Assembly: GCF_029239295.1 (NCBI RefSeq)
Contig: NZ_JAQZBC010000006.1
Coordinates: 62,001-126,000, forward strand
Reading direction: 5' to 3'
Source of the DNA: Sphingomonas sp.
GTDB taxonomy: Bacteria; Pseudomonadota; Alphaproteobacteria; Sphingomonadales; Sphingomonadaceae
Length of the DNA: 64,000 nt
The position numbers and the translations under genes were made by a program. Below, in pieces: positions 1 through 64,000 of the stretch (position 1 is its first letter; the number at the start of each line of letters is the position of its first letter). The notes below the pieces were generated by a model, which did no database searches, was not told where the DNA came from, and was given only the letters and a program-made list of their open reading frames with translations.

Positions 1-3
1 ATC

Positions 4-1695
4 GTGAGCGCGATCGATGACGGGTTCGCGCGTGGGTTCGATCTGGGCCCGCTGCTCGTCACCATGCGCTGCCTCGCCCACCCGCTGACCGACTTCGGGA
101 TTGCCGAACGGTTTCGCGATCGGTTCGGCGAGGATTTCCGGTTCACGACGGCTAAAGGCTGGCTCGGCTGGGACGGCCGGCGCTGGAAGGTGTTGGACCA
201 GGACGAAAAGACGCCGCCTGCCGAAGTGGTCGCTGCGGTGTTCGAGACGGTTCGTGCCATTCAGGATGAAGCCCGCTTCGTCGCGGACACTGGGGTCAAG
301 TGGACGCTCGTGGGCGAGGGCAAGGATGCCCGGCTTGATCTGGAGGACGAAGGCAACCCGCACGGGCTCGATCGGTGGATCCCGAAGGGCAAGAGTTTCG
401 AGCTGCTGTCGACCAAGATCGCGGTGTTCGGCCGCCAGTCGGAAACGACCGGCAAGCCCGTTGCTGTCGCGATGCTGGCGCGGCGCTGGCTCACGGTGCC
501 GATCGAGGCGTTCGATCACGACAAATATGCGGTCAATGTCCTGAACGGCACGCTGCGCTTCCGCACCGAGGATCTGCCCGACGGCAGCCGGCGCGGCGTG
601 GTCGAATTGTCGCCCCACGATCGGAGCGACATGCAGACCAAGCTATCGCCGGTCGAATATGATCCTGCCGCCACGGCGCCGCGGTATGACTCCATGATCG
701 AGTGGGCGCAGCCGGACGCAACGATGCGCCGGTATCTGCACCAGGTGGGCGGCTATGCGCTGACCGGCGACGCTGGCGAGCAGAAGCTGTGGTTCTGGTA
801 CGGCCGCGGCCGCAACGGCAAGGGCGTGACGATGGAGAGCTGGGCGCACGTCGCCGGCGACTACAGCGGCACGATTCCGATCGGCTCGTTCCTTGATCAA
901 GGCATCAAGAAACGTGGCGACCAGGCGTCGCCGGATCTCGCGAAGCTTGCCGGCGTCCGCATGCTGCGATCGTCGGAGCCGGGCCGTAACGAGAAGCTGG
1001 ATAGCGGCCTGATCAAGCTGGTGACGGGCGGCGAGCCGATCCCGGTTCGCATGCTGCACCGCGGGTTCTTCGACCTCGATCCGATCTTCAAGTTGATCAT
1101 CCAAGGCAACACCAAGTTCGACATCCCCGATACCGACGACGGGATCTGGGGACGCATGAAGCTGATCCCCTGGCTGCGGAACATCGAGAAGCCCGAGCCT
1201 GGCGTCGCGAACTGGCCGGAGAAAGATCCGAACCTCGCCTCCAAGATCAAGACGCAGGAGGCGTCGGGCGTGCTCAACCGGCTGGTTGCCGGCCTGCTCG
1301 ACTATATGTCGCACGGGCTAGTGGAGCCGAAGAGCGTCACCGAAGCCACCAGCGCCTACCGTGACGCCAGCGACCCGCTCGCCCGCTTCCTGCGGCTGTG
1401 CGTCGTCAGCGATCCGGATTCGCGCGTCCAATCGTCGAAGCTGCACGAGGTGTTCGTCGCGTGGAGCAAGGCGGCCGGCGAACGCGACTGGTCGAACAAG
1501 GGCTTCTCGAACGCGATGGTCGAGAAGGGATATCAGAAAAAGGCGTCCGACGGGATGCAGTGGCTCGGCATCCGCCTGGTGCGTGAGGTCGGCGATTTCG
1601 TCGACGAGAACGGCAAGCCGCGCACGCTCGACGGCGAGTTCGCGGATCCTCCGGACAATGCGCCGCCCTTCGGCGAGGACGAACTGCCGCCCTGA
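4..1695 (+). CDS. Phage P4-family primase/SF3 helicase (D5-like), possibly 5'-partial
   Basis: Likely the phage replication initiator: a superfamily 3 helicase that melts and unwinds an origin. Residues about 210-420 match the P4/D5 helicase domain: P-loop GRGRNGKG near residue 266, a sensor-type asparagine in IIQGNTKF near 363-372, and an arginine-finger-like GIWGRMKLIPW near 380. I see no zinc finger in the N-terminal 200 residues, so primase activity itself is not shown. The GTG at base 4 has no visible ribosome site because the window begins there, and the frame is open to base 1, so the true start could lie upstream. The iteron-like region just downstream fits an origin-binding role by analogy with phage P4 alpha. 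Confidence 0.85.
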   Translation: MSAIDDGFARGFDLGPLLVTMRCLAHPLTDFGIAERFRDRFGEDFRFTTAKGWLGWDGRRWKVLDQDEKTPPAEVVAAVFETVRAIQDEARFVADTGVKWTLVGEGKDARLDLEDEGNPHGLDRWIPKGKSFELLSTKIAVFGRQSETTGKPVAVAMLARRWLTVPIEAFDHDKYAVNVLNGTLRFRTEDLPDGSRRGVVELSPHDRSDMQTKLSPVEYDPAATAPRYDSMIEWAQPDATMRRYLHQVGGYALTGDAGEQKLWFWYGRGRNGKGVTMESWAHVAGDYSGTIPIGSFLDQGIKKRGDQASPDLAKLAGVRMLRSSEPGRNEKLDSGLIKLVTGGEPIPVRMLHRGFFDLDPIFKLIIQGNTKFDIPDTDDGIWGRMKLIPWLRNIEKPEPGVANWPEKDPNLASKIKTQEASGVLNRLVAGLLDYMSHGLVEPKSVTEATSAYRDASDPLARFLRLCVVSDPDSRVQSSKLHEVFVAWSKAAGERDWSNKGFSNAMVEKGYQKKASDGMQWLGIRLVREVGDFVDENGKPRTLDGEFADPPDNAPPFGEDELPP

Positions 1696-1715
1696 CGCTG
1701 GCCTGCATGACTGAT

Positions 1716-1976
1716 CCTTCCGGTTTGGAAGGGTGCCGGAAGGATACCGGAAGGGAAAAGGCGAGGATTTCCGCGGGTTCGGAAGGTTCGGAAGGGTTGT
1801 CGTGATGTTTCTTCGTATCTGTGTGCGCGCATGCGCAGGCGCACGATAGATCACATATACATATCCTTCCGATCCTTCCGATCCTTCCATAGTTGAGAAT
1901 AAAGGGCGTTTCTCCAATGAGTTATGAAGGTCATCGCTGTGGAAGGATGGCAATGGAAGGTTCCAGCGCCGGAAGG
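1716..1976. repeat. Cluster of twelve GGAAGG/CCTTCC hexamers with inverted arms (possible replication origin)
   Basis: GGAAGG starts at 1727, 1738, 1749, 1781, 1790, 1941, 1955 and 1971, and CCTTCC at 1716, 1865, 1874 and 1883. Spacing is regular inside each run: 11 bases for the first three G-strand copies, 9 bases for 1781/1790 and for the three tandem ATCCTTCCG units. The 1776-1796 arm is roughly the inverse complement of the 1865-1888 arm. Between them lie the palindrome GCGCATGCGC (1827-1836) and an AT-rich stretch. The last copies fall within the start of the next ORF. Such inverted iteron arrays next to a P4-type helicase gene suggest an origin or a regulator-binding region; no coding gene is seen from 1696 to 1916. 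Confidence 0.55.
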
Positions 1977-2504
1977 ATGCCTGTTCGCCCCCGTTGGTTG
2001 GCTCTGGCGGTCGCTGCGGGGCTCACCGAGTATGAGGCGGTGCAGGAGCGGCTGGTCGAAGCCTGGGGCTTCCTGCGCCGGATGCCGGACCGTGAGGCGG
2101 GCTGGATCCGCGAGCCGGGCGCGAGCGGGATCTACCAGCGGGGCCAGCTGAGCCGGCAGGAGCTGTGGGCGCAGTACAAGGTCGACAGCGATGACTATGA
2201 TCGCGACCAGCGCCCCACCCTTCCCGGCCTGCGCTCACATGAGGTTGACCGCATGTGGGAGGCGCTCGGTTGGATCGATGCGGTGGTCGAGCCGCGCGAT
2301 CGCAAGCTGCTCGGCGTCGTGCTGGGCCAGCTGAGCCGCGACAACGCGCGGCCCGCGTGGGTGTCAGCGGCCAAGGCAATCGGCTGGGGTGGGCATCCAG
2401 ACACCCTCGCCAAGCGCTACGGGCGCGCCCTGACGGCCATCTGCGTGTATATCGACAAGGCTGAAACCCGCAGAAATGCGCACCTAGAGGCCGTCAAGCC
2501 CTAG
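1917..2504 (+). CDS. DUF6362-like phage protein of unknown function
   Basis: A protein of about 195 residues resembling the DUF6362 family of alphaproteobacterial prophages: an N-terminal VxxRLxEAxxxLRRMPD pattern, then RMWEALGWI and a C-terminal TLAKRYGRALTAI helix pair that could be a helix-turn-helix. The family match is from memory of its pattern and is tentative. I chose ATG 1917, with AAAGGG about 10 bases upstream, over the in-frame TTG at 1893. The first 25 residues are encoded by the GGAAGG repeats and do not look like folded protein, so a start near MPVRPRW is also possible. It ends the early module, ahead of a terminator-like hairpin. Confidence 0.6.
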   Translation: MSYEGHRCGRMAMEGSSAGRMPVRPRWLALAVAAGLTEYEAVQERLVEAWGFLRRMPDREAGWIREPGASGIYQRGQLSRQELWAQYKVDSDDYDRDQRPTLPGLRSHEVDRMWEALGWIDAVVEPRDRKLLGVVLGQLSRDNARPAWVSAAKAIGWGGHPDTLAKRYGRALTAICVYIDKAETRRNAHLEAVKP

Positions 2505-2621
2505 AGAGCGGGTGGCATGCAAATAAACAATTCGGGCTCTAGGCCTCTCTGGCCATATTTCACGTCATGCTCGGGCAACGCTTCGTGCTGCGGCCGGGCA
2601 GCTCTCCCTTTCCGAACCTCG

Positions 2622-2663
2622 CGACGGGCGTCTCACCATTGGTGCGGCGCCCGTCGGCGTTTT
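2622..2663 (+). terminator. Candidate intrinsic terminator ahead of the HNH gene
   Basis: CGACGGGCG at 2622-2630 pairs perfectly with CGCCCGTCG at 2648-2656 (9 bp stem, 17-base loop), followed by GCGTTTTGG. It lies 118 bases past the DUF6362-like gene and just before the HNH gene, so it probably separates the replication transcript from the packaging and structural transcript. Confidence 0.6.
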
Positions 2664-2674
2664 GGTGATGATGC

Positions 2675-3034
2675 ATGACGAAGTTCCGTGCCTTGGCGCC
2701 GCGCTTCCGATCGCTGCCGCCTCGGTTCGGGAGCGCGCTGCCGGTGACACGGCAGGATCGGGATCGCGACCGCGACCAGCGCGAATGGCGCAAGTGGTAC
2801 AAGACGGCGCGCTGGCAACGGCTGCGCATGTCGGTGTTGGTGCGCGACCTGTTCACCTGCCAGTGGCCGGGCTGCGGCAGGATCGAGGCGGACACGTCGA
2901 AGCTGGTCGCTGACCATCGCCGGCCGCATCGCGGTGACGAAGCGATGTTCTGGGATCCGGACAACCTGCAGTGCCTCTGCAAGCCCTGCCACGACAGCAG
3001 GAAGCAGCGCGCGGAGAACCGCGGGCACCGCTGA
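2675..3034 (+). CDS. HNH endonuclease of the phage packaging module
   Basis: A 119-residue HNH nuclease. Zinc-binding pairs appear as CQWPGC and CLCKPC, the first HNH histidine in VADHRRPH, the asparagine in DNLQCL and the last histidine in KPCHD. Small HNH proteins encoded directly before the terminase genes work with the terminase in cos-site cleavage in HK97-type phages (gp74 in HK97), and the position here fits that role. The first 45 residues are Arg/Pro-rich. ATG 2675 has no strong Shine-Dalgarno; ATG codons at 2668 and 2671 lie in another frame. A candidate cos element follows in the 76 bases before the small terminase gene. Confidence 0.85.
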   Translation: MTKFRALAPRFRSLPPRFGSALPVTRQDRDRDRDQREWRKWYKTARWQRLRMSVLVRDLFTCQWPGCGRIEADTSKLVADHRRPHRGDEAMFWDPDNLQCLCKPCHDSRKQRAENRGHR

Positions 3035-3110
3035 CCCGGGGGGGGGTGGGTCAAAGTCGACAGGGGCGCGGCCCCCTAGACCGCATACCGTCTCACGTGG
3101 AGATTTTTTT
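3035..3110. other. Candidate cos region between HNH and small terminase genes
   Basis: This short noncoding stretch holds a run of nine G, then TGGGTCAAAG, then a GC-rich dyad GGGGC-GCG-GCCCC (about 3063-3075) enclosed by outer GGTC (3049-3052) and GACC (3079-3082). G-runs followed by GGGTCAAA between HNH and terS genes are a pattern I associate with cohesive-end sites of HK97-type phages. The assignment is inference from position and symmetry; the cut positions are not known. The terS ribosome site GGAG (3099-3102) lies at its right end. Confidence 0.45.
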
Positions 3111-3566
3111 GTGGCTGAGTGGGATTTTGACCTGTTGGGCGATCCCATCCCGGCGGGTCTGGGGAAGCGTGGGCGCCCGCCGCACCTGCCGACCGACGAA
3201 AACCGGCGCAAAATCATAGCTTTAATGGCGTTCGATAAGAACGAAGCCCAGATCGCGGCCGCATTGAGCATCAGCGTGCCGACGCTGAAGAAGCATTATT
3301 TTCGTGAGCTGGCCGCCAAGCTGGAAGCCCGCCAGCGGGTCGAGGGCAAGCTGCTCGGCGCGCTCATGAAGGAGGTCGACGCCGGTAACGTCTCGGCGAT
3401 CGACAAGGTGTTCAAACGGCTCGATCGCCACGACCTGGCGCGGGGCATCCAGCCGCCTACGGCAACGAAGCCTGCCAAGGCTAAGCCGCTCGGCAAGAAG
3501 GCGCAGGCCGAGATCGACGCGCACGACAATTCGGGTGAGGGCCGTTGGGGCTCACTGCTCAACTAG
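3111..3566 (+). CDS. Phage terminase small subunit-like protein
   Basis: A 151-residue protein placed where the small terminase sits: after HNH and the candidate cos site, with its 3' end overlapping the large terminase. Residues about 38-70 form a helix-turn-helix (NEAQIAAALSISVPTLKKHY) suited to DNA recognition, followed by a long helix and a Lys-rich tail. I chose GTG 3111 because GGAG stands 8 bases upstream and the residues before it in the ORF track are low-complexity read-through of the cos region. Small terminases bind cos and load the ATPase/nuclease subunit. The name rests mostly on position plus the HTH. Confidence 0.7.
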   Translation: MAEWDFDLLGDPIPAGLGKRGRPPHLPTDENRRKIIALMAFDKNEAQIAAALSISVPTLKKHYFRELAAKLEARQRVEGKLLGALMKEVDAGNVSAIDKVFKRLDRHDLARGIQPPTATKPAKAKPLGKKAQAEIDAHDNSGEGRWGSLLN

Positions 3567-5269
3567 GCTGGCAGTTCGCCTGCCCTGATTGGGTTGAGCG
3601 GCTGCGGGAGGGGCGTTCGCTCCTTCCGGATCTGCCGCTCGACGAGGATGAGGCCGAGCGCGCGGTCGGGATCTTCAACGAGCTGCGCCTGCCGGACGTG
3701 CCTGGGCAGCCCCGGCTTGAGGATGCTGGCGGCGAGTGGGGCCGCGACATCGTGCGAGCGCTATTCGGCTCGCTCTCCGCTGCGGGCATCCGCCAGGTGC
3801 CGGGCATCTTCGCCATGGTGCCGAAGAAGAACGCCAAGACGACGAATGGCGCGGCCATCATGATGACCGCCATGCTGATCAACAAACGGCCTCGGGCCGA
3901 GTATCAGCTGATCGGCCCCACGCAGGAGATTGCCGACACCGCCTTCCAGCAGGCGGTGGGCATGATCGAGGCCGACGCGTTCCTGAAGCGCCGGTTCCAC
4001 GTGGCCGAGCACACGAAGACGATCACCGACCGCGTCAACAAGGCGCGGCTGAAGGTGAAGACGTTCGACATGAAGGTCGCGACCGGATCCAAGCCGGTCG
4101 GTGTTCTGATCGACGAGCTGCACCTGATGGGGAACATCTCCTATGCCGCCCGAGTGATCGGGCAGCTGACCGGCGGCATGATCGCCAATCCGGAATCGTT
4201 CCTGATCATCATCACCACGCAGTCGGACGAAGCGCCGGCCGGTGTGTTCAAGTCTGAACTGGATTACGCCCGCGCCGTTCGCGACGGCCGGATCGAAGAG
4301 CCGCGCATGCTGCCGATGCTCTACGAGTTCCCGGAAGGGATGCAGACGGCAGACGACAAGCCGTGGCGCGATCCGAAACTGTGGCACATGGTGCTGCCGA
4401 ACCTTGGCCGATCCATCACGATCGACCGACTGGTCGCCGAGTATCGCACCGCGCGTGACAAGGGTGAGGAGGAAGAGCGGCGCTGGGCGTCGCAGCACCT
4501 CAACATCCAGATCGGGCTCGCGCTGCACACCGACCGCTGGCGCGGCGTCGACTATTGGGCGAAAGCGACCGACTTCACGCTGCTCGGCCTCGACGAGCTG
4601 ATCGAGCGGTCCGAAGTGATCACGGGCGGTTTCGACGGCGGTGGACTGGACGATCTTGCGGGCTTGGCTCTCATCGGACGGGAGACCGGCACGCGCCGCT
4701 GGCTCGGCTGGTGTCGAGCGTGGGCGCAAGATGACGTGTTCCGCACCAGGCTGGAGATCGCGCCACGCCTGAACGACTTCGTGGAAGCAGGCGATCTGAT
4801 CAAATGCGGCGACGCGACCGAGGATATGATCGGTGTCGCCGATGTGCTCGAACGGGTTCTGGAAGCGGGGCTGTTCCCCGAAACGCACGCGGTTGGCTTC
4901 GACCCCGCGGGCGTGTCGGCAATCATGGACGAGCTGCTGACCCGCGGCTTCGCTGAGGAACAGATCACCTTCGTCACGCAGGGCTTCCGCCTCTCCCCGG
5001 CCACGTGGGGGCTGGAGCGCAAGCTGAAAGACGGCACGTTCGTTCACGCCCCGCAGGCCTTGATGGACTGGTGCGTCAGCAACGCGAAGGCCGAGCAGCG
5101 CGGCAACGCGGTGCTGATTACGAAGCAAGCAGCCGGCAAGGCCAAGATCGACCCGCTGATCGCGTTGTTCAACGCGTTCATGCTTATGAGCCGTAGCCCC
5201 GAAGCATCGGGCGGTCCCTCGGTTTACGAGGACCGCGGCATCCTCGAAATCGAAGTGGATTATCTCTGA
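3545..5269 (+). CDS. terL: Phage terminase large subunit (HK97-type)
   Basis: The DNA-packaging motor and headful/cos nuclease, 574 residues, the usual length. The N-terminal ATPase has an atypical Walker A VPKKNAKTT (about residues 91-99) and Walker B VGVLIDELHL (about 186-195); the adenine side motif lies before Walker A. The C-terminal RNase H-like nuclease shows aspartates in GGFDGGGLDD (about 360) and in GFDPAGVSA (about 455). It starts at TTG 3545, overlapping the small terminase by 22 bases, with GGTGAGG a few bases upstream. Its stop overlaps the portal ATG (TGATG), so terS, terL and portal look translationally coupled. Confidence 0.95.
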   Translation: MGLTAQLGWQFACPDWVERLREGRSLLPDLPLDEDEAERAVGIFNELRLPDVPGQPRLEDAGGEWGRDIVRALFGSLSAAGIRQVPGIFAMVPKKNAKTTNGAAIMMTAMLINKRPRAEYQLIGPTQEIADTAFQQAVGMIEADAFLKRRFHVAEHTKTITDRVNKARLKVKTFDMKVATGSKPVGVLIDELHLMGNISYAARVIGQLTGGMIANPESFLIIITTQSDEAPAGVFKSELDYARAVRDGRIEEPRMLPMLYEFPEGMQTADDKPWRDPKLWHMVLPNLGRSITIDRLVAEYRTARDKGEEEERRWASQHLNIQIGLALHTDRWRGVDYWAKATDFTLLGLDELIERSEVITGGFDGGGLDDLAGLALIGRETGTRRWLGWCRAWAQDDVFRTRLEIAPRLNDFVEAGDLIKCGDATEDMIGVADVLERVLEAGLFPETHAVGFDPAGVSAIMDELLTRGFAEEQITFVTQGFRLSPATWGLERKLKDGTFVHAPQALMDWCVSNAKAEQRGNAVLITKQAAGKAKIDPLIALFNAFMLMSRSPEASGGPSVYEDRGILEIEVDYL

Positions 5270-6630
5270 TGGGACGTCTGGCCAACGCCCTCAGGGCGTT
5301 CACCTCGCCGCCAAAGCAGTCGCTGGTCGCGTCGCCGGAGATCGGCGCCGGCCCGCATTACGGACAGTCCAGCAGCGTCGGTGCCAATGACGGCTGGTTC
5401 CTGAAGGTGCTTGGCGGTGGGCCCACCAAGGCTGGCACCTTCGTGTCGGAAGGCAACGCCCTCTATTCGCCCGTTGTGTTCGCTTGCGTGAACCGGATCG
5501 CCAACCCGATCGCCAACTTTCCGGTGTCGATCGTCGAGCCGGACGGCCGAGGCGGGTTCACGCGCGTCAACGAGCATCCCATGTCGCAGCGCCTCGGGCT
5601 GCGACCTAACGATTTCATGTCGTCGCGCACGTTGCGCAAGACGACGCAGGGGCACGCGCTCCTTTGGGGCAACGGTTATCAGGAGATCGAGCGAAACGGC
5701 CGCGGCGAAGCGGTAGGGCTCTGGCCGCTCCTGCCGGACAGGACGCGGCCGCACCGCGTGGGCGACCACCTGGTGTTCCGCACCAACATCGATGGCACGA
5801 CGTACCAGCTCGACCAGCAGAACGTCGCGCACATCATGGACCTCAGCCACGATGGCTATGTCGGGCTGTCGCAGGTGGCGTTGGCACGCGAAGCGATGGG
5901 CATGGTCAAGGCGCTTGAGACGTTTGGCGGCAAGTTCTTCGCCAACGACATGAAGTCGGGCGGCTTCCTGATGCACCCTGGCAAGCTCAGCCCGCGTGCT
6001 CGCGGCAACGTGAACGGGCCGAACGGGGAGCAGAAAGCCGCGGCGGAAAATCCTGCGTCGGTGGTCGAGAAGCAGGGCGGGCTGGAAAACGCGCACCGTG
6101 TGAAGGTGCTCGAAGAGGGAATGAAGTTCGTCCAGACGACGATCCCACCTGAAGATGGCCAGTTCCTCGCCACGCGCGAGTTCCAGATCGCCGAGATCGC
6201 GCGCATGTACGACGTGCCCCTCGTGCTGCTGCAGAGCCACGAGAAGTCGACCAGCTGGGGATCCGGGATCGAGCAGCTGATGCTCGGCTTCATCATGCAA
6301 ACCGTCGCGCCTTGGGTACAGGCGACCGAGCAGGAGCTGTCGTGGAAGCTGTTCACCGAGGCCGAGCGCGCGCGCGGCCTGCGGGTCAAGTTCAACATGA
6401 ACGCGCTGCTGCGCGGCGACATGGAAGCCCGCTCTGCCTTCTACAAGACGATGTTCGAGCTGGGCATGACCATGAACCAGATCCTCGCACTGGAGGACAT
6501 GAACGGCATCGGGCCGGACGGCGACATCAACTTCGTGTCGAACAACGTCCAGACACTTGAACGTGCGAAGGTCGGCCAGCCGATCCCGATCTCGCGCATT
6601 CGGGCGGGCGAACGAGAGGACAGCGAATGA
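5269..6630 (+). CDS. Phage portal protein, HK97 family
   Basis: Forms the dodecameric ring at one capsid vertex through which DNA is packaged and ejected. The 453 residues follow the HK97 portal pattern: YSPVVFACVNRIANPIANFP near residue 65, the GHALLWGNGYQEI wing near 128-140, DGYVGLSQVALAREAM near 195 and a C-terminal half rich in polar helices. The gene overlaps terL by one base and the protease by four, as expected in the packaging operon. A short Asn/Gly-rich insertion (ARGNVNGPNGEQK) near residue 245 is a little unusual but keeps the frame. Confidence 0.95.
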   Translation: MGRLANALRAFTSPPKQSLVASPEIGAGPHYGQSSSVGANDGWFLKVLGGGPTKAGTFVSEGNALYSPVVFACVNRIANPIANFPVSIVEPDGRGGFTRVNEHPMSQRLGLRPNDFMSSRTLRKTTQGHALLWGNGYQEIERNGRGEAVGLWPLLPDRTRPHRVGDHLVFRTNIDGTTYQLDQQNVAHIMDLSHDGYVGLSQVALAREAMGMVKALETFGGKFFANDMKSGGFLMHPGKLSPRARGNVNGPNGEQKAAAENPASVVEKQGGLENAHRVKVLEEGMKFVQTTIPPEDGQFLATREFQIAEIARMYDVPLVLLQSHEKSTSWGSGIEQLMLGFIMQTVAPWVQATEQELSWKLFTEAERARGLRVKFNMNALLRGDMEARSAFYKTMFELGMTMNQILALEDMNGIGPDGDINFVSNNVQTLERAKVGQPIPISRIRAGEREDSE

Positions 6631-7523
6631 AGTATCCCTACCTGCTCGCAGCCTTTGCGTCCGAGTTCTGGGCGATGGAAGAGACCAAGCTGCTCGCCAT
6701 CGTCGATTTCCTCGCCATGCAGGCGGAAGGCCACAAGTTCACGGCACAGGAGATCGAGGCGCGGATTTCACCAGCGACCGCCTCTGCCGTGGCCCGCAAA
6801 GACGGCGCCGTCGCTGTCGTGCCGCTTCGTGGCATCATCTCGCCGCGCGTCAGCGTGGTCGAGAACAGCTCGACGGGCGGCGGGGCGACCGCGGAAGGCT
6901 TCGCCTCGACGATCGACCGCATGGCCGATGATGACGCCGTGAAGGCCATCATTGTCGATGCTGATACGCCTGGCGGTAACGTGCTGGGCGTCGACGAAGC
7001 CTCCGCTGCAGTCGCTGCGGCGAAAGAGCGCAAGCCCGTGATCGTTCAGGTGACCGGAAACCTTGCCAGCGCCGGCTATTGGATCGGCTGCTCGGCCAGT
7101 GAGATCGTTATGTCGCCCAGCTCGGCCGCGGGAGCGATCGGTGTTCGCACCGCATATGACGACGTGACTGAGGCGCTCGCCAAGTCGGGTGTGTCGCGCG
7201 AGATCATCGCGGCCGGCAAGTTCAAGGGCGAGGGACTGCTCGGCCCCCTCTCCGACGACACCCGTACCTACATGCAGGGACGAATTGACGAATATTACGG
7301 CATGTTCGTCGACCGCGTCGCTGCCGGCCGCGATGTGGCGACCTCCGCAGTGCGGGATGGCTTCGGCCAGGGCCGCATGCTCGGCGCCAAGGCGGCCGTG
7401 CGTGAGAAGATGGCGGATCGCATTGCCACCATGAAGGAAACGCTTGCGCGCTTTGGCGCTGGTGGCCCCGCCCCGCGGCGCTTCGCGCCGGAACGGGAAA
7501 AGCGAGCGCTCGCGCTCATCTGA
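6627..7523 (+). CDS. S49-family (SppA/ClpP-like) prohead protease
   Basis: A Ser/Lys protease of the SppA fold, in the position of the capsid-maturation protease. The nucleophile region is NLASAGYWIG (Ser near residue 150) and the probable catalytic Lys lies in AGKFKGEG (about 193-199). An oxyanion-type VDADTPGGNV precedes them near 110. It would trim the capsid delta domain and scaffold during head assembly. Many HK97-like phages use a U35 protease instead, so this is the lambda gpC-like alternative. It overlaps the portal gene by ATGA. Its 298 residues leave little room for a fused scaffold domain, though the C-terminal 40 residues are charged. Confidence 0.9.
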   Translation: MKYPYLLAAFASEFWAMEETKLLAIVDFLAMQAEGHKFTAQEIEARISPATASAVARKDGAVAVVPLRGIISPRVSVVENSSTGGGATAEGFASTIDRMADDDAVKAIIVDADTPGGNVLGVDEASAAVAAAKERKPVIVQVTGNLASAGYWIGCSASEIVMSPSSAAGAIGVRTAYDDVTEALAKSGVSREIIAAGKFKGEGLLGPLSDDTRTYMQGRIDEYYGMFVDRVAAGRDVATSAVRDGFGQGRMLGAKAAVREKMADRIATMKETLARFGAGGPAPRRFAPEREKRALALI

Positions 7524-7530
7524 AATCCTG

Positions 7531-7544
7531 CCCTTCGGAAAGGG
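7531..7544 (+). other. Small hairpin between protease and capsid genes
   Basis: CCCTT-CGGA-AAGGG forms a compact 5 bp stem in the 108-base gap after the protease gene. It has no T-tract. It could influence mRNA processing ahead of the highly expressed capsid gene; this is only structural inference. Confidence 0.3.
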
Positions 7545-7631
7545 ATCGCCCCCGTTCGCTGTCGGAGCGAGCGGTTCCGGGCGCGTGTCCGACAACCTCA
7601 ACAACATGGCCTGCGGGCCGGGAGATCCTCA

Positions 7632-9056
7632 ATGCGGAAGACCATGCTTCTCGCGGCCGCGTCCATGGTCGCGGCCATCGGCCCCATGTCGGCGAACGAG
7701 CGTCGTCACGGGCGCTATATGCGCGACGGTGACGGGCACAGCGCCCCCTTGACCGGCCTTGCTGCCCTGCGGGCGCAGCGCAACACCCTTGTCGCCACCA
7801 TGCGCGGCATGATCAACGCGGCCGAGACGGAGAACCGCGACTTCACGGCCGAGGAAACGGCCGCCTATGACGAGCACCAGGCGGTGCTCGCATCTCTGAC
7901 GACGCGCATCGGCCGCCTTGTCGGCATCGAGACGGCAGAGGCGGCTGGTGCCGCGGTCACTCAGGCCGTTTCGCGTCGGCAGGGCATCACTCCCCCGCCC
8001 GGCCCGCATGGTCGCCGCGAGTTCGAGAGCCTTGGCGAGTTCATGGCAGCTGTCCGGTTCAACCCGAACGACCAGCGCCTCAACTTCGTCGAAGGCGTCG
8101 GCTCGCAGGGCGAGGATGGCACCGAGATCGGCGCCGAGCTGCGCATGGATGATCACCAGACGGGCGGCGGGTTCCTGGTGCCCACGCAATTCCGTCAGGA
8201 GATCATGCGGGTGCAGGAGCAGGATGCGCTGGTGCGTCCGCGCGCCAATGTCATCCCGGCCGGCTCGCCGCCCGATGCGGCGCTCACGATCCCCGCACTC
8301 GATCAATCCGGTGCCGGTCCGAACAACATCTTCGGCGGTGTGCAGGTCCAGTGGATCGAGGAAGGCGGCGACAAGCCGGAAACTGACGTAAACCTGCGCT
8401 CGATCACGCTGGAGCCGAAGGAAGTCGCCGGCACGATCGTCGTCACTGACAAGATGCTGCGCAACTGGCAGGCCGCCAGTTCCTTCCTCGAAAATCTTCT
8501 GCGGGGTGCAGTGACGCAGGCTGAGGATTATGCGTTCCTCCGCGGCGATGGTGTAGGCAAGCCGCTCGGCGCCATCAACTCGCCGGCGATGTTCCTGGTC
8601 AATCGCCGCACTGCCGGTCAGGTCACCTATCTGGATCTACTCGACATGGTGTCGCACCTGCTGATGCGTGGCGGCACGGCACCGGTGTGGTCCATGCCGC
8701 AGGGTGCTCTGGTTCAGATCGCCACGCTTCAGGATCCGGAAGGCCGCTACATCTGGAAGCCGGACGCGCGCGATGGCTTCGCCGGCACGCTGCTGGGCTA
8801 TCCGGTTCGCTGGAACAACCGCGCGCCGGTACTCGGCACCAAGGGCGACATCACCCTCGTCGACTGGTCGCAGTATCTGATCAAGGATGGCTCCGGCCCG
8901 TTCGTGGCGGCGTCGGAACACGTGCTGTTCCGGCAGAACAAGACGGTGATCAAGATCTTCTGGAACGTCGACGGCAAGCCCTGGCTGACCGCGCCGATCC
9001 GGGAGGAGAACGGCTGGCAGGTGTCGCCGTTCGTCGGCCTGACCGTTCCCGCCTGA
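7632..9056 (+). CDS. Major capsid protein, HK97 fold
   Basis: The shell subunit, 474 residues. The N-terminal 110 residues are helical and charged (MRGMINAAETENRDFTAEE) like an HK97 delta domain that acts as internal scaffold and is removed by the protease. The body starts around GGGFLVPTQFRQEIM (about 178) and carries the usual P-domain and A-domain pattern: VRPRANVIPAG, AEDYAFLRGDGVGKPLGAI near 300, and GTLLGYPVRWNN near 383. ATG 7632 has GGGAG about 7 bases upstream. The first 16 residues look like a weak signal peptide (MLLAAASMVAAIGPMSA), probably a coincidence of the helical delta domain. Confidence 0.95.
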   Translation: MRKTMLLAAASMVAAIGPMSANERRHGRYMRDGDGHSAPLTGLAALRAQRNTLVATMRGMINAAETENRDFTAEETAAYDEHQAVLASLTTRIGRLVGIETAEAAGAAVTQAVSRRQGITPPPGPHGRREFESLGEFMAAVRFNPNDQRLNFVEGVGSQGEDGTEIGAELRMDDHQTGGGFLVPTQFRQEIMRVQEQDALVRPRANVIPAGSPPDAALTIPALDQSGAGPNNIFGGVQVQWIEEGGDKPETDVNLRSITLEPKEVAGTIVVTDKMLRNWQAASSFLENLLRGAVTQAEDYAFLRGDGVGKPLGAINSPAMFLVNRRTAGQVTYLDLLDMVSHLLMRGGTAPVWSMPQGALVQIATLQDPEGRYIWKPDARDGFAGTLLGYPVRWNNRAPVLGTKGDITLVDWSQYLIKDGSGPFVAASEHVLFRQNKTVIKIFWNVDGKPWLTAPIREENGWQVSPFVGLTVPA

Positions 9057-9065
9057 CCAACGCGC

Positions 9066-9081
9066 CCCGGCAGCAGCCGGG
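9066..9081 (+). other. Hairpin just after the capsid gene
   Basis: CCCGGC-AGCA-GCCGGG, a perfect 6 bp stem with a four-base loop, lies 10 bases after the capsid stop codon. Without a T-tract it is more likely an mRNA 3'-end stabiliser or a weak attenuator than a full terminator, since structural genes continue downstream. Confidence 0.45.
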
Positions 9082-9107
9082 ACGCCCCTCCAATCGATAG
9101 GTGATCG

Positions 9108-9584
9108 ATGCGATATCTCGTGATCTCGCCGTGCGTCGACGCGCGCACTGGCAAAGAGTTTGCAGCCGGCGACGAGTTCCTGCCCGAACCGGACACGGCA
9201 CAGGCCGAACGCCTCATCAAGGCCGGTTGCCTCGACTTCATTCCGGATGGCGCGCCGCTTCTTCCCGGCACCGATCACGCGGACGCGGTGGTTGTGGATC
9301 TTCGCGACCAGCTTGCCCGCGCCAACGACACGATCATCGGCTTGAATGAGCGTGTCGGTCAGCTGACCGCCGCGAACGATGATCTCGCGGAGGCGGGCAA
9401 GAACATCGCGGCCAAGCTGGAAGCTGCGCGCAACGAACTGATCGCCGCGACCGGTGATCTAAACACTCTTCGGGCCGAGCGCGATCAGCTGGAGCAGCAG
9501 GTCAAGGATCTGACCGACAACCTCAAGGGCGAAGATGGTCCGGCCGAGCCTGCAGCGGCTAAGCCGGCTAAGCAGCGCTCCTAA
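9108..9584 (+). CDS. Hypothetical phage protein with C-terminal coiled coil
   Basis: A 158-residue protein between capsid and head-tail connector genes. Residues 1-60 look globular (KEFAAGDEFLPEPDTAQAERLI). From about 65 to 145 there is a continuous heptad-type coiled coil (LARANDTIIGLNERVGQLTAAND onward), ending in an Ala/Pro/Lys tail. No family is recognised with certainty. The position suggests a head accessory or head-fibre protein that oligomerises through the coil. It is preceded by a 51-base gap with a hairpin and followed after two bases by the connector gene. Confidence 0.7.
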   Translation: MRYLVISPCVDARTGKEFAAGDEFLPEPDTAQAERLIKAGCLDFIPDGAPLLPGTDHADAVVVDLRDQLARANDTIIGLNERVGQLTAANDDLAEAGKNIAAKLEAARNELIAATGDLNTLRAERDQLEQQVKDLTDNLKGEDGPAEPAAAKPAKQRS

Positions 9585-9586
9585 TC

Positions 9587-10156
9587 ATGTTCAGCGTCGT
9601 CGTGGCGACTGCGCCCGCTCCGGTGGTTAGCCTGGCGGAAGCAAAGCAACACCTGAAGGTCAGCCATTCCGCGGAAGACGCGCTGATCGAAGGGATGGTG
9701 GCTGCGGCGACGCAAACAATCGACGGCCCCGAAGGATGGCTGGGCCGCGCGGTGGGCGTGCAGACGCTGGAGGCGCGGTTCAGCCTCCTGTTCGACCGCC
9801 CGTCGCTGCGGCTTCCCTATCCGCCCGTGGTGGAGCTGCTGACCGTTCGGTACCTCGACCGCAGCGATGCTGAGCGCTCGGCTGATCCCGCCGACTTCGA
9901 CCTTTATGGCGACGCGGTGTCGCCAGCCGGTTCCACCTGGCCATGGGAGGGCGCATCGCTCCGGCCCGATGCAGGGCGCATCACGTACCGCGCGGGCTAC
10001 GAGACCCTGCCGGCGCCGATCCGAGTGGCAATCCTCCTGATGGTTGGCGATCTCTATCGGAACCGTGAAACGACCGCAGCAGTCGCGATGAGCAAGGTGC
10101 CGATGTCGACGAACGTCGAGGCGCTGCTCAATCCCTTCCGAGTTTACACCTTGTGA
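9587..10156 (+). CDS. Phage head-tail connector protein (gp6-like)
   Basis: A 189-residue connector of the HK97 gp6/phiE125 gp8 type that docks on the portal. Recognisable parts are SLAEAKQHLKVSHSAEDALIEGMV near the N terminus, LPYPPVVELLTVRYLD near residue 75, and RITYRAGYETLPAPIRVAILLMVGDLYRNRE near 130-165, the last being the family's typical end. It starts at ATG 9587, two bases after the previous stop codon, and overlaps the head-tail adaptor gene by four bases. Confidence 0.88.
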   Translation: MFSVVVATAPAPVVSLAEAKQHLKVSHSAEDALIEGMVAAATQTIDGPEGWLGRAVGVQTLEARFSLLFDRPSLRLPYPPVVELLTVRYLDRSDAERSADPADFDLYGDAVSPAGSTWPWEGASLRPDAGRITYRAGYETLPAPIRVAILLMVGDLYRNRETTAAVAMSKVPMSTNVEALLNPFRVYTL

Positions 10157-10521
10157 GCGGGCTGGCGCGCGGCGAACTGGATCGCCTGATCAGGATTGAG
10201 CGGCCGATCGCGGACGAGAGCTTCGACGGCGCCGGTTCCGGCACGTGGGTACTGGTTGAGGATAACGTCTGGGCAGGCATCAAGGATGTACTGCCAAGCC
10301 GCGCCGAGCGGCTTGCTGATGGTATCACGATCGCCACACGCCCCGCTCGCGTCCGCATGGATTATCGTCCGCACCTCACCGGTGACATGCGCTTCGTCGA
10401 TATCACCGACGGCGTCGACGGTCGGGTGATGCAGATCGTCGCTGGTCCAGCGGACATCGGCAGGCGCGATGGCAGCGAGTTTATGGTCGAGGATTACTCG
10501 ACCGCTGGCAACCACGCCTGA
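10153..10521 (+). CDS. Phage head-tail adaptor (head closure) protein
   Basis: A 122-residue SPP1 gp16-like head-closure protein. The N-terminal GELDRLIRIERP and following WVLVEDNVWAGIKDVLPSRAERLADG match the adaptor pattern (tail-joining Phage_H_T_join type), as does the C-terminal FVDITDGVDGRVMQIV. It starts with GTG 10153 within the stop region of the connector gene (GTGA overlap) and shares its last base with the next ATG. It would seal the portal-connector channel and accept the tail. Confidence 0.85.
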   Translation: MSGLARGELDRLIRIERPIADESFDGAGSGTWVLVEDNVWAGIKDVLPSRAERLADGITIATRPARVRMDYRPHLTGDMRFVDITDGVDGRVMQIVAGPADIGRRDGSEFMVEDYSTAGNHA

Positions 10522-11099
10522 TGGCTCGCGTACGTGGAGGCGCCGCGACGCGACGCTACATGCAGCAGCTGCCAGAGCTGTTCCGCGAGCGCGTGTTGCG
10601 CGGGGCTGCGCGGCGTGGAGCAACTGTCATCGCTGACGGTGCGAAGGAGCGGCTAGGCGGCCGTAGCGCCGATGGGCCTGGCGGTGGGAAGGTGCTGATT
10701 GCCGATTCCGTGAAGGTGCGTGTCAGGCTGAAGGGCGAGGTGGTGCGTGGCCGCGTGTTGCTGAACGGCCCCGGCGCCTATGTCGGCCGCTGGCTTGAGT
10801 ATGGCACCGACCCGCACTTCATCAGCGTCGACCCGCAATACCGCAACGGCAAGACCGCCCGGCGGATCAACAAGTCGATCGCTGATGGCAACGAAAGCCT
10901 GAAGACCAGCCTGGTCATCAACGGCAAGCCCGTCGGCGCGACGGTTTACCACCCCGGTGCTCGCAAGGTGCCGTTCCTGCGGCCGGCCGTGGATACGCTG
11001 GAGCGCGAGGCGCTTGCCGCGGCGCAGACTTACATCAACGCCCGCGCCACTCGCGCCGGCCTTCTGGCAGGCCCCGCAGCTGAAGAGGATGACGCATGA
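10521..11099 (+). CDS. HK97 gp10-family phage protein (head-tail joining)
   Basis: A 192-residue member of the HK97 gp10-like group. The N-terminal QQLPELFRERVLRGAARRGATVIADGAKERLG helix and GAYVGRWLEYGTDPHFISV near residues 88-106 are the family hallmarks, as is KVPFLRPAVDTLEREALAA near the C terminus. It acts at the head-tail interface or as a tail completion factor. Overlaps of one base upstream and four bases downstream place it in the same coupled block. Confidence 0.85.
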   Translation: MARVRGGAATRRYMQQLPELFRERVLRGAARRGATVIADGAKERLGGRSADGPGGGKVLIADSVKVRVRLKGEVVRGRVLLNGPGAYVGRWLEYGTDPHFISVDPQYRNGKTARRINKSIADGNESLKTSLVINGKPVGATVYHPGARKVPFLRPAVDTLEREALAAAQTYINARATRAGLLAGPAAEEDDA

Positions 11100-11515
11100 G
11101 CGGCGCCGATGTTGTTACCGGCAGCGATATCATCGGTGCGCTGCTGCGTGGGTATGAACCGCTGACCCGCTTCGTGCCTTCCGACCGGATCAAGGCTGGT
11201 CGTTTGGGCACAGCCCCCCTGCCCGCGCTGGTTATTACCATGATCAGCAGCGTCGATCGGCAAACCCTCAAGCGTGGCCGCATGGTGCGACGTACCGATC
11301 GCATCTCGGTGACGGTCCGAGCCGAGAGCCACCGCGACCGTAAGTTTGCGATCCGGCTCATCCGCCTCGCCTGCGCTGACCGCACCGGCAGGATTGCCGG
11401 CGCCGAGCGCGTCTCGGTGCTTACGGCGGGCAAGGGCCCGGAGGTCGATGGACCCGCCGACAGCTTCGAACAGGCGCAGGACTTCAAGGTCAGTTTCGAC
11501 GAACCCGCTTTCTGA
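11096..11515 (+). CDS. DUF3168-like tail completion/terminator protein
   Basis: A 139-residue protein in the usual place of the tail terminator. The layout (ALLRGYEPLTRFVPSDRIKAGRLG, then LPALVITMISS, then TDRISVTVRAESHRDRKFAIRLIRLA) fits DUF3168/gp17-like proteins that cap the tail tube next to the head. The family call rests on this pattern and position. It overlaps the gp10-like gene by ATGA and is followed after 11 bases by a tiny ORF with its own GAGGAG ribosome site. Confidence 0.7.
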   Translation: MSGADVVTGSDIIGALLRGYEPLTRFVPSDRIKAGRLGTAPLPALVITMISSVDRQTLKRGRMVRRTDRISVTVRAESHRDRKFAIRLIRLACADRTGRIAGAERVSVLTAGKGPEVDGPADSFEQAQDFKVSFDEPAF

Positions 11516-11526
11516 GGAGAAAAGCC

Positions 11527-11730
11527 ATGTCAGCTACCAAAACCATCAGCGCAAAGGTGCTGCGCGACTTCAACGACGCCGGCTCCGAAAGCCGCTTCAC
11601 CAAGGGCAAGACCGTCCCGCTCGAGGTCGGTGTGTTCGACAACTACCGTGCGGCAGGCCTGGTCGAGGCAGCGTCGGAGGACGCAGCGCCGGCTGGCGGT
11701 GCAGCTCGCGCACCGCGCCCCCGCGACTAA
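11527..11730 (+). CDS. Small phage protein, 67 residues
   Basis: A short protein with a good ribosome site (GAGGAGAAAAGCC before ATG). The N-terminal ISAKVLRDFNDAGSESRFTKGKTVPL looks like a small beta domain; the end is Ala/Pro/Arg-rich. I do not recognise a family. Small ORFs between the tail terminator and tube genes are common in this phage type, and the ribosome site and spacing support it being translated. Confidence 0.65.
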   Translation: MSATKTISAKVLRDFNDAGSESRFTKGKTVPLEVGVFDNYRAAGLVEAASEDAAPAGGAARAPRPRD

Positions 11731-11797
11731 CCCGCTCGTCCGCCGTCCGGCGGGCGAATTCGCCGGCGCTGCCGGCCCATCAACAGGAGAACACCCG

Positions 11798-12250
11798 ATG
11801 AGTGGTTCCACCGCAGCAGGTTCGTCGATCGCCATCGGCGCGACCGCACCGGCTACCTATGACGAAGCAGGCTTTACGGCGCTCACGCTGACCGAAGTCG
11901 GCGGCGTCGACAAGATCGGCTCGCTCGGCGCCAGCTTCGCCAAGGTCGAGTTTCAGCCGCTCAAGGGGCCGAAGCAGAAGTATAAGGGGTCGGTCGACTA
12001 TGGCGCCCTGCAGCCGACCTACGCGATCGACGCCGAGGACGCCGGCCAGGCGCTGATGGAAACGGCGGCCGACGACGAGACGCAGAAGCTCTATCCGATC
12101 GTCGTCACCTATCCGACGGGCCATAAGCGCTGCTTCATGGGCCGCGTCTTCGGCTCGCCCGAAACGGTCGATGGCGCCGACACGATGCTGATGGCCGCCC
12201 CGGCAATCGAGATCTGCTCGAAGCCGATCAAGATCAACCCGGCCGGCTGA
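11798..12250 (+). CDS. Major tail tube protein
   Basis: A 150-residue tail tube protein that stacks in rings to form the tail shaft. Evidence is position directly before the chaperone pair and tape measure, and a sequence typical of the phage tail tube family: TLTEVGGVDKIGSLGASFAKVEFQPLKGPKQKYKGS, then QKLYPIVVTYPTGHKRCFMGRV and AAPAIEICSKPIKI. I chose ATG 11798 because CAGGAG stands 8 bases upstream; the longer ORF in the track starts inside the previous gene. A GC hairpin follows the stop. Confidence 0.82.
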   Translation: MSGSTAAGSSIAIGATAPATYDEAGFTALTLTEVGGVDKIGSLGASFAKVEFQPLKGPKQKYKGSVDYGALQPTYAIDAEDAGQALMETAADDETQKLYPIVVTYPTGHKRCFMGRVFGSPETVDGADTMLMAAPAIEICSKPIKINPAG

Positions 12251-12300
12251 TTTCCCTCCCGTTCCCGGCGCCCGCGACGCCGGTTCTTCCTGCACTGGCT

Positions 12301-12329
12301 CGCCCCGCTCGTCGCGGGTTTGCGGGGCG
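12301..12329 (+). other. Hairpin after the tail tube gene
   Basis: CGCCCCG (12301-12307) pairs with CGGGGCG (12323-12329), a 7 bp stem with a 15-base loop, inside the 113-base gap after the tube gene. No T-tract. Like the hairpin after the capsid gene, it may stabilise or attenuate the upstream message. Confidence 0.4.
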
Positions 12330-12363
12330 GGTCGGTGCGCCATCCTCCCGCGAAGGATTATCC

Positions 12364-12798
12364 ATGACCAAGCTGTTCAACATCGCCGCCCTCGCTGTCG
12401 CATCGACCGCCGTCATCCACGTCAAGGACGCGAGCGGTCAGCCGGCCTATGCCGATGAAGCCCGCAAGCTGCCGATCCGCATCCACCTCCACGGCCCCGG
12501 CAGCGACATCGCCGGCGTGGTCGAGAGCCGCCAGTCGGCGCGTGCGCTGAAGCGCTTTCAGGAGAACGACGGCAAGATGACCGCCGCGTCGCCGGAAGAG
12601 CGTCTCACCGAGACCGCCGCGGATCTCGCGACGCTCACCGCCCGGTTCGAAAACTTCACCTATGGCGAGGGTGAGCTGACCGGCGAGGATCTCTACCGCG
12701 CCGTCTATGCCGATCCGAAGCTCGGCTTCGTGACCAAGCAGGTCGCAAAGTTCTTCGGTGACTGGGGAAACTTCAGCGACGCCTCGAAGGCGGCCTGA
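12364..12798 (+). CDS. Tail assembly chaperone, G-type (pre-frameshift product)
   Basis: A 144-residue tail assembly chaperone equivalent in position to lambda gpG, just before the tape measure. It is mostly polar and helical, with KLPIRIHLHGPGSDIAGVVESRQSARALKRF in the first half. Close to the 3' end the frame reads TGG GGA AAC TTC, which creates the slippery heptamer GGGAAAC at 12765-12771. A fraction of ribosomes should shift to -1 there and continue into the T frame up to 13229, giving a G-T fusion of about 288 residues. The chaperones coat the tape measure protein during tail assembly and are not in the virion. Confidence 0.8.
   Translation: MTKLFNIAALAVASTAVIHVKDASGQPAYADEARKLPIRIHLHGPGSDIAGVVESRQSARALKRFQENDGKMTAASPEERLTETAADLATLTARFENFTYGEGELTGEDLYRAVYADPKLGFVTKQVAKFFGDWGNFSDASKAA
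12765..12792 (+). other. Programmed -1 frameshift site GGGAAAC with downstream stem
   Basis: G GGA AAC in the zero frame is a canonical X XXY YYZ heptamer; lambda uses GGGAAAG at the same point of its G-T pair. Eight bases downstream CGCCT-CGA-AGGCG (12780-12792) can form a 5 bp stem, a plausible stimulator. After the shift the -1 frame is open, reading LQRRLEGGLTLWVRQLAWYH before joining the ATG-containing ORF at 12936. Confidence 0.8.
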
Positions 12799-13229
12799 CC
12801 CTCTGGGTCCGGCAGCTGGCGTGGTATCATACCGCGCCGAAGCCGGATCCCCGGAGCAAACGGGGAAAGGGTGACGCGCCGGTCGCGCTGCCCACCCGCA
12901 TCGAGCAGCTGAAGCGGCGCAAGATCGATCCGCAGATGCCGCCCAACGCCGCGCCGCACATCACCGACCGCCTGATCGAGATCGGTCTGACCGAGGCGGC
13001 CGGGATGGGCGCGGTGCCGCTCAGCTGGCGCGAGATCAAGGCGTGGCGCGAGAGCGTCGGCCTGACGATCGAGCCATGGGAGATGCGGCTGCTGCGCCGC
13101 CTTTCCGCCGCCTACCTCGCCGAGACCCGCCGGGCCGAAAGCGAGCTTTGTCCGCCGCCCTGGCGGACGCAACCCACCGCCCGCGAACGCGAGATCGAAC
13201 TGGCCGAGCTGCAAAGGCTGCTCGGCTGA
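12771..13229 (+). CDS. Tail assembly chaperone T domain, reached by -1 frameshift
   Basis: The ORF track shows only the 97 residues from ATG 12936, but the same frame is open back through the slippery site and codes GLTLWVRQLAWYHTAPKPD immediately after the G stop codon, so it is best read as the C-terminal 152 residues of a G-T fusion. Its end (LSWREIKAWRESVGLTIEPW, then LRRLSAAYLAE) has the look of T domains in HK97-like phages, where the region binds tail tube monomers while G binds the tape measure. ATG 12936 has no convincing ribosome site. Confidence 0.75.
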   Translation, partial: LQRRLEGGLTLWVRQLAWYHTAPKPDPRSKRGKGDAPVALPTRIEQLKRRKIDPQMPPNAAPHITDRLIEIGLTEAAGMGAVPLSWREIKAWRESVGLTIEPWEMRLLRRLSAAYLAETRRAESELCPPPWRTQPTAREREIELAELQRLLG

Positions 13230-13270
13230 TCGATCCCGCGTTCGCTCACCGATGACCGGGAGGAACGCCG

Positions 13271-16200
13271 ATGCTCGACGACGATGCTCCCGGTCTCCAC
13301 GCCGATTTTCTGATCGACACCGGCAATTCGGCTGACGAGCTGATCCGCCTGGCCTCGGTCATGGAATCGACCGAGGTGAAGGTGCTGGCGGAGGCGCAGC
13401 GCATCGAGCGCGCCACCAGCAACATGGTCGACACGACGGCCGCGACCGCGGGGATCAAGGCGTTCGCCGATACCGCCGCGCGCGAGGTTCAATCAGTCGT
13501 CGCCGCTGCCAGCCAGTCGCGCGCCGGCCTCGAGCGGATCTTCGGCCGCCCGCTGAACTTCAGCACCGGTGGCCCGGCCGCGACGCGCGAGCTGCAGGCG
13601 ACCGCGCGCGAGGTCAACAAGACCGAGAGCGAGATCGAGAAGCTGATCCGCACGCTCGATCGCGAGGCCGCCTCGGTCGGCAAGACGCGCGACGAGCAGC
13701 GCGCCCTTCGTGCGGAGCAGCTCGCCCTGACCGCCGTAACGCAGGGCAACACCGAAGCGGCCGACCGGCTGCTGGCCAGCATGCGCCAGCTTGATGCCGC
13801 GCGCGAATCGCTGGCGGAAACGAAGCTCGCCATCCAGCTGGCGGCCGAGGCCGGCGCCGCGCGCGAGCGTGCCGCAGCCGAGGCGCAGCTGATTGCCGAG
13901 CTGCGCGAGCGCGAGCGGATCCAGGCGGCGATCGCCCGCATCGATGGATCGGATCGTGGCCGCGCGACCGACGCCGGCGCGACCTTCAGCGCGCTTGCTG
14001 CAAAGGCGGCCGAGGACGAGGCACGCGCGACCGCGATCGCCGCGGCATCGGCCAAGCAGCTGGCTGACGAGCATGCCCGGCTTGCTGACCAGGTGCGCGG
14101 ATCGCAGCTGGCGATGGAAGCCGACGCGGCCGCGGCCGAGCGGCTGCGCATGAGCACCGATCCGTTGTATGCAGCGACCGCACGCATCAACGCCGAGATC
14201 GCAGAAAGCACCCGGCTCTATTACGCTGGTGCCACGGGGCCGGCGGAATATGCCCGCCAGCAGATGGTGTTGACGCAGCGCCTCCACGAAGCCAGCCAGG
14301 CGCATGACATCATGCAGTCCGCCGCCAAGCGCGGCACCGGCTCGCTCACCCAGCTGTCGTTCCAGCTGAACGACGTTGCCACGATGGCAATGGCGGGATC
14401 CCCGCCGTTCCAGATCTTCGCGACCCAGATCGGCCAGATCATTCAGGTGGCGCAGCAGGCCGAGGGCGGCGTGAAGGGCCTGGCCGGCGAGATCGGCGGC
14501 TTCCTGCTGCGCTTCTCGCCGCTGATCGGCGTGATGGCGGCCGGTACCGCCGGCTTCCTGCTGTTCGATCGTGCCGTGTCCAAGGGCGTCGACACCAAGG
14601 CGATGATCGATGGCCTGGGTCTTACCAAGGACGAGATCGAGAAGCTGAAGAACACGTCGGTCAGCAGCGGCGATGTCATCAAGGCGACGTTCCAGGTCAT
14701 GGCTGCGCGGGTCGGCTTCCACCTGGGCGATATGACCAAGTTCTTCGGCGACGCGCTCGACTGGATGACAAAGGCCGGCCGCGTCACGCTGGCGGCACTT
14801 TACGCCAGCTTCATGGGCACCTTCCGCGGCATTGCCGCGATCGTGAAGGGCGTGTTCGACGGTAAGGGGATCGGCGAGATCCTGGCCGACGTCGGCGATG
14901 CCTATACCGGCGCCTTCGACGAGGCGAACGGCGCGATGGTTCGTTTCGGCGAGGACGTCACCAAGCAGATCGCCTCCAACAAGCTCGCCGACCTGAAGAA
15001 GCAGGCCGACGCGCTCAAGGAAGACCGGACCCCGAAAAAGGACCGGCACGGCGAGCAGCTCGAGCGCGAAGGCCGCGCGATCGAGGCGCAGATCCGCAAC
15101 CTCTACGCGCTGGCCGATGCCTATGGCGTGTCCGGTGCCGAGGCGCTGATCGCCGAGGCGCGCGTGAAGGCCGAAAGCGAAGCGATCAAGAAGCGCGCCG
15201 ACATCGAGGAGCGCGTCGCGCGCCAAGTGCGCTTGGTTGTCGCGCAGCGGGTCGCCGACGCCGCCAAATCGACCGCCGCAATGCGCGAGGAGGTGGCGAT
15301 GATCGAGAAGATCAACGCCGAGGTCGCGGCCGGCAACGTGCCGGCACAGCTGGCAGCAGACCTGGTCCGCGATCGCCTGGAGGATTTGCCGCTGCTCGCC
15401 GCTCTCGAGGCCGCGCGCACGGTGAAGGATGTGCAGGGCATCAAGGCCGCGTCGGAAGCGCTTGATGCGCAGCGCGCCACCCGCGAGCGGCTTGCCGAGG
15501 TCCAGCGCGAACAGCAGCGCCTCAGCGCCATGTCGTCGGGCGCCGATCGCCTCGCCGAGCTGCAGGAAGAGCTGCGCCTCGTCGGCGCGACCGAGGAGGT
15601 ACGGGTGCGCGCGCTCGCCACGTTGCGCGCCACGCAGGAAGCGGCCGCGAATGGCTGGACCGGGCAGAAGGGCGCCGATTACGTCAAGCAGCAGGTCAAG
15701 ATCGCCGAGACGCAGTTCCAACTCGCGCAGGCGCAGGATTCCTTCAACGCTTCGCTGACCTTCACTGCCGACAAATGGGATCTGATCGCCCGCAACGTGC
15801 AGAATGCGGCTGGCGGGATGGCGGATGCGTTCGGCGAGGTCGGCCGCTCGATCGGCGATGTCGCCTCCATCTATGCGGGCTTCCAGGCGAACCGCGCCCG
15901 CCTCGATGCCCAGCATCGTGCGGAAGTGGAAAAGGCCGGCAACGACGAGGCTGCCCAGGCTCGCGCCAACACCAAGTTCGCGATCGCCTCCGCAACCGCT
16001 CAGGTCGGCTTGTTCGGCGACCTGAGTTCCGCCGCCAAGGGCTTCTTCAAGGAAGGGAGCGACGGCTACAAAGCCATGGCCGCTGCCGAGAAGGCGTTCC
16101 GCGCGATCGAGTTCGCCCTGTCGGTGCGCGCCATGGCGCAGGACGCGATCGAGACGGCCAGCTCGATCGCGAAGAGCGGCGTTCGCGCCGCGGCGCATGG

Positions 16201-18187
16201 GGCCGAGGCAGTCGCGAAGGCAATCTCGTCGCTGCCGTTCCCGCTCAACATCGCAGCCGGCGCCGCGACCGCGGCTGTGCTGGCGTCGATCGGAATCGCG
16301 ATCGGCGGCGCCTTTGGTGGCGGCAGCAAGAAGGATCTCGAGCCGGCCAATACCGGCACCGGCACGGTGCTGGGCGACGGCAAGGCGCAGTCGGAGAGCC
16401 TGAAGCGCTCGATCGACCAGCTGCGCGAGGTCGACACGCTGACCAACACCTTCGCGCGCCAGATGGCTGGATCGCTACGCTCGATCGACGGCCAAATCGG
16501 TGGCCTGGCGGCCGTCTTGGTGCGCGGCGGCAACGTCAACGCCGACAGCAAGGTTGCCGAGGGGTTCAAGCCCAACGCGATCGGCTCGGTGCTGGGCGCC
16601 ATTCCGTTGATCGGTGGCGTGCTGTCGTCGCTGTTCGGCAGCAAGACGTCGGTCATCGCCAGCGGCATCTATGGCCGCGCGCAGTCGCTCGACCAGATCC
16701 TCGCCGGCGGCTTCGACGCTTCGACCTACAGCGACGTGGAAAAGAAGAAGAAGTTTCTCGGGATCACCACCGGCACGTCCTACTCGACGCAGTTCGGCCA
16801 GGCCGACGCGGCGCTCGAGCAGCAATTCACCCTGGTGCTGCGCTCCTTTGCCGACGCGATCGCCGGCGCGGCCGAGCCGCTCGGCCAATCGACCGGCGCG
16901 ATCGAGGCACGCCTGAAGGGCTTCGTCGTCAACATCGGCAAGATCGACCTGAAGGGGCTGACCGGCGCCGAGATCCAGGAGAAGCTAGAGGCAGTATTCG
17001 GCGCGGCGGCCGACAGCATGGCCAGCGCTGCCTTCCCGGGAATCGAGCGGTTCCAGAAGGTCGGCGAAGGCGCTTTCGAGACGCTGGTGCGCGTGGCGTC
17101 GACGGCCGAGGCAGTCACCAACGCGCTCGGCCAGATGGGCGGCGCCGCGCGTGCCATGTCGATCGACGCCAAGCTCGCGCTGGCCGACCAGTTCGACAGC
17201 ATCGGCGATCTGACCGGCGCGATCGGGAGCTATTTCGAAGCCTTCTATTCGCCGGCCGAGCAGACCGCGGCCAGGACCGAGCAGCTGGCCCGCGTCTTCC
17301 GCGATCTCGGCCTGACGATGCCGGCATCGCTTGCCGCCTATCGCGAGCTGGTCGAGGCGCAGGATCTCAACACCAGCGCCGGTCAGGCGGCCTATGCCAC
17401 CCTGATCCAGCTGGCGCCGGCGTTTGCCGAGCTGCAGGAGAAGCTCGCCGGCGCCAAATCCGCGGCCGACGTGGCGGCCGAGCGCGCGGATCTCGAGCGG
17501 CGGCTGCTCGAGCTGCGCGGCGACACCGCAGCGCTCCGCGCACTCGAGCTCGCGAAGCTCGATGCCAGCAACCGCGCGCTGCAGCAGCAGATCTATGATC
17601 TGCAGGACGCGCAGGAAGCCGCCCGGGCGGCCGACGAGCTGCGCAAGGCGTGGTCGTCGGTCGGCGACAGCATCATGGACGAGGTGCGGCGGATCCGCGG
17701 CCTGGCCGATGCCGGCGGCGGCAACAGCTTCGCCTCACTGATGGGCCAGTTCAACGCCGCCAATGCCAAGGCACGCGCCGGCGACATGGATGCCGCCAAG
17801 AGCCTGCCGCAGCTCAGCCAGGCGCTGCTCAGCGCCGCAGCCGATGCTGCGACCAGCCGGCAGGAGCTGGCGCGTGTCCAGGCGCAGACCGCCGCGGCGC
17901 TCGAGGCGACCTATGGTGTCGTCGGCGCGCTCGCGACCAACAAGCCGGAGAGCAAGGCTGATCAGATTGCCTCCGCCGTCGACGGCCGCGCCATGGCGCC
18001 AAGCTCGGCAGCCAACGACGATCGTGCGGCCGAGCAGAGCGCCTTGCGTGGCGAGATCGCCCAGCTGCGCGCCGACATGACCGCCGGCACCGCGGCGATC
18101 GCCGCCAACACCGGCCGCATCGCCAAGCATCTCGACAATGTGACCGCCAGCAGCGGCGGTGACGCAATCTCGGTGGAGGCGGCATGA
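13271..18187 (+). CDS. Phage tail tape measure protein
   Basis: Sets tail length and is ejected ahead of the DNA. At 1638 residues it is the longest gene. It is dominated by Ala/Glu/Arg-rich coiled coil (about 90-340 and 560-830), with hydrophobic stretches near 415-436 (SPLIGVMAAGTAGFLLF) and near 990-1018 (FPLNIAAGAATAAVLASIGIAIGG) that could insert in the host membrane. LSFQLNDVATMAMAGSPPFQIFATQIGQI near 360 is a motif shared by many tape measures. A GGGAGG ribosome site precedes ATG 13271. At about 0.15 nm per residue the tail would be roughly 245 nm. The stop overlaps the next start (ATGA). Confidence 0.93.
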   Translation: MLDDDAPGLHADFLIDTGNSADELIRLASVMESTEVKVLAEAQRIERATSNMVDTTAATAGIKAFADTAAREVQSVVAAASQSRAGLERIFGRPLNFSTGGPAATRELQATAREVNKTESEIEKLIRTLDREAASVGKTRDEQRALRAEQLALTAVTQGNTEAADRLLASMRQLDAARESLAETKLAIQLAAEAGAARERAAAEAQLIAELRERERIQAAIARIDGSDRGRATDAGATFSALAAKAAEDEARATAIAAASAKQLADEHARLADQVRGSQLAMEADAAAAERLRMSTDPLYAATARINAEIAESTRLYYAGATGPAEYARQQMVLTQRLHEASQAHDIMQSAAKRGTGSLTQLSFQLNDVATMAMAGSPPFQIFATQIGQIIQVAQQAEGGVKGLAGEIGGFLLRFSPLIGVMAAGTAGFLLFDRAVSKGVDTKAMIDGLGLTKDEIEKLKNTSVSSGDVIKATFQVMAARVGFHLGDMTKFFGDALDWMTKAGRVTLAALYASFMGTFRGIAAIVKGVFDGKGIGEILADVGDAYTGAFDEANGAMVRFGEDVTKQIASNKLADLKKQADALKEDRTPKKDRHGEQLEREGRAIEAQIRNLYALADAYGVSGAEALIAEARVKAESEAIKKRADIEERVARQVRLVVAQRVADAAKSTAAMREEVAMIEKINAEVAAGNVPAQLAADLVRDRLEDLPLLAALEAARTVKDVQGIKAASEALDAQRATRERLAEVQREQQRLSAMSSGADRLAELQEELRLVGATEEVRVRALATLRATQEAAANGWTGQKGADYVKQQVKIAETQFQLAQAQDSFNASLTFTADKWDLIARNVQNAAGGMADAFGEVGRSIGDVASIYAGFQANRARLDAQHRAEVEKAGNDEAAQARANTKFAIASATAQVGLFGDLSSAAKGFFKEGSDGYKAMAAAEKAFRAIEFALSVRAMAQDAIETASSIAKSGVRAAAHGAEAVAKAISSLPFPLNIAAGAATAAVLASIGIAIGGAFGGGSKKDLEPANTGTGTVLGDGKAQSESLKRSIDQLREVDTLTNTFARQMAGSLRSIDGQIGGLAAVLVRGGNVNADSKVAEGFKPNAIGSVLGAIPLIGGVLSSLFGSKTSVIASGIYGRAQSLDQILAGGFDASTYSDVEKKKKFLGITTGTSYSTQFGQADAALEQQFTLVLRSFADAIAGAAEPLGQSTGAIEARLKGFVVNIGKIDLKGLTGAEIQEKLEAVFGAAADSMASAAFPGIERFQKVGEGAFETLVRVASTAEAVTNALGQMGGAARAMSIDAKLALADQFDSIGDLTGAIGSYFEAFYSPAEQTAARTEQLARVFRDLGLTMPASLAAYRELVEAQDLNTSAGQAAYATLIQLAPAFAELQEKLAGAKSAADVAAERADLERRLLELRGDTAALRALELAKLDASNRALQQQIYDLQDAQEAARAADELRKAWSSVGDSIMDEVRRIRGLADAGGGNSFASLMGQFNAANAKARAGDMDAAKSLPQLSQALLSAAADAATSRQELARVQAQTAAALEATYGVVGALATNKPESKADQIASAVDGRAMAPSSAANDDRAAEQSALRGEIAQLRADMTAGTAAIAANTGRIAKHLDNVTASSGGDAISVEAA

Positions 18188-21100
18188 AGATCGTCACCGA
18201 CACCGGCCCCATTGAGCTGGGCACCACCGAGACGACGCCGCGCATCGGGATCGTCGATTATAGCAAGCGGGTCACCGACGACTTCGGCGTGACGACGGTG
18301 GTCGAGCGCGGCTTCTCGCGCCGGTTGTCGGTGCGCATGGCGTTGCCGTTCGGCGACGTCGACGCGCTGCAGCGCCGGCTTGCCGATCTGAGGGCAGCGC
18401 GGGTGCGCTGGGTGGCTGACGACCGCTTCAGCTGGCTGAGCGCCGACGGCTATTACAAGGATTTCGAGCTGGATCTCGCCGTCCCGCCGATCAGCTATTG
18501 CACGCTAACGGTGGAAGGCCTGGCCGAGACTGAAGTCGTGGCGGATCCCGGCGGAGATCCGGCGCCGGAAGGAGAGGCATCGACCTTCCAGCTCCTTCAG
18601 CCGACCGGCATCACCGATGCCGTCCTGGTCAGCAGCAGCGTGCCCGAGGATCCGGCGCCGGCGTGGTCGGCCGACACGACCTATCCCGCCGGCGCAATCG
18701 TTGCGCGGGCGCACCGCCGCCACGAGAGCCTGATCGCCGACAACAAGGGTAACGATCCGGCCGCGAACGGCCCGGCTTGGCTCGACATCGGCCCGACCAA
18801 TCGCTGGGCGATGTTCGACGACGCGCTCGGTACCGAGACGAGCGCGGCCGGCGTGATCGTCGTGCAGCTAGATGCCGGGGCTGCGACCGGTCTCGCGCTC
18901 CTCGACGTGCGCGGTGCAACGGTGCGGGTGCAGGCGCCAGGCTATGACCGCACGCAGCAGGTCGGCGCCGGCGCGATCACCTTCCTCGATCTGCCGGGCC
19001 TCGCCGGCACGATCACGGTGACGATCGCCGGCGCCGGCAATGTCGCTGTCGGCACGCTCCTGGTCGGCCAGATTGTTGGCCTTGGCATCACCGAGGCCGC
19101 GCCCTCTGCCGGGATCACCGACTTCAGCCGCAAGGAGGTCGACGATTTTGGCGAAGTGACGATCGTTCAGCGCGCCTGGGCGAAGAAGATGGCGGCTCGC
19201 GCGCTGATCCGATCCGATGCGGTCGACGTGGTCGCCAACCGGATTGCAGCCGTTCGCGCGCGACCGGCGCTTTGGATCGGACAGACCGGCATGGACAGCC
19301 TGACGCTGTTCGGCTTCTTCAAGGACTTCTCGATCGAGGTGGGCGACAGCCTCAGCAAGCTGTCGCTGTCGATCGAGGGTCTGAGCAAGGCGACCAAACC
19401 GAAGCCGCTCGGCGCCGGCGTGAATTGGGAAGACATCGCCGATCCCACCGGTACCAAGCCGGCGAACAATGCTGACGTCACCGGCGAGAACACCGCGAAG
19501 GATACTGAAGCCGTCGGCGGGATGCCGGCGACGGAGGTGATTGCCCAGCTCGACCGCATCGAGCCGATCGAGGCGCAGTTCGGGCCGATCAAGTCGGACA
19601 TCAGCGCGCTGAAGGATGTGCGGCTGGAGCATGACGACGCGCTGGCGCAGCTGGCCGACGTCACCGCCGACCAGGGCGCCGCGCAGCGGCAGATCACGCG
19701 CGACGTCGGTCGCATCGATGAGGCGGTGCTGCGCGCGCTGATGGAAAGCGCTCGTACGCGCGACGTGCTGCGTGATGCCGGCATCGTCGTGGACCCTGCG
19801 ACCGGACAGGTCCGGATCTACGCGATCGACCAGCTGCGCGATCGCACCTCGACGGCCGAGATCGCCATCGATGCGGTCAAGGGTGTCGTGTCGACCAAGG
19901 CATCGGTCAACCAGGTGCAGGAGCTGATCGCTCAGGCGGTGCTCGATCCGTCGCAGGTTGCCGAGCTGGAGCCGATCATCGCCCGGCTGACGTCGGCCGA
20001 GAGCGAGATCGACGGCCTGAACGCCGCGGTCGCGCTGAAGGCGTCGCTGGTCGAGGTGACCGCGATCGGTGGCCGCACGTCGGACGTTGAGCAGACGCTC
20101 GACGCGCTCGCCGGCGAGATGTCGAGCAAGGCGAGCACGACAATCGTCGATCAGCTCGGCATCCGGCTCGGCTCAGCCGAACAGATGCTGTCCGCGCTGC
20201 CGGATGTGTCGGGCTATTCAGTCACCGTGCGCCAGGCGCGCGTCGCGGCGGACGATGCGGCCGAGGCGGCGCTGCGCGGCATGCTCGCCGGCGACGTGGC
20301 GAGCCGGTACCAGCTGTCGCAGATCGCCGAGGCGCGGCAGGAGCTGACCACCAAGCTGGTCGACGGCTTCAGCGCCGAGGCGATCGCGCGCACCGCGCTA
20401 ACCGTCCAGATCGGGCAGATCCGCGCATCGGTGCTGTCGGAGGCGCAGGCCAGCGTCACGCGCGACAGCCTGTTGACCCAGCGTGTCGATGCTCAGGGCG
20501 GCGCGCTGGACAACCAGGCGGCGGCGATCGGGCGGCTTGATCGCGTATCGCTAGACAATGCTGGTGGCATTGCCTCAGCGCAGATGACGATCCGGCAGCA
20601 GATCAGCGCATCGGACAGCAGTGACGAGGCGCTGCTGCGCGCGCTGGTCGCCGGCGACCAGGCCGGCCGCGCCCGCATCGGGCAGGCGGTGCAAATCCAG
20701 ACCGAGTTTACGACCACGCTGGTCGAAAACGAGAGGGCGGCAGCGGTCGCGCGCCAGTCGCTGCTCGCACGGATGAACGCGGCCGATGCGGCGATCGTCA
20801 CTACGGCGAAGGTAGCCGCTGATGCGAACGCGGCAACGGCGGAGCGGGTTAACGCGCTCGAAGTGGTGTTCAACGATGCGGCGAGCGGACTGCCAGCCAC
20901 CAGGGCGCGCATCAACGCGCTGGAAGAAGCGACGGCGGAGCGCGATGCCGCCTTTGGCCGGCGCCTCGACCTGATCGAAGGGTCGATCGAGGATCCGGAG
21001 ACCGGACTGGTGGCGATCCACGCCACCGTGGCGCAGGATCGTCAGGCCAGCGTCACGCGCGACGATGCCAACGCGCGCGACATCCAACAGGTGTCGGCAC

Positions 21101-22053
21101 AGGTGAACGACCCGGCGACTGGCTTGCCAGCGACGCGCGCGGTTGTTGCTGCGGTCGACGAGGCCAGTGCCACGCGCGACGAGGCGATCGGCCGGCTAGT
21201 TCAGCAGATCCAGGCGGTTATCGATGGCGTCGGCAGCGTTGGCTTGCAGCAGGCTTTCACCGCTGTCGTGAACCGGCTGGGGCTGATCGAAGGTAAGTAC
21301 ACTCTCGCGATCGACAGCGACGGCAGCCTCAACGGCATCGAGCTGATCGGCTCCACCAGCGGCCCCGGTTCCTTGAACCTGATCAACACCGATCTTCGAA
21401 TGGGCACCGGCCGAGTGATCATGAACACCGGCACGGTGATGCGGGTGGAGGGTATTGGCTTCGGTAAGTACGGCGACTTGGTCAGCTGGTTCGGCCCCAC
21501 CATGGCGATTTCCGAGTGCACGAAGGCCAACGCCACCAGCTACGAGGGGATGGACAACAGCGCCTATTTCGGCGGTTCCTTGTCGGCCGGCGTGCTGAAG
21601 AACGCGGTCACCTCGTCGCTGACCACCGCCAACGCTTCGCTCGAGCTTGGCCCGTTCGGCACCACCGGCAAGCCGAAGAGCATCGTCGCCAGCTACAGCT
21701 ACAGCCTGCGCCGGCGGGTCAACGCGCCAGGCGGCACGATCACCGGCACGCCGAGCGCCACGCTGAAGCTGGAGCGGCGCCGCGGTGCCGACGGACCTTG
21801 GGTCGAGCTGCAGACCGGCACGATCACCGGAGAGACCAGCTACGCCGCACCGGAAGGTGTCACGCCTGGCCTCGGCACACAGACGATGTCGGGCGCGATC
21901 ACCATCACGGACAATTCGGAGGGTGCGCAGGACTTCTCCTACCGCCTGACGCTCGTGTCGCGGACGCTTGCCACCTTCAACTTCACGTCCCCCAACGACG
22001 GGCCGGCCGGTGAGCCGATCCAGAGCCTCTCGCTCGTCTCCGTCGAACAATAA
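18184..22053 (+). CDS. Large tail tip / host-specificity protein with internal duplication
   Basis: A 1289-residue tail protein directly after the tape measure, where central tail-tip or J-like proteins lie. The N-terminal 400 residues contain two copies of one module: residues about 15-115 (IGIVDYSKRVTDDFGVTTVVERGF) and about 305-400 (AGITDFSRKEVDDFGEVTIVQRAW), each ending in a GYYKDFELD/GFFKDFSIE and TVEGL/SIEGL element. Residues about 450-1020 are long coiled coil with recurring ASVTRD and ATRDEAIGRL units. The last 270 residues, beginning LIEGKYTLAIDSDGSLNG, resemble the DUF1983-type end of phage J proteins. It probably builds the baseplate-like tip and a central fibre contacting the cell. 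Confidence 0.7.
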   Translation: MKIVTDTGPIELGTTETTPRIGIVDYSKRVTDDFGVTTVVERGFSRRLSVRMALPFGDVDALQRRLADLRAARVRWVADDRFSWLSADGYYKDFELDLAVPPISYCTLTVEGLAETEVVADPGGDPAPEGEASTFQLLQPTGITDAVLVSSSVPEDPAPAWSADTTYPAGAIVARAHRRHESLIADNKGNDPAANGPAWLDIGPTNRWAMFDDALGTETSAAGVIVVQLDAGAATGLALLDVRGATVRVQAPGYDRTQQVGAGAITFLDLPGLAGTITVTIAGAGNVAVGTLLVGQIVGLGITEAAPSAGITDFSRKEVDDFGEVTIVQRAWAKKMAARALIRSDAVDVVANRIAAVRARPALWIGQTGMDSLTLFGFFKDFSIEVGDSLSKLSLSIEGLSKATKPKPLGAGVNWEDIADPTGTKPANNADVTGENTAKDTEAVGGMPATEVIAQLDRIEPIEAQFGPIKSDISALKDVRLEHDDALAQLADVTADQGAAQRQITRDVGRIDEAVLRALMESARTRDVLRDAGIVVDPATGQVRIYAIDQLRDRTSTAEIAIDAVKGVVSTKASVNQVQELIAQAVLDPSQVAELEPIIARLTSAESEIDGLNAAVALKASLVEVTAIGGRTSDVEQTLDALAGEMSSKASTTIVDQLGIRLGSAEQMLSALPDVSGYSVTVRQARVAADDAAEAALRGMLAGDVASRYQLSQIAEARQELTTKLVDGFSAEAIARTALTVQIGQIRASVLSEAQASVTRDSLLTQRVDAQGGALDNQAAAIGRLDRVSLDNAGGIASAQMTIRQQISASDSSDEALLRALVAGDQAGRARIGQAVQIQTEFTTTLVENERAAAVARQSLLARMNAADAAIVTTAKVAADANAATAERVNALEVVFNDAASGLPATRARINALEEATAERDAAFGRRLDLIEGSIEDPETGLVAIHATVAQDRQASVTRDDANARDIQQVSAQVNDPATGLPATRAVVAAVDEASATRDEAIGRLVQQIQAVIDGVGSVGLQQAFTAVVNRLGLIEGKYTLAIDSDGSLNGIELIGSTSGPGSLNLINTDLRMGTGRVIMNTGTVMRVEGIGFGKYGDLVSWFGPTMAISECTKANATSYEGMDNSAYFGGSLSAGVLKNAVTSSLTTANASLELGPFGTTGKPKSIVASYSYSLRRRVNAPGGTITGTPSATLKLERRRGADGPWVELQTGTITGETSYAAPEGVTPGLGTQTMSGAITITDNSEGAQDFSYRLTLVSRTLATFNFTSPNDGPAGEPIQSLSLVSVEQ

Positions 22054-22064
22054 GGATCTCGCTT

Positions 22065-23588
22065 ATGCCTTGGTATCGCACCGGGACCGTCACGGTCACG
22101 AATGGCTCCGCGATCGTCACCGGCGCTGGCACCGACTTCGTCGGCAATGTCAGCATCGGCGAGGGTTTCGTCGCGCCGGATCGCGGCGTCTATGAGGTCG
22201 CGCAGGTCATCTCGGCCACGCAACTCCAACTTGCCACGGCCTATCAGGGCGCCACGGCCGGTGGCCAAGGCTTCAGCATGCTGCCGACGCAAAGCCAGAT
22301 GCGCGACCTGGCGATCGGAGCGGCGCAGCTGCTCAATACGTTCGGCGCGGTCCGCGACGGGATTGGGCAGGGCCTCATTGCTGATGGTTCGCCTGCTGCT
22401 CCGGGCCTGCGCTTTGCGGCGGATCAGGACACCGGGCTGGTTCGCACTTCCGCAAATCGCCTCGCTTTGGTCACCGGTGGCCAGGTGCGGCTCGAGCTAT
22501 CGTCAGATGCTCAAACCACCTTTTACTCCAGCTATATCGTCTCCGGCGGTTCAGGTGCTCGGCCCCCAATCGGCCTGGTGGGAAGCGAGAACGGTCAGAA
22601 CGCCTTCATCTTCGGCGGGCAGGGCTTGGTCCAAGGTGAAGGTGCGCCGGACAATGGACCGACAATCTACGCCTACTTCACGAACCCGATCCGCTTCTAC
22701 ACCTCTACGGGGGAGAGGATGCGGATCGACGGCATGGGCAACCTGCTGGTTGGCGTACTCAGTGGCACGTGTCACCGGATCAGCAAGTCGGTGGGCCTCG
22801 GCAATCCGATCCTGCAAATTCGGGACGAAGCACAGGGCGTCGCAGCCCTGGCGGTCCAGTCAGTTAACCAGGCGAATTACTCGTCGATGGGCGCTGGCCT
22901 GTTCGCCGGGGTCAACACGTCCACCGGCCGCACCATGAATGCCGGCGGCACGATCAATGCGGTTGGCGCCGATTATGCCGAATACATGCCGAAGGCTGCA
23001 GGCTGCGGTATTATCGCCAAGGGCGACGTTTGCGGCGTTGATCGCGTCGGCCGACTGACGAAGACCTGGGCGGACGCGGTCAGCTTCGTGATCAAGAGCA
23101 CGGATCCGTCGCTGGTCGGCGGCGACACTTGGGCCGCGCACCTGCGGCCGAAGCCCGAGCAACCCGGCGCCGAGCCGCAAGCGCCGGCCTTCCCGGCCGC
23201 GCCGACCGGCGAGGCGGACGAGGCATCGGTTGCTGCGTGGGTTGCAGCGCAAGCGGCTTATCCTGCGCTCCTCGCATCCTATCAGTCAGAGCATGCCGCC
23301 TGGCAGCAGGCCGTGGATGCGTATGCGGCGGATCTCGCCGCATGGCAGGATGAACTCGAGACCGCGCGTCAGTGCGTTGATCGCATCGCGTTCTGCGGCC
23401 AGGTGCCCTGCAACGTCACCGGCGAGTTCGACGCCGGTGACTACATCATCGCCGCGGCGAACGGCGCCGGGATCAAGGCGATCGCGGTGAAACCAGACGC
23501 GATCACGCTGCCGCAATACATGCGCCGGATCGGCAAGGTCTGGGCGATCCGCGACGGCCGCGCCTGGATCGACGTGCAGCACGGCTGA
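22065..23588 (+). CDS. Tail fibre protein
   Basis: A 507-residue fibre. The N terminus (WYRTGTVTVTNGSAIVTGAGTDF) is a common tail-attachment start in phage fibres, the middle has LRFAADQDTGLVRTSANRLALVTGG, typical of fibre shafts, and residues 300-325 include NAVGADYAEYMPKA, similar to the region preceding intramolecular chaperone or peptidase G2-like ends. A strange stretch near 365-440 is rich in Pro, Ala, Gln and Trp with repeated AAW/AAY units, probably a helical stalk. Receptor binding is the likely role. ATG 22065 lies 11 bases after the previous stop codon. Confidence 0.75.
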   Translation: MPWYRTGTVTVTNGSAIVTGAGTDFVGNVSIGEGFVAPDRGVYEVAQVISATQLQLATAYQGATAGGQGFSMLPTQSQMRDLAIGAAQLLNTFGAVRDGIGQGLIADGSPAAPGLRFAADQDTGLVRTSANRLALVTGGQVRLELSSDAQTTFYSSYIVSGGSGARPPIGLVGSENGQNAFIFGGQGLVQGEGAPDNGPTIYAYFTNPIRFYTSTGERMRIDGMGNLLVGVLSGTCHRISKSVGLGNPILQIRDEAQGVAALAVQSVNQANYSSMGAGLFAGVNTSTGRTMNAGGTINAVGADYAEYMPKAAGCGIIAKGDVCGVDRVGRLTKTWADAVSFVIKSTDPSLVGGDTWAAHLRPKPEQPGAEPQAPAFPAAPTGEADEASVAAWVAAQAAYPALLASYQSEHAAWQQAVDAYAADLAAWQDELETARQCVDRIAFCGQVPCNVTGEFDAGDYIIAAANGAGIKAIAVKPDAITLPQYMRRIGKVWAIRDGRAWIDVQHG

Positions 23589-23614
23589 TCGACACCCCTT
23601 CTTCGGAGATGCCG

Positions 23615-24151
23615 ATGAGCGATCCAACAATCGCCGAACGGGCGTTCGCCAACATGGTGACCGCTACGAGGGCTCCGCCCAGCTTTGACGGGCAAGGCTG
23701 GCTCGTCGCGCTGAACCTCTTTGCGATGACGGCTGGCTTCTGCCTTACCGTCATGCTCGCGGGCAAGATCGTCCGGGACATGAGGCGCAACCGGTATCGG
23801 GATAAGCTTCGCGAGCCGGTGACCATATTGCGTCTGACCGTGCTGGCCTTCGCGTTTGCTGGCGTTCTGCGCTTCGGCGGTGAGGCTGCCGCACTGTGGG
23901 GCTGGAACCCTGCCGATCCTTCTGCGACGGCAGCGGCGACGCTGGCGAAGCGCCTGCTCGATCCGTTCGCAGCGGGGCTCGCCTGGCTTGGGTTCGGCCT
24001 GTTCGTGCTCGCCGAGCGCGGCATCATCGACCAGCTGCGCAAGCAGCCCTTTCCGATCAACATGTGGGCCAGCCTGGAGCAGCTCAAGCGCCCCGCGATC
24101 GTCGTGGCGCTTTGCTTCGTCGCTGCCGTTGGAGTGGTTAGCACGCGATGA
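23615..24151 (+). CDS. Phage membrane protein with four predicted TM segments (lysis region)
   Basis: A 178-residue integral membrane protein at the head of the lysis cassette. Hydrophobic segments are visible near residues 30-52 (LVALNLFAMTAGFCLTVMLA), 68-90 (ILRLTVLAFAFAGVLRF), 115-132 (GLAWLGFGLFVLAE) and 157-175 (IVVALCFVAAVGVVS). ATG 23615 is preferred to ATG 23609 because GGAG at 23605-23608 gives six-base spacing. Its stop overlaps the next membrane protein gene (ATGA), so the two may form a holin/antiholin or holin pair. I do not recognise a named family. Confidence 0.65.
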   Translation: MSDPTIAERAFANMVTATRAPPSFDGQGWLVALNLFAMTAGFCLTVMLAGKIVRDMRRNRYRDKLREPVTILRLTVLAFAFAGVLRFGGEAAALWGWNPADPSATAAATLAKRLLDPFAAGLAWLGFGLFVLAERGIIDQLRKQPFPINMWASLEQLKRPAIVVALCFVAAVGVVSTR

Positions 24152-24606
24152 TCATCGAGCGCGGGGCCGGTGCGGCCGCAACTGGTTTGCTCGCCGTGGG
24201 CGCAGCAACCGCAGCTCAGCCGGCAACGGCGAGCTTCTTCGGAATGCCCTTTGAGATCGCCACCGCCATCGCCGCAATGTTCGGCTGCATCGTGACGCGG
24301 GTCATCGTCGGCCAGTCCGACAAGGTGTCCCGCTGGCGGGTTCGCGTGCCGATCGACGTTCTATCGGGCGGCGTGACGTTCTTCCTCGTCGTTGCGACGC
24401 GACCCTCGCTGCTGACGGCGCTGGTGCTGGGCATCACCGTCGCCGCACTGGGCGCCTCGATCATCAAGATCGCGGAGGTGCGCGGCCGGAAGCTGATCGA
24501 CGCGCTGTTGCCTGGCGGCGTGGGTGACGACGATCACGAAGCCGGCATCGCCCGGGCGATGGATCAGCTCCACCGCATCCCCGATCCCGAGAAACACTCC
24601 GGCTGA
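24148..24606 (+). CDS. Holin-like phage membrane protein
   Basis: A 152-residue protein with hydrophobic stretches near 10-25, 33-50 (FEIATAIAAMFGCIVTRVIV) and 70-105 (GGVTFFLVVATRPSLLTALVLGITVAALGASIIKI), then a charged cytoplasmic tail ending DPEKHSG. Such a two-to-four TM protein with a charged C terminus directly upstream of an endolysin is the expected layout of a holin that triggers lysis timing. The start is in the ATGA overlap with the preceding membrane protein. Holin identity rests on position and topology. Confidence 0.65.
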   Translation: MIIERGAGAAATGLLAVGAATAAQPATASFFGMPFEIATAIAAMFGCIVTRVIVGQSDKVSRWRVRVPIDVLSGGVTFFLVVATRPSLLTALVLGITVAALGASIIKIAEVRGRKLIDALLPGGVGDDDHEAGIARAMDQLHRIPDPEKHSG

Positions 24607-24610
24607 GGAC

Positions 24611-24652
24611 GGCGCCTTACCCCGCCGTAGTGACACAGGTGGGCAAGGCGCC
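24611..24652 (+). repeat. Inverted repeat upstream of endolysin
   Basis: GGCGCCTT (24611-24618) is the perfect inverse of AAGGCGCC (24645-24652), with further partial pairing inside the 26-base loop. It sits in the 128-base gap between holin-like and endolysin genes. There is no T-tract, so an mRNA structure controlling endolysin translation or stability is as likely as termination. Confidence 0.4.
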
Positions 24653-24734
24653 GCGGCGGCCGACGGGACGAAGCCCGCGGCCGCACACCCACGCCCTCCG
24701 CCATCCTGACACCCAACACAAGGAAAGAACGATC

Positions 24735-25244
24735 ATGGCATCCGAACCGGCGTGGCTGCTTGCCGCGCGGGCTAAGCTCGGCACGCGCGAAGCGCCGGGC
24801 AACGCCAACAATCCGACGATCATGGGATGGGCGAAGCGGCTCGGCACGAAGGTGCTGGGCGTCGCGTACAACGCCGATAGCGTGCCCTGGTGCGGTGTGT
24901 TCGTCGCCGCCTGCCTGGCAGAAGACGGGATCGAGGCTGCCCCGATCGCGGTGCGCGCAAAGGCATGGGCTACGTGGGGCCAGAACATTCGGCCTGAACG
25001 GGTCGCGCCGGGCGCTGTGCTGGTGTTCGAGCGGCCCGGCGGCGGGCACGTCGGCTTCTACGTCGGCGAGGATCAAGCCGCTTATCACGTGCTGGGCGGC
25101 AACCAGGGCGATCGCGTCTCGATCATGCGGATCGAGAAGGCCCGCTGCATTGCCCGGCGCTGGCCAGCGGGTCGGCCCGTGCTTGGCGGACCCAAAGCTA
25201 TGACGGCGACCGCCGGCATTCCTCTGTCGAGGAACGAGCGGTGA
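24735..25244 (+). CDS. Endolysin-like cysteine peptidase (TIGR02594/CHAP-type)
   Basis: A 169-residue peptidoglycan hydrolase of the NlpC/P60-CHAP group, TIGR02594-like. The catalytic cysteine is in VPWCGVFVAACL near residue 54 and the histidine in GGGHVGFYVGED near 103; LGTREAPGNANNPTIMGW near the N terminus is typical of this family in alphaproteobacterial phages. There is no signal peptide, so it needs the holin for release. AAGGAAAG stands 9 bases before ATG 24735. The 3' end overlaps the spanin GTG. Confidence 0.88.
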   Translation: MASEPAWLLAARAKLGTREAPGNANNPTIMGWAKRLGTKVLGVAYNADSVPWCGVFVAACLAEDGIEAAPIAVRAKAWATWGQNIRPERVAPGAVLVFERPGGGHVGFYVGEDQAAYHVLGGNQGDRVSIMRIEKARCIARRWPAGRPVLGGPKAMTATAGIPLSRNER

Positions 25245-25597
25245 GGCCGCTGCCACGCTGGGCGATCCTTACCGCCGCTGTCGTTCTGCTGCTTCTGGCC
25301 GGCCTTGCGGTGAGCCGCTGCGCCGCCCCCTCACCTAAGCAGCAGGCCGCGCAAGCCGTCGATCTCGATCGGTCCGAGGCCGCTGCCGTCGGATTCAACC
25401 GCGGCATGATCGCCGAGCGCGCGGCCACTGCCAATCAGCTGGAGCACGATCACGCGTTCCGGAACAGCCAAGAGGAACTGATCGATGCGGCTCGCGAAGC
25501 GGACAATGGCTCTGGTGTCGGCCCTGCTACTGCCAGCGTGCTTGAGCGCATGCGCCAGCAACAAGCCGCGGGTCGTCGTGATGGTGCCGCCCGCTGA
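25241..25597 (+). CDS. Rz-like inner-membrane spanin
   Basis: A 118-residue i-spanin candidate. One N-terminal TM segment (WAILTAAVVLLLLAGLAV, about 7-24) is followed by a periplasmic region rich in Ala, Gln and Glu with coiled-coil character (RMRQQQAAGRR near the end). It starts at GTG 25241 inside the endolysin stop region. The Rz1-like lipoprotein begins within its 3' part in another frame. Together they would bridge the periplasm and fuse inner and outer membranes in the last step of lysis. Confidence 0.75.
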   Translation: MRPLPRWAILTAAVVLLLLAGLAVSRCAAPSPKQQAAQAVDLDRSEAAAVGFNRGMIAERAATANQLEHDHAFRNSQEELIDAAREADNGSGVGPATASVLERMRQQQAAGRRDGAAR

Positions 25598-25751
25598 GCG
25601 GCTGACGTGCGCGCCAGAACCGGCAGTGCCGCCAGTGATCAGCGATCGGAGTACTGCCGATTATATCGTGTCGCTGGCTGGCGCGGGGGCGGACTGCCGA
25701 TCGGCCGTTCGGTGGTTGCGCGATTGGGCCGCTCGCGTAGGAAAGCAGTAG
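25485..25751 (+). CDS. Rz1-like outer-membrane spanin lipoprotein
   Basis: An 88-residue lipoprotein encoded in the +1 frame relative to Rz, sharing 25485-25597 with it. MRLAKRTMALVSALLLPACLSAC is a signal peptide with two possible lipobox cysteines, LPAC and LSAC. The mature part contains a Pro-rich VVMVPPAERLTCAPEPAVPPV segment, as in other Rz1 proteins. Partly overlapping Rz/Rz1 genes are well known in phages, and this supports both calls. It is the last recognisable phage gene. Confidence 0.75.
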   Translation: MRLAKRTMALVSALLLPACLSACASNKPRVVVMVPPAERLTCAPEPAVPPVISDRSTADYIVSLAGAGADCRSAVRWLRDWAARVGKQ

Positions 25752-25860
25752 TTTTTGCGAGCTCGTTTGGGTCACGCCGAGTCTTTGGCGCAACGAGCCG
25801 ATATCGTGCCCGGCTGCCCTGGTTCAGGATGAGGTGAGGCGGTGCGTCGGTAGGTGTGAG

Positions 25861-25885
25861 GGAACCCACCAGCCTGCCCCGCATT
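25861..25885 (+). promoter_or_regulatory. Possible EcfG-type promoter
   Basis: GGAAC (25861-25865), a 16-base spacer and CATT (25882-25885) differ by one base from the GGAAC-N16-CGTT general stress promoter of alphaproteobacteria. It stands 30 bases before the small ORF at 25916. A single near match could be chance. Confidence 0.25.
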
Positions 25886-25915
25886 GTGCACGCGCTTAGT
25901 GTTGAAGCGTAATCA

Positions 25916-26062
25916 ATGTATCCTGAACTCGTCTATTTTGATGGGGCGCATTTTGCCCACATCGTGACCCGCGAAGAACACCTGAGGCTCAAACGCAGAT
26001 CTACGTCTAGCCGGCAGTCGCGCGCCTCGAGCCGTCCCCCGTTCGTGCTCGCCGCGGCGTGA
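25916..26062 (+). CDS. Small ORF of 48 residues, unknown
   Basis: Too short for the ORF track. It reads MYPELVYFDGAHFAHIVTRE and continues EHLRLKRR before a Ser/Arg-rich tail. The first 27 residues look protein-like, balanced in hydrophobic and charged residues, while the tail does not, so it may be a real small protein or the 5' remnant of a longer broken gene. A weak GAAG and a possible EcfG-type promoter lie upstream. It marks the first non-phage sequence after the spanins. Confidence 0.4.
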   Translation: MYPELVYFDGAHFAHIVTREEHLRLKRRSTSSRQSRASSRPPFVLAAA

Positions 26063-26215
26063 CCCGCTAGGTCATGAAGATAGTAGCCGCAGCAGTCCAA
26101 TCGACGCTGGCAGACTGGTATTCGACAAGCGGGACCCCATCTCCCATGCACGCTATTCGTCTTGTCCGGGCCCACCGGATAGCCAGCACTTCTCTCGACC
26201 CGAGAGAGACCGATC

Positions 26216-26740
26216 ATGCCTACCATCATCTCTTCGTTTCAGCGCGATGCCGAGGCGAGCGCTCTGGCGAGCTCGACGTCGAACGATCCCGCTCAGCTGA
26301 TGGCTCATCGCGACCTTCAACATGACTATGAGGATCAGGCAAAGATCGCGGTGTCGGTCTCCAAAGAGACTGCCCGAACGGCGGCCGTGAGGTTGTTCAG
26401 CAAGGGGATCGCGCTCCTTTTTTCCCGTCAGATCCTCGCACGTCCCGCTGATGAGCCCCCCAATTCCTCCAGCCCATACATTAGTGTCGGGGATGAGAGC
26501 CGCGCGGATTGGGCGGGCGAGGAAAGGTACATTCTGGGACGAGAAGAGCTGTCGAAATTCAATGCTCTGCACGCGAAGTCCGCGTCAGCGAGGCACGCCC
26601 ATGGAGCCCTGGCGCTGGCGTATGGCCGAGCGCTTGAAGAGGGGGCATTCCCCGGTGTCCGAGCAGATCCGCGCGACCCTCGGCAGCGCTCAAGCTCCGC
26701 ACTGGACGGCTGGGAGAACGAGGGCGGCAGCAACAGGTGA
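26216..26740 (+). CDS. Hypothetical protein, 174 residues
   Basis: An ORF with a purine-rich GAGAGAGACC upstream of ATG 26216. The first 70 residues, beginning IISSFQRDAEASALASSTSN, are helical-looking; the last 40 (GVRADPRDPRQRSSSALDG) are Arg/Ser-rich and look like noncoding read-through. An overlapping + frame (26451-26804) and a minus frame (26428-26865) are also open. I recognise no family; it may be a degraded gene at the edge of the prophage. Confidence 0.35.
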   Translation: MPTIISSFQRDAEASALASSTSNDPAQLMAHRDLQHDYEDQAKIAVSVSKETARTAAVRLFSKGIALLFSRQILARPADEPPNSSSPYISVGDESRADWAGEERYILGREELSKFNALHAKSASARHAHGALALAYGRALEEGAFPGVRADPRDPRQRSSSALDGWENEGGSNR

Positions 26741-26844
26741 AGCGCCAGCGGCAGATGCCGTCGTCCCAGCTTTCTTCCATGTCGTGCTCCCTGTGAGAGG
26801 GTAACGTATGCGGAGCGTGGCATGTAGGAAGCGCGGCGGTTGGT

Positions 26845-26887
26845 AAAAAAAATGCCCGGCGGCATTCAGCTAGAAGCTCGCCGGGCA
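26845..26887 (-). terminator. Intrinsic terminator for minus-strand small genes
   Basis: TGCCCGGCG (26853-26861) pairs with CGCCGGGCA (26879-26887), a 9 bp stem with a 17-base loop; on the minus strand it is followed directly by eight T (26852-26845). This is a strong terminator and shows that the small minus-strand ORFs at 26967-27204 are transcribed. Confidence 0.7.
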
Positions 26888-26966
26888 GTCTCTTCGCGCT
26901 CGCCCCCAGGGGGAGGGAGCTGCATCTGAGATCACAGACCTGCCAGCTTGGCGCACCTGAGGAGAA

Positions 26967-27071
26967 CTACGTAGGCCCTTGGGAGCGCTCGCCCATAACC
27001 CACACCGCGACAGCCAATGCCACCAGCATCCCTAAGAACCCGATCAGGAAGCGGCGGTCGAGATCCTCAAT
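26967..27071 (-). CDS. Possible 34-residue membrane peptide with ATT start
   Basis: Directly after the 45-residue ORF the minus strand encodes IEDLDRRFLIGFLGMLVALA followed by VAVWVMGERSQGPT and a stop codon, a clear single TM helix. The only upstream start in frame is ATT (27071-27069), which overlaps the previous TGA; a stop codon stands three codons before it, so the choice is ATT, an internal CTG, or the internal ATG (LVALAV onward). The strong terminator downstream favours a real transcript. Confidence 0.3.
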   Translation of the reverse strand: MEDLDRRFLIGFLGMLVALAVAVWVMGERSQGPT

Positions 27072-27204
27072 GCAGCATCATGCTGCGGCGCTCCGCCTCG
27101 GCAACGATCGCGTCGGCCTCGGGATCGCCGGGCTGCATGGTCGTGCGGAGATAGGCGGCTTCAAGCTCTTCGTCGGTGAGGCTGGCGAGTATGTCGGCGT
27201 CCAT
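27067..27204 (-). CDS. Small acidic protein of 45 residues
   Basis: Below the ORF-track size limit. It reads MDADILASLTDEELEAAYLR and ends in EAERRSMMLH, strongly acidic and helical, with normal codon use for this genome. The start is ATG at 27204-27202 with a GAAAAG-type purine stretch just upstream (TAGAAAAGATG). It is followed by a membrane-peptide ORF and a strong terminator, giving a two-gene mini operon. I recognise no named family. Confidence 0.6.
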   Translation of the reverse strand: MDADILASLTDEELEAAYLRTTMQPGDPEADAIVAEAERRSMMLH

Positions 27205-27302
27205 CTTTTCTATCCTCTACCGATCATGAAGCGGAGTCGAGGGCCTCATTGGTGCCGATCTGGTCGGGCGGACGTTTGCATTCAAACAGCAAGGTATTTC
27301 CC

Positions 27303-27461
27303 GTGGATCAACGCACCACCATCGCTTACATCCTGATGGCCGTCATGGCAGCGGGCATCACGGCCGTCATATGGTATGCTCGCCAGAACAACGCACGCCG
27401 ACGTGCATCCCGCATTCGCTCAGCTGATCTTCAGCGCCATAGCGCCAGAGTCAAAGAATAG
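27303..27461 (+). CDS. Small single-TM protein, 52 residues
   Basis: From GTG 27303 it reads VDQRTTIAYILMAVMAAGIT, then AVIWYARQNNARRRASRIRS, a TM helix with a basic cytoplasmic tail. AAGG lies about 10 bases upstream. The ORF track begins earlier at 27249, but those residues look like noncoding sequence. Function unknown. The intergenic DNA to the next gene (27462-27606) shows nothing else I can name. Confidence 0.5.
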   Translation: MDQRTTIAYILMAVMAAGITAVIWYARQNNARRRASRIRSADLQRHSARVKE

Positions 27462-27606
27462 CAGGATTACAGGCTGACGATCCGGTTGGCAGCGTTACGC
27501 AGGATCACCCGCAGACTGAGGCAAACGCCGGATCGAGATCGAAGGCTCTTCGTTCAGGCCGTCTGAATCGCGTCGTCACCCGAAACCTAAAGGCAAGGAG
27601 CTTCTC

Positions 27607-28098
27607 ATGGCTGCAAAAACGCTCGAAACGCTGTTCCACGACACGCTCAGGGACATCTACTACGCTGAGCGCAAGATCCTCAAGTCACTCCCCAAGATGG
27701 CCCGCGCAGCGCAGTCTGAGGAATTGAAAGCGGCATTCCAGAAGCACAAGGACCAGACTGAGGGCCAGATCGAACGACTTCAGCAAGTGTTCGAGATCAT
27801 TGGCAAGCCGGCACGTGGAAAGACCTGCGACGCGATCGAGGGCATTCTCGCCGAAGGCGAGGAGATCATGGAGGAGTACAAGGATACTCCCGCGCTCGAC
27901 GCCGGCCTGCTCGCGGCTGCCCAGGCGGTCGAGCATTATGAAATCACGCGCTATGGCACACTGAAGCGGTGGGCAACGGTGCTGAAGCTCAACGATGCCG
28001 TGAAGCTGCTGGACGAAACGCTTCAAGAAGAGTCTCAGACCGATGAAGACCTCACCACGATTGCAGACGCTACCGTGAACGCCGAAGCACTGGCGTAA
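27607..28098 (+). CDS. Ferritin-like DUF892 (YciE/YciF family) protein
   Basis: A 163-residue four-helix ferritin-like protein. LETLFHDTLRDIYYAERKIL near residues 5-24 is the family signature, and the metal-ligand type residues recur as Glu/His in HKDQTEGQIERLQQVF, AVEHYEITRY (near 115) and ETLQEESQTDEDL (near 140-152). YciE/F proteins are stress-induced in many proteobacteria; the reaction is not established. A strong ribosome site (AAGGAG, 9 bases before ATG) is present. Hairpins follow the stop codon. Confidence 0.92.
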   Translation: MAAKTLETLFHDTLRDIYYAERKILKSLPKMARAAQSEELKAAFQKHKDQTEGQIERLQQVFEIIGKPARGKTCDAIEGILAEGEEIMEEYKDTPALDAGLLAAAQAVEHYEITRYGTLKRWATVLKLNDAVKLLDETLQEESQTDEDLTTIADATVNAEALA

Positions 28099-28104
28099 GA
28101 CTGT

Positions 28105-28179
28105 GCCGCGCTATCACGCTTTCTGAGCGCGGCCCACTTGGTCTTATTAGAAGGCTGGTGAATAAACTCACCGGCCTTC
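28105..28179. terminator. Two hairpins between convergent DUF892 and ATPase genes
   Basis: GCCGCGCT/AGCGCGGC (28105-28112 with 28126-28133) and GAAGGCTGGTGA/TCACCGGCCTTC (28150-28161 with 28168-28179, one G-T pair, six-base loop) lie just after the DUF892 stop. The second is a long compact stem, but neither has a strong T-tract. They probably act as a bidirectional terminator between the convergent genes. I see no convincing gene in the rest of 28180-28439. Confidence 0.5.
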
Positions 28180-28439
28180 TTCGACTTCAGGGCGGCTCCG
28201 CTTGAACCGCGTTTTTCAGCCAGCGAGGCAGCCAAAGCAGTAGTCGTGGGCGCCTCTCGCGAGCGATAGCTCGCTAGTCGATTGGAGCTGCCGCACCCGC
28301 GGCCAGTGTTCCCCCCTCCCCTGTAAGCCATTGATATTCTATAGGCGGCGTTGTGCCCTAGATGGGCAAGACCCATTGGTTTGCTTGGACATTTTTGGTC
28401 CACGACGAAAGCGTGAGGTTCAGCAGGTCGAACCTGCAG

Positions 28440-29708
28440 TTACGCCGACGCGCCGGGTGCCAGGTGGTCAGTAGCCCACTTCATATAAAAGAGTAGGAAT
28501 GGATCGGTAATGATGAGCGCATCCTCGCTCTCGACCCATTCGAGTGGCGGTTCGCCCTCGATCTTTTCTCGGGCGACCTTGCTCATGTTGCTGAGCGCTG
28601 AAGTGATCTCATGCTTTGCCGGCATGGAACCGGGTTTAAGCAAGCCCTGTAGCGCTACGCGAAGATCCTCGTACTCGGTGCGCTGCTGAGGGCCCAATGC
28701 CGCGAGAGCCGTCAGGATTGCAGAGTACTTATCTTGACTACGTCCGTCCTTAAACTCGCGTAGCATCCGCTTTTTCTTCGCATCGGGACCCTGCCGCAGC
28801 TTGCTATATTTCGGAAACCCTTTGCTCTTGGCGATTTCAGCAAGCGCAGCATCTAGCTCGCCAACTACAATCTCTTGCTTTACGACTGCACGTGACGAGA
28901 TGCCGCTGGCGATACAAAGCTCGCTGCAGATTTCCTGAACCAATAACGGGTTGCCGAAACCCTCTTCGCAAATCTTCTTGTTCAAGCCTGGATCGTTGGT
29001 GACATTGAGCGCGTCGAAACCGCGACTGGGTATCTGCAGAAGATCATCCAAGTCCCACGGCGGGATCTCCACGTGCTTGAAGCGCCCCTCGAGTTCCTGT
29101 TCGACAGTCATCGGATCGAACGCCCGGTGGGGAACGGCGAGAAGAATAACCGCCAAACCTTTGAACACAGCGCCCTTCAGTGCCCGAATAATCGCGCGCT
29201 GTACGCTTTTGTCGATGTAGTGGAAGTCATCGACCAAAAGGGACACGTCACGTTCAACCAGGGAATCGAGCGCGGCCCGTTGCGTGTTGATCGTGTATGT
29301 AACGGAGCGCTCGTGAGTTTTCCCTTGAGCTGACCCGCTTCGGACGCTTGCTTTCACTCCGGGTATTGATCCCTCGAGCACGGCTTCGTCGGTGGCCGTA
29401 CCAGTTCCTGCGACCTTGCGGGACCTCTGCGATCCCACTTCCAAGGTGTAGGCGATCTGTTCCCAAAAGTCCTCTTCGGACTTAACCTGTCCTCCCTCGA
29501 TCGTGACACTATCGCCGGTCTGATCAAGGACGTGATTGCATAGGACGGTCTTGCCGGACTTGGTCGATCCGGTGACCACGTTTATCGAGTATCCTCGACT
29601 AAGCGCATCTTTGACGCGCTTCTCTAGACCTAGGTGCTCGCGGCTGACGTAGGTGATTGATGGCTGCCCGCCGGGCGTGAAAACTTCCTTGAGCTTCAGT
29701 GTCTTCAT
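28440..29708 (-). CDS. Orphan AAA+/ExeA-like ATPase, accessory
   Basis: A 422-residue P-loop ATPase of unknown function. Walker A GSTKSGKT lies at residues 47-54 and Walker B SLLVDDF at 156-162; a sensor-like LLAVPHRAFD follows near 190. The arrangement, with an N-terminal REHLGLEKRVKDAL helix before the P-loop, resembles ExeA/TniB-type AAA proteins. The C-terminal 150 residues are helical with a basic KKKRMLREFKDG stretch. ATG 29708 is preferred because AGGCGAAAAC precedes it; the track start adds 26 odd residues. Lower GC than the host genes suggests transfer. It may serve a transposition-like, signalling or defence role; nothing in sequence decides. Confidence 0.75.
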   Translation of the reverse strand: MKTLKLKEVFTPGGQPSITYVSREHLGLEKRVKDALSRGYSINVVTGSTKSGKTVLCNHVLDQTGDSVTIEGGQVKSEEDFWEQIAYTLEVGSQRSRKVAGTGTATDEAVLEGSIPGVKASVRSGSAQGKTHERSVTYTINTQRAALDSLVERDVSLLVDDFHYIDKSVQRAIIRALKGAVFKGLAVILLAVPHRAFDPMTVEQELEGRFKHVEIPPWDLDDLLQIPSRGFDALNVTNDPGLNKKICEEGFGNPLLVQEICSELCIASGISSRAVVKQEIVVGELDAALAEIAKSKGFPKYSKLRQGPDAKKKRMLREFKDGRSQDKYSAILTALAALGPQQRTEYEDLRVALQGLLKPGSMPAKHEITSALSNMSKVAREKIEGEPPLEWVESEDALIITDPFLLFYMKWATDHLAPGASA

Positions 29709-30030
29709 GTTTTCGCCTGCCTTGCCGCGCCGCGCCAACTCTGGAGCAGCCGTGCGATAACGGCAAGCGCTAGACCAGGCGCTCACGCGTGCCCGTTCGG
29801 CCCCAGCGATTCCCGCGTGTTTCCCGACCGCTAGTCCTCTGGCTGGTATCGCGCCACAGGCGCTAGTGATCGGTCCAAAAGGTTAGACATGCGGCGCGGG
29901 ACTGCGCAGAACCGCGTGCCTCATTAGTGGCATGTTAGACGGGCCATGCGGTTGAAATTTCGCCTTTATGCAAGGCCCGGTCGGGCCTCCACATGAAGCC
30001 TCCCGCAGCTTTGAGCGCGCCGAAGACGGG
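29709..30030. other. Gene-free stretch with three CGCTAG copies and a hairpin
   Basis: No ORF is supported here. CGCTAG occurs at 29768, 29829 and 29861, notable because CTAG is usually rare in bacteria; the copies lie upstream of the minus-strand ATPase gene and could be operator sites. AGGCCC/GGGCCT (29973-29988) forms a 6 bp hairpin with a four-base loop after the 207-residue gene and may be its weak terminator. Confidence 0.35.
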
Positions 30031-30654
30031 TTAGTAGGATAGCTTACGATAATCGGCTAGGCGCACGGTCTTCTTGCTAAAGAGTGCGAGCAACTTACGC
30101 CGTACTTCTCGCTGCTTGGCTCCCTTTCGCGCCACCGACGGCGTGAAGACGGAGGCATGTGCCGGCTTGTCAGGGAGCGCCGTGTCGTAAACCATGCACA
30201 TGCGCTCACTGCCGTCCTCGAAGACAAGCGAGCGGAGATCACCCGCGCTAGTCTGCATCACAAGCTGAATTCCTCTTTCCTGAGGAGGCAACTTCGAAGC
30301 GCCGGTGGCTTTAATCGCATTAATGGCTGCTTGTAGCTCACTGTCCTGAGCCAGGGCCTCGCGAAACAAAGATAAGTCTATCGTTGTAGCATCTTGAAAG
30401 GCCAGCGGACTAATGACTCCAGTCACAGGGTCGAGATGTATCGGGTCCACAATGAACTTGGTGAGAAGTTCATTGTCTTCTACGCGGCCCGGTGAATGCC
30501 CGCTAATGCTCTCGGCTTCGCACTCTCCTTTGCTATACGCTGCATATACTGCGTCTTGTAAGCCCGCGCCCCTTAAGCATAACTCGCCAAATATGATCGC
30601 GCATGAGGGCTTGCTGGGTTGTTCGGCTTGATCCACGCCGGATCCCTCAATCAT
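30031..30654 (-). CDS. Cassette gene 3: hypothetical protein, 207 residues
   Basis: Last gene of a three-gene minus-strand operon; its start overlaps the stop of the preceding gene by ATGA. The central DNELLTKFIVDPIHLDPVTG, then VISPLAFQDATTIDLSLFRE pattern resembles small proteins with a DNE-L-R...H-D..TG.I.P.AF.D....SV.R layout that I have seen in sporadically distributed cassettes; I cannot name the family. The C terminus is very basic (KGAKQREVRRKLLALFSKK), suggesting nucleic-acid or partner binding. GC is low relative to the flanks. Function unknown. Confidence 0.75.
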   Translation of the reverse strand: MIEGSGVDQAEQPSKPSCAIIFGELCLRGAGLQDAVYAAYSKGECEAESISGHSPGRVEDNELLTKFIVDPIHLDPVTGVISPLAFQDATTIDLSLFREALAQDSELQAAINAIKATGASKLPPQERGIQLVMQTSAGDLRSLVFEDGSERMCMVYDTALPDKPAHASVFTPSVARKGAKQREVRRKLLALFSKKTVRLADYRKLSY

Positions 30655-31205
30655 TTCCGATTGTTGAGATATGCAGAGGCTAGAGCCCAGGCGACGCCCT
30701 CAGGAAGACCTACATCAGGCATGTCTTCTTCGTTGTCGACCTGAGGTCGACCTTTGACCTCGATCAGGTAACCGACTTTTCCGTCTTCAAGAATCTCAAT
30801 GTCGGCGTACAGTTTTTCGTCGGACCAAAACAAACCCGTGCGGCCGTCAGCGCCAACACTGGCCATTGGAATGGGGAACGGGAGATTGCGCAAGCGCTTA
30901 ATCAGCTCAACAGTCGCATCGACGGCTTCCTTCACAGGCGGGCAAGAGCCGGGGCCGGCCCAGCCGGGCTCGACATTCTTCATTCGATACAATCGACGAA
31001 GTTGGCGATCAGCTGGCATTTCAGAAACGGCATGATATGCGGACGTGTCTACGATTGTTCCTCCATTAAGACTGAAGGAGGCCGAACGCGCGGCCGCGGT
31101 GCACGTCTTCGCCCACGCGTCTGTAAACTGCTTGAGTCCCGTGATGTTCGAGGCTGCCAGCGACGTCTCACCGTTTTTATCGATAATCTGATTTGATTGC
31201 GTCAT
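30651..31205 (-). CDS. Cassette gene 2: hypothetical protein, 184 residues
   Basis: Middle gene of the cassette, three bases after gene 1 and overlapping gene 3 by four bases. Visible pattern: LYRMKNVEPGWAGPGSCPPV near residues 71-90, VELIKRL, then ASVGADGRTGLFW near 116-128 and LYADIEI near 133. This GW-G-GS-P...DG-GLFW layout occurs in a family of uncharacterised accessory proteins, often near TIGR04255 genes as far as I recall. The first 50 residues are Ser/Ala/Thr-rich. No catalytic motif is apparent. Lower GC than surrounding host genes suggests horizontal transfer. Confidence 0.75.
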   Translation of the reverse strand: MTQSNQIIDKNGETSLAASNITGLKQFTDAWAKTCTAAARSASFSLNGGTIVDTSAYHAVSEMPADRQLRRLYRMKNVEPGWAGPGSCPPVKEAVDATVELIKRLRNLPFPIPMASVGADGRTGLFWSDEKLYADIEILEDGKVGYLIEVKGRPQVDNEEDMPDVGLPEGVAWALASAYLNNRK

Positions 31206-31208
31206 CTA

Positions 31209-32018
31209 TCAGCACCCAATCGCAGCGAGGTAATCATCGCTAAGCACTTGGGCTAAAATGGTCTTTTGGAACTCGTGAAGGTTCTTTATTAGATCTCCAA
31301 CAATCTCGGCCTCACGCCCCCGCTCGACTAAAAGGGGCGGCTGACCCTCTACGTCAAACATATCACCTGTAAGCACCGTTAGATCCGCCACGCGTCTCAC
31401 TATGTTATGAGGGGCTCGAGCTTGGTCAGCTACAGTTACGTTGACGTTAACGAGGCGCCGCCGCATCGGGGACTGTGGGATGAAAACACCGAAATGCGAG
31501 TGCCAAGGCTGGTCAGACGCACGATCGTACATCGTAACCCACCTAGTTCCTTCACGGAACACCTCCCCTGCAGGAGGATTACCCTCCACTGCCAAGAAAA
31601 CGTCTTCGTACTGCAGAAGAACAGACGCAATCGCTGGCACTGTTCCAAGATAAACTGGAACGAGGGCAAGCGCGACCTTACTGGCAAAATCGAAGAACCC
31701 AGACCAGCTGTCATACTTGCGAACTGTGAGGGTGAGCGCCTGCATTTCACACTTCAGCTCGGCTTCGATCTGACCGTCCGTTGCGAACCTTTGAAACGAG
31801 ACGCCCACGGGGAGGTTCGTAGGTATGCCCGAACCAAACACGAATTGCGGCATAACCTGCTGCTGCCTTCCCGGCAGCCCGTTTTCCGTTGCAAGCGCTG
31901 CTGCCTGCACCGTCAGGGCTTCGAAAGTTGGAGCATCAATTGGCGTCACAAACCGGATCACCAAAGCGCAGCTTTCGATCGCGTTGTGCCCGGCGAGCGG
32001 TTCAAACGACAGGGTCAT
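31209..32018 (-). CDS. Cassette gene 1: TIGR04255-like protein
   Basis: A 269-residue protein whose layout matches the sporadically distributed TIGR04255 family: an N-terminal CALVIRFVTPIDAPTFEAL strand-helix, GVSFQRFATDGQIEAELKCE, LTVRKYDSWSGFFDFASKV near residue 110, then ALVPVYLGTVPAIASVLLQYEDVF and a C-terminal LVERGREAEIVGDLIKNLHE helix. Function of the family is unknown. I chose ATG 32018 because a TTGACA-type -35 at 32071 would put the transcript start just upstream; ATG 32036 has AAAGGA abutting it with no spacing. It heads an operon with the two following genes. Confidence 0.7.
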   Translation of the reverse strand: MTLSFEPLAGHNAIESCALVIRFVTPIDAPTFEALTVQAAALATENGLPGRQQQVMPQFVFGSGIPTNLPVGVSFQRFATDGQIEAELKCEMQALTLTVRKYDSWSGFFDFASKVALALVPVYLGTVPAIASVLLQYEDVFLAVEGNPPAGEVFREGTRWVTMYDRASDQPWHSHFGVFIPQSPMRRRLVNVNVTVADQARAPHNIVRRVADLTVLTGDMFDVEGQPPLLVERGREAEIVGDLIKNLHEFQKTILAQVLSDDYLAAIGC

Positions 32019-32065
32019 CGGCTCGCATTCTCGCATTCCTTTGTTCGATCGCAAGCGCGTCGTGC

Positions 32066-32097
32066 TGTCAACGCGCCACATGCGCCGCCATATGGCG
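32066..32097 (-). promoter_or_regulatory. Possible promoter and palindrome upstream of the three-gene cassette
   Basis: On the minus strand TTGACA (32071-32066) is followed 17 bases later by TCGAAC, a poor -10, giving a start about 15 bases before ATG 32018. Just upstream lies the perfect 12-base palindrome CGCCATATGGCG (32086-32097), which could bind a dimeric regulator. Confidence 0.35.
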
Positions 32098-32313
32098 ATG
32101 ACACGCGTTTCGGCAAACTTTCATCGCTGCCTGAACCGGGATGCGGTTGGAAGCAAGGCCGGCGTCGGAGTGAGCGCTGACGTCAACTGTCTTGCCTTTG
32201 AGCCCGGCGCAGAACGCGGGCGAGATCCCGGCTGCTTTTTGGATCTTACAGGTCCTTTGCAACTACGGCCGCGATAGCGAGCGAGGTAGCAATCTGGTCG
32301 ATAACGTTTTCAC

Positions 32314-32379
32314 CTATCGCCTCTGCCGCTTTGATCCCCGTAGGATCGCCTCCAAAGCTTCCTCAGTACTCGCGTCCAT
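32314..32379 (-). CDS. Possible 21-codon ORF with strong ribosome site
   Basis: MDASTEEALEAILRGSKRQR then R and a stop codon, preceded by GGGGGGAG five bases before ATG. It could be a leader peptide or the end of a decayed gene; the same frame continues upstream through the 11-base repeats. It is flanked by otherwise empty DNA (32098-32544), in which I see no other gene. Confidence 0.25.
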   Translation of the reverse strand: MDASTEEALEAILRGSKRQRR

Positions 32380-32403
32380 CGTCTCCCCCCACAGCCGGCC
32401 AGT

Positions 32404-32436
32404 CCGGTATCGCACCGGTATCGCACCGGTATCGCA
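32404..32436. repeat. Three perfect tandem copies of an 11-base repeat
   Basis: CCGGTATCGCA repeats exactly at 32404, 32415 and 32426, about one helical turn apart, so a protein could bind all copies on one face. It lies 25 bases upstream of the 21-codon ORF and about 370 bases upstream of the three-gene cassette, and just past the 3' end of the 179-residue gene. Iteron-like operator or replication-type site are both possible. Confidence 0.6.
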
Positions 32437-32544
32437 AACGATCATATTCAGGCCGCGGTAACAAGCCGAATGGTGCAGCGTCTCTCGGTGATTGAGGTTT
32501 AGGTGCAGGATTGGGAGCAATCGCACTGCAGTGCGCAGGGGTAC

Positions 32545-33084
32545 TCAGCCAGATCGCCTCGTTGCCCTGAGGCTCGCTTGGGCGTCCGCCTCTACGTCCC
32601 CGAGCAGCCGTTCCCACCAAGCGATTGCGCGCGAGAGTGCTTCATTGCGAGTGAGGACCTCGGCGCCAACGAGTAGATCGTCCGCTTCATCGTCCGTGCC
32701 TCGCGGCTCGAGAACGTATTCGTCGGACTTGTACTCCTTCAGTAGTAGGTTGCGCTCGCGCTCAATGAAGTCGTGAAACACATCGTCTGCCCTCGATCCG
32801 GCTTGAACCCTCCTCCACTGACTCTTCACTGCGTCGCGGAGGTGATCGCTTCTTTCCCCGTCTACCTTGGCGAGAACATGCCCGACCGAGCGCAGCAAAA
32901 CCAGCACAGTGAACCAGCGTAACCGGCGCTCCAAAGGCGTCGTGGCGGACCGAAATTCCCTGGCCGCGTGGTGGCAGTCGCGCAGCACTCGACGAGCTGC
33001 CACCGCATCAGCTCTTGCGCCAAAAGGATCGTTGCGGTCGGTGCGGAACTGTCGCTCGCCGCGGTTCGGGAAGGTCTTAGCCAT
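32545..33084 (-). CDS. Hypothetical helical protein, 179 residues
   Basis: An all-helical, Arg-rich protein. The core RWFTVLVLLRSVGHVLAKVD near residues 56-75 and FHDFIERERNLLLKEYK near 103-119 form a pattern I associate with uncharacterised HEPN-like or abortive-infection-type proteins, but the R-x3-H spacing is shorter than the RX4-6H HEPN motif, so I do not assign an RNase function. AAGG six bases before ATG 33084 and a TATATA box nearby support the start. It closes the accessory region; the next gene is typical host. Confidence 0.65.
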   Translation of the reverse strand: MAKTFPNRGERQFRTDRNDPFGARADAVAARRVLRDCHHAAREFRSATTPLERRLRWFTVLVLLRSVGHVLAKVDGERSDHLRDAVKSQWRRVQAGSRADDVFHDFIERERNLLLKEYKSDEYVLEPRGTDDEADDLLVGAEVLTRNEALSRAIAWWERLLGDVEADAQASLRATRRSG

Positions 33085-33330
33085 ATGCGACCTTATATAG
33101 GTTCAAGATCAGCCCTACGCTTCGGCCTTGAGCCAATTACGTTCTTGGCGTGTTCCCTTCACCCGCTCCATCGATATTCAACGATCTTCTCCGAGTACGC
33201 GCCAGGCCGGTGCGGTAAAAGTGCGGTAGATAACCGTTGGACCGTCGGCGAGCTCCCTCCGCGTTGCGCAGGGCGGTAAAGCCAAGTTCCCCGCCCCGCT
33301 CAGATAGCCACGGTTCAGCTTCGCGGCTCT

Positions 33331-34164
33331 ATGCGCGCGGCGATGTTTACGCGTACTCTGATCACCGCCGGCTCGCTCCTGGCCGCTTCCCCCGCCCTTG
33401 CTTGGGGGGCCAACGGCCACCGCATTACCGGCGCCATCGCCGAACAGAATTTAAGCGGGCTGGCGAAGGCCAATGTGCAACTGCTGATAGGATCCGAAAC
33501 CCTTGCGGAAGCCGCGACGTGGCCGGACGACATGAAGTCGGACCCCGCACCGTTCTGGCAGAAGACTGCCAGCCCGTGGCACTATGTCACCGTTGCTGCC
33601 GGCGACATCTACAAGCCCAGCATGGCGCCTGCCGACGGAGACGCCATCACCGCGCTCACCAGATTCACGGCAACGCTGCAGGATCCCACCGCCGGTCTTG
33701 AGGACAAGCGTATTGCCCTGCGCTTCGTCGTTCACATCATTGGCGATTTGCATCAGCCGCTTCATGTCGGCCGCGGAAACGACCGCGGAGGGAATGACAC
33801 CTCCGTGGCGTTCTTCAACCGGCCGACCAATCTGCATTCTCTCTGGGATTCCGGGCTGATCGAGCAGAAGCAGTTGTCATTCTCGGAATATGCGAGCTTC
33901 CTCTCGCGTTCGATCACGCCGGAGAATGTTGTTGCGTGGAGTGATCCGCGCCCCGGCACCTGGATGACCGAAAGCGTAAAGCTAAGAGAGCAAATCTACC
34001 CGCAGGATCCAAAACTCTCCTGGTCGTACGCATACCAACACCGTTCCGCTCTCGATGAGCGCCTCAAACAGGCGGGCGTGCGCATTGCAACTTACCTGAA
34101 CTGGTTGTTCGCCCCCGGCGACCCTCGCAAGCTGTCGAAATCACCCTTGCTGTTTGCAGAATAG
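33331..34164 (+). CDS. S1/P1-type secreted nuclease
   Basis: A zinc-dependent single-strand nuclease/3'-nucleotidase exported to the periplasm. The signal peptide ends SPALA, leaving Trp as residue 1 of the mature protein, as the family requires for zinc binding (WGANGH). The other ligands are visible: Asp in ATWPDDM, His in SPWHYV, HxxxD and His in VHIIGDLHQPLH, and His/Asp in LHSLWDSG. Total length is 277 residues. The start may be ATG 33331 or 33343; neither has a strong ribosome site. The 246 bases upstream hold nothing I can name beyond two GTGCGGTA copies near 33210-33226. Confidence 0.9.
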   Translation: MRAAMFTRTLITAGSLLAASPALAWGANGHRITGAIAEQNLSGLAKANVQLLIGSETLAEAATWPDDMKSDPAPFWQKTASPWHYVTVAAGDIYKPSMAPADGDAITALTRFTATLQDPTAGLEDKRIALRFVVHIIGDLHQPLHVGRGNDRGGNDTSVAFFNRPTNLHSLWDSGLIEQKQLSFSEYASFLSRSITPENVVAWSDPRPGTWMTESVKLREQIYPQDPKLSWSYAYQHRSALDERLKQAGVRIATYLNWLFAPGDPRKLSKSPLLFAE

Positions 34165-34313
34165 TGGCCTTGGGCTTTCGGTAGAAAGCCTACGCTTCGA
34201 AGCGGGCAAGCACATCGGGCACCGTGCCGATTAGCGTCCCAATGACGATTTGCACTGCCGCCTTCTCTCGCCGATGATCAGCCCGCGCCGCCCCCAACAG
34301 CAAAGGCTCTTTG

Positions 34314-34811
34314 ATGCTCCACTCCCTTCACCCGCTTGCGCAACAAGCAGCTGCGCTGCTGAGCCAGGATCGTCAGACCATTGCAGTTGCCGATGGCGCG
34401 ACCGGCGGGTTGATCCTTGCAGGGTTGCTGACGGTGCCGGGCGCGACACGCTTCTGTCGGGGCGGCGGCGTGGTCTATTCGATGAAGGGACGCGATGTCC
34501 TGCTCGGGCTGCCGCGCGCCGAACTGGCCGGAATGGAATCCGTGACGGAAGCCTATGCGCTATTACAGGCTCGCGGCATCCGCGATCGATTCGGTGCCGA
34601 TTGGGGGATCGCGGAAACAGGCTCCGCTGGCCCCGATCAGCATCCGCGCGGTGCGCCTGCCGGGCGCAGCTGCATTGCTGTTGTGGGGCCCGATGTGGCG
34701 ATCGCGACGACCGTTGACACCGCGTCCGCGGACCGGATCGCCAACATGGAGGCGTTCGCCCAGGCAGCGCTGACCTTCCTTGTCGCTACACTGGAAGGCC
34801 AAACCGCCTGA
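34314..34811 (+). CDS. CinA C-terminal domain protein with altered motif
   Basis: A 165-residue CinA/PncC-like protein; family members deamidate nicotinamide mononucleotide in pyridine nucleotide salvage. The fold pattern is kept: TGGLILAGLLTVPGATRFCRGG, YSMKGRDVLLGL, AETGSAGP and GRSCIAVVG. However the usual AESCTGG active-site motif reads ADGATGG, losing the conserved Glu and Ser, so activity is doubtful. ATG 34314 has AAAGG nine bases upstream. It ends 25 bases before the convergent glycosylase gene. Confidence 0.8.
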   Translation: MLHSLHPLAQQAAALLSQDRQTIAVADGATGGLILAGLLTVPGATRFCRGGGVVYSMKGRDVLLGLPRAELAGMESVTEAYALLQARGIRDRFGADWGIAETGSAGPDQHPRGAPAGRSCIAVVGPDVAIATTVDTASADRIANMEAFAQAALTFLVATLEGQTA

Positions 34812-34836
34812 TGCCTGCGCCGCGCGGCGGCTCACC

Positions 34837-35496
34837 TCAGCCGTCGCGGCAGGCCAGCGCTCGTTCGAACACCGCCTCGAACATCGGCGCGGTCAGCCGC
34901 CCGGTGTTCTGATTGTAGCGCGAACAATGGTAGCTATCGATCAGCAAGCGCCCGTCCGGCATGCGATGCTCCGCCAGATGGCCGAACTTCGCCTTGGGCA
35001 AGCGACCGCCGAGTGCCTTTACCGTCGACTGATGGGCAATCTGGCCCAGCGCGACGAATACCTTGGCCTTGGGCAATGCAGCGATGGGTGCTTCCAGGAA
35101 GGGTCGGCAGGTGCGAATTTCCTCAGGCGTCGGCTTGTTCTCGGGCGGGAGGCAGCGCACCGCGTTGATGAGCATCGCCCCGCGAAGCTGCAGCCCGTCG
35201 TCCGGCCGTGCATCAAACCGTCCTTCGCTCAGGCCGTATTTATCCAGCGTGGCATACAGCAACTCGCCCGCATAATCGCCAGTGAACGGCCGGCCGGTGC
35301 GATTCGCGCCATGCTTCCCCGGCGCCAGCCCGACGATCACCAACCAGGCATCGGGATCGCCAAACGCCGGGACCGGAGCATTCCACCACGTCGGATATTC
35401 GGCCTGCAGCGCGTGGCGGAAGGCGGCAAGACGCGGACACAAGGGGCAATCATGGGGCGGTTCAGTGGCGGGCAAGGCGGAGAGTGCGTGATCCAT
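34837..35496 (-). CDS. Uracil-DNA glycosylase, family 5 (UdgB-type)
   Basis: Removes uracil and other deaminated bases from DNA. The 219-residue protein has an iron-sulfur cluster type cysteine set (DCPLCPRL, AVRCLPP, IRTCRPF), the motif GLAPGKHGANRTGRPFTGD near residue 60 and the C-terminal YHCSRYNQNTGRLT, which is typical of family 5 rather than family 4 enzymes. ATG 35496 starts a normal N terminus; the ORF track extension of 54 residues is read-through across folK. The gene diverges from folK with only 23 bases between start codons. Confidence 0.9.
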   Translation of the reverse strand: MDHALSALPATEPPHDCPLCPRLAAFRHALQAEYPTWWNAPVPAFGDPDAWLVIVGLAPGKHGANRTGRPFTGDYAGELLYATLDKYGLSEGRFDARPDDGLQLRGAMLINAVRCLPPENKPTPEEIRTCRPFLEAPIAALPKAKVFVALGQIAHQSTVKALGGRLPKAKFGHLAEHRMPDGRLLIDSYHCSRYNQNTGRLTAPMFEAVFERALACRDG

Positions 35497-35519
35497 CGCG
35501 GTGCGATAGGCGCAGTGGC

Positions 35520-36026
35520 ATGATGCGCTCAACCTATGTCGTGGGAATTGGGTCGAACCGGCGCGGCGTTCATGGGTCGCCCGCGGCGGAAGTTGCAGCC
35601 GCGCTGGCCGCGCTGCCCGGTCGCGTGATCGATGTCGCGCCGATCTTCCCCACCGCACCGCTCGGCCCTTCCATCAGGCGATACGCCAATACCGCGGCCG
35701 TGCTGGAGAGCGAGCTCGCGCCGGGCGACCTGCTGCACCGGCTGAAGACGATCGAGCACACCTTCGGCCGCCGGCGCGGCCAGCGCTGGGGCGCCCGCGT
35801 GATCGATCTCGACATCCTGTTGTGGTCAGGCGGAACCTGGGAAGAGCCAGGCCTGATCGTCCCCCACACCGCTTTTCGCACCCGTGATTTCGTGCTGGGT
35901 CCGCTCGCCAGGGTCGTGCCCGGCTGGCGGGATCCGATCAGTGGATTGACTGTGCGACACCTCAATGCCCGGTTGACCCGCCGCCGCGCTCTGCCTAGGC
36001 GCAGCGGCGCTGGTGAGGGTCCGTAG
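35520..36026 (+). CDS. folK: HPPK, folate biosynthesis pyrophosphokinase
   Basis: Transfers pyrophosphate from ATP to 6-hydroxymethyl-dihydropterin in folate synthesis. The 168 residues show VGIGSNRRG at the N terminus, LKTIEHTFGRRRGQRWGARVIDLDIL near residues 72-101 (the family signature) and VPHTAFRTRDFVLGPLARV near 115-133. Start is ATG 35520 or the adjacent ATG 35523. The stop codon TAG (36024-36026) lies inside the tRNA-Lys gene, so the two overlap by ten bases and probably share a transcript. Confidence 0.92.
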   Translation: MMRSTYVVGIGSNRRGVHGSPAAEVAAALAALPGRVIDVAPIFPTAPLGPSIRRYANTAAVLESELAPGDLLHRLKTIEHTFGRRRGQRWGARVIDLDILLWSGGTWEEPGLIVPHTAFRTRDFVLGPLARVVPGWRDPISGLTVRHLNARLTRRRALPRRSGAGEGP

Positions 36027-36092
36027 CTCAGTTGGTAGAGCAAGCGACTTTTAATCGAGAGGTCCCGGGTTCGAGCCCCGGCGGACCCACCA
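36017..36092 (+). tRNA. tRNA-Lys (TTT anticodon)
   Basis: A 76-base tRNA with 7 bp acceptor stem GGGTCCG/CGGACCC, D-stem GCTC/GAGC, anticodon loop CTTTTAA (anticodon TTT), T-arm CCGGG-TTCGAGC-CCCGG, discriminator A and encoded CCA. The anticodon stem AGCGA/TCGAG has only three Watson-Crick pairs next to the loop; the two outer positions are A-G and G-A. Its first ten bases code the last residues and stop codon of folK. Confidence 0.95.
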
Positions 36093-36172
36093 GCGCCTCC
36101 CCGCGCCACCTAGTTCGTGCCCCGCTTCGAACGCGGATCGGCTAGCGACGATCGCTTGTCCGCGCGGGCTTA

Positions 36173-37174
36173 TCAGTCGGCGCACACCTCATATTCGGGG
36201 CTACCAGTGTCTTCGAACGCACTGACATTCCCGATCGTCGTTTCCGCGATGGTCGTCATCGCATCGACGGTGAAGAATGCCTGGTGGCCGGTGACGAGCA
36301 CGTTGGGAAAGGTGAGCAGCCGCGCAAACACATCGTCCTGGATCATGCTGTTGGACAGGTCGTTGAAGAACATGCCCCCTTCCTCCTCATAGACATCGAG
36401 GCCAAGCGTCCCGATCGCGCCCGACTTCAACCCGTCGATCGCCGCGCGCGTATCGATCAGCGCGCCGCGGCTGGTGTTGATTAGCATCACGCCGCGCTTC
36501 ATCCCGTCGATGGCCGCGCGATCGATCAGATGGTGGTTCGCGGAGGTCAGCGGGCAGTGCAGCGTCACGATATCGGACTGGCGCAACAGATCAGGCACCT
36601 CGACATAGCTGCCGCCCAGCGCTTCAAACGCGGGATTGCGCATGGGGTCGCTGCCCAACAGACGGCAGCCAAAACCGCTGAGGATGCGCGCGGTGGCCAT
36701 CCCGATCAGCCCGGTCCCGATGATCCCGGCCGTGCGGCCATGCATGTTGAACCCGATCAGGCCCTCAAGCGCGAAATTGCCCTCGCGCACCCGATCCCGC
36801 GCGCGATAGATTTTCCGGTTGAGCGACAGCATCAATGCCACCGTATGTTCCGCCACGGCTTCCGGCGAATAGGCGGGCACCCGCGCCACCATGAGGCCCA
36901 GCGCACGCGCGCGTGCCAGATCGACATTGTTGAACCCGGCGCTGCGCAGCGCCACCAGGCGGGTTCCACCGGCATGGAGGACCGACAAGGTATCGGCGTC
37001 CAGCTGATCGTCAACGAACGCGCAGACGCACCCCGCGCCAGCCGCAAGGCTCGCCGATTGTGCATCCAGCCTGGGCTCCAGGAAGGTCAGCGTATGCCGG
37101 CCACCCTGCGCCGCATTGGCCGCGGAAAGGAACGTACGATCATAGGCCTTGGCGCTGAAAACCGCGATCTTCAC
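36173..37174 (-). CDS. D-2-hydroxyacid dehydrogenase (D-lactate dehydrogenase type)
   Basis: An NAD-dependent dehydrogenase of 333 residues, closest in pattern to fermentative LdhA. The nucleotide-binding glycines are in GIIGTGLIGMATARIL near residue 150, the catalytic Arg in INTSRGALID near 235, Glu in LDVYEEEGG near 264 and His in VTGHQAFFT near 296. The N-terminal FSAKAYDRTFL matches LdhA proteins. It converts pyruvate to D-lactate or the reverse. The gene diverges from the P-type ATPase across a 301-base region. Confidence 0.9.
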   Translation of the reverse strand: MKIAVFSAKAYDRTFLSAANAAQGGRHTLTFLEPRLDAQSASLAAGAGCVCAFVDDQLDADTLSVLHAGGTRLVALRSAGFNNVDLARARALGLMVARVPAYSPEAVAEHTVALMLSLNRKIYRARDRVREGNFALEGLIGFNMHGRTAGIIGTGLIGMATARILSGFGCRLLGSDPMRNPAFEALGGSYVEVPDLLRQSDIVTLHCPLTSANHHLIDRAAIDGMKRGVMLINTSRGALIDTRAAIDGLKSGAIGTLGLDVYEEEGGMFFNDLSNSMIQDDVFARLLTFPNVLVTGHQAFFTVDAMTTIAETTIGNVSAFEDTGSPEYEVCAD

Positions 37175-37475
37175 CTGTCGTCTCCCGTCAGCTGGTCGTC
37201 GTCAACGTGCGGATGGCACGGATAGCACCAGTTGCCCCGAAGCGTCAGGTTCGACCCTTGTGGGATGCGGTTTGGATCGATGCGCCACCCGGGGAGCGCC
37301 TGAAGGTGCCATGCGTTGAAGGTGCGACGGCATCCGGGGAGAAGCGGATGATGGTGACAGCGATCGCAGCAGCCGGCTTGTTCAGAGCGGATCGCTCGCG
37401 TCCCTCGGCCGCGCGCGGCGCCCGATCGTCGCTCCCCCAACCAAGCGCTCGCCCCATCGCCACCGCGGCGGCATC
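37175..37475. other. Gene-free divergent region between dehydrogenase and P-type ATPase
   Basis: About 300 bases upstream of both divergent genes, presumably holding their promoters. A 90-residue + ORF (37207-37479) and a minus ORF cross it, but their composition is Arg/Ala/Ser-rich and they have no ribosome site, so I do not call them. I see no clear operator. Confidence 0.4.
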
Positions 37476-40151
37476 TTGACCGCCGCCGGTGGGGACCGCG
37501 CCTGGCACGCCGTCGAAGCGGCAACCGCTTGCGCCGCGCTCGAAACCGGCGCGATGGGCTTGTCGGATGACGCGGTGGCGGAACGCCAGCGCAGCTACGG
37601 AAAGAACCTGCTGCCCTCTCCACCCCGCCGCAGTGCGCTGCGGCGGTTCCTCTCGCAGTTCAACAACACGCTGATCTACGTGCTGCTCGGCGGCGCGCTG
37701 GCCGCGGCGCTGCTCAACCACGCGGTCGACGCCGGGGTCATCATCGCCGTGGTCATCGCCAACGCGGTCATCGGCTTCATCCAGGAAGGCCGCGCAGAAC
37801 GCGCGCTGGAATCGCTCAACGATCTGATCGCGCCGCATGCGGCCGTGCTGCGCGACGGCCACCGCCAGACCGTCGACGTGGCGGATCTGGTGCCCGGCGA
37901 CATCGTGTTGCTGGAGGCGGGCGACCGTGTTCCCGCAGACCTTCGCTTGATCGAGACACACCGTCTGCTGGTGGATGAGGCGCTGCTTACCGGCGAGTCG
38001 GTCGCGGCAGAGAAGGAAAGCGGCGCCGTCTCCGCCGATGCGCCACTCGCCGACCGGCGCAACATGGCCTTTTCCGGCACGCTCGTGGCCGCCGGCCAGG
38101 CGGAGGGGGTCGTCGTCGCCACCGGCGTGTCGACGCAGATCGGCCGGATCAGCACGATGATTCACGGCGTCACTCCGATGGCGACACCGCTGTTGGAACA
38201 AATCGATCGCTTTGCCCGCCGGTTCACCTGGTTTGTCCTGATCGGCGGCACGCTGCTCTTCGCCTTCGCCGTCCTGGTGCGCGACTATGACTGGATAGAG
38301 GCTCTGATCGCGGTGGTGGCGATCGCCGTCGGCATCGTTCCCGAGGGGCTGCCCGCGGTCATCACCATCACGCTGGCAATCGGCGTGCGGCGAATGGCGC
38401 AGCGGCAGGCGGTGATCCGCAAATTGCCCGCAGTCGAGACGCTGGGGGCCACTTCCGTGATCTGCACCGACAAGACCGGCACGTTGACCCGCAACGAGAT
38501 GACCGCCCGATCGGTGACCGCGCCGACCGGAAATTGGTCCGTCACCGGGGCCGGTTACGATCCTGCTGCGGGCGAGGTGCGCGGCGTGCCATTCATCGGC
38601 GCTGTCGGCGCGCAGCTTCTGTGGTGCGCGCAGCTCTGCAACGACGCGGTGCTGAACCAGACGGGCGGCGAGTGGCACGTCGAGGGCGATCCGATGGAGG
38701 GTGCCCTTCTCGTGCTGGCGCGAAAGGCGGGCGAACATGTCGGGGCCGTGCGGCACAGCTGGCCGCGCCGCGATGCCATTCCGTTCGATGCCGCGCATCG
38801 CTTCATGGCGACGCTCCACCAGTCACCTGATGGCGGCTGCGTCGCCTTCATCAAGGGCGCACCCGAGACGCTGTTCGCCATGGCCGAGCCGGGCTTCGAT
38901 ACCGTCGGCTGGACCCAACGCGTGGCTGCCGCCGCCTCCTCCGGCGAACGCGTCCTCGCGTTCGGGCTCAAATCCTTTGCCGATGATCGCGAGACGTTGA
39001 CCTTTGATGACCTGACGGACGGCGTCACGTTCCTCGGCATCATCGGCTTCATCGATCCGCCCCGTGATGAGGCGGCGCCGGCAATCGCCGAGGCACATTC
39101 GGCCGGCATCGATGTGAAGATGATCACCGGCGATCACGCCGCCACCGCGCTTGCGATCGCGCGCCAGCTCGATCTCGCCCCCGATCCCCGCGCGCTCACC
39201 GGGGTGGAGGTGGAGGCGATGGACGACGCCGCGCTCGCCGCGCGGGTGCGGGATACCGCCGTGTTCGCGCGCACCAGCCCGGAGCACAAGCTGCGTATCG
39301 TGCGCGCCCTTCAATCGCACGGCTTGACCGTCGCGATGACCGGAGACGGCGTGAACGATGCGCCGCCGCTGAAGCAGGCCGATGTCGGCGTGGCCATGGG
39401 TATCAAGGGCACCGCCGCGGCAAAGGAGGCGGCGGAAATGGTGCTCCTCGACGACAATTTCGCCTCGATCGTCAGTGCGGTGAGCGAAGGGCGAACCGTC
39501 TATGACAACATCCGGAAAGTCATCACCTGGGAAATCCCGACGAATGGCGGTGAGACGCTGACGGTCGTTCTCGCGATCGTGCTCGGCTTCGCCTTGCCGA
39601 TGACGGCAACCCAGATCCTGTGGATCAACCTGGTCCTGTGCGTGACGCTGGGTCTCGTGCTCGCCTTCGAGCCGCCGGAGCCCGACGTGATGCGCCGCCC
39701 GCCGCGACGGCGCGACGCGCCGCTCCTGTCACCCTTCCTGCTGTGGCGCGTGGTGATCGTTTCGATCCTCCTCACCATCGCGACGCTCGGCGTCTTCTTC
39801 TTCACGCTTAATCAAGGTCGCGGGCTCGAGGTCGCCCGTACGATGGTCGTCAACATGTTCATCGTTGCCGAGATCTTCTACCTGTTCAACGTGCGTTACT
39901 TGCATCTCACGTCGCTCAGCTGGCAGGGCGTGCTTGGAACGCCGCTCGTCTTGCTGTCGATTGCCGCGCTCGTCGTAATGCAACTGTTGTTCACCTTCAC
40001 ACCGTTCATGAACCGCGTGTTCGACAGCCGCCCTCTCACATTTGTCGATGGCGTGCTGATCGTCGCCATTGGCGCTGCGTTGATGGTGCTTCTGGAACTG
40101 GAAAAACTGCTGATGCGTCGTTTGGGCTGGTTCGCCGAACTACGCGATTGA
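37476..40151 (+). CDS. P2-type cation-transporting ATPase
   Basis: An 891-residue P-type ATPase of the Ca2+/Na+ (P2) class in the inner membrane. Motifs in order: actuator LLTGESVAAEK near residue 172, PEGLPAVITITLAIGVRRMA in M4 near 291, phosphorylation site DKTGTLTRNE near 331, and the hinge TGDGVNDAPPLKQADVGVAMG near 623. Ten TM segments can be traced. The ion is not settled by sequence; M4 PEGLP fits Ca2+ or related cations. The start is uncertain: TTG 37476 is the first candidate of this frame, and the N terminus (HAVEAATACAALETGAMGLS) is normal for the family. Confidence 0.9.
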   Translation: MTAAGGDRAWHAVEAATACAALETGAMGLSDDAVAERQRSYGKNLLPSPPRRSALRRFLSQFNNTLIYVLLGGALAAALLNHAVDAGVIIAVVIANAVIGFIQEGRAERALESLNDLIAPHAAVLRDGHRQTVDVADLVPGDIVLLEAGDRVPADLRLIETHRLLVDEALLTGESVAAEKESGAVSADAPLADRRNMAFSGTLVAAGQAEGVVVATGVSTQIGRISTMIHGVTPMATPLLEQIDRFARRFTWFVLIGGTLLFAFAVLVRDYDWIEALIAVVAIAVGIVPEGLPAVITITLAIGVRRMAQRQAVIRKLPAVETLGATSVICTDKTGTLTRNEMTARSVTAPTGNWSVTGAGYDPAAGEVRGVPFIGAVGAQLLWCAQLCNDAVLNQTGGEWHVEGDPMEGALLVLARKAGEHVGAVRHSWPRRDAIPFDAAHRFMATLHQSPDGGCVAFIKGAPETLFAMAEPGFDTVGWTQRVAAAASSGERVLAFGLKSFADDRETLTFDDLTDGVTFLGIIGFIDPPRDEAAPAIAEAHSAGIDVKMITGDHAATALAIARQLDLAPDPRALTGVEVEAMDDAALAARVRDTAVFARTSPEHKLRIVRALQSHGLTVAMTGDGVNDAPPLKQADVGVAMGIKGTAAAKEAAEMVLLDDNFASIVSAVSEGRTVYDNIRKVITWEIPTNGGETLTVVLAIVLGFALPMTATQILWINLVLCVTLGLVLAFEPPEPDVMRRPPRRRDAPLLSPFLLWRVVIVSILLTIATLGVFFFTLNQGRGLEVARTMVVNMFIVAEIFYLFNVRYLHLTSLSWQGVLGTPLVLLSIAALVVMQLLFTFTPFMNRVFDSRPLTFVDGVLIVAIGAALMVLLELEKLLMRRLGWFAELRD

Positions 40152-40183
40152 TCCTCTGCGACCTGCGCGGGCGCGCGATGTTA

Positions 40184-40261
40184 TCGCAAATCCGAAACGC
40201 TGCTTTTCTTCATTGCTCCTAGCCCGTCCTCATCGGGTGGAATGATCACCCGCATTTGCGA
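40184..40261 (+). promoter_or_regulatory. Inverted repeat upstream of paoABC
   Basis: TCGCAAAT (40184-40191) is mirrored exactly by ATTTGCGA (40254-40261), with 62 bases between them and a small CCCG/CGGG hairpin inside. The element occupies the gap between the ATPase and pao operons, about 110 bases before paoA, and could be a looped operator pair. Confidence 0.35.
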
Positions 40262-40368
40262 TCTCACAGCAATTCCTCGGCTCCAATCGGCAAGAGTGGC
40301 GTTATGCTGCACATGCGCATGTCGAGCGCGCTCGCGCGACGCTGATCGAACAGGAGGAACTACCGTCC

Positions 40369-41007
40369 ATGTCGGACAAGATAGAAATGGGCGTGTCCCG
40401 CCGCGGCGTACTTGCAGGCAGCGCCGCCAGCGTCGCGATTGCAGCGGCGCCGGCGCACGGCGCACCCCTTCCCCAATCCAAGTCGTCGGAGGCGCCCATG
40501 ATGCCGGTCCGCTTTACCGTGAATGGCGAACAGCGTTCGCTAACGCTCGATCCCCGCACGACATTGCTCGACGCCTTGCGCGAACATCTGCAGCTTACCG
40601 GCACCAAGAAGGGCTGCGACCATGGTCAGTGCGGCGCCTGCACCGTGATCGTCGACGGGCGGCGGATCAATTCCTGCCTCAGCCTCGCCGTGATGCACGA
40701 AGGCGACACTGTCACGACCATCGAAGGGCTGGGCACGCCGGACAAATTGCATCCGATGCAGGCGGCCTTCGTGAAACATGACGGTTATCAGTGCGGCTAT
40801 TGCACCCCCGGCCAGATCTGCTCGGCGGTCGCTGTGCTGGATGAAATCAAGGCAGGCATCCCCAGCCATGTTCAGGCCGACGTGGCTGAGCGACCCGGCT
40901 TCACCACCGTGGAAATGCGCGAGCGGATGAGCGGTAACATCTGCCGCTGCGGCGCTTATTCGAACATCGCCGATGCCATGGCGGACGTTGCGGGGGTGAA
41001 GGCATGA
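40369..41007 (+). CDS. paoA: Aldehyde oxidoreductase 2Fe-2S subunit
   Basis: The iron-sulfur subunit of a periplasmic xanthine dehydrogenase-family aldehyde oxidoreductase (PaoABC/YagTSR). It has a Tat signal with twin arginine ([15 protein letters not shown]), then a plant-type 2Fe-2S domain ([12 protein letters not shown]...C near residues 84-105) and the second cluster domain ([10 protein letters not shown] and NICRCGAY near 145-200). Length 212. It would carry electrons from molybdenum to FAD. AGGAGGA lies 12 bases before ATG. The stop overlaps paoB by four bases. Confidence 0.93.
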
Positions 41008-41954
41008 GGGCGTTCACCTACGAACGGGCGACCGATCCGGTCGCCGCGGCGCGGATCGTTGCCGCGAAGCCGGGCGCAAAGTTCATCGCCGGGGGCACCA
41101 ATCTGCTCGATCTGATGAAGATCGAGGTGGAAACGCCGACCCATCTGGTCGACGTGCAGGATCTGGATCTCGACAAGATCGAGGCGACGCCTGACGGCGG
41201 CCTGCGGATTGGCGCATTGGTCAGCAATACTGATCTCGCCGCTGATGAACGCGTGCGCCGCGATTATGCGGTGCTGACCCGCGCCCTTGTGGCGGGTGCC
41301 AGCGGGCAGCTGCGCAACAAGGCGTCGACCGCCGGAAATTTGCTCCAGCGTACACGCTGCCCCTATTTCTACGACGTCAACATGCCGTGCAACAAGCGTA
41401 AGCCCGGATCGGGCTGCGCGGCGATCGGCGGCTATTCACGCCAGCTTGGCGTCATCGGCGTGTCCGACAAGTGCATCGCCACCTTCCCCGGTGACATGCC
41501 GGTCGCGCTTCGGCTGCTCGACGCCGTGGTGGAAACGGTCGACCCTCAGGGCCAGCGTCGGTCGATCCCGATTGCCGACTTCCACCGTTTGTGGGGCGAC
41601 CGCCCGGAGCAGGACACCGTGCTCAATCGCGGGGAGCTGATCACCGCCGTCACCCTGCCCGCTCCGCTTGGCGGCAAGCACTTCTACGAAAAGGTGCGCG
41701 ATCGCGCTTCCTATGCCTTTGCGCTCGTCTCGGTCGCGGCGGTGATCCAGCCGGACGGAACCGGACGGGTGGCGTTTGGCGGCGTCGCGCCCAAACCATG
41801 GCGTGTCGAGGAAGCCGAGGCGTTGCTGCCGCAGGGGGCCGCCGCCGTCACGGCGCGCGCATTCCAGGGCGCGACGCCGACCAAGGACAATGCGTTCAAG
41901 CTGCCGCTCGCGACCCGCGCGCTGGCTTCCGTGATCGCTCAAGCGAAGGCCTGA
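41004..41954 (+). CDS. paoB: Aldehyde oxidoreductase FAD/4Fe-4S subunit
   Basis: The flavin subunit, 316 residues. FAD-binding elements [13 protein letters not shown] near residue 31 and [13 protein letters not shown] near 109 are clear, and the cysteines in [22 protein letters not shown] mark the extra 4Fe-4S cluster typical of PaoB/HcrB-like subunits. The C-terminal CO-dehydrogenase flavoprotein domain ends around ALASVIAQ. There is no signal peptide; it is expected to be carried across by the Tat signal of PaoA. It starts within an ATGA overlap and ends four bases before paoC. Confidence 0.93.
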
Positions 41955-41958
41955 TCCC

Positions 41959-44178
41959 ATGAAGTTCGAAAAAGCCGAGGGCCAGAACCCGATCGATCGC
42001 ATGAAGGTCGTCGGACGCGCGCACGACCGCATCGACGGCCCCCTCAAGACCAGTGGTCTGGCGCCTTATGCCTATGAGCATCACGCCGAGATCAAGAACC
42101 CGGCCTATGGCTATATCGTCGGCGCCGGTGTCGCGAAGGGACGTATCACCCGGATCGACACGGCAGCGGCAAAGGCGGCGCCGGGCGTGATCGCCATTGT
42201 CACCGCGGCTGACGCAGGCAAGATTGGCAAGGGCAAGAACAACACGGCAAAGCTGCTCGCCGGCCCGGACGTCGACCATTACCATCAGGCCGTCGCACTG
42301 GTGGTCGCGGAAACGTTCGAACAGGCACGCGCCGCCGCCGGGCTGGTGCGGGTCGATTATGCGCGCGCAAATGGCCGCTACGACCTGACCGAGCAGTTGA
42401 AGGTCGCGCCGCTCGTCGGCGGCTCTGGCGGTCCGAACAGCGGCTCCTCGCCGGTCGAACGCGTCGGCAAGTTCGAAGAGGCGTTTGCCGCCGCCCCGGT
42501 GAAGCTGGACGCGGAATATCACACCCCCGATCACAGCCACGCGATGATGGAACCGCACGCTTCGATCGCGGTATGGAATGGCGACGAACTGACGCTCTGG
42601 ACCTCGAACCAGATGATCGCCTGGAGCAAGCGTGACGTCGCGCTGACGCTGAACATGCCGGAGGACAAGGTCCGCCTGATCTCGCCCTATATCGGCGGCG
42701 GTTTCGGCGGAAAGCTGTTCGTGCGCGCGGATGCGCTGATGGCGGCGCTCGGCGCACGCGCGGCGAAACGCCCGGTGAAGGTCGCGCTGCAACGCCCGCT
42801 TATCGCCAACAACACCACGCATCGCCCCGCTACGCATCAGCGGATCCGCCTTGGCGCGATGAAGGACGGCACCATCACCGCGATCGCGCACGAAAGCGGC
42901 TCGGGCGATCTGCCCGATGGCGGCCCGGAAACCGCCGTGCAGCAGACGAAGCTGCTGTACGCCGGCCCCAACCGGATGACCGCGATGCGGCTTGCCGTAC
43001 TCGATTTGCCGGAGGGCAATGCGATGCGCGCCCCCGGCGAGGCGCCCGGCATGATGGCGCTTGAGATCGCGATGGACGAAATGGCCGAGAAGCTCGGGAT
43101 GGATCCCGTCGCCTTTCGGATCAAGAACGATACCCAGGTCGATCCCGAAAAGCCGCAGCGCCGCTTCTCGCAGCGCCAGCTCGTCCGCTGCCTCAACGAC
43201 GGCGCGCAGCGTTTCGGCTGGGATCGCCGACAGGCAAAGCCCGCACAGGTCCGCGACGGTCAGTGGCTCGTCGGGATGGGCGTCGCCTCCGCCTTCCGCA
43301 ACCACATCAACACAACCTCCGGCGCGCGCGTGCGCCTGTCGCCCGAAGGAATCGTGACGGTCGAAACCGACATGACCGACATCGGCACGGGCACCTACAC
43401 GATCATCGCCCAGACCGCCGGCGAGATGCTCGGCGTGCCGGCCGAGGCGGTGGTGGTGAAGCTGGGCGATTCATCCTTCCCCGTCTCCGCCGGCTCAGGC
43501 GGTCAATGGGGCGCGGCCAATTCGACCGCTGGCGTCTATGCCGCCTGTACCAAGTTGCGGGAGCAGATCGCCCAGCGGCTCGGCTTCAATTCGGCCGATG
43601 CGGTGTTCGATGGCGGCCGCGTCACCAGCGGCAATCGCGCGGCCACGCTGCGCGATGCCGCCGCGCAGGGCGAGTTGGTGGCCGAGGAAAAGATCGAGTT
43701 CGGCAATCTGGACGACGAATGGCAAATGTCGACCTTCGGCGCGCATTTCGTGGAGGTCGGGGTCAACGCTTATACTGGCGTCACCCGCGTGCGCCGCATG
43801 CTTGCCGTCTGCGCCGCCGGCCGCATCCTCAATCCCAAGTCAGCACGCAGCCAGGTTATCGGCGCAATGACGATGGGCGTCGGCTCGGCGTTGATGGAGG
43901 AACTGGCGGTCGACAAGCGTTTCGGCTTCTTCGTGAACCACGATCTTGCCAGCTACGAGGTGCCGGTCCATGCCGATATCCCGCATCAGGAAGTCGTTTT
44001 CCTCGACGAGGCGGATGACAAGGCGAACCCGATGAAGGCCAAGGGTGTCGGCGAACTCGGCATTTGCGGCGTCGGCGCAGCGGTGGCCAACGCGATCTAC
44101 AATGCCACTGGCGTCCGCGTGCGGGATTACCCCATCACGCTCGACAAATATCTCGAGAAGCTGCCGGCAGTCGCCTGA
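41959..44178 (+). CDS. paoC: Aldehyde oxidoreductase molybdopterin subunit
   Basis: The catalytic subunit, 739 residues, binding molybdopterin cytosine dinucleotide. Visible motifs are GGGFGGKLF near residue 247, MRAPGEAPGMMALE near 356, GTGTYTIIAQTAGEMLG near 477, and GVGELGICGVGAAVANAIYNATG near the C terminus with the conserved catalytic Glu. It oxidises aldehydes to carboxylic acids; aromatic aldehydes are preferred by the E. coli enzyme, the substrate here is not known. No dedicated chaperone gene (paoD) follows; the next gene is convergent tesA after 11 bases. Confidence 0.93.
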   Translation: MKFEKAEGQNPIDRMKVVGRAHDRIDGPLKTSGLAPYAYEHHAEIKNPAYGYIVGAGVAKGRITRIDTAAAKAAPGVIAIVTAADAGKIGKGKNNTAKLLAGPDVDHYHQAVALVVAETFEQARAAAGLVRVDYARANGRYDLTEQLKVAPLVGGSGGPNSGSSPVERVGKFEEAFAAAPVKLDAEYHTPDHSHAMMEPHASIAVWNGDELTLWTSNQMIAWSKRDVALTLNMPEDKVRLISPYIGGGFGGKLFVRADALMAALGARAAKRPVKVALQRPLIANNTTHRPATHQRIRLGAMKDGTITAIAHESGSGDLPDGGPETAVQQTKLLYAGPNRMTAMRLAVLDLPEGNAMRAPGEAPGMMALEIAMDEMAEKLGMDPVAFRIKNDTQVDPEKPQRRFSQRQLVRCLNDGAQRFGWDRRQAKPAQVRDGQWLVGMGVASAFRNHINTTSGARVRLSPEGIVTVETDMTDIGTGTYTIIAQTAGEMLGVPAEAVVVKLGDSSFPVSAGSGGQWGAANSTAGVYAACTKLREQIAQRLGFNSADAVFDGGRVTSGNRAATLRDAAAQGELVAEEKIEFGNLDDEWQMSTFGAHFVEVGVNAYTGVTRVRRMLAVCAAGRILNPKSARSQVIGAMTMGVGSALMEELAVDKRFGFFVNHDLASYEVPVHADIPHQEVVFLDEADDKANPMKAKGVGELGICGVGAAVANAIYNATGVRVRDYPITLDKYLEKLPAVA

Positions 44179-44189
44179 CCCCGATGGTG

Positions 44190-44834
44190 TCAGCCGCGCG
44201 CGGCGGGGGTGCGCCGGTCCGGAAGGGCCAGGCGCACCGCCGGCACGATGCGGCGCACGATGATGTCGACGCCGCGCGCGTTGGGATGCCGCCCATCGGC
44301 CTGGAACAGCGCCTGGTTGCCCGCCACACCGTCGAGGAAGAATGGGTAGAGCGGCACGCCATGCTTGCGCGCCAGCCGCGGGTACATCGCCTCGAACGCG
44401 CGGCGATAGTCGCTGCCCAGGTTCGGCGCCGCGCGCATGCCGACCAGCAGCACGCGGATCTGGCGCCGCTTCAACTCGGTCAGGATCAGGTCGAGGTTCC
44501 TCTCGGTAGCGGCCGGCGACAGGCCGCGCAGCATGTCGTTCGCGCCCAGCTCGACGATCACCAGGTCCGGCTTTCGCTTCAGCCCGCGCAGTCCCCAGGC
44601 GAGCCGCGCGCGCCCTTGCGCCGACGTGTCGCCCGCCACGCCGCCATTGCGCACCGTGACGTCGGGCATCGTGCGGCGAAGCGCCCCCTCCAGCCGGGTG
44701 GGAAATCCCTGCGCGGGCGGCAGGCCATAGCCGGCGGTCAGGCTGTCACCGAATGCCCAGATCAGCCGCTCTGCCTTCACGGGCGCAGCGGCGAACAGCA
44801 CACCGGCAAGGAGCAAATGGACAGCAACCATCAT
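44190..44834 (-). CDS. tesA: Periplasmic arylesterase / thioesterase I, GDSL family
   Basis: A SGNH hydrolase acting on aryl esters and acyl thioesters. After a signal peptide (MMVAVHLLLAGVLFAAAPVKA) come block I FGDSLTAGYGL, block II Gly in VRNGGVAGDTS, block III GANDMLRG and block V DGRHPNARG, giving the Ser, Asp and His triad. I chose ATG 44834, preceded by an AGGG; the longer ORF start at 44864 would run across the divergent ybbA start. Divergence from ybbA-ybbP matches the tesA neighbourhood of E. coli. Confidence 0.92.
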   Translation of the reverse strand: MMVAVHLLLAGVLFAAAPVKAERLIWAFGDSLTAGYGLPPAQGFPTRLEGALRRTMPDVTVRNGGVAGDTSAQGRARLAWGLRGLKRKPDLVIVELGANDMLRGLSPAATERNLDLILTELKRRQIRVLLVGMRAAPNLGSDYRRAFEAMYPRLARKHGVPLYPFFLDGVAGNQALFQADGRHPNARGVDIIVRRIVPAVRLALPDRRTPAARG

Positions 44835-44854
44835 CGCCCTGTATCCGCGCCATT

Positions 44855-45595
44855 GTGATAGCATCCGCTTCTCCCTCGTCGCCCGGCCCTAGCCCGGATG
44901 GCAGCCCCGACGATACCGTCGTCATCCACGCCCGCAATCTGACGCTGTCGCTGGGACGACCGCCGGCGCGCACTGACATCCTGCGCGGGATCGACCTGAC
45001 CGTGCGGCGCGGCGAAAGCGTTGCGCTGCTTGGCCCGTCGGGTTCGGGCAAGTCATCGCTCATGGCACTCCTCTCGGGCATGGAGCGCCCGACGGGCGGC
45101 AGTGTGACCGTTGCCGGGCTCGCCTTCGATCGCTTGAACGAGGATCAACTCGCGATGGCGCGGCGCGGCCGCATCGGCATCATCCTTCAGGCGTTTCACC
45201 TGCTGCCGACGATGACCGCGCTTGAAAATGTCGCGGTGCCGATGGAGCTGGCCGGCATGCCCGATCCCTTCGCGCAGGCGGAGGCGGAACTGACCGCGGT
45301 AGGCCTCGGCCACCGGCTGACCCACTATCCGGCGCAACTGTCGGGCGGTGAACAGCAGCGCGTGGCGATTGCCCGCGCGCTGGCGCCGCGTCCGGCGCTG
45401 CTCTTCGCCGACGAGCCGACCGGCAACCTCGATGGCGCAACCGGGGCGGCGATCATGGATCTGCTGTTCGCGCGCCACGCCGCGGCTGACACTACCCTCT
45501 TCGTCATCACCCACGATCCCGCGCTCGCGGCGCGGTGCTGCCGGGTAATCTCGCTCGCCGACGGGCGCGTCGTCAGCGATAGCGCCGCCGAATGA
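44855..45595 (+). CDS. ybbA: ABC transporter ATP-binding protein, YbbA-type
   Basis: ATPase of a YbbAP-type exporter, 246 residues. Walker A GPSGSGKSS near residue 59, signature LSGGEQQRVAIARALA near 159, Walker B ALLFADEPTGNLDG near 181 and H-loop VITHDPALA near 214, all of the LolD/MacB-like class. GTG 44855 is chosen because the ORF-track start lies inside divergent tesA; the first 30 residues are Ser/Pro-rich and could be shorter. The stop overlaps ybbP (ATGA). The substrate is unknown; linkage to tesA suggests lipid or lysophospholipid handling. Confidence 0.9.
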   Translation: MIASASPSSPGPSPDGSPDDTVVIHARNLTLSLGRPPARTDILRGIDLTVRRGESVALLGPSGSGKSSLMALLSGMERPTGGSVTVAGLAFDRLNEDQLAMARRGRIGIILQAFHLLPTMTALENVAVPMELAGMPDPFAQAEAELTAVGLGHRLTHYPAQLSGGEQQRVAIARALAPRPALLFADEPTGNLDGATGAAIMDLLFARHAAADTTLFVITHDPALAARCCRVISLADGRVVSDSAAE

Positions 45596-48081
45596 TCAAC
45601 GCGTGGCGGCTCGCCCTTCGCGATCTGCGGGCCGGCGGCCGCGGGCTGTGGCTGCTGCTCGTCTGCCTGTTTCTCGGCACCGCCGCGCTTGCCGGTATCG
45701 GCTCGCTCTCCGCGTCGATCACCAGCGCGCTGGACGCGCAGAGCCGGCAGTTGCTCGGCGGCGACGTCGAGCTCCGCGTGTCGCAGCGACGCGCCACGGT
45801 CGAGGAGAATGCAGCCTTCGCCGCCTTCGGCCGCACGTCTGAGGTCATCGCCGTCAACACCATGGCTCAGCCGCTGAACGGCGGCGCGCCGGCGCTCATC
45901 AACTTGCGAGCCGTCGACGACGCATGGCCGCTGGTCGGCCGCCTCGCGCTGGAGCCGGGCGCGCTGCGGCCGCGCCCGCACGGCAATCAGGTGGCCATCG
46001 CCCCCGCGCTGGCGCAGCGACTGAAGGTGAAGGTGGGCGACACTGTGCGCATCGGCGCCGCCCGCTTGCGGATCATCGGGCTGATCGAAGCCGAGCCGGA
46101 CGCGCTGGGGTTCAGCTTCGGCCCCACCGCGCTGGTCGACATGGCTGGGCTGGATGCCACGCGCGTGCTGCAGCCGGGCAGCCTCTATCAGGCGCGTACC
46201 CGCATCCTGCTGCGCCCGGGCCTTGATCCCGCCACTGTCGGCGACACCGTCGCCCGCCGCTATCCAAGCGCCGGATGGAGCGCGCGGACGCCGGAGGACG
46301 CCTCCGGCAATGTGAAGCGAAGTATCGATCAGCTTGGCCAGTTCCTGCTGCTCGTCGGGCTGGCTGCGCTGGTGATCGCCGGGATCGGCATCGGCAGCGG
46401 GGTCAGCGCCTATCTGACGCGCAAGAGCCGCGTGATTGCCACCCTGAAGGTGCTGGGCGCTCATTCGCGCACGATTGCGGCAATCTTCCTGATCCAGCTG
46501 GGTCTGGTGGCAACGGTTGCGGTGCTCGCTGGCCTGGCGCTCGGCACCGCCATCCCGTGGCTTGTCGCGCAGCTTGCGGGGGACGCGCTGCCGGTCCCGC
46601 CGCGACTTGGGATCTATCCTGTACCCTTGTTGGTGGCGGCGGGGCTCAGCCTGCTCGTCGCCCTGCTCTTTTCGCTGCCCGCACTCGCCCGCGCGCGCTC
46701 GGTGCCGGCCGCCAGCCTTCTGCGTGACGCGATCGACAACTCGGCTCGTCCTCCCGTCCGGGTCCTGCTCGGCATGGCGGCAGTCCTCGCGCTGCTTGTC
46801 GCGCTGACTGTGCTCACCGCCAGCAATCGCGGCGTGGCGCTGGGGTTCACCGCTGCCACGGGCGCGGTGCTCGCGACGCTCTGGATCCTCGGCATAGTCC
46901 TTCGCCGGGGCCTGTCCCGCCTCCCGCGCCCACGCCCTCCGCTGTTCCGGCTGGCGCTAGCCAACCTGCACCGCCCCGGGGCGCAGACCGACCGGCTGGT
47001 CGTCGCGCTGGGGCTTGGCTTCTCCTTGTTCGTGGCGCTCGCCGTCATCGACACCAGCCTTTCGAACGAACTCGCCAGTGCCGCCCCGGCCAAGGCGCCG
47101 CGCTTCTTCGCCATCGATGTCCAGCCGGAGGATGAACCCGCGTTCCGCGCCGCCGTCCGCCGCGCCGCCCCCACTGCCACGATCGAGGCGGTCCCCTCGC
47201 TTCGTGGCTCAATCGTCGCGCTGAAGGGCCGGCGCGTGGCGGACATGAAGAACCTGCCGGAGGATGCGTGGATCCTGCGCGGCGATCGCACCATCACTTG
47301 GTCGGCCACCGTCCCGCCGCGCAACACGGTGGTCGCGGGGGAATGGTGGCCGCGCAACTATCGTGGGCCGCCGTTGATCTCGCTCGAGGATCGCGCCGCC
47401 GAACAGCTCGGCCTGAAGGTCGGCGAGACGATCACCGTCGCGGTCCTGGGTGTCGACGTTCCCGCCCGAATCGCCGCGCTGCGAAAGGTCGACTGGCAGG
47501 GGCTCGGCCTCAATTTCGCGCTGATCTTTTCGCCCGGCTATATCGAGGAGGCGCCGCACGGAATTCTCGCCAGCGTCTATGCGCCGGCCGGGCGCGATGG
47601 CATGATCGCCGGCGAAGTGGCGCGCGCGCTCCCCTCCGTCACCATGCTGCGCACGGGCGACGTCATTGGTCAGATCAGCGAACTGCTCGGCCAGGTTGCA
47701 ATTGCGATCCGCGCCGCGGCGGCTGTTACCGTGGTGGCCGGCATCGTGGTGCTGATCGGCGCGGTTACCGCCTCTGGGCAAGCACGACGCTACGACACCA
47801 TCATCCTGAAATTGCTGGGCGGCAGCCGGGCCCAACTGCTGACCGGACAGGCGCTGGAATATGGCCTCCTTGCGCTCCTGCTCGCCGCCGTCGCGCTGCT
47901 TATCGGCATGGCGGGCGGCTGGTATGTCGTGACGCAGGTGCTCGATCTGACCTGGGCGCCGGACCCCCTGGTCGTCGGCCTGACGCTGGCCGGCGCGATC
48001 GTCGCCACGCTCGGCATCGGTGTGCTCAGCAGCCTCCCGGCGCTCCGCGCGTCGCCGGCGGCGGGGTTGCGCAGCGACTGA
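45592..48081 (+). CDS. ybbP: ABC transporter permease, YbbP/FtsX-like
   Basis: The membrane partner of YbbA, 829 residues with two FtsX domains. An N-terminal TM (LWLLLVCLFLGTAALAGIG) is followed by a periplasmic MacB-type domain, three TM segments near residues 255-370, two central TMs near 400-440, a second periplasmic domain and three last TMs near 700-815. LARARSVPAASLLRDAI and SLPALRASPAAGLRSD are repeated domain ends. It likely works in mechanotransmission rather than classical transport. It starts in the ybbA stop codon overlap. Confidence 0.9.
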   Translation: MINAWRLALRDLRAGGRGLWLLLVCLFLGTAALAGIGSLSASITSALDAQSRQLLGGDVELRVSQRRATVEENAAFAAFGRTSEVIAVNTMAQPLNGGAPALINLRAVDDAWPLVGRLALEPGALRPRPHGNQVAIAPALAQRLKVKVGDTVRIGAARLRIIGLIEAEPDALGFSFGPTALVDMAGLDATRVLQPGSLYQARTRILLRPGLDPATVGDTVARRYPSAGWSARTPEDASGNVKRSIDQLGQFLLLVGLAALVIAGIGIGSGVSAYLTRKSRVIATLKVLGAHSRTIAAIFLIQLGLVATVAVLAGLALGTAIPWLVAQLAGDALPVPPRLGIYPVPLLVAAGLSLLVALLFSLPALARARSVPAASLLRDAIDNSARPPVRVLLGMAAVLALLVALTVLTASNRGVALGFTAATGAVLATLWILGIVLRRGLSRLPRPRPPLFRLALANLHRPGAQTDRLVVALGLGFSLFVALAVIDTSLSNELASAAPAKAPRFFAIDVQPEDEPAFRAAVRRAAPTATIEAVPSLRGSIVALKGRRVADMKNLPEDAWILRGDRTITWSATVPPRNTVVAGEWWPRNYRGPPLISLEDRAAEQLGLKVGETITVAVLGVDVPARIAALRKVDWQGLGLNFALIFSPGYIEEAPHGILASVYAPAGRDGMIAGEVARALPSVTMLRTGDVIGQISELLGQVAIAIRAAAAVTVVAGIVVLIGAVTASGQARRYDTIILKLLGGSRAQLLTGQALEYGLLALLLAAVALLIGMAGGWYVVTQVLDLTWAPDPLVVGLTLAGAIVATLGIGVLSSLPALRASPAAGLRSD

Positions 48082-48165
48082 TCGGCCAGCCGAACAGGGC
48101 GTTGTGCCTCGTCCCGGGCATGATCATCGTTCCCTGTCCGTTCCTTCGCTGCTATGGCCTGCGCC

Positions 48166-49257
48166 ATGATGGCCGGTCCGACTCGAAAGATCATCCATGT
48201 CGACATGGACGCCTTTTTCGCGTCGGTGGAACAGCGCGACGATCCGTCGCTGCGCGGTCGACCGGTCGCCGTTGGCCATGCTGCGGCGCGCGGGGTCGTG
48301 GCGGCCGCCAGCTATGAGGCACGCGTCTTTGGGGTGCGCAGCGCGCTGCCGTCCGTAACCGCGCTTCGTCGCTGCCCCGACCTCGTCTTCGTTCCGCCCC
48401 GCTTCGATGTGTACAAGGCCGTTTCGCGCCAGATCCACGCGATCTTCGCCGAATTCACGCCGCTCATTCAGCCATTGTCGCTGGACGAGGCATATCTGGA
48501 CGTGACCCAGAACCGTGCCGGTTTGCCGACGGCATGGGCCACCGCAAAGGCGATCCGCGCCCGCATTCTGGAGGAAACCGGCCTCACCGCATCGGCGGGC
48601 GTTTCGTACAACAAGTTCCTGGCGAAGCTCGCGTCCGACCACCGAAAGCCCAACGGGCAGTTCGCGGTGACACCCGACATGGGTGCCGCCTGGGTCGAAA
48701 CGCTGCCGGTTTCCCGCTTCCACGGTGTCGGCCCGGTGACAGCGGCGAAGATGAAGCGGCTCGGCATCGAAACCGGCGGCGATCTGCGCGCCAAGCCGCT
48801 CGACTTTCTGGAACGGCATTTCGGCAGTTCCGCCAGCTGGTATTATGCCATCGCACGCGGGATCGACGATCGCCCGGTGAACCCCAACCGCGTGCGTAAA
48901 TCCTCCGGCTCGGAAACCACCTTCGATCGCGACCTGACCGATCCTCAGGAAATCGAGGCCGGCATCATCCGCATGGCTGACGACGTATGGTCCTGGTGTG
49001 AAAAGGCCGGCGCCTTCGGCCGAACTGTTACCGTAAAGATCAAGTTCAAGAACTTCCGCCAGATCACGCGCAGCCGCAGCCATAACCACGCCATCGTCAC
49101 GCGCGACCAGCTGGTCAGTGCCAGCCTCGATCTCGTCCGGTCGATCTATCCCCCGGAAACCGGCATTCGGCTGGTTGGGGTCACCGTCTCGAACTTCGAC
49201 GCCCCCACCGCAGACGACCCGCAGGATTTGCCGCTGTTCGACGTGGCGGCGTCCTAA
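48166..49257 (+). CDS. dinB: DNA polymerase IV (Y-family)
   Basis: Translesion polymerase of about 363 residues. Active-site carboxylates are in HVDMDAFFASVEQRDDP near residue 11 and SLDEAYLDVT near 105; the helix-hairpin-helix GVGPVTAAKMKRLGI lies near 187. The C-terminal QDLPLFD is a beta-clamp binding motif. Start is uncertain among ATG 48154, 48166 and 48169, none with a good ribosome site. I see no obvious LexA box directly upstream. Confidence 0.95.
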   Translation: MMAGPTRKIIHVDMDAFFASVEQRDDPSLRGRPVAVGHAAARGVVAAASYEARVFGVRSALPSVTALRRCPDLVFVPPRFDVYKAVSRQIHAIFAEFTPLIQPLSLDEAYLDVTQNRAGLPTAWATAKAIRARILEETGLTASAGVSYNKFLAKLASDHRKPNGQFAVTPDMGAAWVETLPVSRFHGVGPVTAAKMKRLGIETGGDLRAKPLDFLERHFGSSASWYYAIARGIDDRPVNPNRVRKSSGSETTFDRDLTDPQEIEAGIIRMADDVWSWCEKAGAFGRTVTVKIKFKNFRQITRSRSHNHAIVTRDQLVSASLDLVRSIYPPETGIRLVGVTVSNFDAPTADDPQDLPLFDVAAS

Positions 49258-49361
49258 CCGCTAACATTGGAGAAAGCGGCCGCCGCCTGAGCGTTAGAGA
49301 ACACGAAAGCGCCACTCCCTGTCGACCGGCCCTTCAGCGTCACATCGCTCAACCGCTCGGA

Positions 49362-49856
49362 TCAGCGACCCGGCATGGAGAAGGAAGGCGGGTCGCTCGC
49401 CGGGAACGACTCGTCCGATGCCTCATCCACCTCCGACCAACGCGGCTGGGCGTCGCGGATCTCTTCCGGCCCGGCATCGCGAACCTGGCTGAACCCGCCC
49501 TGCTCCCCCGGGAGCCGCGTCAGCGCGGCGGGCGCGGGCGCCGGCTCAGGCCGGTCTGCTCGCCGAAAGCGTCCAACGGCATAGCCCATCACCAGCGCCA
49601 GCAGGACCCACGGCAGCGTTGAGGGGGGGTGTGCCTCGCGCGCCCCGCCGCGGCGCTGGGGCGTCACCGCTTCAGCATAGGCGACGCCGGAAACCTCCTC
49701 GACAATTACCAACTGATCATCGTCCGCATTCACCAGCCGCTGATACGCCGGCGGGCCGCGGTCTGCGGCGCCCTCGCCGCGGAGGCCGTTGTCGGCACCG
49801 GATTGGTGGTTCGACGAATCCGCCATGCCATAAACGCGGGTGTCAGGATCGGCCAT
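49362..49856 (-). CDS. Membrane-anchored hypothetical protein with SFPASDPP tail
   Basis: A 164-residue protein: a polar N-terminal 80 residues, one TM helix (LPWVLLALVMGYAVGRF, about 82-98), a Pro/Ala linker and a C-terminal DEASDESFPASDPPSF motif. That terminal motif recurs in many otherwise unrelated sphingomonad proteins, to my knowledge without a known function. The gene is convergent with dinB. The 189 bases to the transporter gene (49857-50045) show no feature I can name. Confidence 0.65.
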   Translation of the reverse strand: MADPDTRVYGMADSSNHQSGADNGLRGEGAADRGPPAYQRLVNADDDQLVIVEEVSGVAYAEAVTPQRRGGAREAHPPSTLPWVLLALVMGYAVGRFRRADRPEPAPAPAALTRLPGEQGGFSQVRDAGPEEIRDAQPRWSEVDEASDESFPASDPPSFSMPGR

Positions 49857-50045
49857 CAGAGTGAATCCTCGCGGTTAGGGGTGCGCTGGCGCCATCGAGC
49901 ATCGAACGTGGCAGGACGGTGGAGGCCCCGACGACGGTCTCTCGCGATGATGCCATGCCTCGTCACGACTTGCCTCGATGCTGCTGACGAAAAAAGCCGC
50001 GACATGCCTCCGCGGTTCCGCTCGCCACCCGCACGGCTCGCGCGG

Positions 50046-51512
50046 CTACACCACGCCGCGCACTTCAGGCACGTCGAGTGCGCTCAGCCGGGCCTCATGC
50101 CCTTCGCGATCGATGCGGTAGAATTTCCATACCGCGATCGACAGGAAACTCAGTGCCGTGACCAGCGTCAGGAAGGTCCAGCCAAGCGCCGCCAGCGTCT
50201 CGGCAGGCACTTGTCCGGGAAGCGCGCGGCGCGGAAAGGCGATGAACGTCAGGATCGCGCCGCCCATCACCGTTCCCATCGCCGTGATGATCTTCTGGAT
50301 GAACTGATCCGCCGCGGTAATCAGCCCCTCGGATCGCCGACCCGTCTTCGCCTGCGCATCTTCGACGATGTCGGCGATCATCGAACTGACCAGGATGAAC
50401 CCGCCATAATAAAGCACCGCCGATGAGAAGGCGAAGCCGACCAGCGTCGGCAGCAGCCGCGGGTCACCGTTTTCGAAGAACAGGCCGGACAGCCGCAGCA
50501 GCAGCGGCATGTTGGTGAGGATCGTGCCGAAGAAGAACAGCCCCATACACGCGGGCTTCTTCCCATAGCGGCGCGACAGCATCGCGCCCACGACCGCGCC
50601 AAATGGCGTTGCGACAAATCCGGCCACCGTAGTCAGCAGCAGCGCCGACGCAGGCAGCCCCCAGATGAAGGTCGCGACATAGGCTTCCAATACCGTGCGG
50701 ACGCCAAAGCCGATCCCCGCCAGCGCGCCGGCGATGATCGCCACCGCCATGTTCCGGTTGTGCAGCGTCTCGGCCGCTTCGCGCAGCGACCGGCGCCAGT
50801 TGCGGTCCCGCTCCGGTGGCTCGTACAAGGTGCCGCGATAGCGCCGCGTGCCGAACGCATTGATGAACATCGCGGTCAACATCAGCAGCGCCGAGGCAAT
50901 GCCCAGCTTGCCATAGCCCGAACGCACCAACTGGCCGACCGCGCCGGCCTCCGGCGACAGGAACCAGCCAAGGCCGAGGAAGGCGGTGATCATGGCGCCG
51001 ACCGTCCCCAACACCCAGCGCCACGCGACCAGATTGGTCCGCACGTGATAGCCAGGCGCCAGCTCGGGGGTGAGCGCATTCGCCGGCACCTCGAAGAAAC
51101 TGTAGCACAGGTTCAGCAGCAACGCGGTGACGAGCAGCCAGGCGAAGGTCACGCCGGGCGATAGCCCGACCGGCGGATTCCACATGAGCGCGCACAGGAT
51201 CGCGGTTGGGATCGGCGCTGCGAACATGAGCGTATGCCGCCGGCCGAACCGGGATCGCAGATTGTCGGAGAAATGGCCGATCGCGGGATCCCAGACCGCA
51301 TCGAACGCGATGACAATGGCCAACGCCAGACTGACCGTCCACGCCTCCAGGCCGACCACCTGGCTGTAGAACAGCAGCATCAGCGACCGAAGATAGATGA
51401 TTGATCCGCCCGCAATCGCTCCGGAGCCATGCGCTAGCTTCGTCGACAGCGGCAGCGCTGCCGGCGCGCGCCGTTCAGGTGTGTCCGCCACGCCAGCTGC
51501 AATAGTGGCCAT
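50046..51512 (-). CDS. GPH-family (MelB-like) sugar/cation symporter
   Basis: A 488-residue twelve-TM transporter of the glycoside-pentoside-hexuronide class of the MFS. The cation-site region IAFDAVWDPAIGHFSDNLRSRFGRRH near residues 69-94 is diagnostic, and VLYYGGFILVSSMIADIVEDAQ near 368 is typical of the second half. The substrate cannot be read from sequence. It lies 90 bases downstream of a TonB-dependent receptor on the same strand, so the pair probably imports one nutrient across both membranes. Confidence 0.88.
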   Translation of the reverse strand: MATIAAGVADTPERRAPAALPLSTKLAHGSGAIAGGSIIYLRSLMLLFYSQVVGLEAWTVSLALAIVIAFDAVWDPAIGHFSDNLRSRFGRRHTLMFAAPIPTAILCALMWNPPVGLSPGVTFAWLLVTALLLNLCYSFFEVPANALTPELAPGYHVRTNLVAWRWVLGTVGAMITAFLGLGWFLSPEAGAVGQLVRSGYGKLGIASALLMLTAMFINAFGTRRYRGTLYEPPERDRNWRRSLREAAETLHNRNMAVAIIAGALAGIGFGVRTVLEAYVATFIWGLPASALLLTTVAGFVATPFGAVVGAMLSRRYGKKPACMGLFFFGTILTNMPLLLRLSGLFFENGDPRLLPTLVGFAFSSAVLYYGGFILVSSMIADIVEDAQAKTGRRSEGLITAADQFIQKIITAMGTVMGGAILTFIAFPRRALPGQVPAETLAALGWTFLTLVTALSFLSIAVWKFYRIDREGHEARLSALDVPEVRGVV

Positions 51513-51601
51513 GAACCTCTCCTACCATGTGCCTGGATGTGCCAGGCCTCAATGCTGTTGGGGCGTGCGCATCTATTCTGATGCGTCACGCCCCACGATC
51601 G

Positions 51602-54211
51602 TCAGAACTTGAACTGTACTTCCACCCCCGCCTGGCGAGGGAAGGTATAGCTGTACACTTGCCGGTAATTGGTCGCCGCCCCGGTCGAGAAGGCGCCGTC
51701 ATATCCCAGCGTGTCGAAGAGATTGCGGGCAAAGACGATGACGGTGATCCCGTCGTCCGGCCGGGTGTAGGTGATGCGGGCATCAACCTGGTCCCAGCCA
51801 GGCGCCCGGCTGATCGGGCTTTCGAACACCGAGTAATAAGCGTCCGATCGATAGGCGTAGCTGGCCGCGAGGAAGACGTGATCGTTGGCGCCTACTTCGA
51901 TGTCATACAGCGCCGATATCGCAACCTTGTGTCGCGATGCGGCCGGCAGCCTGTTGCCGGTGATATCCTCCAGGACGTTGCCCGGCATGCCCTCGTCATC
52001 GAAAAGCCGCGGCGCCCGCAGGATCTTCGTATCGTTGAACGAATAATTCGCGGAGATTTCCAGCGAACGCGTGACGTTCCACGCGCTCTCGACCTCGATT
52101 CCCCACGACCGTGACTTGTTGATGTTGAAGAAATTGGTGGTGGTCAGCGTCGATCCCGGTCGGACGACGACAATCGGGATCTGCGCATTCTTATAGTCGT
52201 AATAGAATCCGGTGACGTTGAGCATCAGGGCCGGAAGCGGCCGGCTCTTCACGCCGACTTCGAATGCGTCGACGATTTCCTTGTCGACCACCGGGCTGTC
52301 GGCGTAGCTCCCCAGATTGAAACCGCCGGCTTTTAGACCACGGCTGTAGCTGCCGAACACCAGCGTATCGTTGTTCGCCTTCCAGTCGAGTCCCAGCCGC
52401 CAGGAGAAGCCGGACCAGCTATCCTCCAGCTCGCGGGTCGCCGCGCCGACGCCCGGCAGATTGAGCAGGAAACGGGTCAGATCCTGCGCCGCCGCAGCAG
52501 CGCCGCACGCGCCCAGCCCCACCACGGTCGCATCTGCTCCCGGCGTCAGCGTGCAATAGGTTGCGGCGCCCGCAGGCTGCCACTGGATCACGCGATAACT
52601 TTCGATCCCGCGCTTCTTGTCCCAGGAGTATCGCAACCCGGCGGTCCCTTTCAGACCGTCGATCAGCTCGTAATCAACCTGGCCGAAGCCCGCGAGGCCA
52701 TCGGTTCTCAAATCTCCCGACCCGTCGTAGAACGCGCGCCGCGGGTTGGCAGGGCAGTTCGGCACCACCGCGAAGCTGACCGGCGCGACACAGATCGGTG
52801 CCGCCAGCCGCTGGCTCAGGGTGTCGCTATTGTCGCCATCGACGAACCAGGTGACCGGCTGGAAGTATTTCTCGTGGAACTGATAGGCGCCGACAATCCA
52901 GTTGAACCGCCCCTGCGTGGCATTGGATAACGTCAGCTCGTTGGTGTAATATTTCTTATCCTCTTGGTAATCCTGCACGTAGGTCGGATTGTACGAGTAG
53001 GTGCGGAAGGCATTGGCCAGCCCGAACGGTGCCAGCGCTGCTATAGGCGCGGATCCAAAACTGGTGGTCACCAGCTGGTTGGCGGTATAATCCAGATCGG
53101 CGAACGCCTGATATTTATACTGGGTATATCCCCCGACATATTTCAGGGCGACACCGCCGATGTCCGCGGTAAAGTTCGCAACGAACGTATGATTGTCGCT
53201 CAGCAGCGACTGGTTCAGCGTGTTGCTGTTGATCTTCCACGGGTCGGTGACGGAGGGATTGGGCACGCCGTAACCGAATGCAGCGGCCGGGGTCAGCGAA
53301 TTATCCGTCGCACCATCGATGTCGTTGGTTACATAGGGGCTGACCTGCACGCCTACGGGATTGCTGTCGTTCCACTCGGCATGGCTGTATTTCAACCACA
53401 ACTGGGTGGTGTCCGAAAAGTCGTACTGAAGCTGCGCTTCCAGAAAGAAGCGGTTGGTGAACCCCTCGTCGCGGGACGTCGCCGTGCGCGCGATATTGTC
53501 GTACCTGGCCCCGGTTGCACGGGTTACCTGGGCGGAGAGGCGCGCCTTCAACCCGCCCACGATCGGGCCCGACAGATAGCCTTCGGAAACCATCTGGAGA
53601 TTGTCCACGCTGAAGCGCCACTCGCCGGTCGTTTCTTCCGTAGGACGTTTTGAAATGACGTTGATCGCGCCGCCCACAGAGTTGCGGCCATACAGGGTTC
53701 CTTGCGGCCCGCGCAGGAATTCCACCCGCTCTACAAACATCGGCGTCTTGGATGCCTCCGCGTTCGACGCGGTGTAGAAACCGTCATTGTAGATCGCGAC
53801 GCCGGGGTCGGAGCCGATGGTGTTCGTCAGTCGCCCGATACCGCGCAGCGACAGGCGATCGAGCGATGACGAGAATGTCAGCCCGGGAGTGAAATTGGCG
53901 AAATCCTGGATCGAGCGGATGCCGCGCCGGTCGCGGTCACTCGATTCGAAGACGCTGATCGCGATCGGCACGTCCTGGATCGCTTCGGCTCGCCGTTGAG
54001 CGGTGACGACGATGTCGTTGAGCGCAGCGGTGTCAAAGGGATTGGATGGGGCGCCGGCTTGTCCCGCCCCGGCGCTCGCCCCCTGTGGTGGCGATCCTCC
54101 CGGATCGCTTGCCGGAATCGCCTGTACGCCGCCCGGTTCGCCGGTTTGCGCCGCCGCATGCCCACTCACCAGCGCGATCATTGCCGCGCCTGCCCGCATC
54201 CTCGCCTTCAT
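51602..54211 (-). CDS. TonB-dependent outer-membrane receptor
   Basis: An 869-residue receptor. Signal peptide ends HAAAQ; a Gly/Pro-rich linker leads to a TonB box-like DIVVTAQRR near residue 65, then the plug domain (SIQDFANFTPGLTFSSSLDR, VERVEFLRGPQGTLYGRNSVGGAINVI near 155-180) and a 22-strand type barrel ending VQFKF with the terminal Phe. The ligand is unknown; the neighbouring GPH transporter suggests a glycoside or polyol. GAGGAGGAAC precedes ATG 54211. A divergent double-TetR regulator probably controls it. Confidence 0.93.
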   Translation of the reverse strand: MKARMRAGAAMIALVSGHAAAQTGEPGGVQAIPASDPGGSPPQGASAGAGQAGAPSNPFDTAALNDIVVTAQRRAEAIQDVPIAISVFESSDRDRRGIRSIQDFANFTPGLTFSSSLDRLSLRGIGRLTNTIGSDPGVAIYNDGFYTASNAEASKTPMFVERVEFLRGPQGTLYGRNSVGGAINVISKRPTEETTGEWRFSVDNLQMVSEGYLSGPIVGGLKARLSAQVTRATGARYDNIARTATSRDEGFTNRFFLEAQLQYDFSDTTQLWLKYSHAEWNDSNPVGVQVSPYVTNDIDGATDNSLTPAAAFGYGVPNPSVTDPWKINSNTLNQSLLSDNHTFVANFTADIGGVALKYVGGYTQYKYQAFADLDYTANQLVTTSFGSAPIAALAPFGLANAFRTYSYNPTYVQDYQEDKKYYTNELTLSNATQGRFNWIVGAYQFHEKYFQPVTWFVDGDNSDTLSQRLAAPICVAPVSFAVVPNCPANPRRAFYDGSGDLRTDGLAGFGQVDYELIDGLKGTAGLRYSWDKKRGIESYRVIQWQPAGAATYCTLTPGADATVVGLGACGAAAAAQDLTRFLLNLPGVGAATRELEDSWSGFSWRLGLDWKANNDTLVFGSYSRGLKAGGFNLGSYADSPVVDKEIVDAFEVGVKSRPLPALMLNVTGFYYDYKNAQIPIVVVRPGSTLTTTNFFNINKSRSWGIEVESAWNVTRSLEISANYSFNDTKILRAPRLFDDEGMPGNVLEDITGNRLPAASRHKVAISALYDIEVGANDHVFLAASYAYRSDAYYSVFESPISRAPGWDQVDARITYTRPDDGITVIVFARNLFDTLGYDGAFSTGAATNYRQVYSYTFPRQAGVEVQFKF

Positions 54212-54268
54212 CGCCGTTCCTCCTCCTGAAAGAGGCGGCCGGGGGCGCTCGCGTCGCTCCCGTGTCCG

Positions 54269-54547
54269 CTAGACCATTGTCATCAGCTTCTCGGATCCAT
54301 GCTTTGAGGGGCACATCGCGATGCCTTTACGCGCGATGCGGAACATTGCCGTCGGCTTCGCCAGCAACCGCCACCTGCTTGTTCGCCGCAGGATGTTCGG
54401 TGCTGAAAAGAGTGGACGGTCGAAGAAGGAAGCAACGGCGGATCGGCCGGCGCCCGCGGGTGCCGCTGCGCTGACCGTACGCCAAACGGCGACGATCCCG
54501 CATGCCTGACCGATGGTCGGCGCGAATGTTTCCGCGAACCGCCGCAT
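54269..54547 (-). CDS. Possible small basic protein ahead of the TonB receptor
   Basis: A 92-residue minus-strand ORF, beginning MRRFAETFAPTIGQACGIVA and ending SEKLMTMV, with a good ribosome site (GGAGAGGA) before ATG 54547. It is Arg/Ala-rich and matches no family I know. It sits 57 bases upstream of the receptor gene in the same direction and faces the TetR gene across a palindrome, so it may be the first gene of that operon. Coding status is uncertain. Confidence 0.4.
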   Translation of the reverse strand: MRRFAETFAPTIGQACGIVAVWRTVSAAAPAGAGRSAVASFFDRPLFSAPNILRRTSRWRLLAKPTAMFRIARKGIAMCPSKHGSEKLMTMV

Positions 54548-54564
54548 GATCTTCCTCTCCATAA

Positions 54565-54583
54565 CCAGTTTTGGAACAACTGG
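54565..54583. promoter_or_regulatory. Candidate TetR operator
   Basis: CCAGTT-TTGGAAC-AACTGG, perfect six-base arms around a seven-base centre, lies in the divergent gap between the receptor-side ORF and the TetR-type gene, about 50 bases before the latter's ATG. Its size and symmetry suit a TetR dimer that represses both directions. Confidence 0.5.
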
Positions 54584-54633
54584 CGCGGCTGTCAAGTTTG
54601 CAATGTTGGCGGCGGGTAGTCCGCTGCGCCGAA

Positions 54634-55869
54634 ATGGCCTATGTTCACGCCGTGACACGTAGCGCCGCCCCGGCTCACGATCGAACCGCGCGCTTCGCGC
54701 AACGGCGCTCGCAGATCCTCGATACGGCGTCGGCGCAGATCAACCGGCATGGTGCGCGGGGCATGACCCTGACTGCTGTCGCCAAGGCGCTCGGCCTCGA
54801 TACAAGCAGCGTCACTTACTATTTCAAGCGTAAGGACCACCTCGCCGCGGCCTGCTACGAACGGACGCTCAATTGGGCGCTCGAGACGGCACGCGAAGCC
54901 GCGCGCCAACCAACCGCTGCCGAGCGCGTCCGCCACCTCATCGCGGCGCAATTCGATCTCTACCGGCGCAGTCGTAATGGGGAGGTCGGCGATTTCGCCG
55001 TTCTCTCCGACATTCGGGCGCTCGATGAGACGACGCGGGAGCCGCTGGAGGCAGCCTATCTCGAAAGCTTCGCGGTCATTCGCGGATTCTTCGCACCGGA
55101 GGGCGCCCGGGCGTCAGGATCGCGCAGCGCGATCGCCGCCACCCATCTGACCGCCAGCCTGCAATGGCTGCCCGCCTGGATCGACCGTTACCAGACGCGC
55201 GACTTCGATCGGGTGCAGGAACGGCTGTACGACGTTCTGGCCAATGGCCTTGCGCGCAGCAATTCACCCTGGCCGGTCACTGTTGCGCCGCCCCCGCAGG
55301 ACGCCAGCGACGGCACGCAGGGGCGCTTCCTCGCCGCCGCCACTCGCCTCATCAATCGGCACGGTTATGTCGGCGCAAGCGTGGAGCGGATCGCCGCGGA
55401 ACTGGGGGTCAGCACCGGCAGCTTCTATCACCACCTCGACAATAAGGATGATCTGGTCCTCACCTGCTTCCAGCGCTCCTTTTCGACCATCGAGGCAGCA
55501 CAAACGCACGGCGACGCAACCGGCCGCGACGAGGGCGAGCGCCTGGCAATTGCCCTCGCCAATCTCGTCGGCCTTCAGTTCACTGACGACAGCCCCCTGC
55601 TCCGCATGAGCGCCTATCAGGCGCTGCCGCTGGAGTTGCGCGCCGACATGCTCGCGCTGGCTGGACAGGTCACCCGCCATGTCGCCGGGACAATCGCCGA
55701 TGGTATCGCGGATGGATCGTTGCGACCGGTCGATCCGCTGGTCGCCAGCCAGACAGTGATGGCGGCTGTCAGCGCCGCTTCCGACATGCACCGCTGGGCG
55801 CAGGGGCGCGACCCGTCGGACGCTGTCCGCGCTTATCTTGAGCCGCTACGCGTCGGCATATTCCACTAG
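54634..55869 (+). CDS. Double TetR-family transcriptional regulator
   Basis: A 411-residue protein made of two complete TetR units in tandem. The first HTH is ARGMTLTAVAKALGLDTSSVTYYFKRKD (about residues 42-69) with a ligand domain up to 210; the second HTH is YVGASVERIAAELGVSTGSFYHHLDNKDDL (about 245-275) with its own C-terminal domain. Most TetR proteins are about 200 residues and dimerise, so this fusion may act as a built-in pseudo-dimer. ATG 54634 is preferred over the TTG of the ORF track, which lies in the palindrome. It faces the TonB receptor/GPH operon, its probable target. Confidence 0.88.
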   Translation: MAYVHAVTRSAAPAHDRTARFAQRRSQILDTASAQINRHGARGMTLTAVAKALGLDTSSVTYYFKRKDHLAAACYERTLNWALETAREAARQPTAAERVRHLIAAQFDLYRRSRNGEVGDFAVLSDIRALDETTREPLEAAYLESFAVIRGFFAPEGARASGSRSAIAATHLTASLQWLPAWIDRYQTRDFDRVQERLYDVLANGLARSNSPWPVTVAPPPQDASDGTQGRFLAAATRLINRHGYVGASVERIAAELGVSTGSFYHHLDNKDDLVLTCFQRSFSTIEAAQTHGDATGRDEGERLAIALANLVGLQFTDDSPLLRMSAYQALPLELRADMLALAGQVTRHVAGTIADGIADGSLRPVDPLVASQTVMAAVSAASDMHRWAQGRDPSDAVRAYLEPLRVGIFH

Positions 55870-55902
55870 GCGCCGCCGCTCTGGAACAGCCGCGCGCGTT
55901 CG

Positions 55903-56316
55903 CTATCGGCCCGCGGCGGTATCCGCCGGCCCGTCATGTGGTGCCTCGAACGTCGCCCAATCAGCGTCCCCGCCGGGCGGCGGCGGATCGCCGGCAATAC
56001 TGCCCGGCTCGACGATCGCGCCGGTCCTCAGGCGATGCAGGTGAACCTTCGCGATCATGTTTGCTGAGATCGGCGCAGTGATGAACAGGAAGACGCAGAT
56101 AAGCAGTTCATGCGCCGTCCAGATCCCCAGCCGCGCCTGGAAGAAGATCATGGAGCCGATCAACAGCGCCCCCAGCCCCAGCGTCGTCGCCTTGGTGGGG
56201 CCATGCAGCCGCTCCATCGTCGATGGCAGACGCACCAGCCCCCAACTGCCGATCAGGACAAACGCTGCCCCCAACAGGATCAGTGCGGCGATGATCGCGT
56301 CGACCACCATGGTCAT
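55903..56316 (-). CDS. mrpG: Mrp-type Na+/H+ antiporter subunit G
   Basis: A small membrane subunit of the Mrp (Mnh/Pha) antiporter, 137 residues. Three TM helices and the family pattern IGSWGLVRLPSTMERLHGPTKATTLGLGALL near residues 22-53 are clear. The last 40 residues are a polar extension (PPPPGGDADWATFEAP) longer than usual. It is the final gene of the six-gene operon and overlaps mrpF by ATGA. Confidence 0.92.
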   Translation of the reverse strand: MTMVVDAIIAALILLGAAFVLIGSWGLVRLPSTMERLHGPTKATTLGLGALLIGSMIFFQARLGIWTAHELLICVFLFITAPISANMIAKVHLHRLRTGAIVEPGSIAGDPPPPGGDADWATFEAPHDGPADTAAGR

Positions 56317-56582
56317 TCCACGATGTCCCCGCGCAGCACGAACTTACAATAAGCGATCGTGCCGACGAACCCGACCATCGCCAGCAGCAGCGCGGCCTCG
56401 AAATAGGCATTGGTCTCGCCGGTCATGCCGATCAGGATGATGATGGCGATGACGTTGATCACCATCGTGTCCATCGCGACGATCCGATCGCCCAGCGCCG
56501 GTCCGCGCATCAGCCGCCAGCAATTGCACATCAGCGCCAGCGATACGGCGGCAAAGGCGATGTGGAGCGCCGCGTCGATCAT
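56313..56582 (-). CDS. mrpF: Mrp-type Na+/H+ antiporter subunit F
   Basis: An 89-residue subunit with three TM helices. RLMRGPALGDRIVAMDTMVINVIAIIILIG near residues 23-52 is the family signature, including the Asp-Arg pair. MrpF is required for assembly of the antiporter complex and, in some species, for bile salt efflux. It overlaps its neighbours by four bases on both sides, so translation is probably coupled to keep stoichiometry. Confidence 0.92.
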   Translation of the reverse strand: MIDAALHIAFAAVSLALMCNCWRLMRGPALGDRIVAMDTMVINVIAIIILIGMTGETNAYFEAALLLAMVGFVGTIAYCKFVLRGDIVE

Positions 56583-57067
56583 ACGAACACCCGTTGCAGC
56601 CGCGCCTCATACCGCTGCTTGATTCGCGCGATTTCAGCTTCCGGATCGGCCACGTCCAGCGCATGAACCAGCAGGAAGCGCCCGTCAGCGGACACATCCG
56701 ACGATACCGTCCCCGGCGTCAGGCTGATCGTCCCCGCCAGAACAGTGATCGCCTCGGGCGTATGGAGATCCAGCGGAATGACCAGCCACCTCGCCCGCAG
56801 CTCGCGATTGCGACGAAACAGAATAACGGCGGCGACCTGGAAGTTGGCCACCACGATGTCGAACAGGACGATCGCGACATAGACCAACAGGTCGCGCCCG
56901 AACCGCACCGCCGGTCGGTCGGGCCAAAAGGGCGCGGTAAAGCGCGGCAGCACCACCGCAAACAGGCTGCCGAGTACCAGCGCACCGACCGAGATGGTGT
57001 TCACCATCAACAGCCATATCACGAGCAAAAGCACCGATAGTCCCGGATGAGGCAGCAATTTCCTCAT
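56579..57067 (-). CDS. mrpE: Mrp-type Na+/H+ antiporter subunit E
   Basis: A 162-residue subunit. Two N-terminal TM helices (LSVLLLVIWLLMVNTISVGALVLGSLFAVVLP) are followed by DLLVYVAIVLFDIVVANFQVA and the cytoplasmic ISLTPGTVSSDV motif near residue 113 that marks MrpE. ATG 57067 overlaps the mrpD stop codon (ATGA); the ORF-track start adds 41 residues from inside mrpD and is not used. Confidence 0.92.
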   Translation of the reverse strand: MRKLLPHPGLSVLLLVIWLLMVNTISVGALVLGSLFAVVLPRFTAPFWPDRPAVRFGRDLLVYVAIVLFDIVVANFQVAAVILFRRNRELRARWLVIPLDLHTPEAITVLAGTISLTPGTVSSDVSADGRFLLVHALDVADPEAEIARIKQRYEARLQRVFV

Positions 57068-58608
57068 GGCTGCCCCGTCCTGCCGGCAGCCGCCGGCTCC
57101 AGCACCGCGCCGATATAGGCGTCGGTGTCGAATACCTGATGAGCAGCGCTCCCTGCCCAATCGCTGGCGGGCCCGGCAAAGATCGTCCATCCCACAAGCG
57201 CACCGATCGCCAACGTCGGCCCCAGGAATGCGGCGCGCGGCAGCGGCGCGGCGGTAATTGCGGCCGCCTCGGGTTCCGCCGCTTTCCAGAAGATGGTGCT
57301 GCCGGTGCGCGCAAACCCGATTACCGCCAGCAAGGTGGTCAGCAGGATCGTTGCCCAGATCACCGCCTGCGCCGCCGTGCCGGTCGTGGCACGCAGCATC
57401 AGCAGCTTGCCGATAAAGCCCGACAGAGGCGGCAGCCCCGCCGCCGCAATCGCCGCCGCCAGGAACAACAGCCCCGCCGCCTGCTGTCCCGCGAACCGTG
57501 GGGCGGCGACTGCCGCATCACCATATTGCCCGCGGAGCCGGAGCACGACGTCGGCGACCAGGAACAGCGTCGCGCCGGCCAGCGTCGATTGCACCAGATA
57601 ATACAGCGTCGCCGCCGTGGTCGGCTGCGTCCAGGCGGACAGCACAATCATCACCGTACCGGTTGATCCCAGCACCGCGAACGCCGCCTGTTCGCGCAGT
57701 CCACGCGCCGCCAGTACGCCGGCAAAACCAAGCGCCGCCGTGAGCAGGGCCGCGGGCAGCAGCCATGGCGACGGCACCCAGGCGGCCGCCCCCGCCTCCG
57801 CGCCGAACACCAGCGGGACGACGCGGATCATCGCATAGACACCCACCTTCGTCATAATCGCGAAAAACGCCGCAACGACCGGCATCGTCGCACTATAGGT
57901 TCGTGGCAGCCACAAATGGAGCGGCACGGCCGCCGCCTTCAGCGCGAACACGGCGGTCAGCAACAGGCCGGCGGCGCGGATCAGGCCAGCGTCCTCGGGC
58001 GGGACCTGCGCCACGCGCTGCGCGAGATCGGCCATGTTGAGTGTGCCCGTCAGGCCGTAAAGCAGACCCAGCGCGATCAGGAAAAGCGCGGATCCCACGA
58101 TATTGACGATGACATAGGCAACGCCCGCCTTCAGCCGCGCTGCCCCCTGCCCGTGCAGCATCAGCCCGTAGGAGGCGATTAGCAGGACCTCGAAGAAGAC
58201 GAACAGGTTGAACAGATCGCCCGTCAGGAACGCGCCGTTCAGCCCCAGCAGCTGAAACTGGAACAGTGGATGGAAATGCCAGCCACGTCGATCCGCGCCG
58301 GTGGCGATCGCATGGACCATCACGATGACGCCGAGCACCCCCGCCAGCATGAGCATCCCGGTCGACAAGCGGTCGAGCACGAGGACGATGCCGAACGGGG
58401 CTGGCCAGTTGCCGACCGGATAGGTCCGGATCATTCCGTCGCTCGCTTGCGCAAACAGCGTGACGGCCGCCAGCAGGGTGAGAATGCAGCCAAGCAGAGA
58501 AATGCCCGCGCCCAGCCGGCGGCGGCGGCGCATCACCAGCAGCGCGACTGCAGCCGTCATGGCCGGCAGCACCACCGGCCCGATCACCAGTTGATCCGCC
58601 AGCGTCAT
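57064..58608 (-). CDS. mrpD: Mrp-type Na+/H+ antiporter subunit D
   Basis: A 514-residue proton-pumping-like subunit homologous to NuoN/NuoM of complex I, with about 14 TM helices. Conserved features are the FFEVLLIASYGLMLHG helix with its Glu near residue 138, and FALKAAAVPLHLWLPRTYSATMPVVAAFFAIMTKVGVYAMIR near 217-258 with the Lys pair used in proton movement. It exchanges sodium or potassium for protons together with MrpA. Both ends overlap adjacent genes by four bases. Confidence 0.94.
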   Translation of the reverse strand: MTLADQLVIGPVVLPAMTAAVALLVMRRRRRLGAGISLLGCILTLLAAVTLFAQASDGMIRTYPVGNWPAPFGIVLVLDRLSTGMLMLAGVLGVIVMVHAIATGADRRGWHFHPLFQFQLLGLNGAFLTGDLFNLFVFFEVLLIASYGLMLHGQGAARLKAGVAYVIVNIVGSALFLIALGLLYGLTGTLNMADLAQRVAQVPPEDAGLIRAAGLLLTAVFALKAAAVPLHLWLPRTYSATMPVVAAFFAIMTKVGVYAMIRVVPLVFGAEAGAAAWVPSPWLLPAALLTAALGFAGVLAARGLREQAAFAVLGSTGTVMIVLSAWTQPTTAATLYYLVQSTLAGATLFLVADVVLRLRGQYGDAAVAAPRFAGQQAAGLLFLAAAIAAAGLPPLSGFIGKLLMLRATTGTAAQAVIWATILLTTLLAVIGFARTGSTIFWKAAEPEAAAITAAPLPRAAFLGPTLAIGALVGWTIFAGPASDWAGSAAHQVFDTDAYIGAVLEPAAAGRTGQP

Positions 58609-58967
58609 GGCCGCGGATCCTCATCGCGCTGGTCGGCCTCGACCCGGCCGTCGACCTGGTCCGATCCGCTTTCCAGAAAGCTGCGCAGTGCCAGGATGAC
58701 GACCAGCGCCGTCATGCCAAAGGTGATGACGATCGCAGTCAGGACCAATGCCTGCGGCAAGGGGTCGGTATGCTCGACTACCGCCTTGTCATAGATCGGC
58801 GGGCGGTCGACGATCAGGCGGCCGATGGCGAACAGGAACAGGTTCACCGCATAGGAGATCAGCGTCAGCCCCAGCACTACCTGAAACGTGCGTCCCCGCA
58901 GCGAAAGATAGACGCCGCCAGCCACCAGCGCGGCGATCGCGGTCGCAACCAGGAACTCCAGGCTCAC
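58605..58967 (-). CDS. mrpC: Mrp-type Na+/H+ antiporter subunit C
   Basis: A 120-residue NuoK-like subunit with three TM helices. GVYLSLRGRTFQVVLGLTLISYAVNLFLFAIG near residues 18-49 and DPLPQALVLTAIVITFGMTALVVILALR near 67-95 match MrpC. The C terminus is charged. It lies between the A/B fusion and mrpD with ATGA overlaps on both sides. Confidence 0.94.
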   Translation of the reverse strand: MSLEFLVATAIAALVAGGVYLSLRGRTFQVVLGLTLISYAVNLFLFAIGRLIVDRPPIYDKAVVEHTDPLPQALVLTAIVITFGMTALVVILALRSFLESGSDQVDGRVEADQRDEDPRP

Positions 58968-61780
58968 GAGGCTTTCCCCTCGTCCGGCTGGCGCGCTGCG
59001 CGCTGCGCCACATGGCTCAATTGCGAAAGCGCCATGGTGACGGCGCCCAGCACGACGCAGGCCACGCCCGTATCGAACAGCATCGCGGTGGCCAGCTCGA
59101 ACTCGCCGATCAGCGGCAGGTGGAAATATCCGAAGCTGCTGGACAGGAACGGTGCACCAAAGGCGAGCGAGCCCAGCCCTGTCGCGATCGCGATCAGGAC
59201 ACCGAAGGCAATCAGCGGATGTTCGCCCATCCGGCGCCGCTCATCGGTCCAGTCGAATCCGGAGGCGAGATATTGCAGCAGGATGGCGATAGCGAAAACC
59301 AGCGCCGCGACGAACCCGCCGCCGGGCTGGTTATGCCCCCGCAGGAAGATGTAGATCCCCACCAGCAGCGCGATCGGCAGCAAGAGCCGCGTGGCCATCA
59401 CGAACATTACCGGGTGCCGCTCCGGCGAATGCGGCATGTCCTCGCGCCACTCCCGCAACCGTCGTCCGGCGACACCGCGGACCGCCGGCTCCAGAAGCGC
59501 GAAGATCGCAAGCCCCGCAATCCCCAGAACGATGATCTCGCCCAGCGTGTCGAAAGCGCGGAAGTCCACCAGCGTCACATTGACCACATTGGTCCCGCCA
59601 CCGCCGGCATAGCTGTTCGCCCAGTGGAAGGAGGAGATCGTGTCGCCCTGCTCGCGGGTCATGATCCCCCACGCGCCCACGCCGGTGGCGGCGCCGACAA
59701 ACAGCCCCAGCACCGCGTCACGCCCTCGCCGGCTCACGCTCGACAGTGCGCGCGGGGTTTTGGGCAGAAGGTGAAGCGCAAGCAGAAGCAGCAGGATCGT
59801 GACCACTTCGACCGCGATCTGGGTCAGCGCCAAATCAGGAGCGGACAAGTGGATGAAGGCAAGCGCCATAACCAGGCCGATGACGCTGATGAAGATCAGC
59901 ACCAGGAAACGATGCCGATGCATCAATACCACGGCCAGCGTGGCGACCAGCAGCAGCAGCCAGGCGATGACCGCGGTCATGCTCGCGGGCGTCGTAGCGC
60001 GCGTGCCGGTCACGATCGCGCCGGGAACGCCCGCGCCATCGATCGCGAACAGCGCGGCAACGGCGAACACCATCAGCAACGCGCGTTGCAGCGAGGGCGC
60101 GTGGATCGCGAGCGACACGCGCCGCGTGCGCTCGACGAACGCCCCCAATGCAGCTTCGAACATCCGCTTTGCGTCGGGCGCTCGCCAGCCTCGGACGCGT
60201 CGCTCCAGAATCGGATAGCGCGCCAGCAGCAGCGCACCGGCCACGACCGCGCCGACGCTCATCGCGAGGGCAGCGTTGATCCCGTGCCACAGCGAAAGGT
60301 CGACTGGCACTGCCGCGCTTCCCGTAACCGCCGCTGCGGCCTGCATCACCAGCGGCCCTGCCAGCCACATCGGCGCCAGCCCCAACGCCAGCGCCACCGC
60401 CACCAGCAACAATGGCGGCCCCAGCAGCAGTGCGCCGGGATCGTGCGGGGCCGGCACATCGCCGGTGCGGGTCGGGCCGAAGAACAGGCCCAGCGCATAT
60501 CGCAGCGAATAGGCGACCGACAGTGTTGCGCCGATCGTCGCCAACGCCGGCACCAGCCATGGTTGCCCGACGGCGACAGTGTGCGCGCTTTGCTCCAGCA
60601 TCATCTCCTTGGAGATGAACCCACCCAGCGGCGGCAGCCCGGCCATCGCAGCAGCGGCAAGCGTCCCGCCAACGGCGGTCAGCGGCATCAGTCGTGCCAG
60701 ACCGCCCAGTCGCCGAATGTCGCGGGTGCCCGTCTCGTGATCGACGATCCCGGCGTTCATGAACAACGCTGCCTTGAACGCGGCGTGGTTGAGGATGTGG
60801 AAAATCGCCGCCACTGCGGCCGCCGGCGTAGCGAAGCCCAGCAGCATGACCATCAGGCCAAGCTGGCTGATGGTCGAATACGCCAGAATCGCCTTCAGAT
60901 CGTCTCGAAACAGCGCGACGGCGGCACCGAATATCAACGTGATCAGCCCGGTGGTCGCCACCAGGCCGAACCACAGGTCCGTCCCCGCCAGCACCGGCCA
61001 AAGCCGCGCCAGCAGGAAGACGCCCGCCTTCACCATCGTCGCGGAATGGAGATAGGCGCTAACCGGGGTCGGGGCCGCCATCGCGTGCGGCAGCCAGAAG
61101 TGAAAGGGGAACTGCGCCGACTTGGTGAACGCGCCCAGCAGGATCAGCGTCAGCATCAAGGGGTAGAGTGGCCATTGCTGCACCAGATCGCGCTGCGCCA
61201 GAATGCCGGGCAGCTCGTACGTTCCCGCCGCTTGTCCGAGCAGGAGCACGCCGGCGATCAGCGCCAGTCCACCGCCGCCCGTGATCGCCAGCGCCATCCG
61301 GGCACCCTGGCGCGCGTCCGCCCGGTCGCGCCAGAATCCGATCAGCAGGAATGAGGAAAGGCTGGTCAGTTCCCAGAAGATCAGCAGCAGCAGCACGTTG
61401 CTCGACAACGCGATGCCCACCATCGCGCCCTGAAACAGCATCAGGAACGAGAGGAAGCGACCTGTCGCCTCCGTCCGGGCGAGATAGCCTTGCGCATAGA
61501 GGACGACGAGCAGCCCGATGCCCAGGATCAGGCCGGCGAACAGCAACCCGAGCGGGTCGAGCCACAGGCTGATGTCGAGGCCCAGTGCCGGGATCCACGG
61601 CACATGTGCCGCTATCCGCTCACCCGCCAGCACGGCCGGAGCCATCGACAGGAGCAATGCCAGCCCGCCAGCGCTGGCGACCGCCGCGATCGCGACATGC
61701 AGCGCGCGCGACGCCCGCGCCAGCAAGGCGAGCGCCATCGCAGCCGCGAACGGCAGCAACAGCAGAACAAGAAGGGTCAA
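58964..61780 (-). CDS. mrpA: Mrp-type Na+/H+ antiporter fused subunit A/B
   Basis: A 938-residue protein joining MrpA and MrpB, as in PhaAB-type antiporters. The NuoL-like core has LLIFWELTSLSSFLLIGFWRDRADAR near residue 133 and TKSAQFPFHFWLPHAMAAPTPVSAYLHSATMVKAGVF near 216-252. A DUF4040-type helix set (LALTQIAVEVVTILLLLLAL near 650) and the MrpB domain (RLLLPIALLVGIYIFLRGHNQPGGGFVAAL near 795) follow. It starts at TTG 61780; an ATG nearby belongs to a five-codon ORF in another frame that ends on this TTG. The operon supports sodium and alkaline pH tolerance. Confidence 0.93.
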   Translation of the reverse strand: MTLLVLLLLPFAAAMALALLARASRALHVAIAAVASAGGLALLLSMAPAVLAGERIAAHVPWIPALGLDISLWLDPLGLLFAGLILGIGLLVVLYAQGYLARTEATGRFLSFLMLFQGAMVGIALSSNVLLLLIFWELTSLSSFLLIGFWRDRADARQGARMALAITGGGGLALIAGVLLLGQAAGTYELPGILAQRDLVQQWPLYPLMLTLILLGAFTKSAQFPFHFWLPHAMAAPTPVSAYLHSATMVKAGVFLLARLWPVLAGTDLWFGLVATTGLITLIFGAAVALFRDDLKAILAYSTISQLGLMVMLLGFATPAAAVAAIFHILNHAAFKAALFMNAGIVDHETGTRDIRRLGGLARLMPLTAVGGTLAAAAMAGLPPLGGFISKEMMLEQSAHTVAVGQPWLVPALATIGATLSVAYSLRYALGLFFGPTRTGDVPAPHDPGALLLGPPLLLVAVALALGLAPMWLAGPLVMQAAAAVTGSAAVPVDLSLWHGINAALAMSVGAVVAGALLLARYPILERRVRGWRAPDAKRMFEAALGAFVERTRRVSLAIHAPSLQRALLMVFAVAALFAIDGAGVPGAIVTGTRATTPASMTAVIAWLLLLVATLAVVLMHRHRFLVLIFISVIGLVMALAFIHLSAPDLALTQIAVEVVTILLLLLALHLLPKTPRALSSVSRRGRDAVLGLFVGAATGVGAWGIMTREQGDTISSFHWANSYAGGGGTNVVNVTLVDFRAFDTLGEIIVLGIAGLAIFALLEPAVRGVAGRRLREWREDMPHSPERHPVMFVMATRLLLPIALLVGIYIFLRGHNQPGGGFVAALVFAIAILLQYLASGFDWTDERRRMGEHPLIAFGVLIAIATGLGSLAFGAPFLSSSFGYFHLPLIGEFELATAMLFDTGVACVVLGAVTMALSQLSHVAQRAARQPDEGKAS

Positions 61781-61874
61781 GCGAACGCCTGCATGATCCG
61801 CCCCCTCTTACATGGCTGGGCGGTCAGATCGACCCTTGGCGTCATGAATCGACCCGCCGGGCCGTACGGGAACG

Positions 61875-62225
61875 TCAGCCGGGCAACGCGGCGGTGACGA
61901 TGATCTCCACCTTATAGTCGGGCGACGCCAGCGTCACTTCGCCGGTCGCGCGGGTCGGGGCATTGCCGCCGCCGATCCACTCTTCCCACACAACATTCAT
62001 CGCGTCGAAATCGGCGATATCGGCCAGCCAGATGGTGGCATGCAGCAGATGCGCCTTGTCGGTTCCCGCCTGGGCCAGCAGTGCATCGATTTCGGCCAAT
62101 GTGCTCCGCGTCTGGGCCGAAACATCCTCGCCGGGGTTGCCCACCTGGCCGGACAGATACACGACCCCGCCGTGGATCACGATCTGGCTCATCCGCCCAT
62201 CCTGGTCGATCCGGGTAATCGTCAT
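61875..62225 (-). CDS. RidA-family enamine/imine deaminase
   Basis: A 116-residue trimeric-type RidA protein. VVYLSGQVGNPGEDVSAQTRSTLAEIDALL near residues 22-50 and HLLHATIWLADIADFDAMNVVWEEWI near 58-82 match the family; the active-site Arg is in APTRATGEVTLASPDYKVEI, the TRATGEV variant. It clears reactive imines such as those released by amino-acid oxidases, fitting its place 14 bases after dadA. ATG 62225 is used; the ORF-track extension comes from inside dadA. Confidence 0.9.
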   Translation of the reverse strand: MTITRIDQDGRMSQIVIHGGVVYLSGQVGNPGEDVSAQTRSTLAEIDALLAQAGTDKAHLLHATIWLADIADFDAMNVVWEEWIGGGNAPTRATGEVTLASPDYKVEIIVTAALPG

Positions 62226-62239
62226 CGCACTTCGTCCTT

Positions 62240-63490
62240 TCAGTAACGGTCCAAGCTCAGCCCGTCGGTGGGGATCGGCGGGTGCTTCCCGGCAATGATC
62301 GATGCGACCACCGCGCCGGATCCGCACGCCATCGTCCACCCCAGCGTCCCGTGGCCAGTGTTAAGGAACAGGTTGTTCACCTTGGTCCGGCCGATGATCG
62401 GCGGGCCATCGGGCGTCATCGGACGCAGCCCGCTCCAATAGCCTGTCTCGCCCTTGTCCGCGGCGCCTGGGAACAGATCGTTCAGGCAGTGAAGCAACGT
62501 CGCCTCGCGCCGCGGCGGCAGCGACCGATCAAAGCCGGAGATCTCGGCCATGCCACCCACCCGGATACGGTTGCCAAGCCGAGTGATGGCGATCTTGTAG
62601 GTTTCGTCGAGCAGGGTCGATTCCGGCGCCCGCGTCGCATCGGTGATCGGCACGGTTATCGAATAGCCCTTCACCGGATACACCGGCAACCGCACTCCCA
62701 GTGGAGCGACGATGCGCGGCGAGAAGCTGCCCATCGCGACCAGATAGGCGTCGCCGCGGACAATCCCGCCGCTGGTCCGCACGCCGGTGATGAGGCCCCC
62801 CGCCTGCTCCAGCACCTCGACGGTAGTGGACCACCGAAATTCCACGCCATCGGCCGCGAGCCTCTCGGCAAGCTTCGTCGTAAAGATATGGCAATCACCC
62901 GTCTCGTCGTTGGGCAGGCGAAGACCACCGGCAATCAGATGGCGCGACCCGGACAGCCCCGGCTCTACGCGCACGCAGCCATCGACATCCAACAACTCGT
63001 ACGGCACGCCATAGGATCGAAGAACCTCGACGTCCTTCGCACTCCCCTCCAGCTGCTTGTCCGTGCGGAACAGCTGGAGCGTACCCTGCGACCTTTCATC
63101 ATAGGCGATGCCCAGGCGGGTGCGCAGCGCCTTCAACTCATCGCGGCTGAACTCCGCCAGCCCGACCATACGGCTCTTGTTAATCGCATAACGTTGCTCT
63201 GTGCAGTTGCGCAGCATCATCGCCAGCCACGTCAGCATCTGCGGGTCCAGCCGTGGGCGCAGGATCAGCGGCGCGTGGCGCATCATCAGCCATTTGATCG
63301 CCTTCGCCGGAATGCCGGGCCCCGCCCAGGGCGAGGCGTAACCCGGCGAAATCTCTCCGGCATTACCGAAACTCGTCTCCAGTGCAGCGGCAGGCTGGCG
63401 ATCAATCACGACCACCTCATGCCCTTCCTGCCGGAGGTAATGAGCAGCAGTGACGCCGATGACCCCGGCGCCGAGAACCACGACCTTCAA
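62240..63490 (-). CDS. dadA: D-amino acid dehydrogenase
   Basis: A membrane-associated FAD enzyme oxidising D-alanine and other D-amino acids to keto acids, 416 residues. The dinucleotide fold [24 protein letters not shown] opens the protein, [22 protein letters not shown] near residues 38-59 is the DadA signature, and [39 protein letters not shown] near the C terminus binds FAD. It starts with TTG 63490 in a TTGA overlap with the racemase stop codon. With the racemase upstream it forms an L-alanine catabolic operon. Confidence 0.94.
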
Positions 63491-64000
63491 CGCACGTCTC
63501 CAGCAATACAGGCGGTGGTGATCCCGCGTTCCAGATAGGAACGCGCGTGCCGCCGACCGAGGCTCGTCAGAATTTCATAAGCGATCGTACCGGCGTCTGC
63601 GGCGACCTGATCCAGGCTCTGGCCCGGCCCAATCAGTTCCACCAAATCGCCTTCCTGCAACGCCCCCGCGTCCAGCGCGGAGATATCGACCATGATACTG
63701 TCCATCGACACGCGGCCCACGATCGGAAGCCGAACGCCATTGTGACAAGCGGCGCCGCGATTGCTGAGCGCGCGCGGCCACCCATCGGCGTAACCGATCG
63801 CCAGCGTTGCCAGGCGCCGCACATCAGGCGCGGTATAGGTCAGGCCATAGCCCACCCCGGTACCGGCAGGAATTTCCCGCGTCTGCAGGACCCGCGCCCG
63901 GAGGCTAACGACGGGACGAATAGCCGCTGCTCCGGCGGGCAGCGGCACGCCGTACAAGGCAATGCCGGCGCGCACGACGTCGTTGTGAAAGGCACGCGGG
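63487..64000 (-). CDS. Alanine racemase, 3' part only (catabolic DadX-type)
   Basis: The gene runs off the right edge, so only about 170 C-terminal residues are visible, beginning within [50 protein letters not shown] and [14 protein letters not shown] are the racemase C-terminal domain, including the second catalytic Tyr region. PLP-dependent alanine racemase converts L- to D-alanine; coupling to dadA and ridA indicates the catabolic paralogue rather than the cell-wall one, though only the context says so. Confidence 0.92.

Follow-up and report, generated by a model that had tools for sequence, protein, structure and literature searches.

The 64,000-nt stretch of Sphingomonas sp. DNA analysed here (the window; assembly GCF_029239295.1, contig NZ_JAQZBC010000006.1, positions 62,001 to 126,000) contains a cassette of three genes, which we designate T, B and C, and outside it a neighbouring ATPase gene:

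31209 to 32018, minus strand: gene T, an open reading frame of 269 aa, encoding a putative divergent TIGR04255-type head protein
30651 to 31205, minus strand: gene B, an open reading frame of 184 aa, with a GWxG/dGxxxLxW domain
30031 to 30654, minus strand: gene C, an open reading frame of 207 aa, probably related to PDC-M32B, with an N-terminal extension
28440 to 29708, minus strand: an AAA ATPase gene, neighbour to the cassette, matching PADLOC PDC-S59 (E=8.6e-23) over nearly the full model

All three cassette genes are intact on the minus strand, and an in-frame ATG upstream offers T an alternative start that would extend it to 290 aa. The spacing, motifs and base composition described in the first-pass annotation hold on recount: the gap between T and B is 3 nt, and B overlaps C by 4 nt (ATGA); B contains GWAGPGS...DGRTGLFW; C contains DNELL...HLDPVTGVISPLAF and a basic C-terminus; and the G+C counts of 29/60 at 30781-30840 and 43/60 at 36901-36960 are both exact. 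The drop in G+C relative to the flanks that those counts were meant to illustrate is real, at 54.7% for the cassette vs about 66% around it. Measured against windows of cassette length lying outside 26-34 kb of the 64-kb stretch, the cassette has a G+C fraction of 0.547 vs 0.663 +/- 0.020 (z about -5.7), and no window of equal length within the 64 kb is as low. Third codon positions follow suit (GC3 of 0.58-0.59 in T, B and C, vs 0.75-0.86 in four flank genes), and the low-GC stretch extends beyond the cassette, over about 27-34 kb. No sigma-70-like promoter was found at the cassette, where terminator matches were no more frequent than expected by chance.

The ATPase gene, which starts 322 nt downstream of C, is the sole PDC-S59-type copy in this genome, and places a second candidate defence gene in the low-GC stretch, PDC-S59 being a phage-defence candidate. 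Upstream of T lies an ORF of 179 aa (32545-33084, minus strand) for which Pfam, NCBIfam, PADLOC and PHROGs gave no match. Comparison with congeneric genomes did not reveal a clean empty insertion site for the cassette, nor were direct repeats typical of integration found around it; the flank blocks, comprising UDG-folK-tRNA-Lys, an S1/P1 nuclease gene and a DUF892 gene, occur at separate places in those genomes. The five relatives compared show little DNA similarity to most of 18-28 kb. The region as a whole, positions 18200-36100 of the window, is variable and offers no clean insertion site.

None of the three proteins has a Pfam match, and T has none in PADLOC. TIGR04255, to which the layout of T had been likened from the sequence, is an NCBIfam subfamily of unknown function which goes unmentioned in the open-access literature that we searched. 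The likeness is genuine: T matches the model with E=5e-4 at positions 31-251 of 252, such that almost its whole length is covered, although the score of 19.9 bits lies under the curated cut-off of 30 bits. Other loci supply the intermediates. Window T aligns with the T protein of locus L064 (BLAST E=2e-13), which at 56.5 bits passes the cut-off, as does the T protein of L069/G811, and it aligns also with those of L035 (E=4e-10) and L146 (E=1e-10). Judged by these alignments, T is a divergent TIGR04255 relative, joined to the family by intermediates that score above the cut-off.

B points to a different catalogue entry, PDC-M32, a PADLOC phage-defence candidate made up of two genes, PDC-M32A and PDC-M32B. 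It matches the PDC-M32A profile (E=3e-4) and, on this match, is homologous to the C-terminal half of that protein; the full-length PDC-M32A arrangement, in which an N-terminal domain precedes the GWxG domain, is not present, since B covers profile positions 214-339 of 375 only. On the plasmid pAC1084_1 of Acetobacter persici (L031, 3911-5216), the position of C behind a B-domain gene is taken by a gene of the SspB family (a ClpXP adaptor), an assignment based on a Pfam match (E=2.5e-11) and on annotation.

Close-relative searches covered 100-150 genomes per protein (101-151), among which T and C were found in the window genome only, and window B was the sole credible B match. Genus-level B matches at L002 and L003 were attributed to chance, as they overlap other ORFs and have no T or C adjacent; an order-level match at L012 was set aside, and marginal class-level matches at L025, L027 and L028 were set aside as short stretches in ORFs of about 1000 aa, with E-values of 3e-4 to 8e-3. 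Single-protein tblastn searches of plasmids with window T, B and C, and pattern scans of genome contigs for the window proteins, likewise returned nothing. Because the window proteins are too divergent for direct searches, profiles were used, and searches with the PDC-M32A profile and then with B profiles recovered relatives across the order, class and phylum, including the same T-B-C order in distant Pseudomonadota. Among 32 B-anchored loci, 30 have C directly downstream in the same orientation, 16 have T directly upstream of B, and eight have B fused to the N-terminal domain of M32A. The C and B profiles were trained in part on the loci counted, which inflates their E-values; five loci outside the training of the C profile (L061, L071, L073, L074 and L080) still give E=3e-33 or better. 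The T-B junction is a 4-nt overlap in 8 of the first 10 cassettes. The T-B-C order recurs on a viral contig, and on a plasmid of Mycobacterium paragordonae, beside mobF, such that more than one phylum harbours the unit. Across 17 cassettes, pairwise distances for T, B and C are correlated with r=0.85-0.87, above all 5000 permutations, so T, B and C behave as a unit in their evolution. The fixed gene order and patchy distribution anticipated for the cassette were thus upheld by the profile searches and the survey of these 32 neighbourhoods: it was found in one of some 100-150 close relatives, yet occurs in other classes too. An IMG/VR contig (L151, 2789-3429) carries an intact C with B reduced to its C-terminal part and no T, and an integrase gene nearby.

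C has no direct match to the PADLOC M32B models, and its relationship to M32B runs through intermediates. Window C aligns with C of L035 (BLAST E=1e-10), and profile-profile comparisons connect the window-type clade with E=2e-6 to the other T-B-C clade and with E=9e-5 to that of M32B, which supports homology between C and PDC-M32B. With 11 sequences, AlphaFold gave a low-confidence model of window C (pLDDT 49). The model of a viral M32B relative, L077, attained a pLDDT of 96.5 and a pTM of 0.89, and predicts a compact alpha/beta domain with R10, S38 and H90 on strands beta1, beta2 and beta5. In the family alignment, the corresponding Ser (within LSLF) and His (within PAHAS) are invariant (29/29 each) and the Arg is present in 26/29, window C having Lys at this beta1 position. 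No enzymatic motif was identified in C. Foldseek comparison of the L077 model with PDB and BFVD gave no significant match to a known fold, and PDB sequence searches with T, B and C profiles yielded nothing meaningful and no solved relative.

Taken together, these relationships best describe the cassette as a three-gene PDC-M32 variant whose TIGR04255-type protein would stand in for the N-terminal half of M32A. B resembles the C-terminal half of M32A, C resembles M32B, and their order is kept; the window differs in lacking the M32A N-terminal domain, in having a separate TIGR04255-type gene before B, and in a C protein that falls below detection by the M32B models. Because a defining feature of PDC-M32 and one of TIGR04255 were each tested and neither was found in the cassette, we assign T-B-C to neither proper. 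The window genome additionally carries a complete, ordinary PDC-M32A/PDC-M32B pair on another contig (L016, contig C31, 4360-5941), and a single genome thus holds both versions of the B-C module.

TIGR04255 relatives also occur beyond the cassette. A TIGR04255-anchored survey recovered 19 loci in 18 of 200 genomes from the phylum, six of them plainly T-B-C cassettes; weak relatives of B or C occur at two or three others. In the remainder, T mostly heads short co-directional gene sets with different second and third genes. These include a family with an S-N-T-C-D motif at L135, L138 and L141 (L135 vs L141, E=3e-13), of which L137, where the second gene has an HTH_3 domain, may hold a distant member; a 123-aa protein behind T at L146 that appears HEPN-like by eye and has no profile match; a PemK gene at L136; and, elsewhere in the L134-L146 set, further downstream genes without matches. 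It had been proposed that homologues occurring singly in unrelated contexts, or clear assignment to a housekeeping pathway, would speak against a conflict or toxin-antitoxin-like module. The first holds in part, as some TIGR04255 relatives do occur without B and C, mostly still at the head of operons; the second did not emerge for T, B or C. As T heads operons in which the later genes vary, the design looks modular, and this small sample suggests a constant head joined to exchangeable downstream parts.

Relatives of the cassette genes often have known defence genes as neighbours or are carried on mobile DNA. At L067 and L073, M32A-M32B pairs are embedded in type I restriction-modification operons, with HsdM encoded on one side and HsdS on the other, and with the same layout by sequence at L071 and a partial one, cut at the contig end, at L068. 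Directly before B-C at L057 is an AbiLi-type ATPase gene (E=3e-77), a gene for a UvrD/GajB-like helicase begins 3 nt after M32B at L081, and T at L136 sits beside a DUF1156/HmaB-type methylase gene, with the PemK gene two genes on. Twelve viral contigs, some of them near-identical, carry M32B relatives, mostly partnered by M32A and otherwise by a B-domain protein. PDC-M32 has also been reported on prophages (PMC12429752). This adjacency is an observed association and not a measured enrichment. It is at that level that the conflict system suggested in the first-pass annotation gains support, from restriction-modification, AbiLi, GajB-like and PemK neighbours, from the viral contigs and plasmid, and from the PADLOC listing.

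A cassette that is conserved, sporadic, probably mobile, related to M32 and often beside defence genes is probably an anti-phage or conflict module. Our main reading, to which we attach a probability of about 0.5, is that T-B-C, as a variant of PDC-M32, constitutes a mobile conflict module of three proteins whose targets are most likely phages or plasmids. Under such a scheme, T would serve as a sensing or regulatory head and the B domain as an adaptor coupling T to C, and C would be an effector, kept inactive until it is released by a trigger such as the activity of a phage or plasmid. The part of T may be taken, in M32-type systems, by another N-terminal domain that is fused directly to B. 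A role in defence or genetic conflict in the wider sense, counting this reading together with a toxin-antitoxin alternative, is likely on circumstantial grounds, and more so than the specific module proposed.

That alternative would have C as a toxin and B, T or both as antitoxin or regulator, forming an addiction module for which phage defence is incidental. Small, tightly coupled and overlapping genes, patchy occurrence, mobility including the plasmid copy beside mobF, and TIGR04255 operons bearing a gene of the PemK toxin family (L136) or an HTH_3 second gene (L137) are all in keeping with it. However, T-B-C differs from toxin-antitoxin modules in its three genes, whose products show no fold recognised as that of a toxin or antitoxin, and neither Pfam nor any informative NCBIfam match links T, B or C to such a family; T exceeds the typical size of an antitoxin, and the PemK of L136 may simply form an ordinary pair with a 95-aa partner of its own. 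We consider this explanation unlikely, though the strongest of the competitors. Less probable still is that T and B bind substrates and pass them to a protease or chaperone, as adaptors in protein quality control. The SspB-family gene that follows a B-domain gene at L031 would fit, but this is one locus only, and the patchy, mobile and defence-adjacent pattern is unlike that of a quality-control gene. Equally improbable is that C is a minimal ADP-ribosyltransferase-like enzyme, since the Arg-Ser-His order, strand positions and conservation seen in the L077 model and alignment recall the catalytic residues of that superfamily, and a weak PDB match to 1s21 (AvrPphF ORF2; TM 0.37) is in line with it, but that match lacks significance (E=1.6, rmsd 12.7), window C has Lys for Arg, and the catalytic acid has no clear counterpart.

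Returning to the conflict module, the replacement of second and third genes in other TIGR04255 operons makes head and effector look interchangeable. A broader and more tentative proposal, possible rather than probable in our estimation, is that a large, as yet undescribed class of modular immune or conflict operons shares TIGR04255-type proteins as its head, each operon combining a constant sensor with an adaptor and a swappable effector, and with C representing a new fold; C/M32B, the S-N-T-C-D family, the HEPN-like protein and PemK-like proteins would then be among the exchanged effectors. TIGR04255, an orphan family whose name reflects nothing but its sporadic distribution, is now linked with a catalogued candidate, PDC-M32, through a concrete three-gene unit that pairs a probable adaptor with a probable effector bearing two invariant residues. 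If the swapping of heads and effectors is real, then many unannotated operons of Pseudomonadota, and at least one actinobacterial plasmid, would become interpretable.
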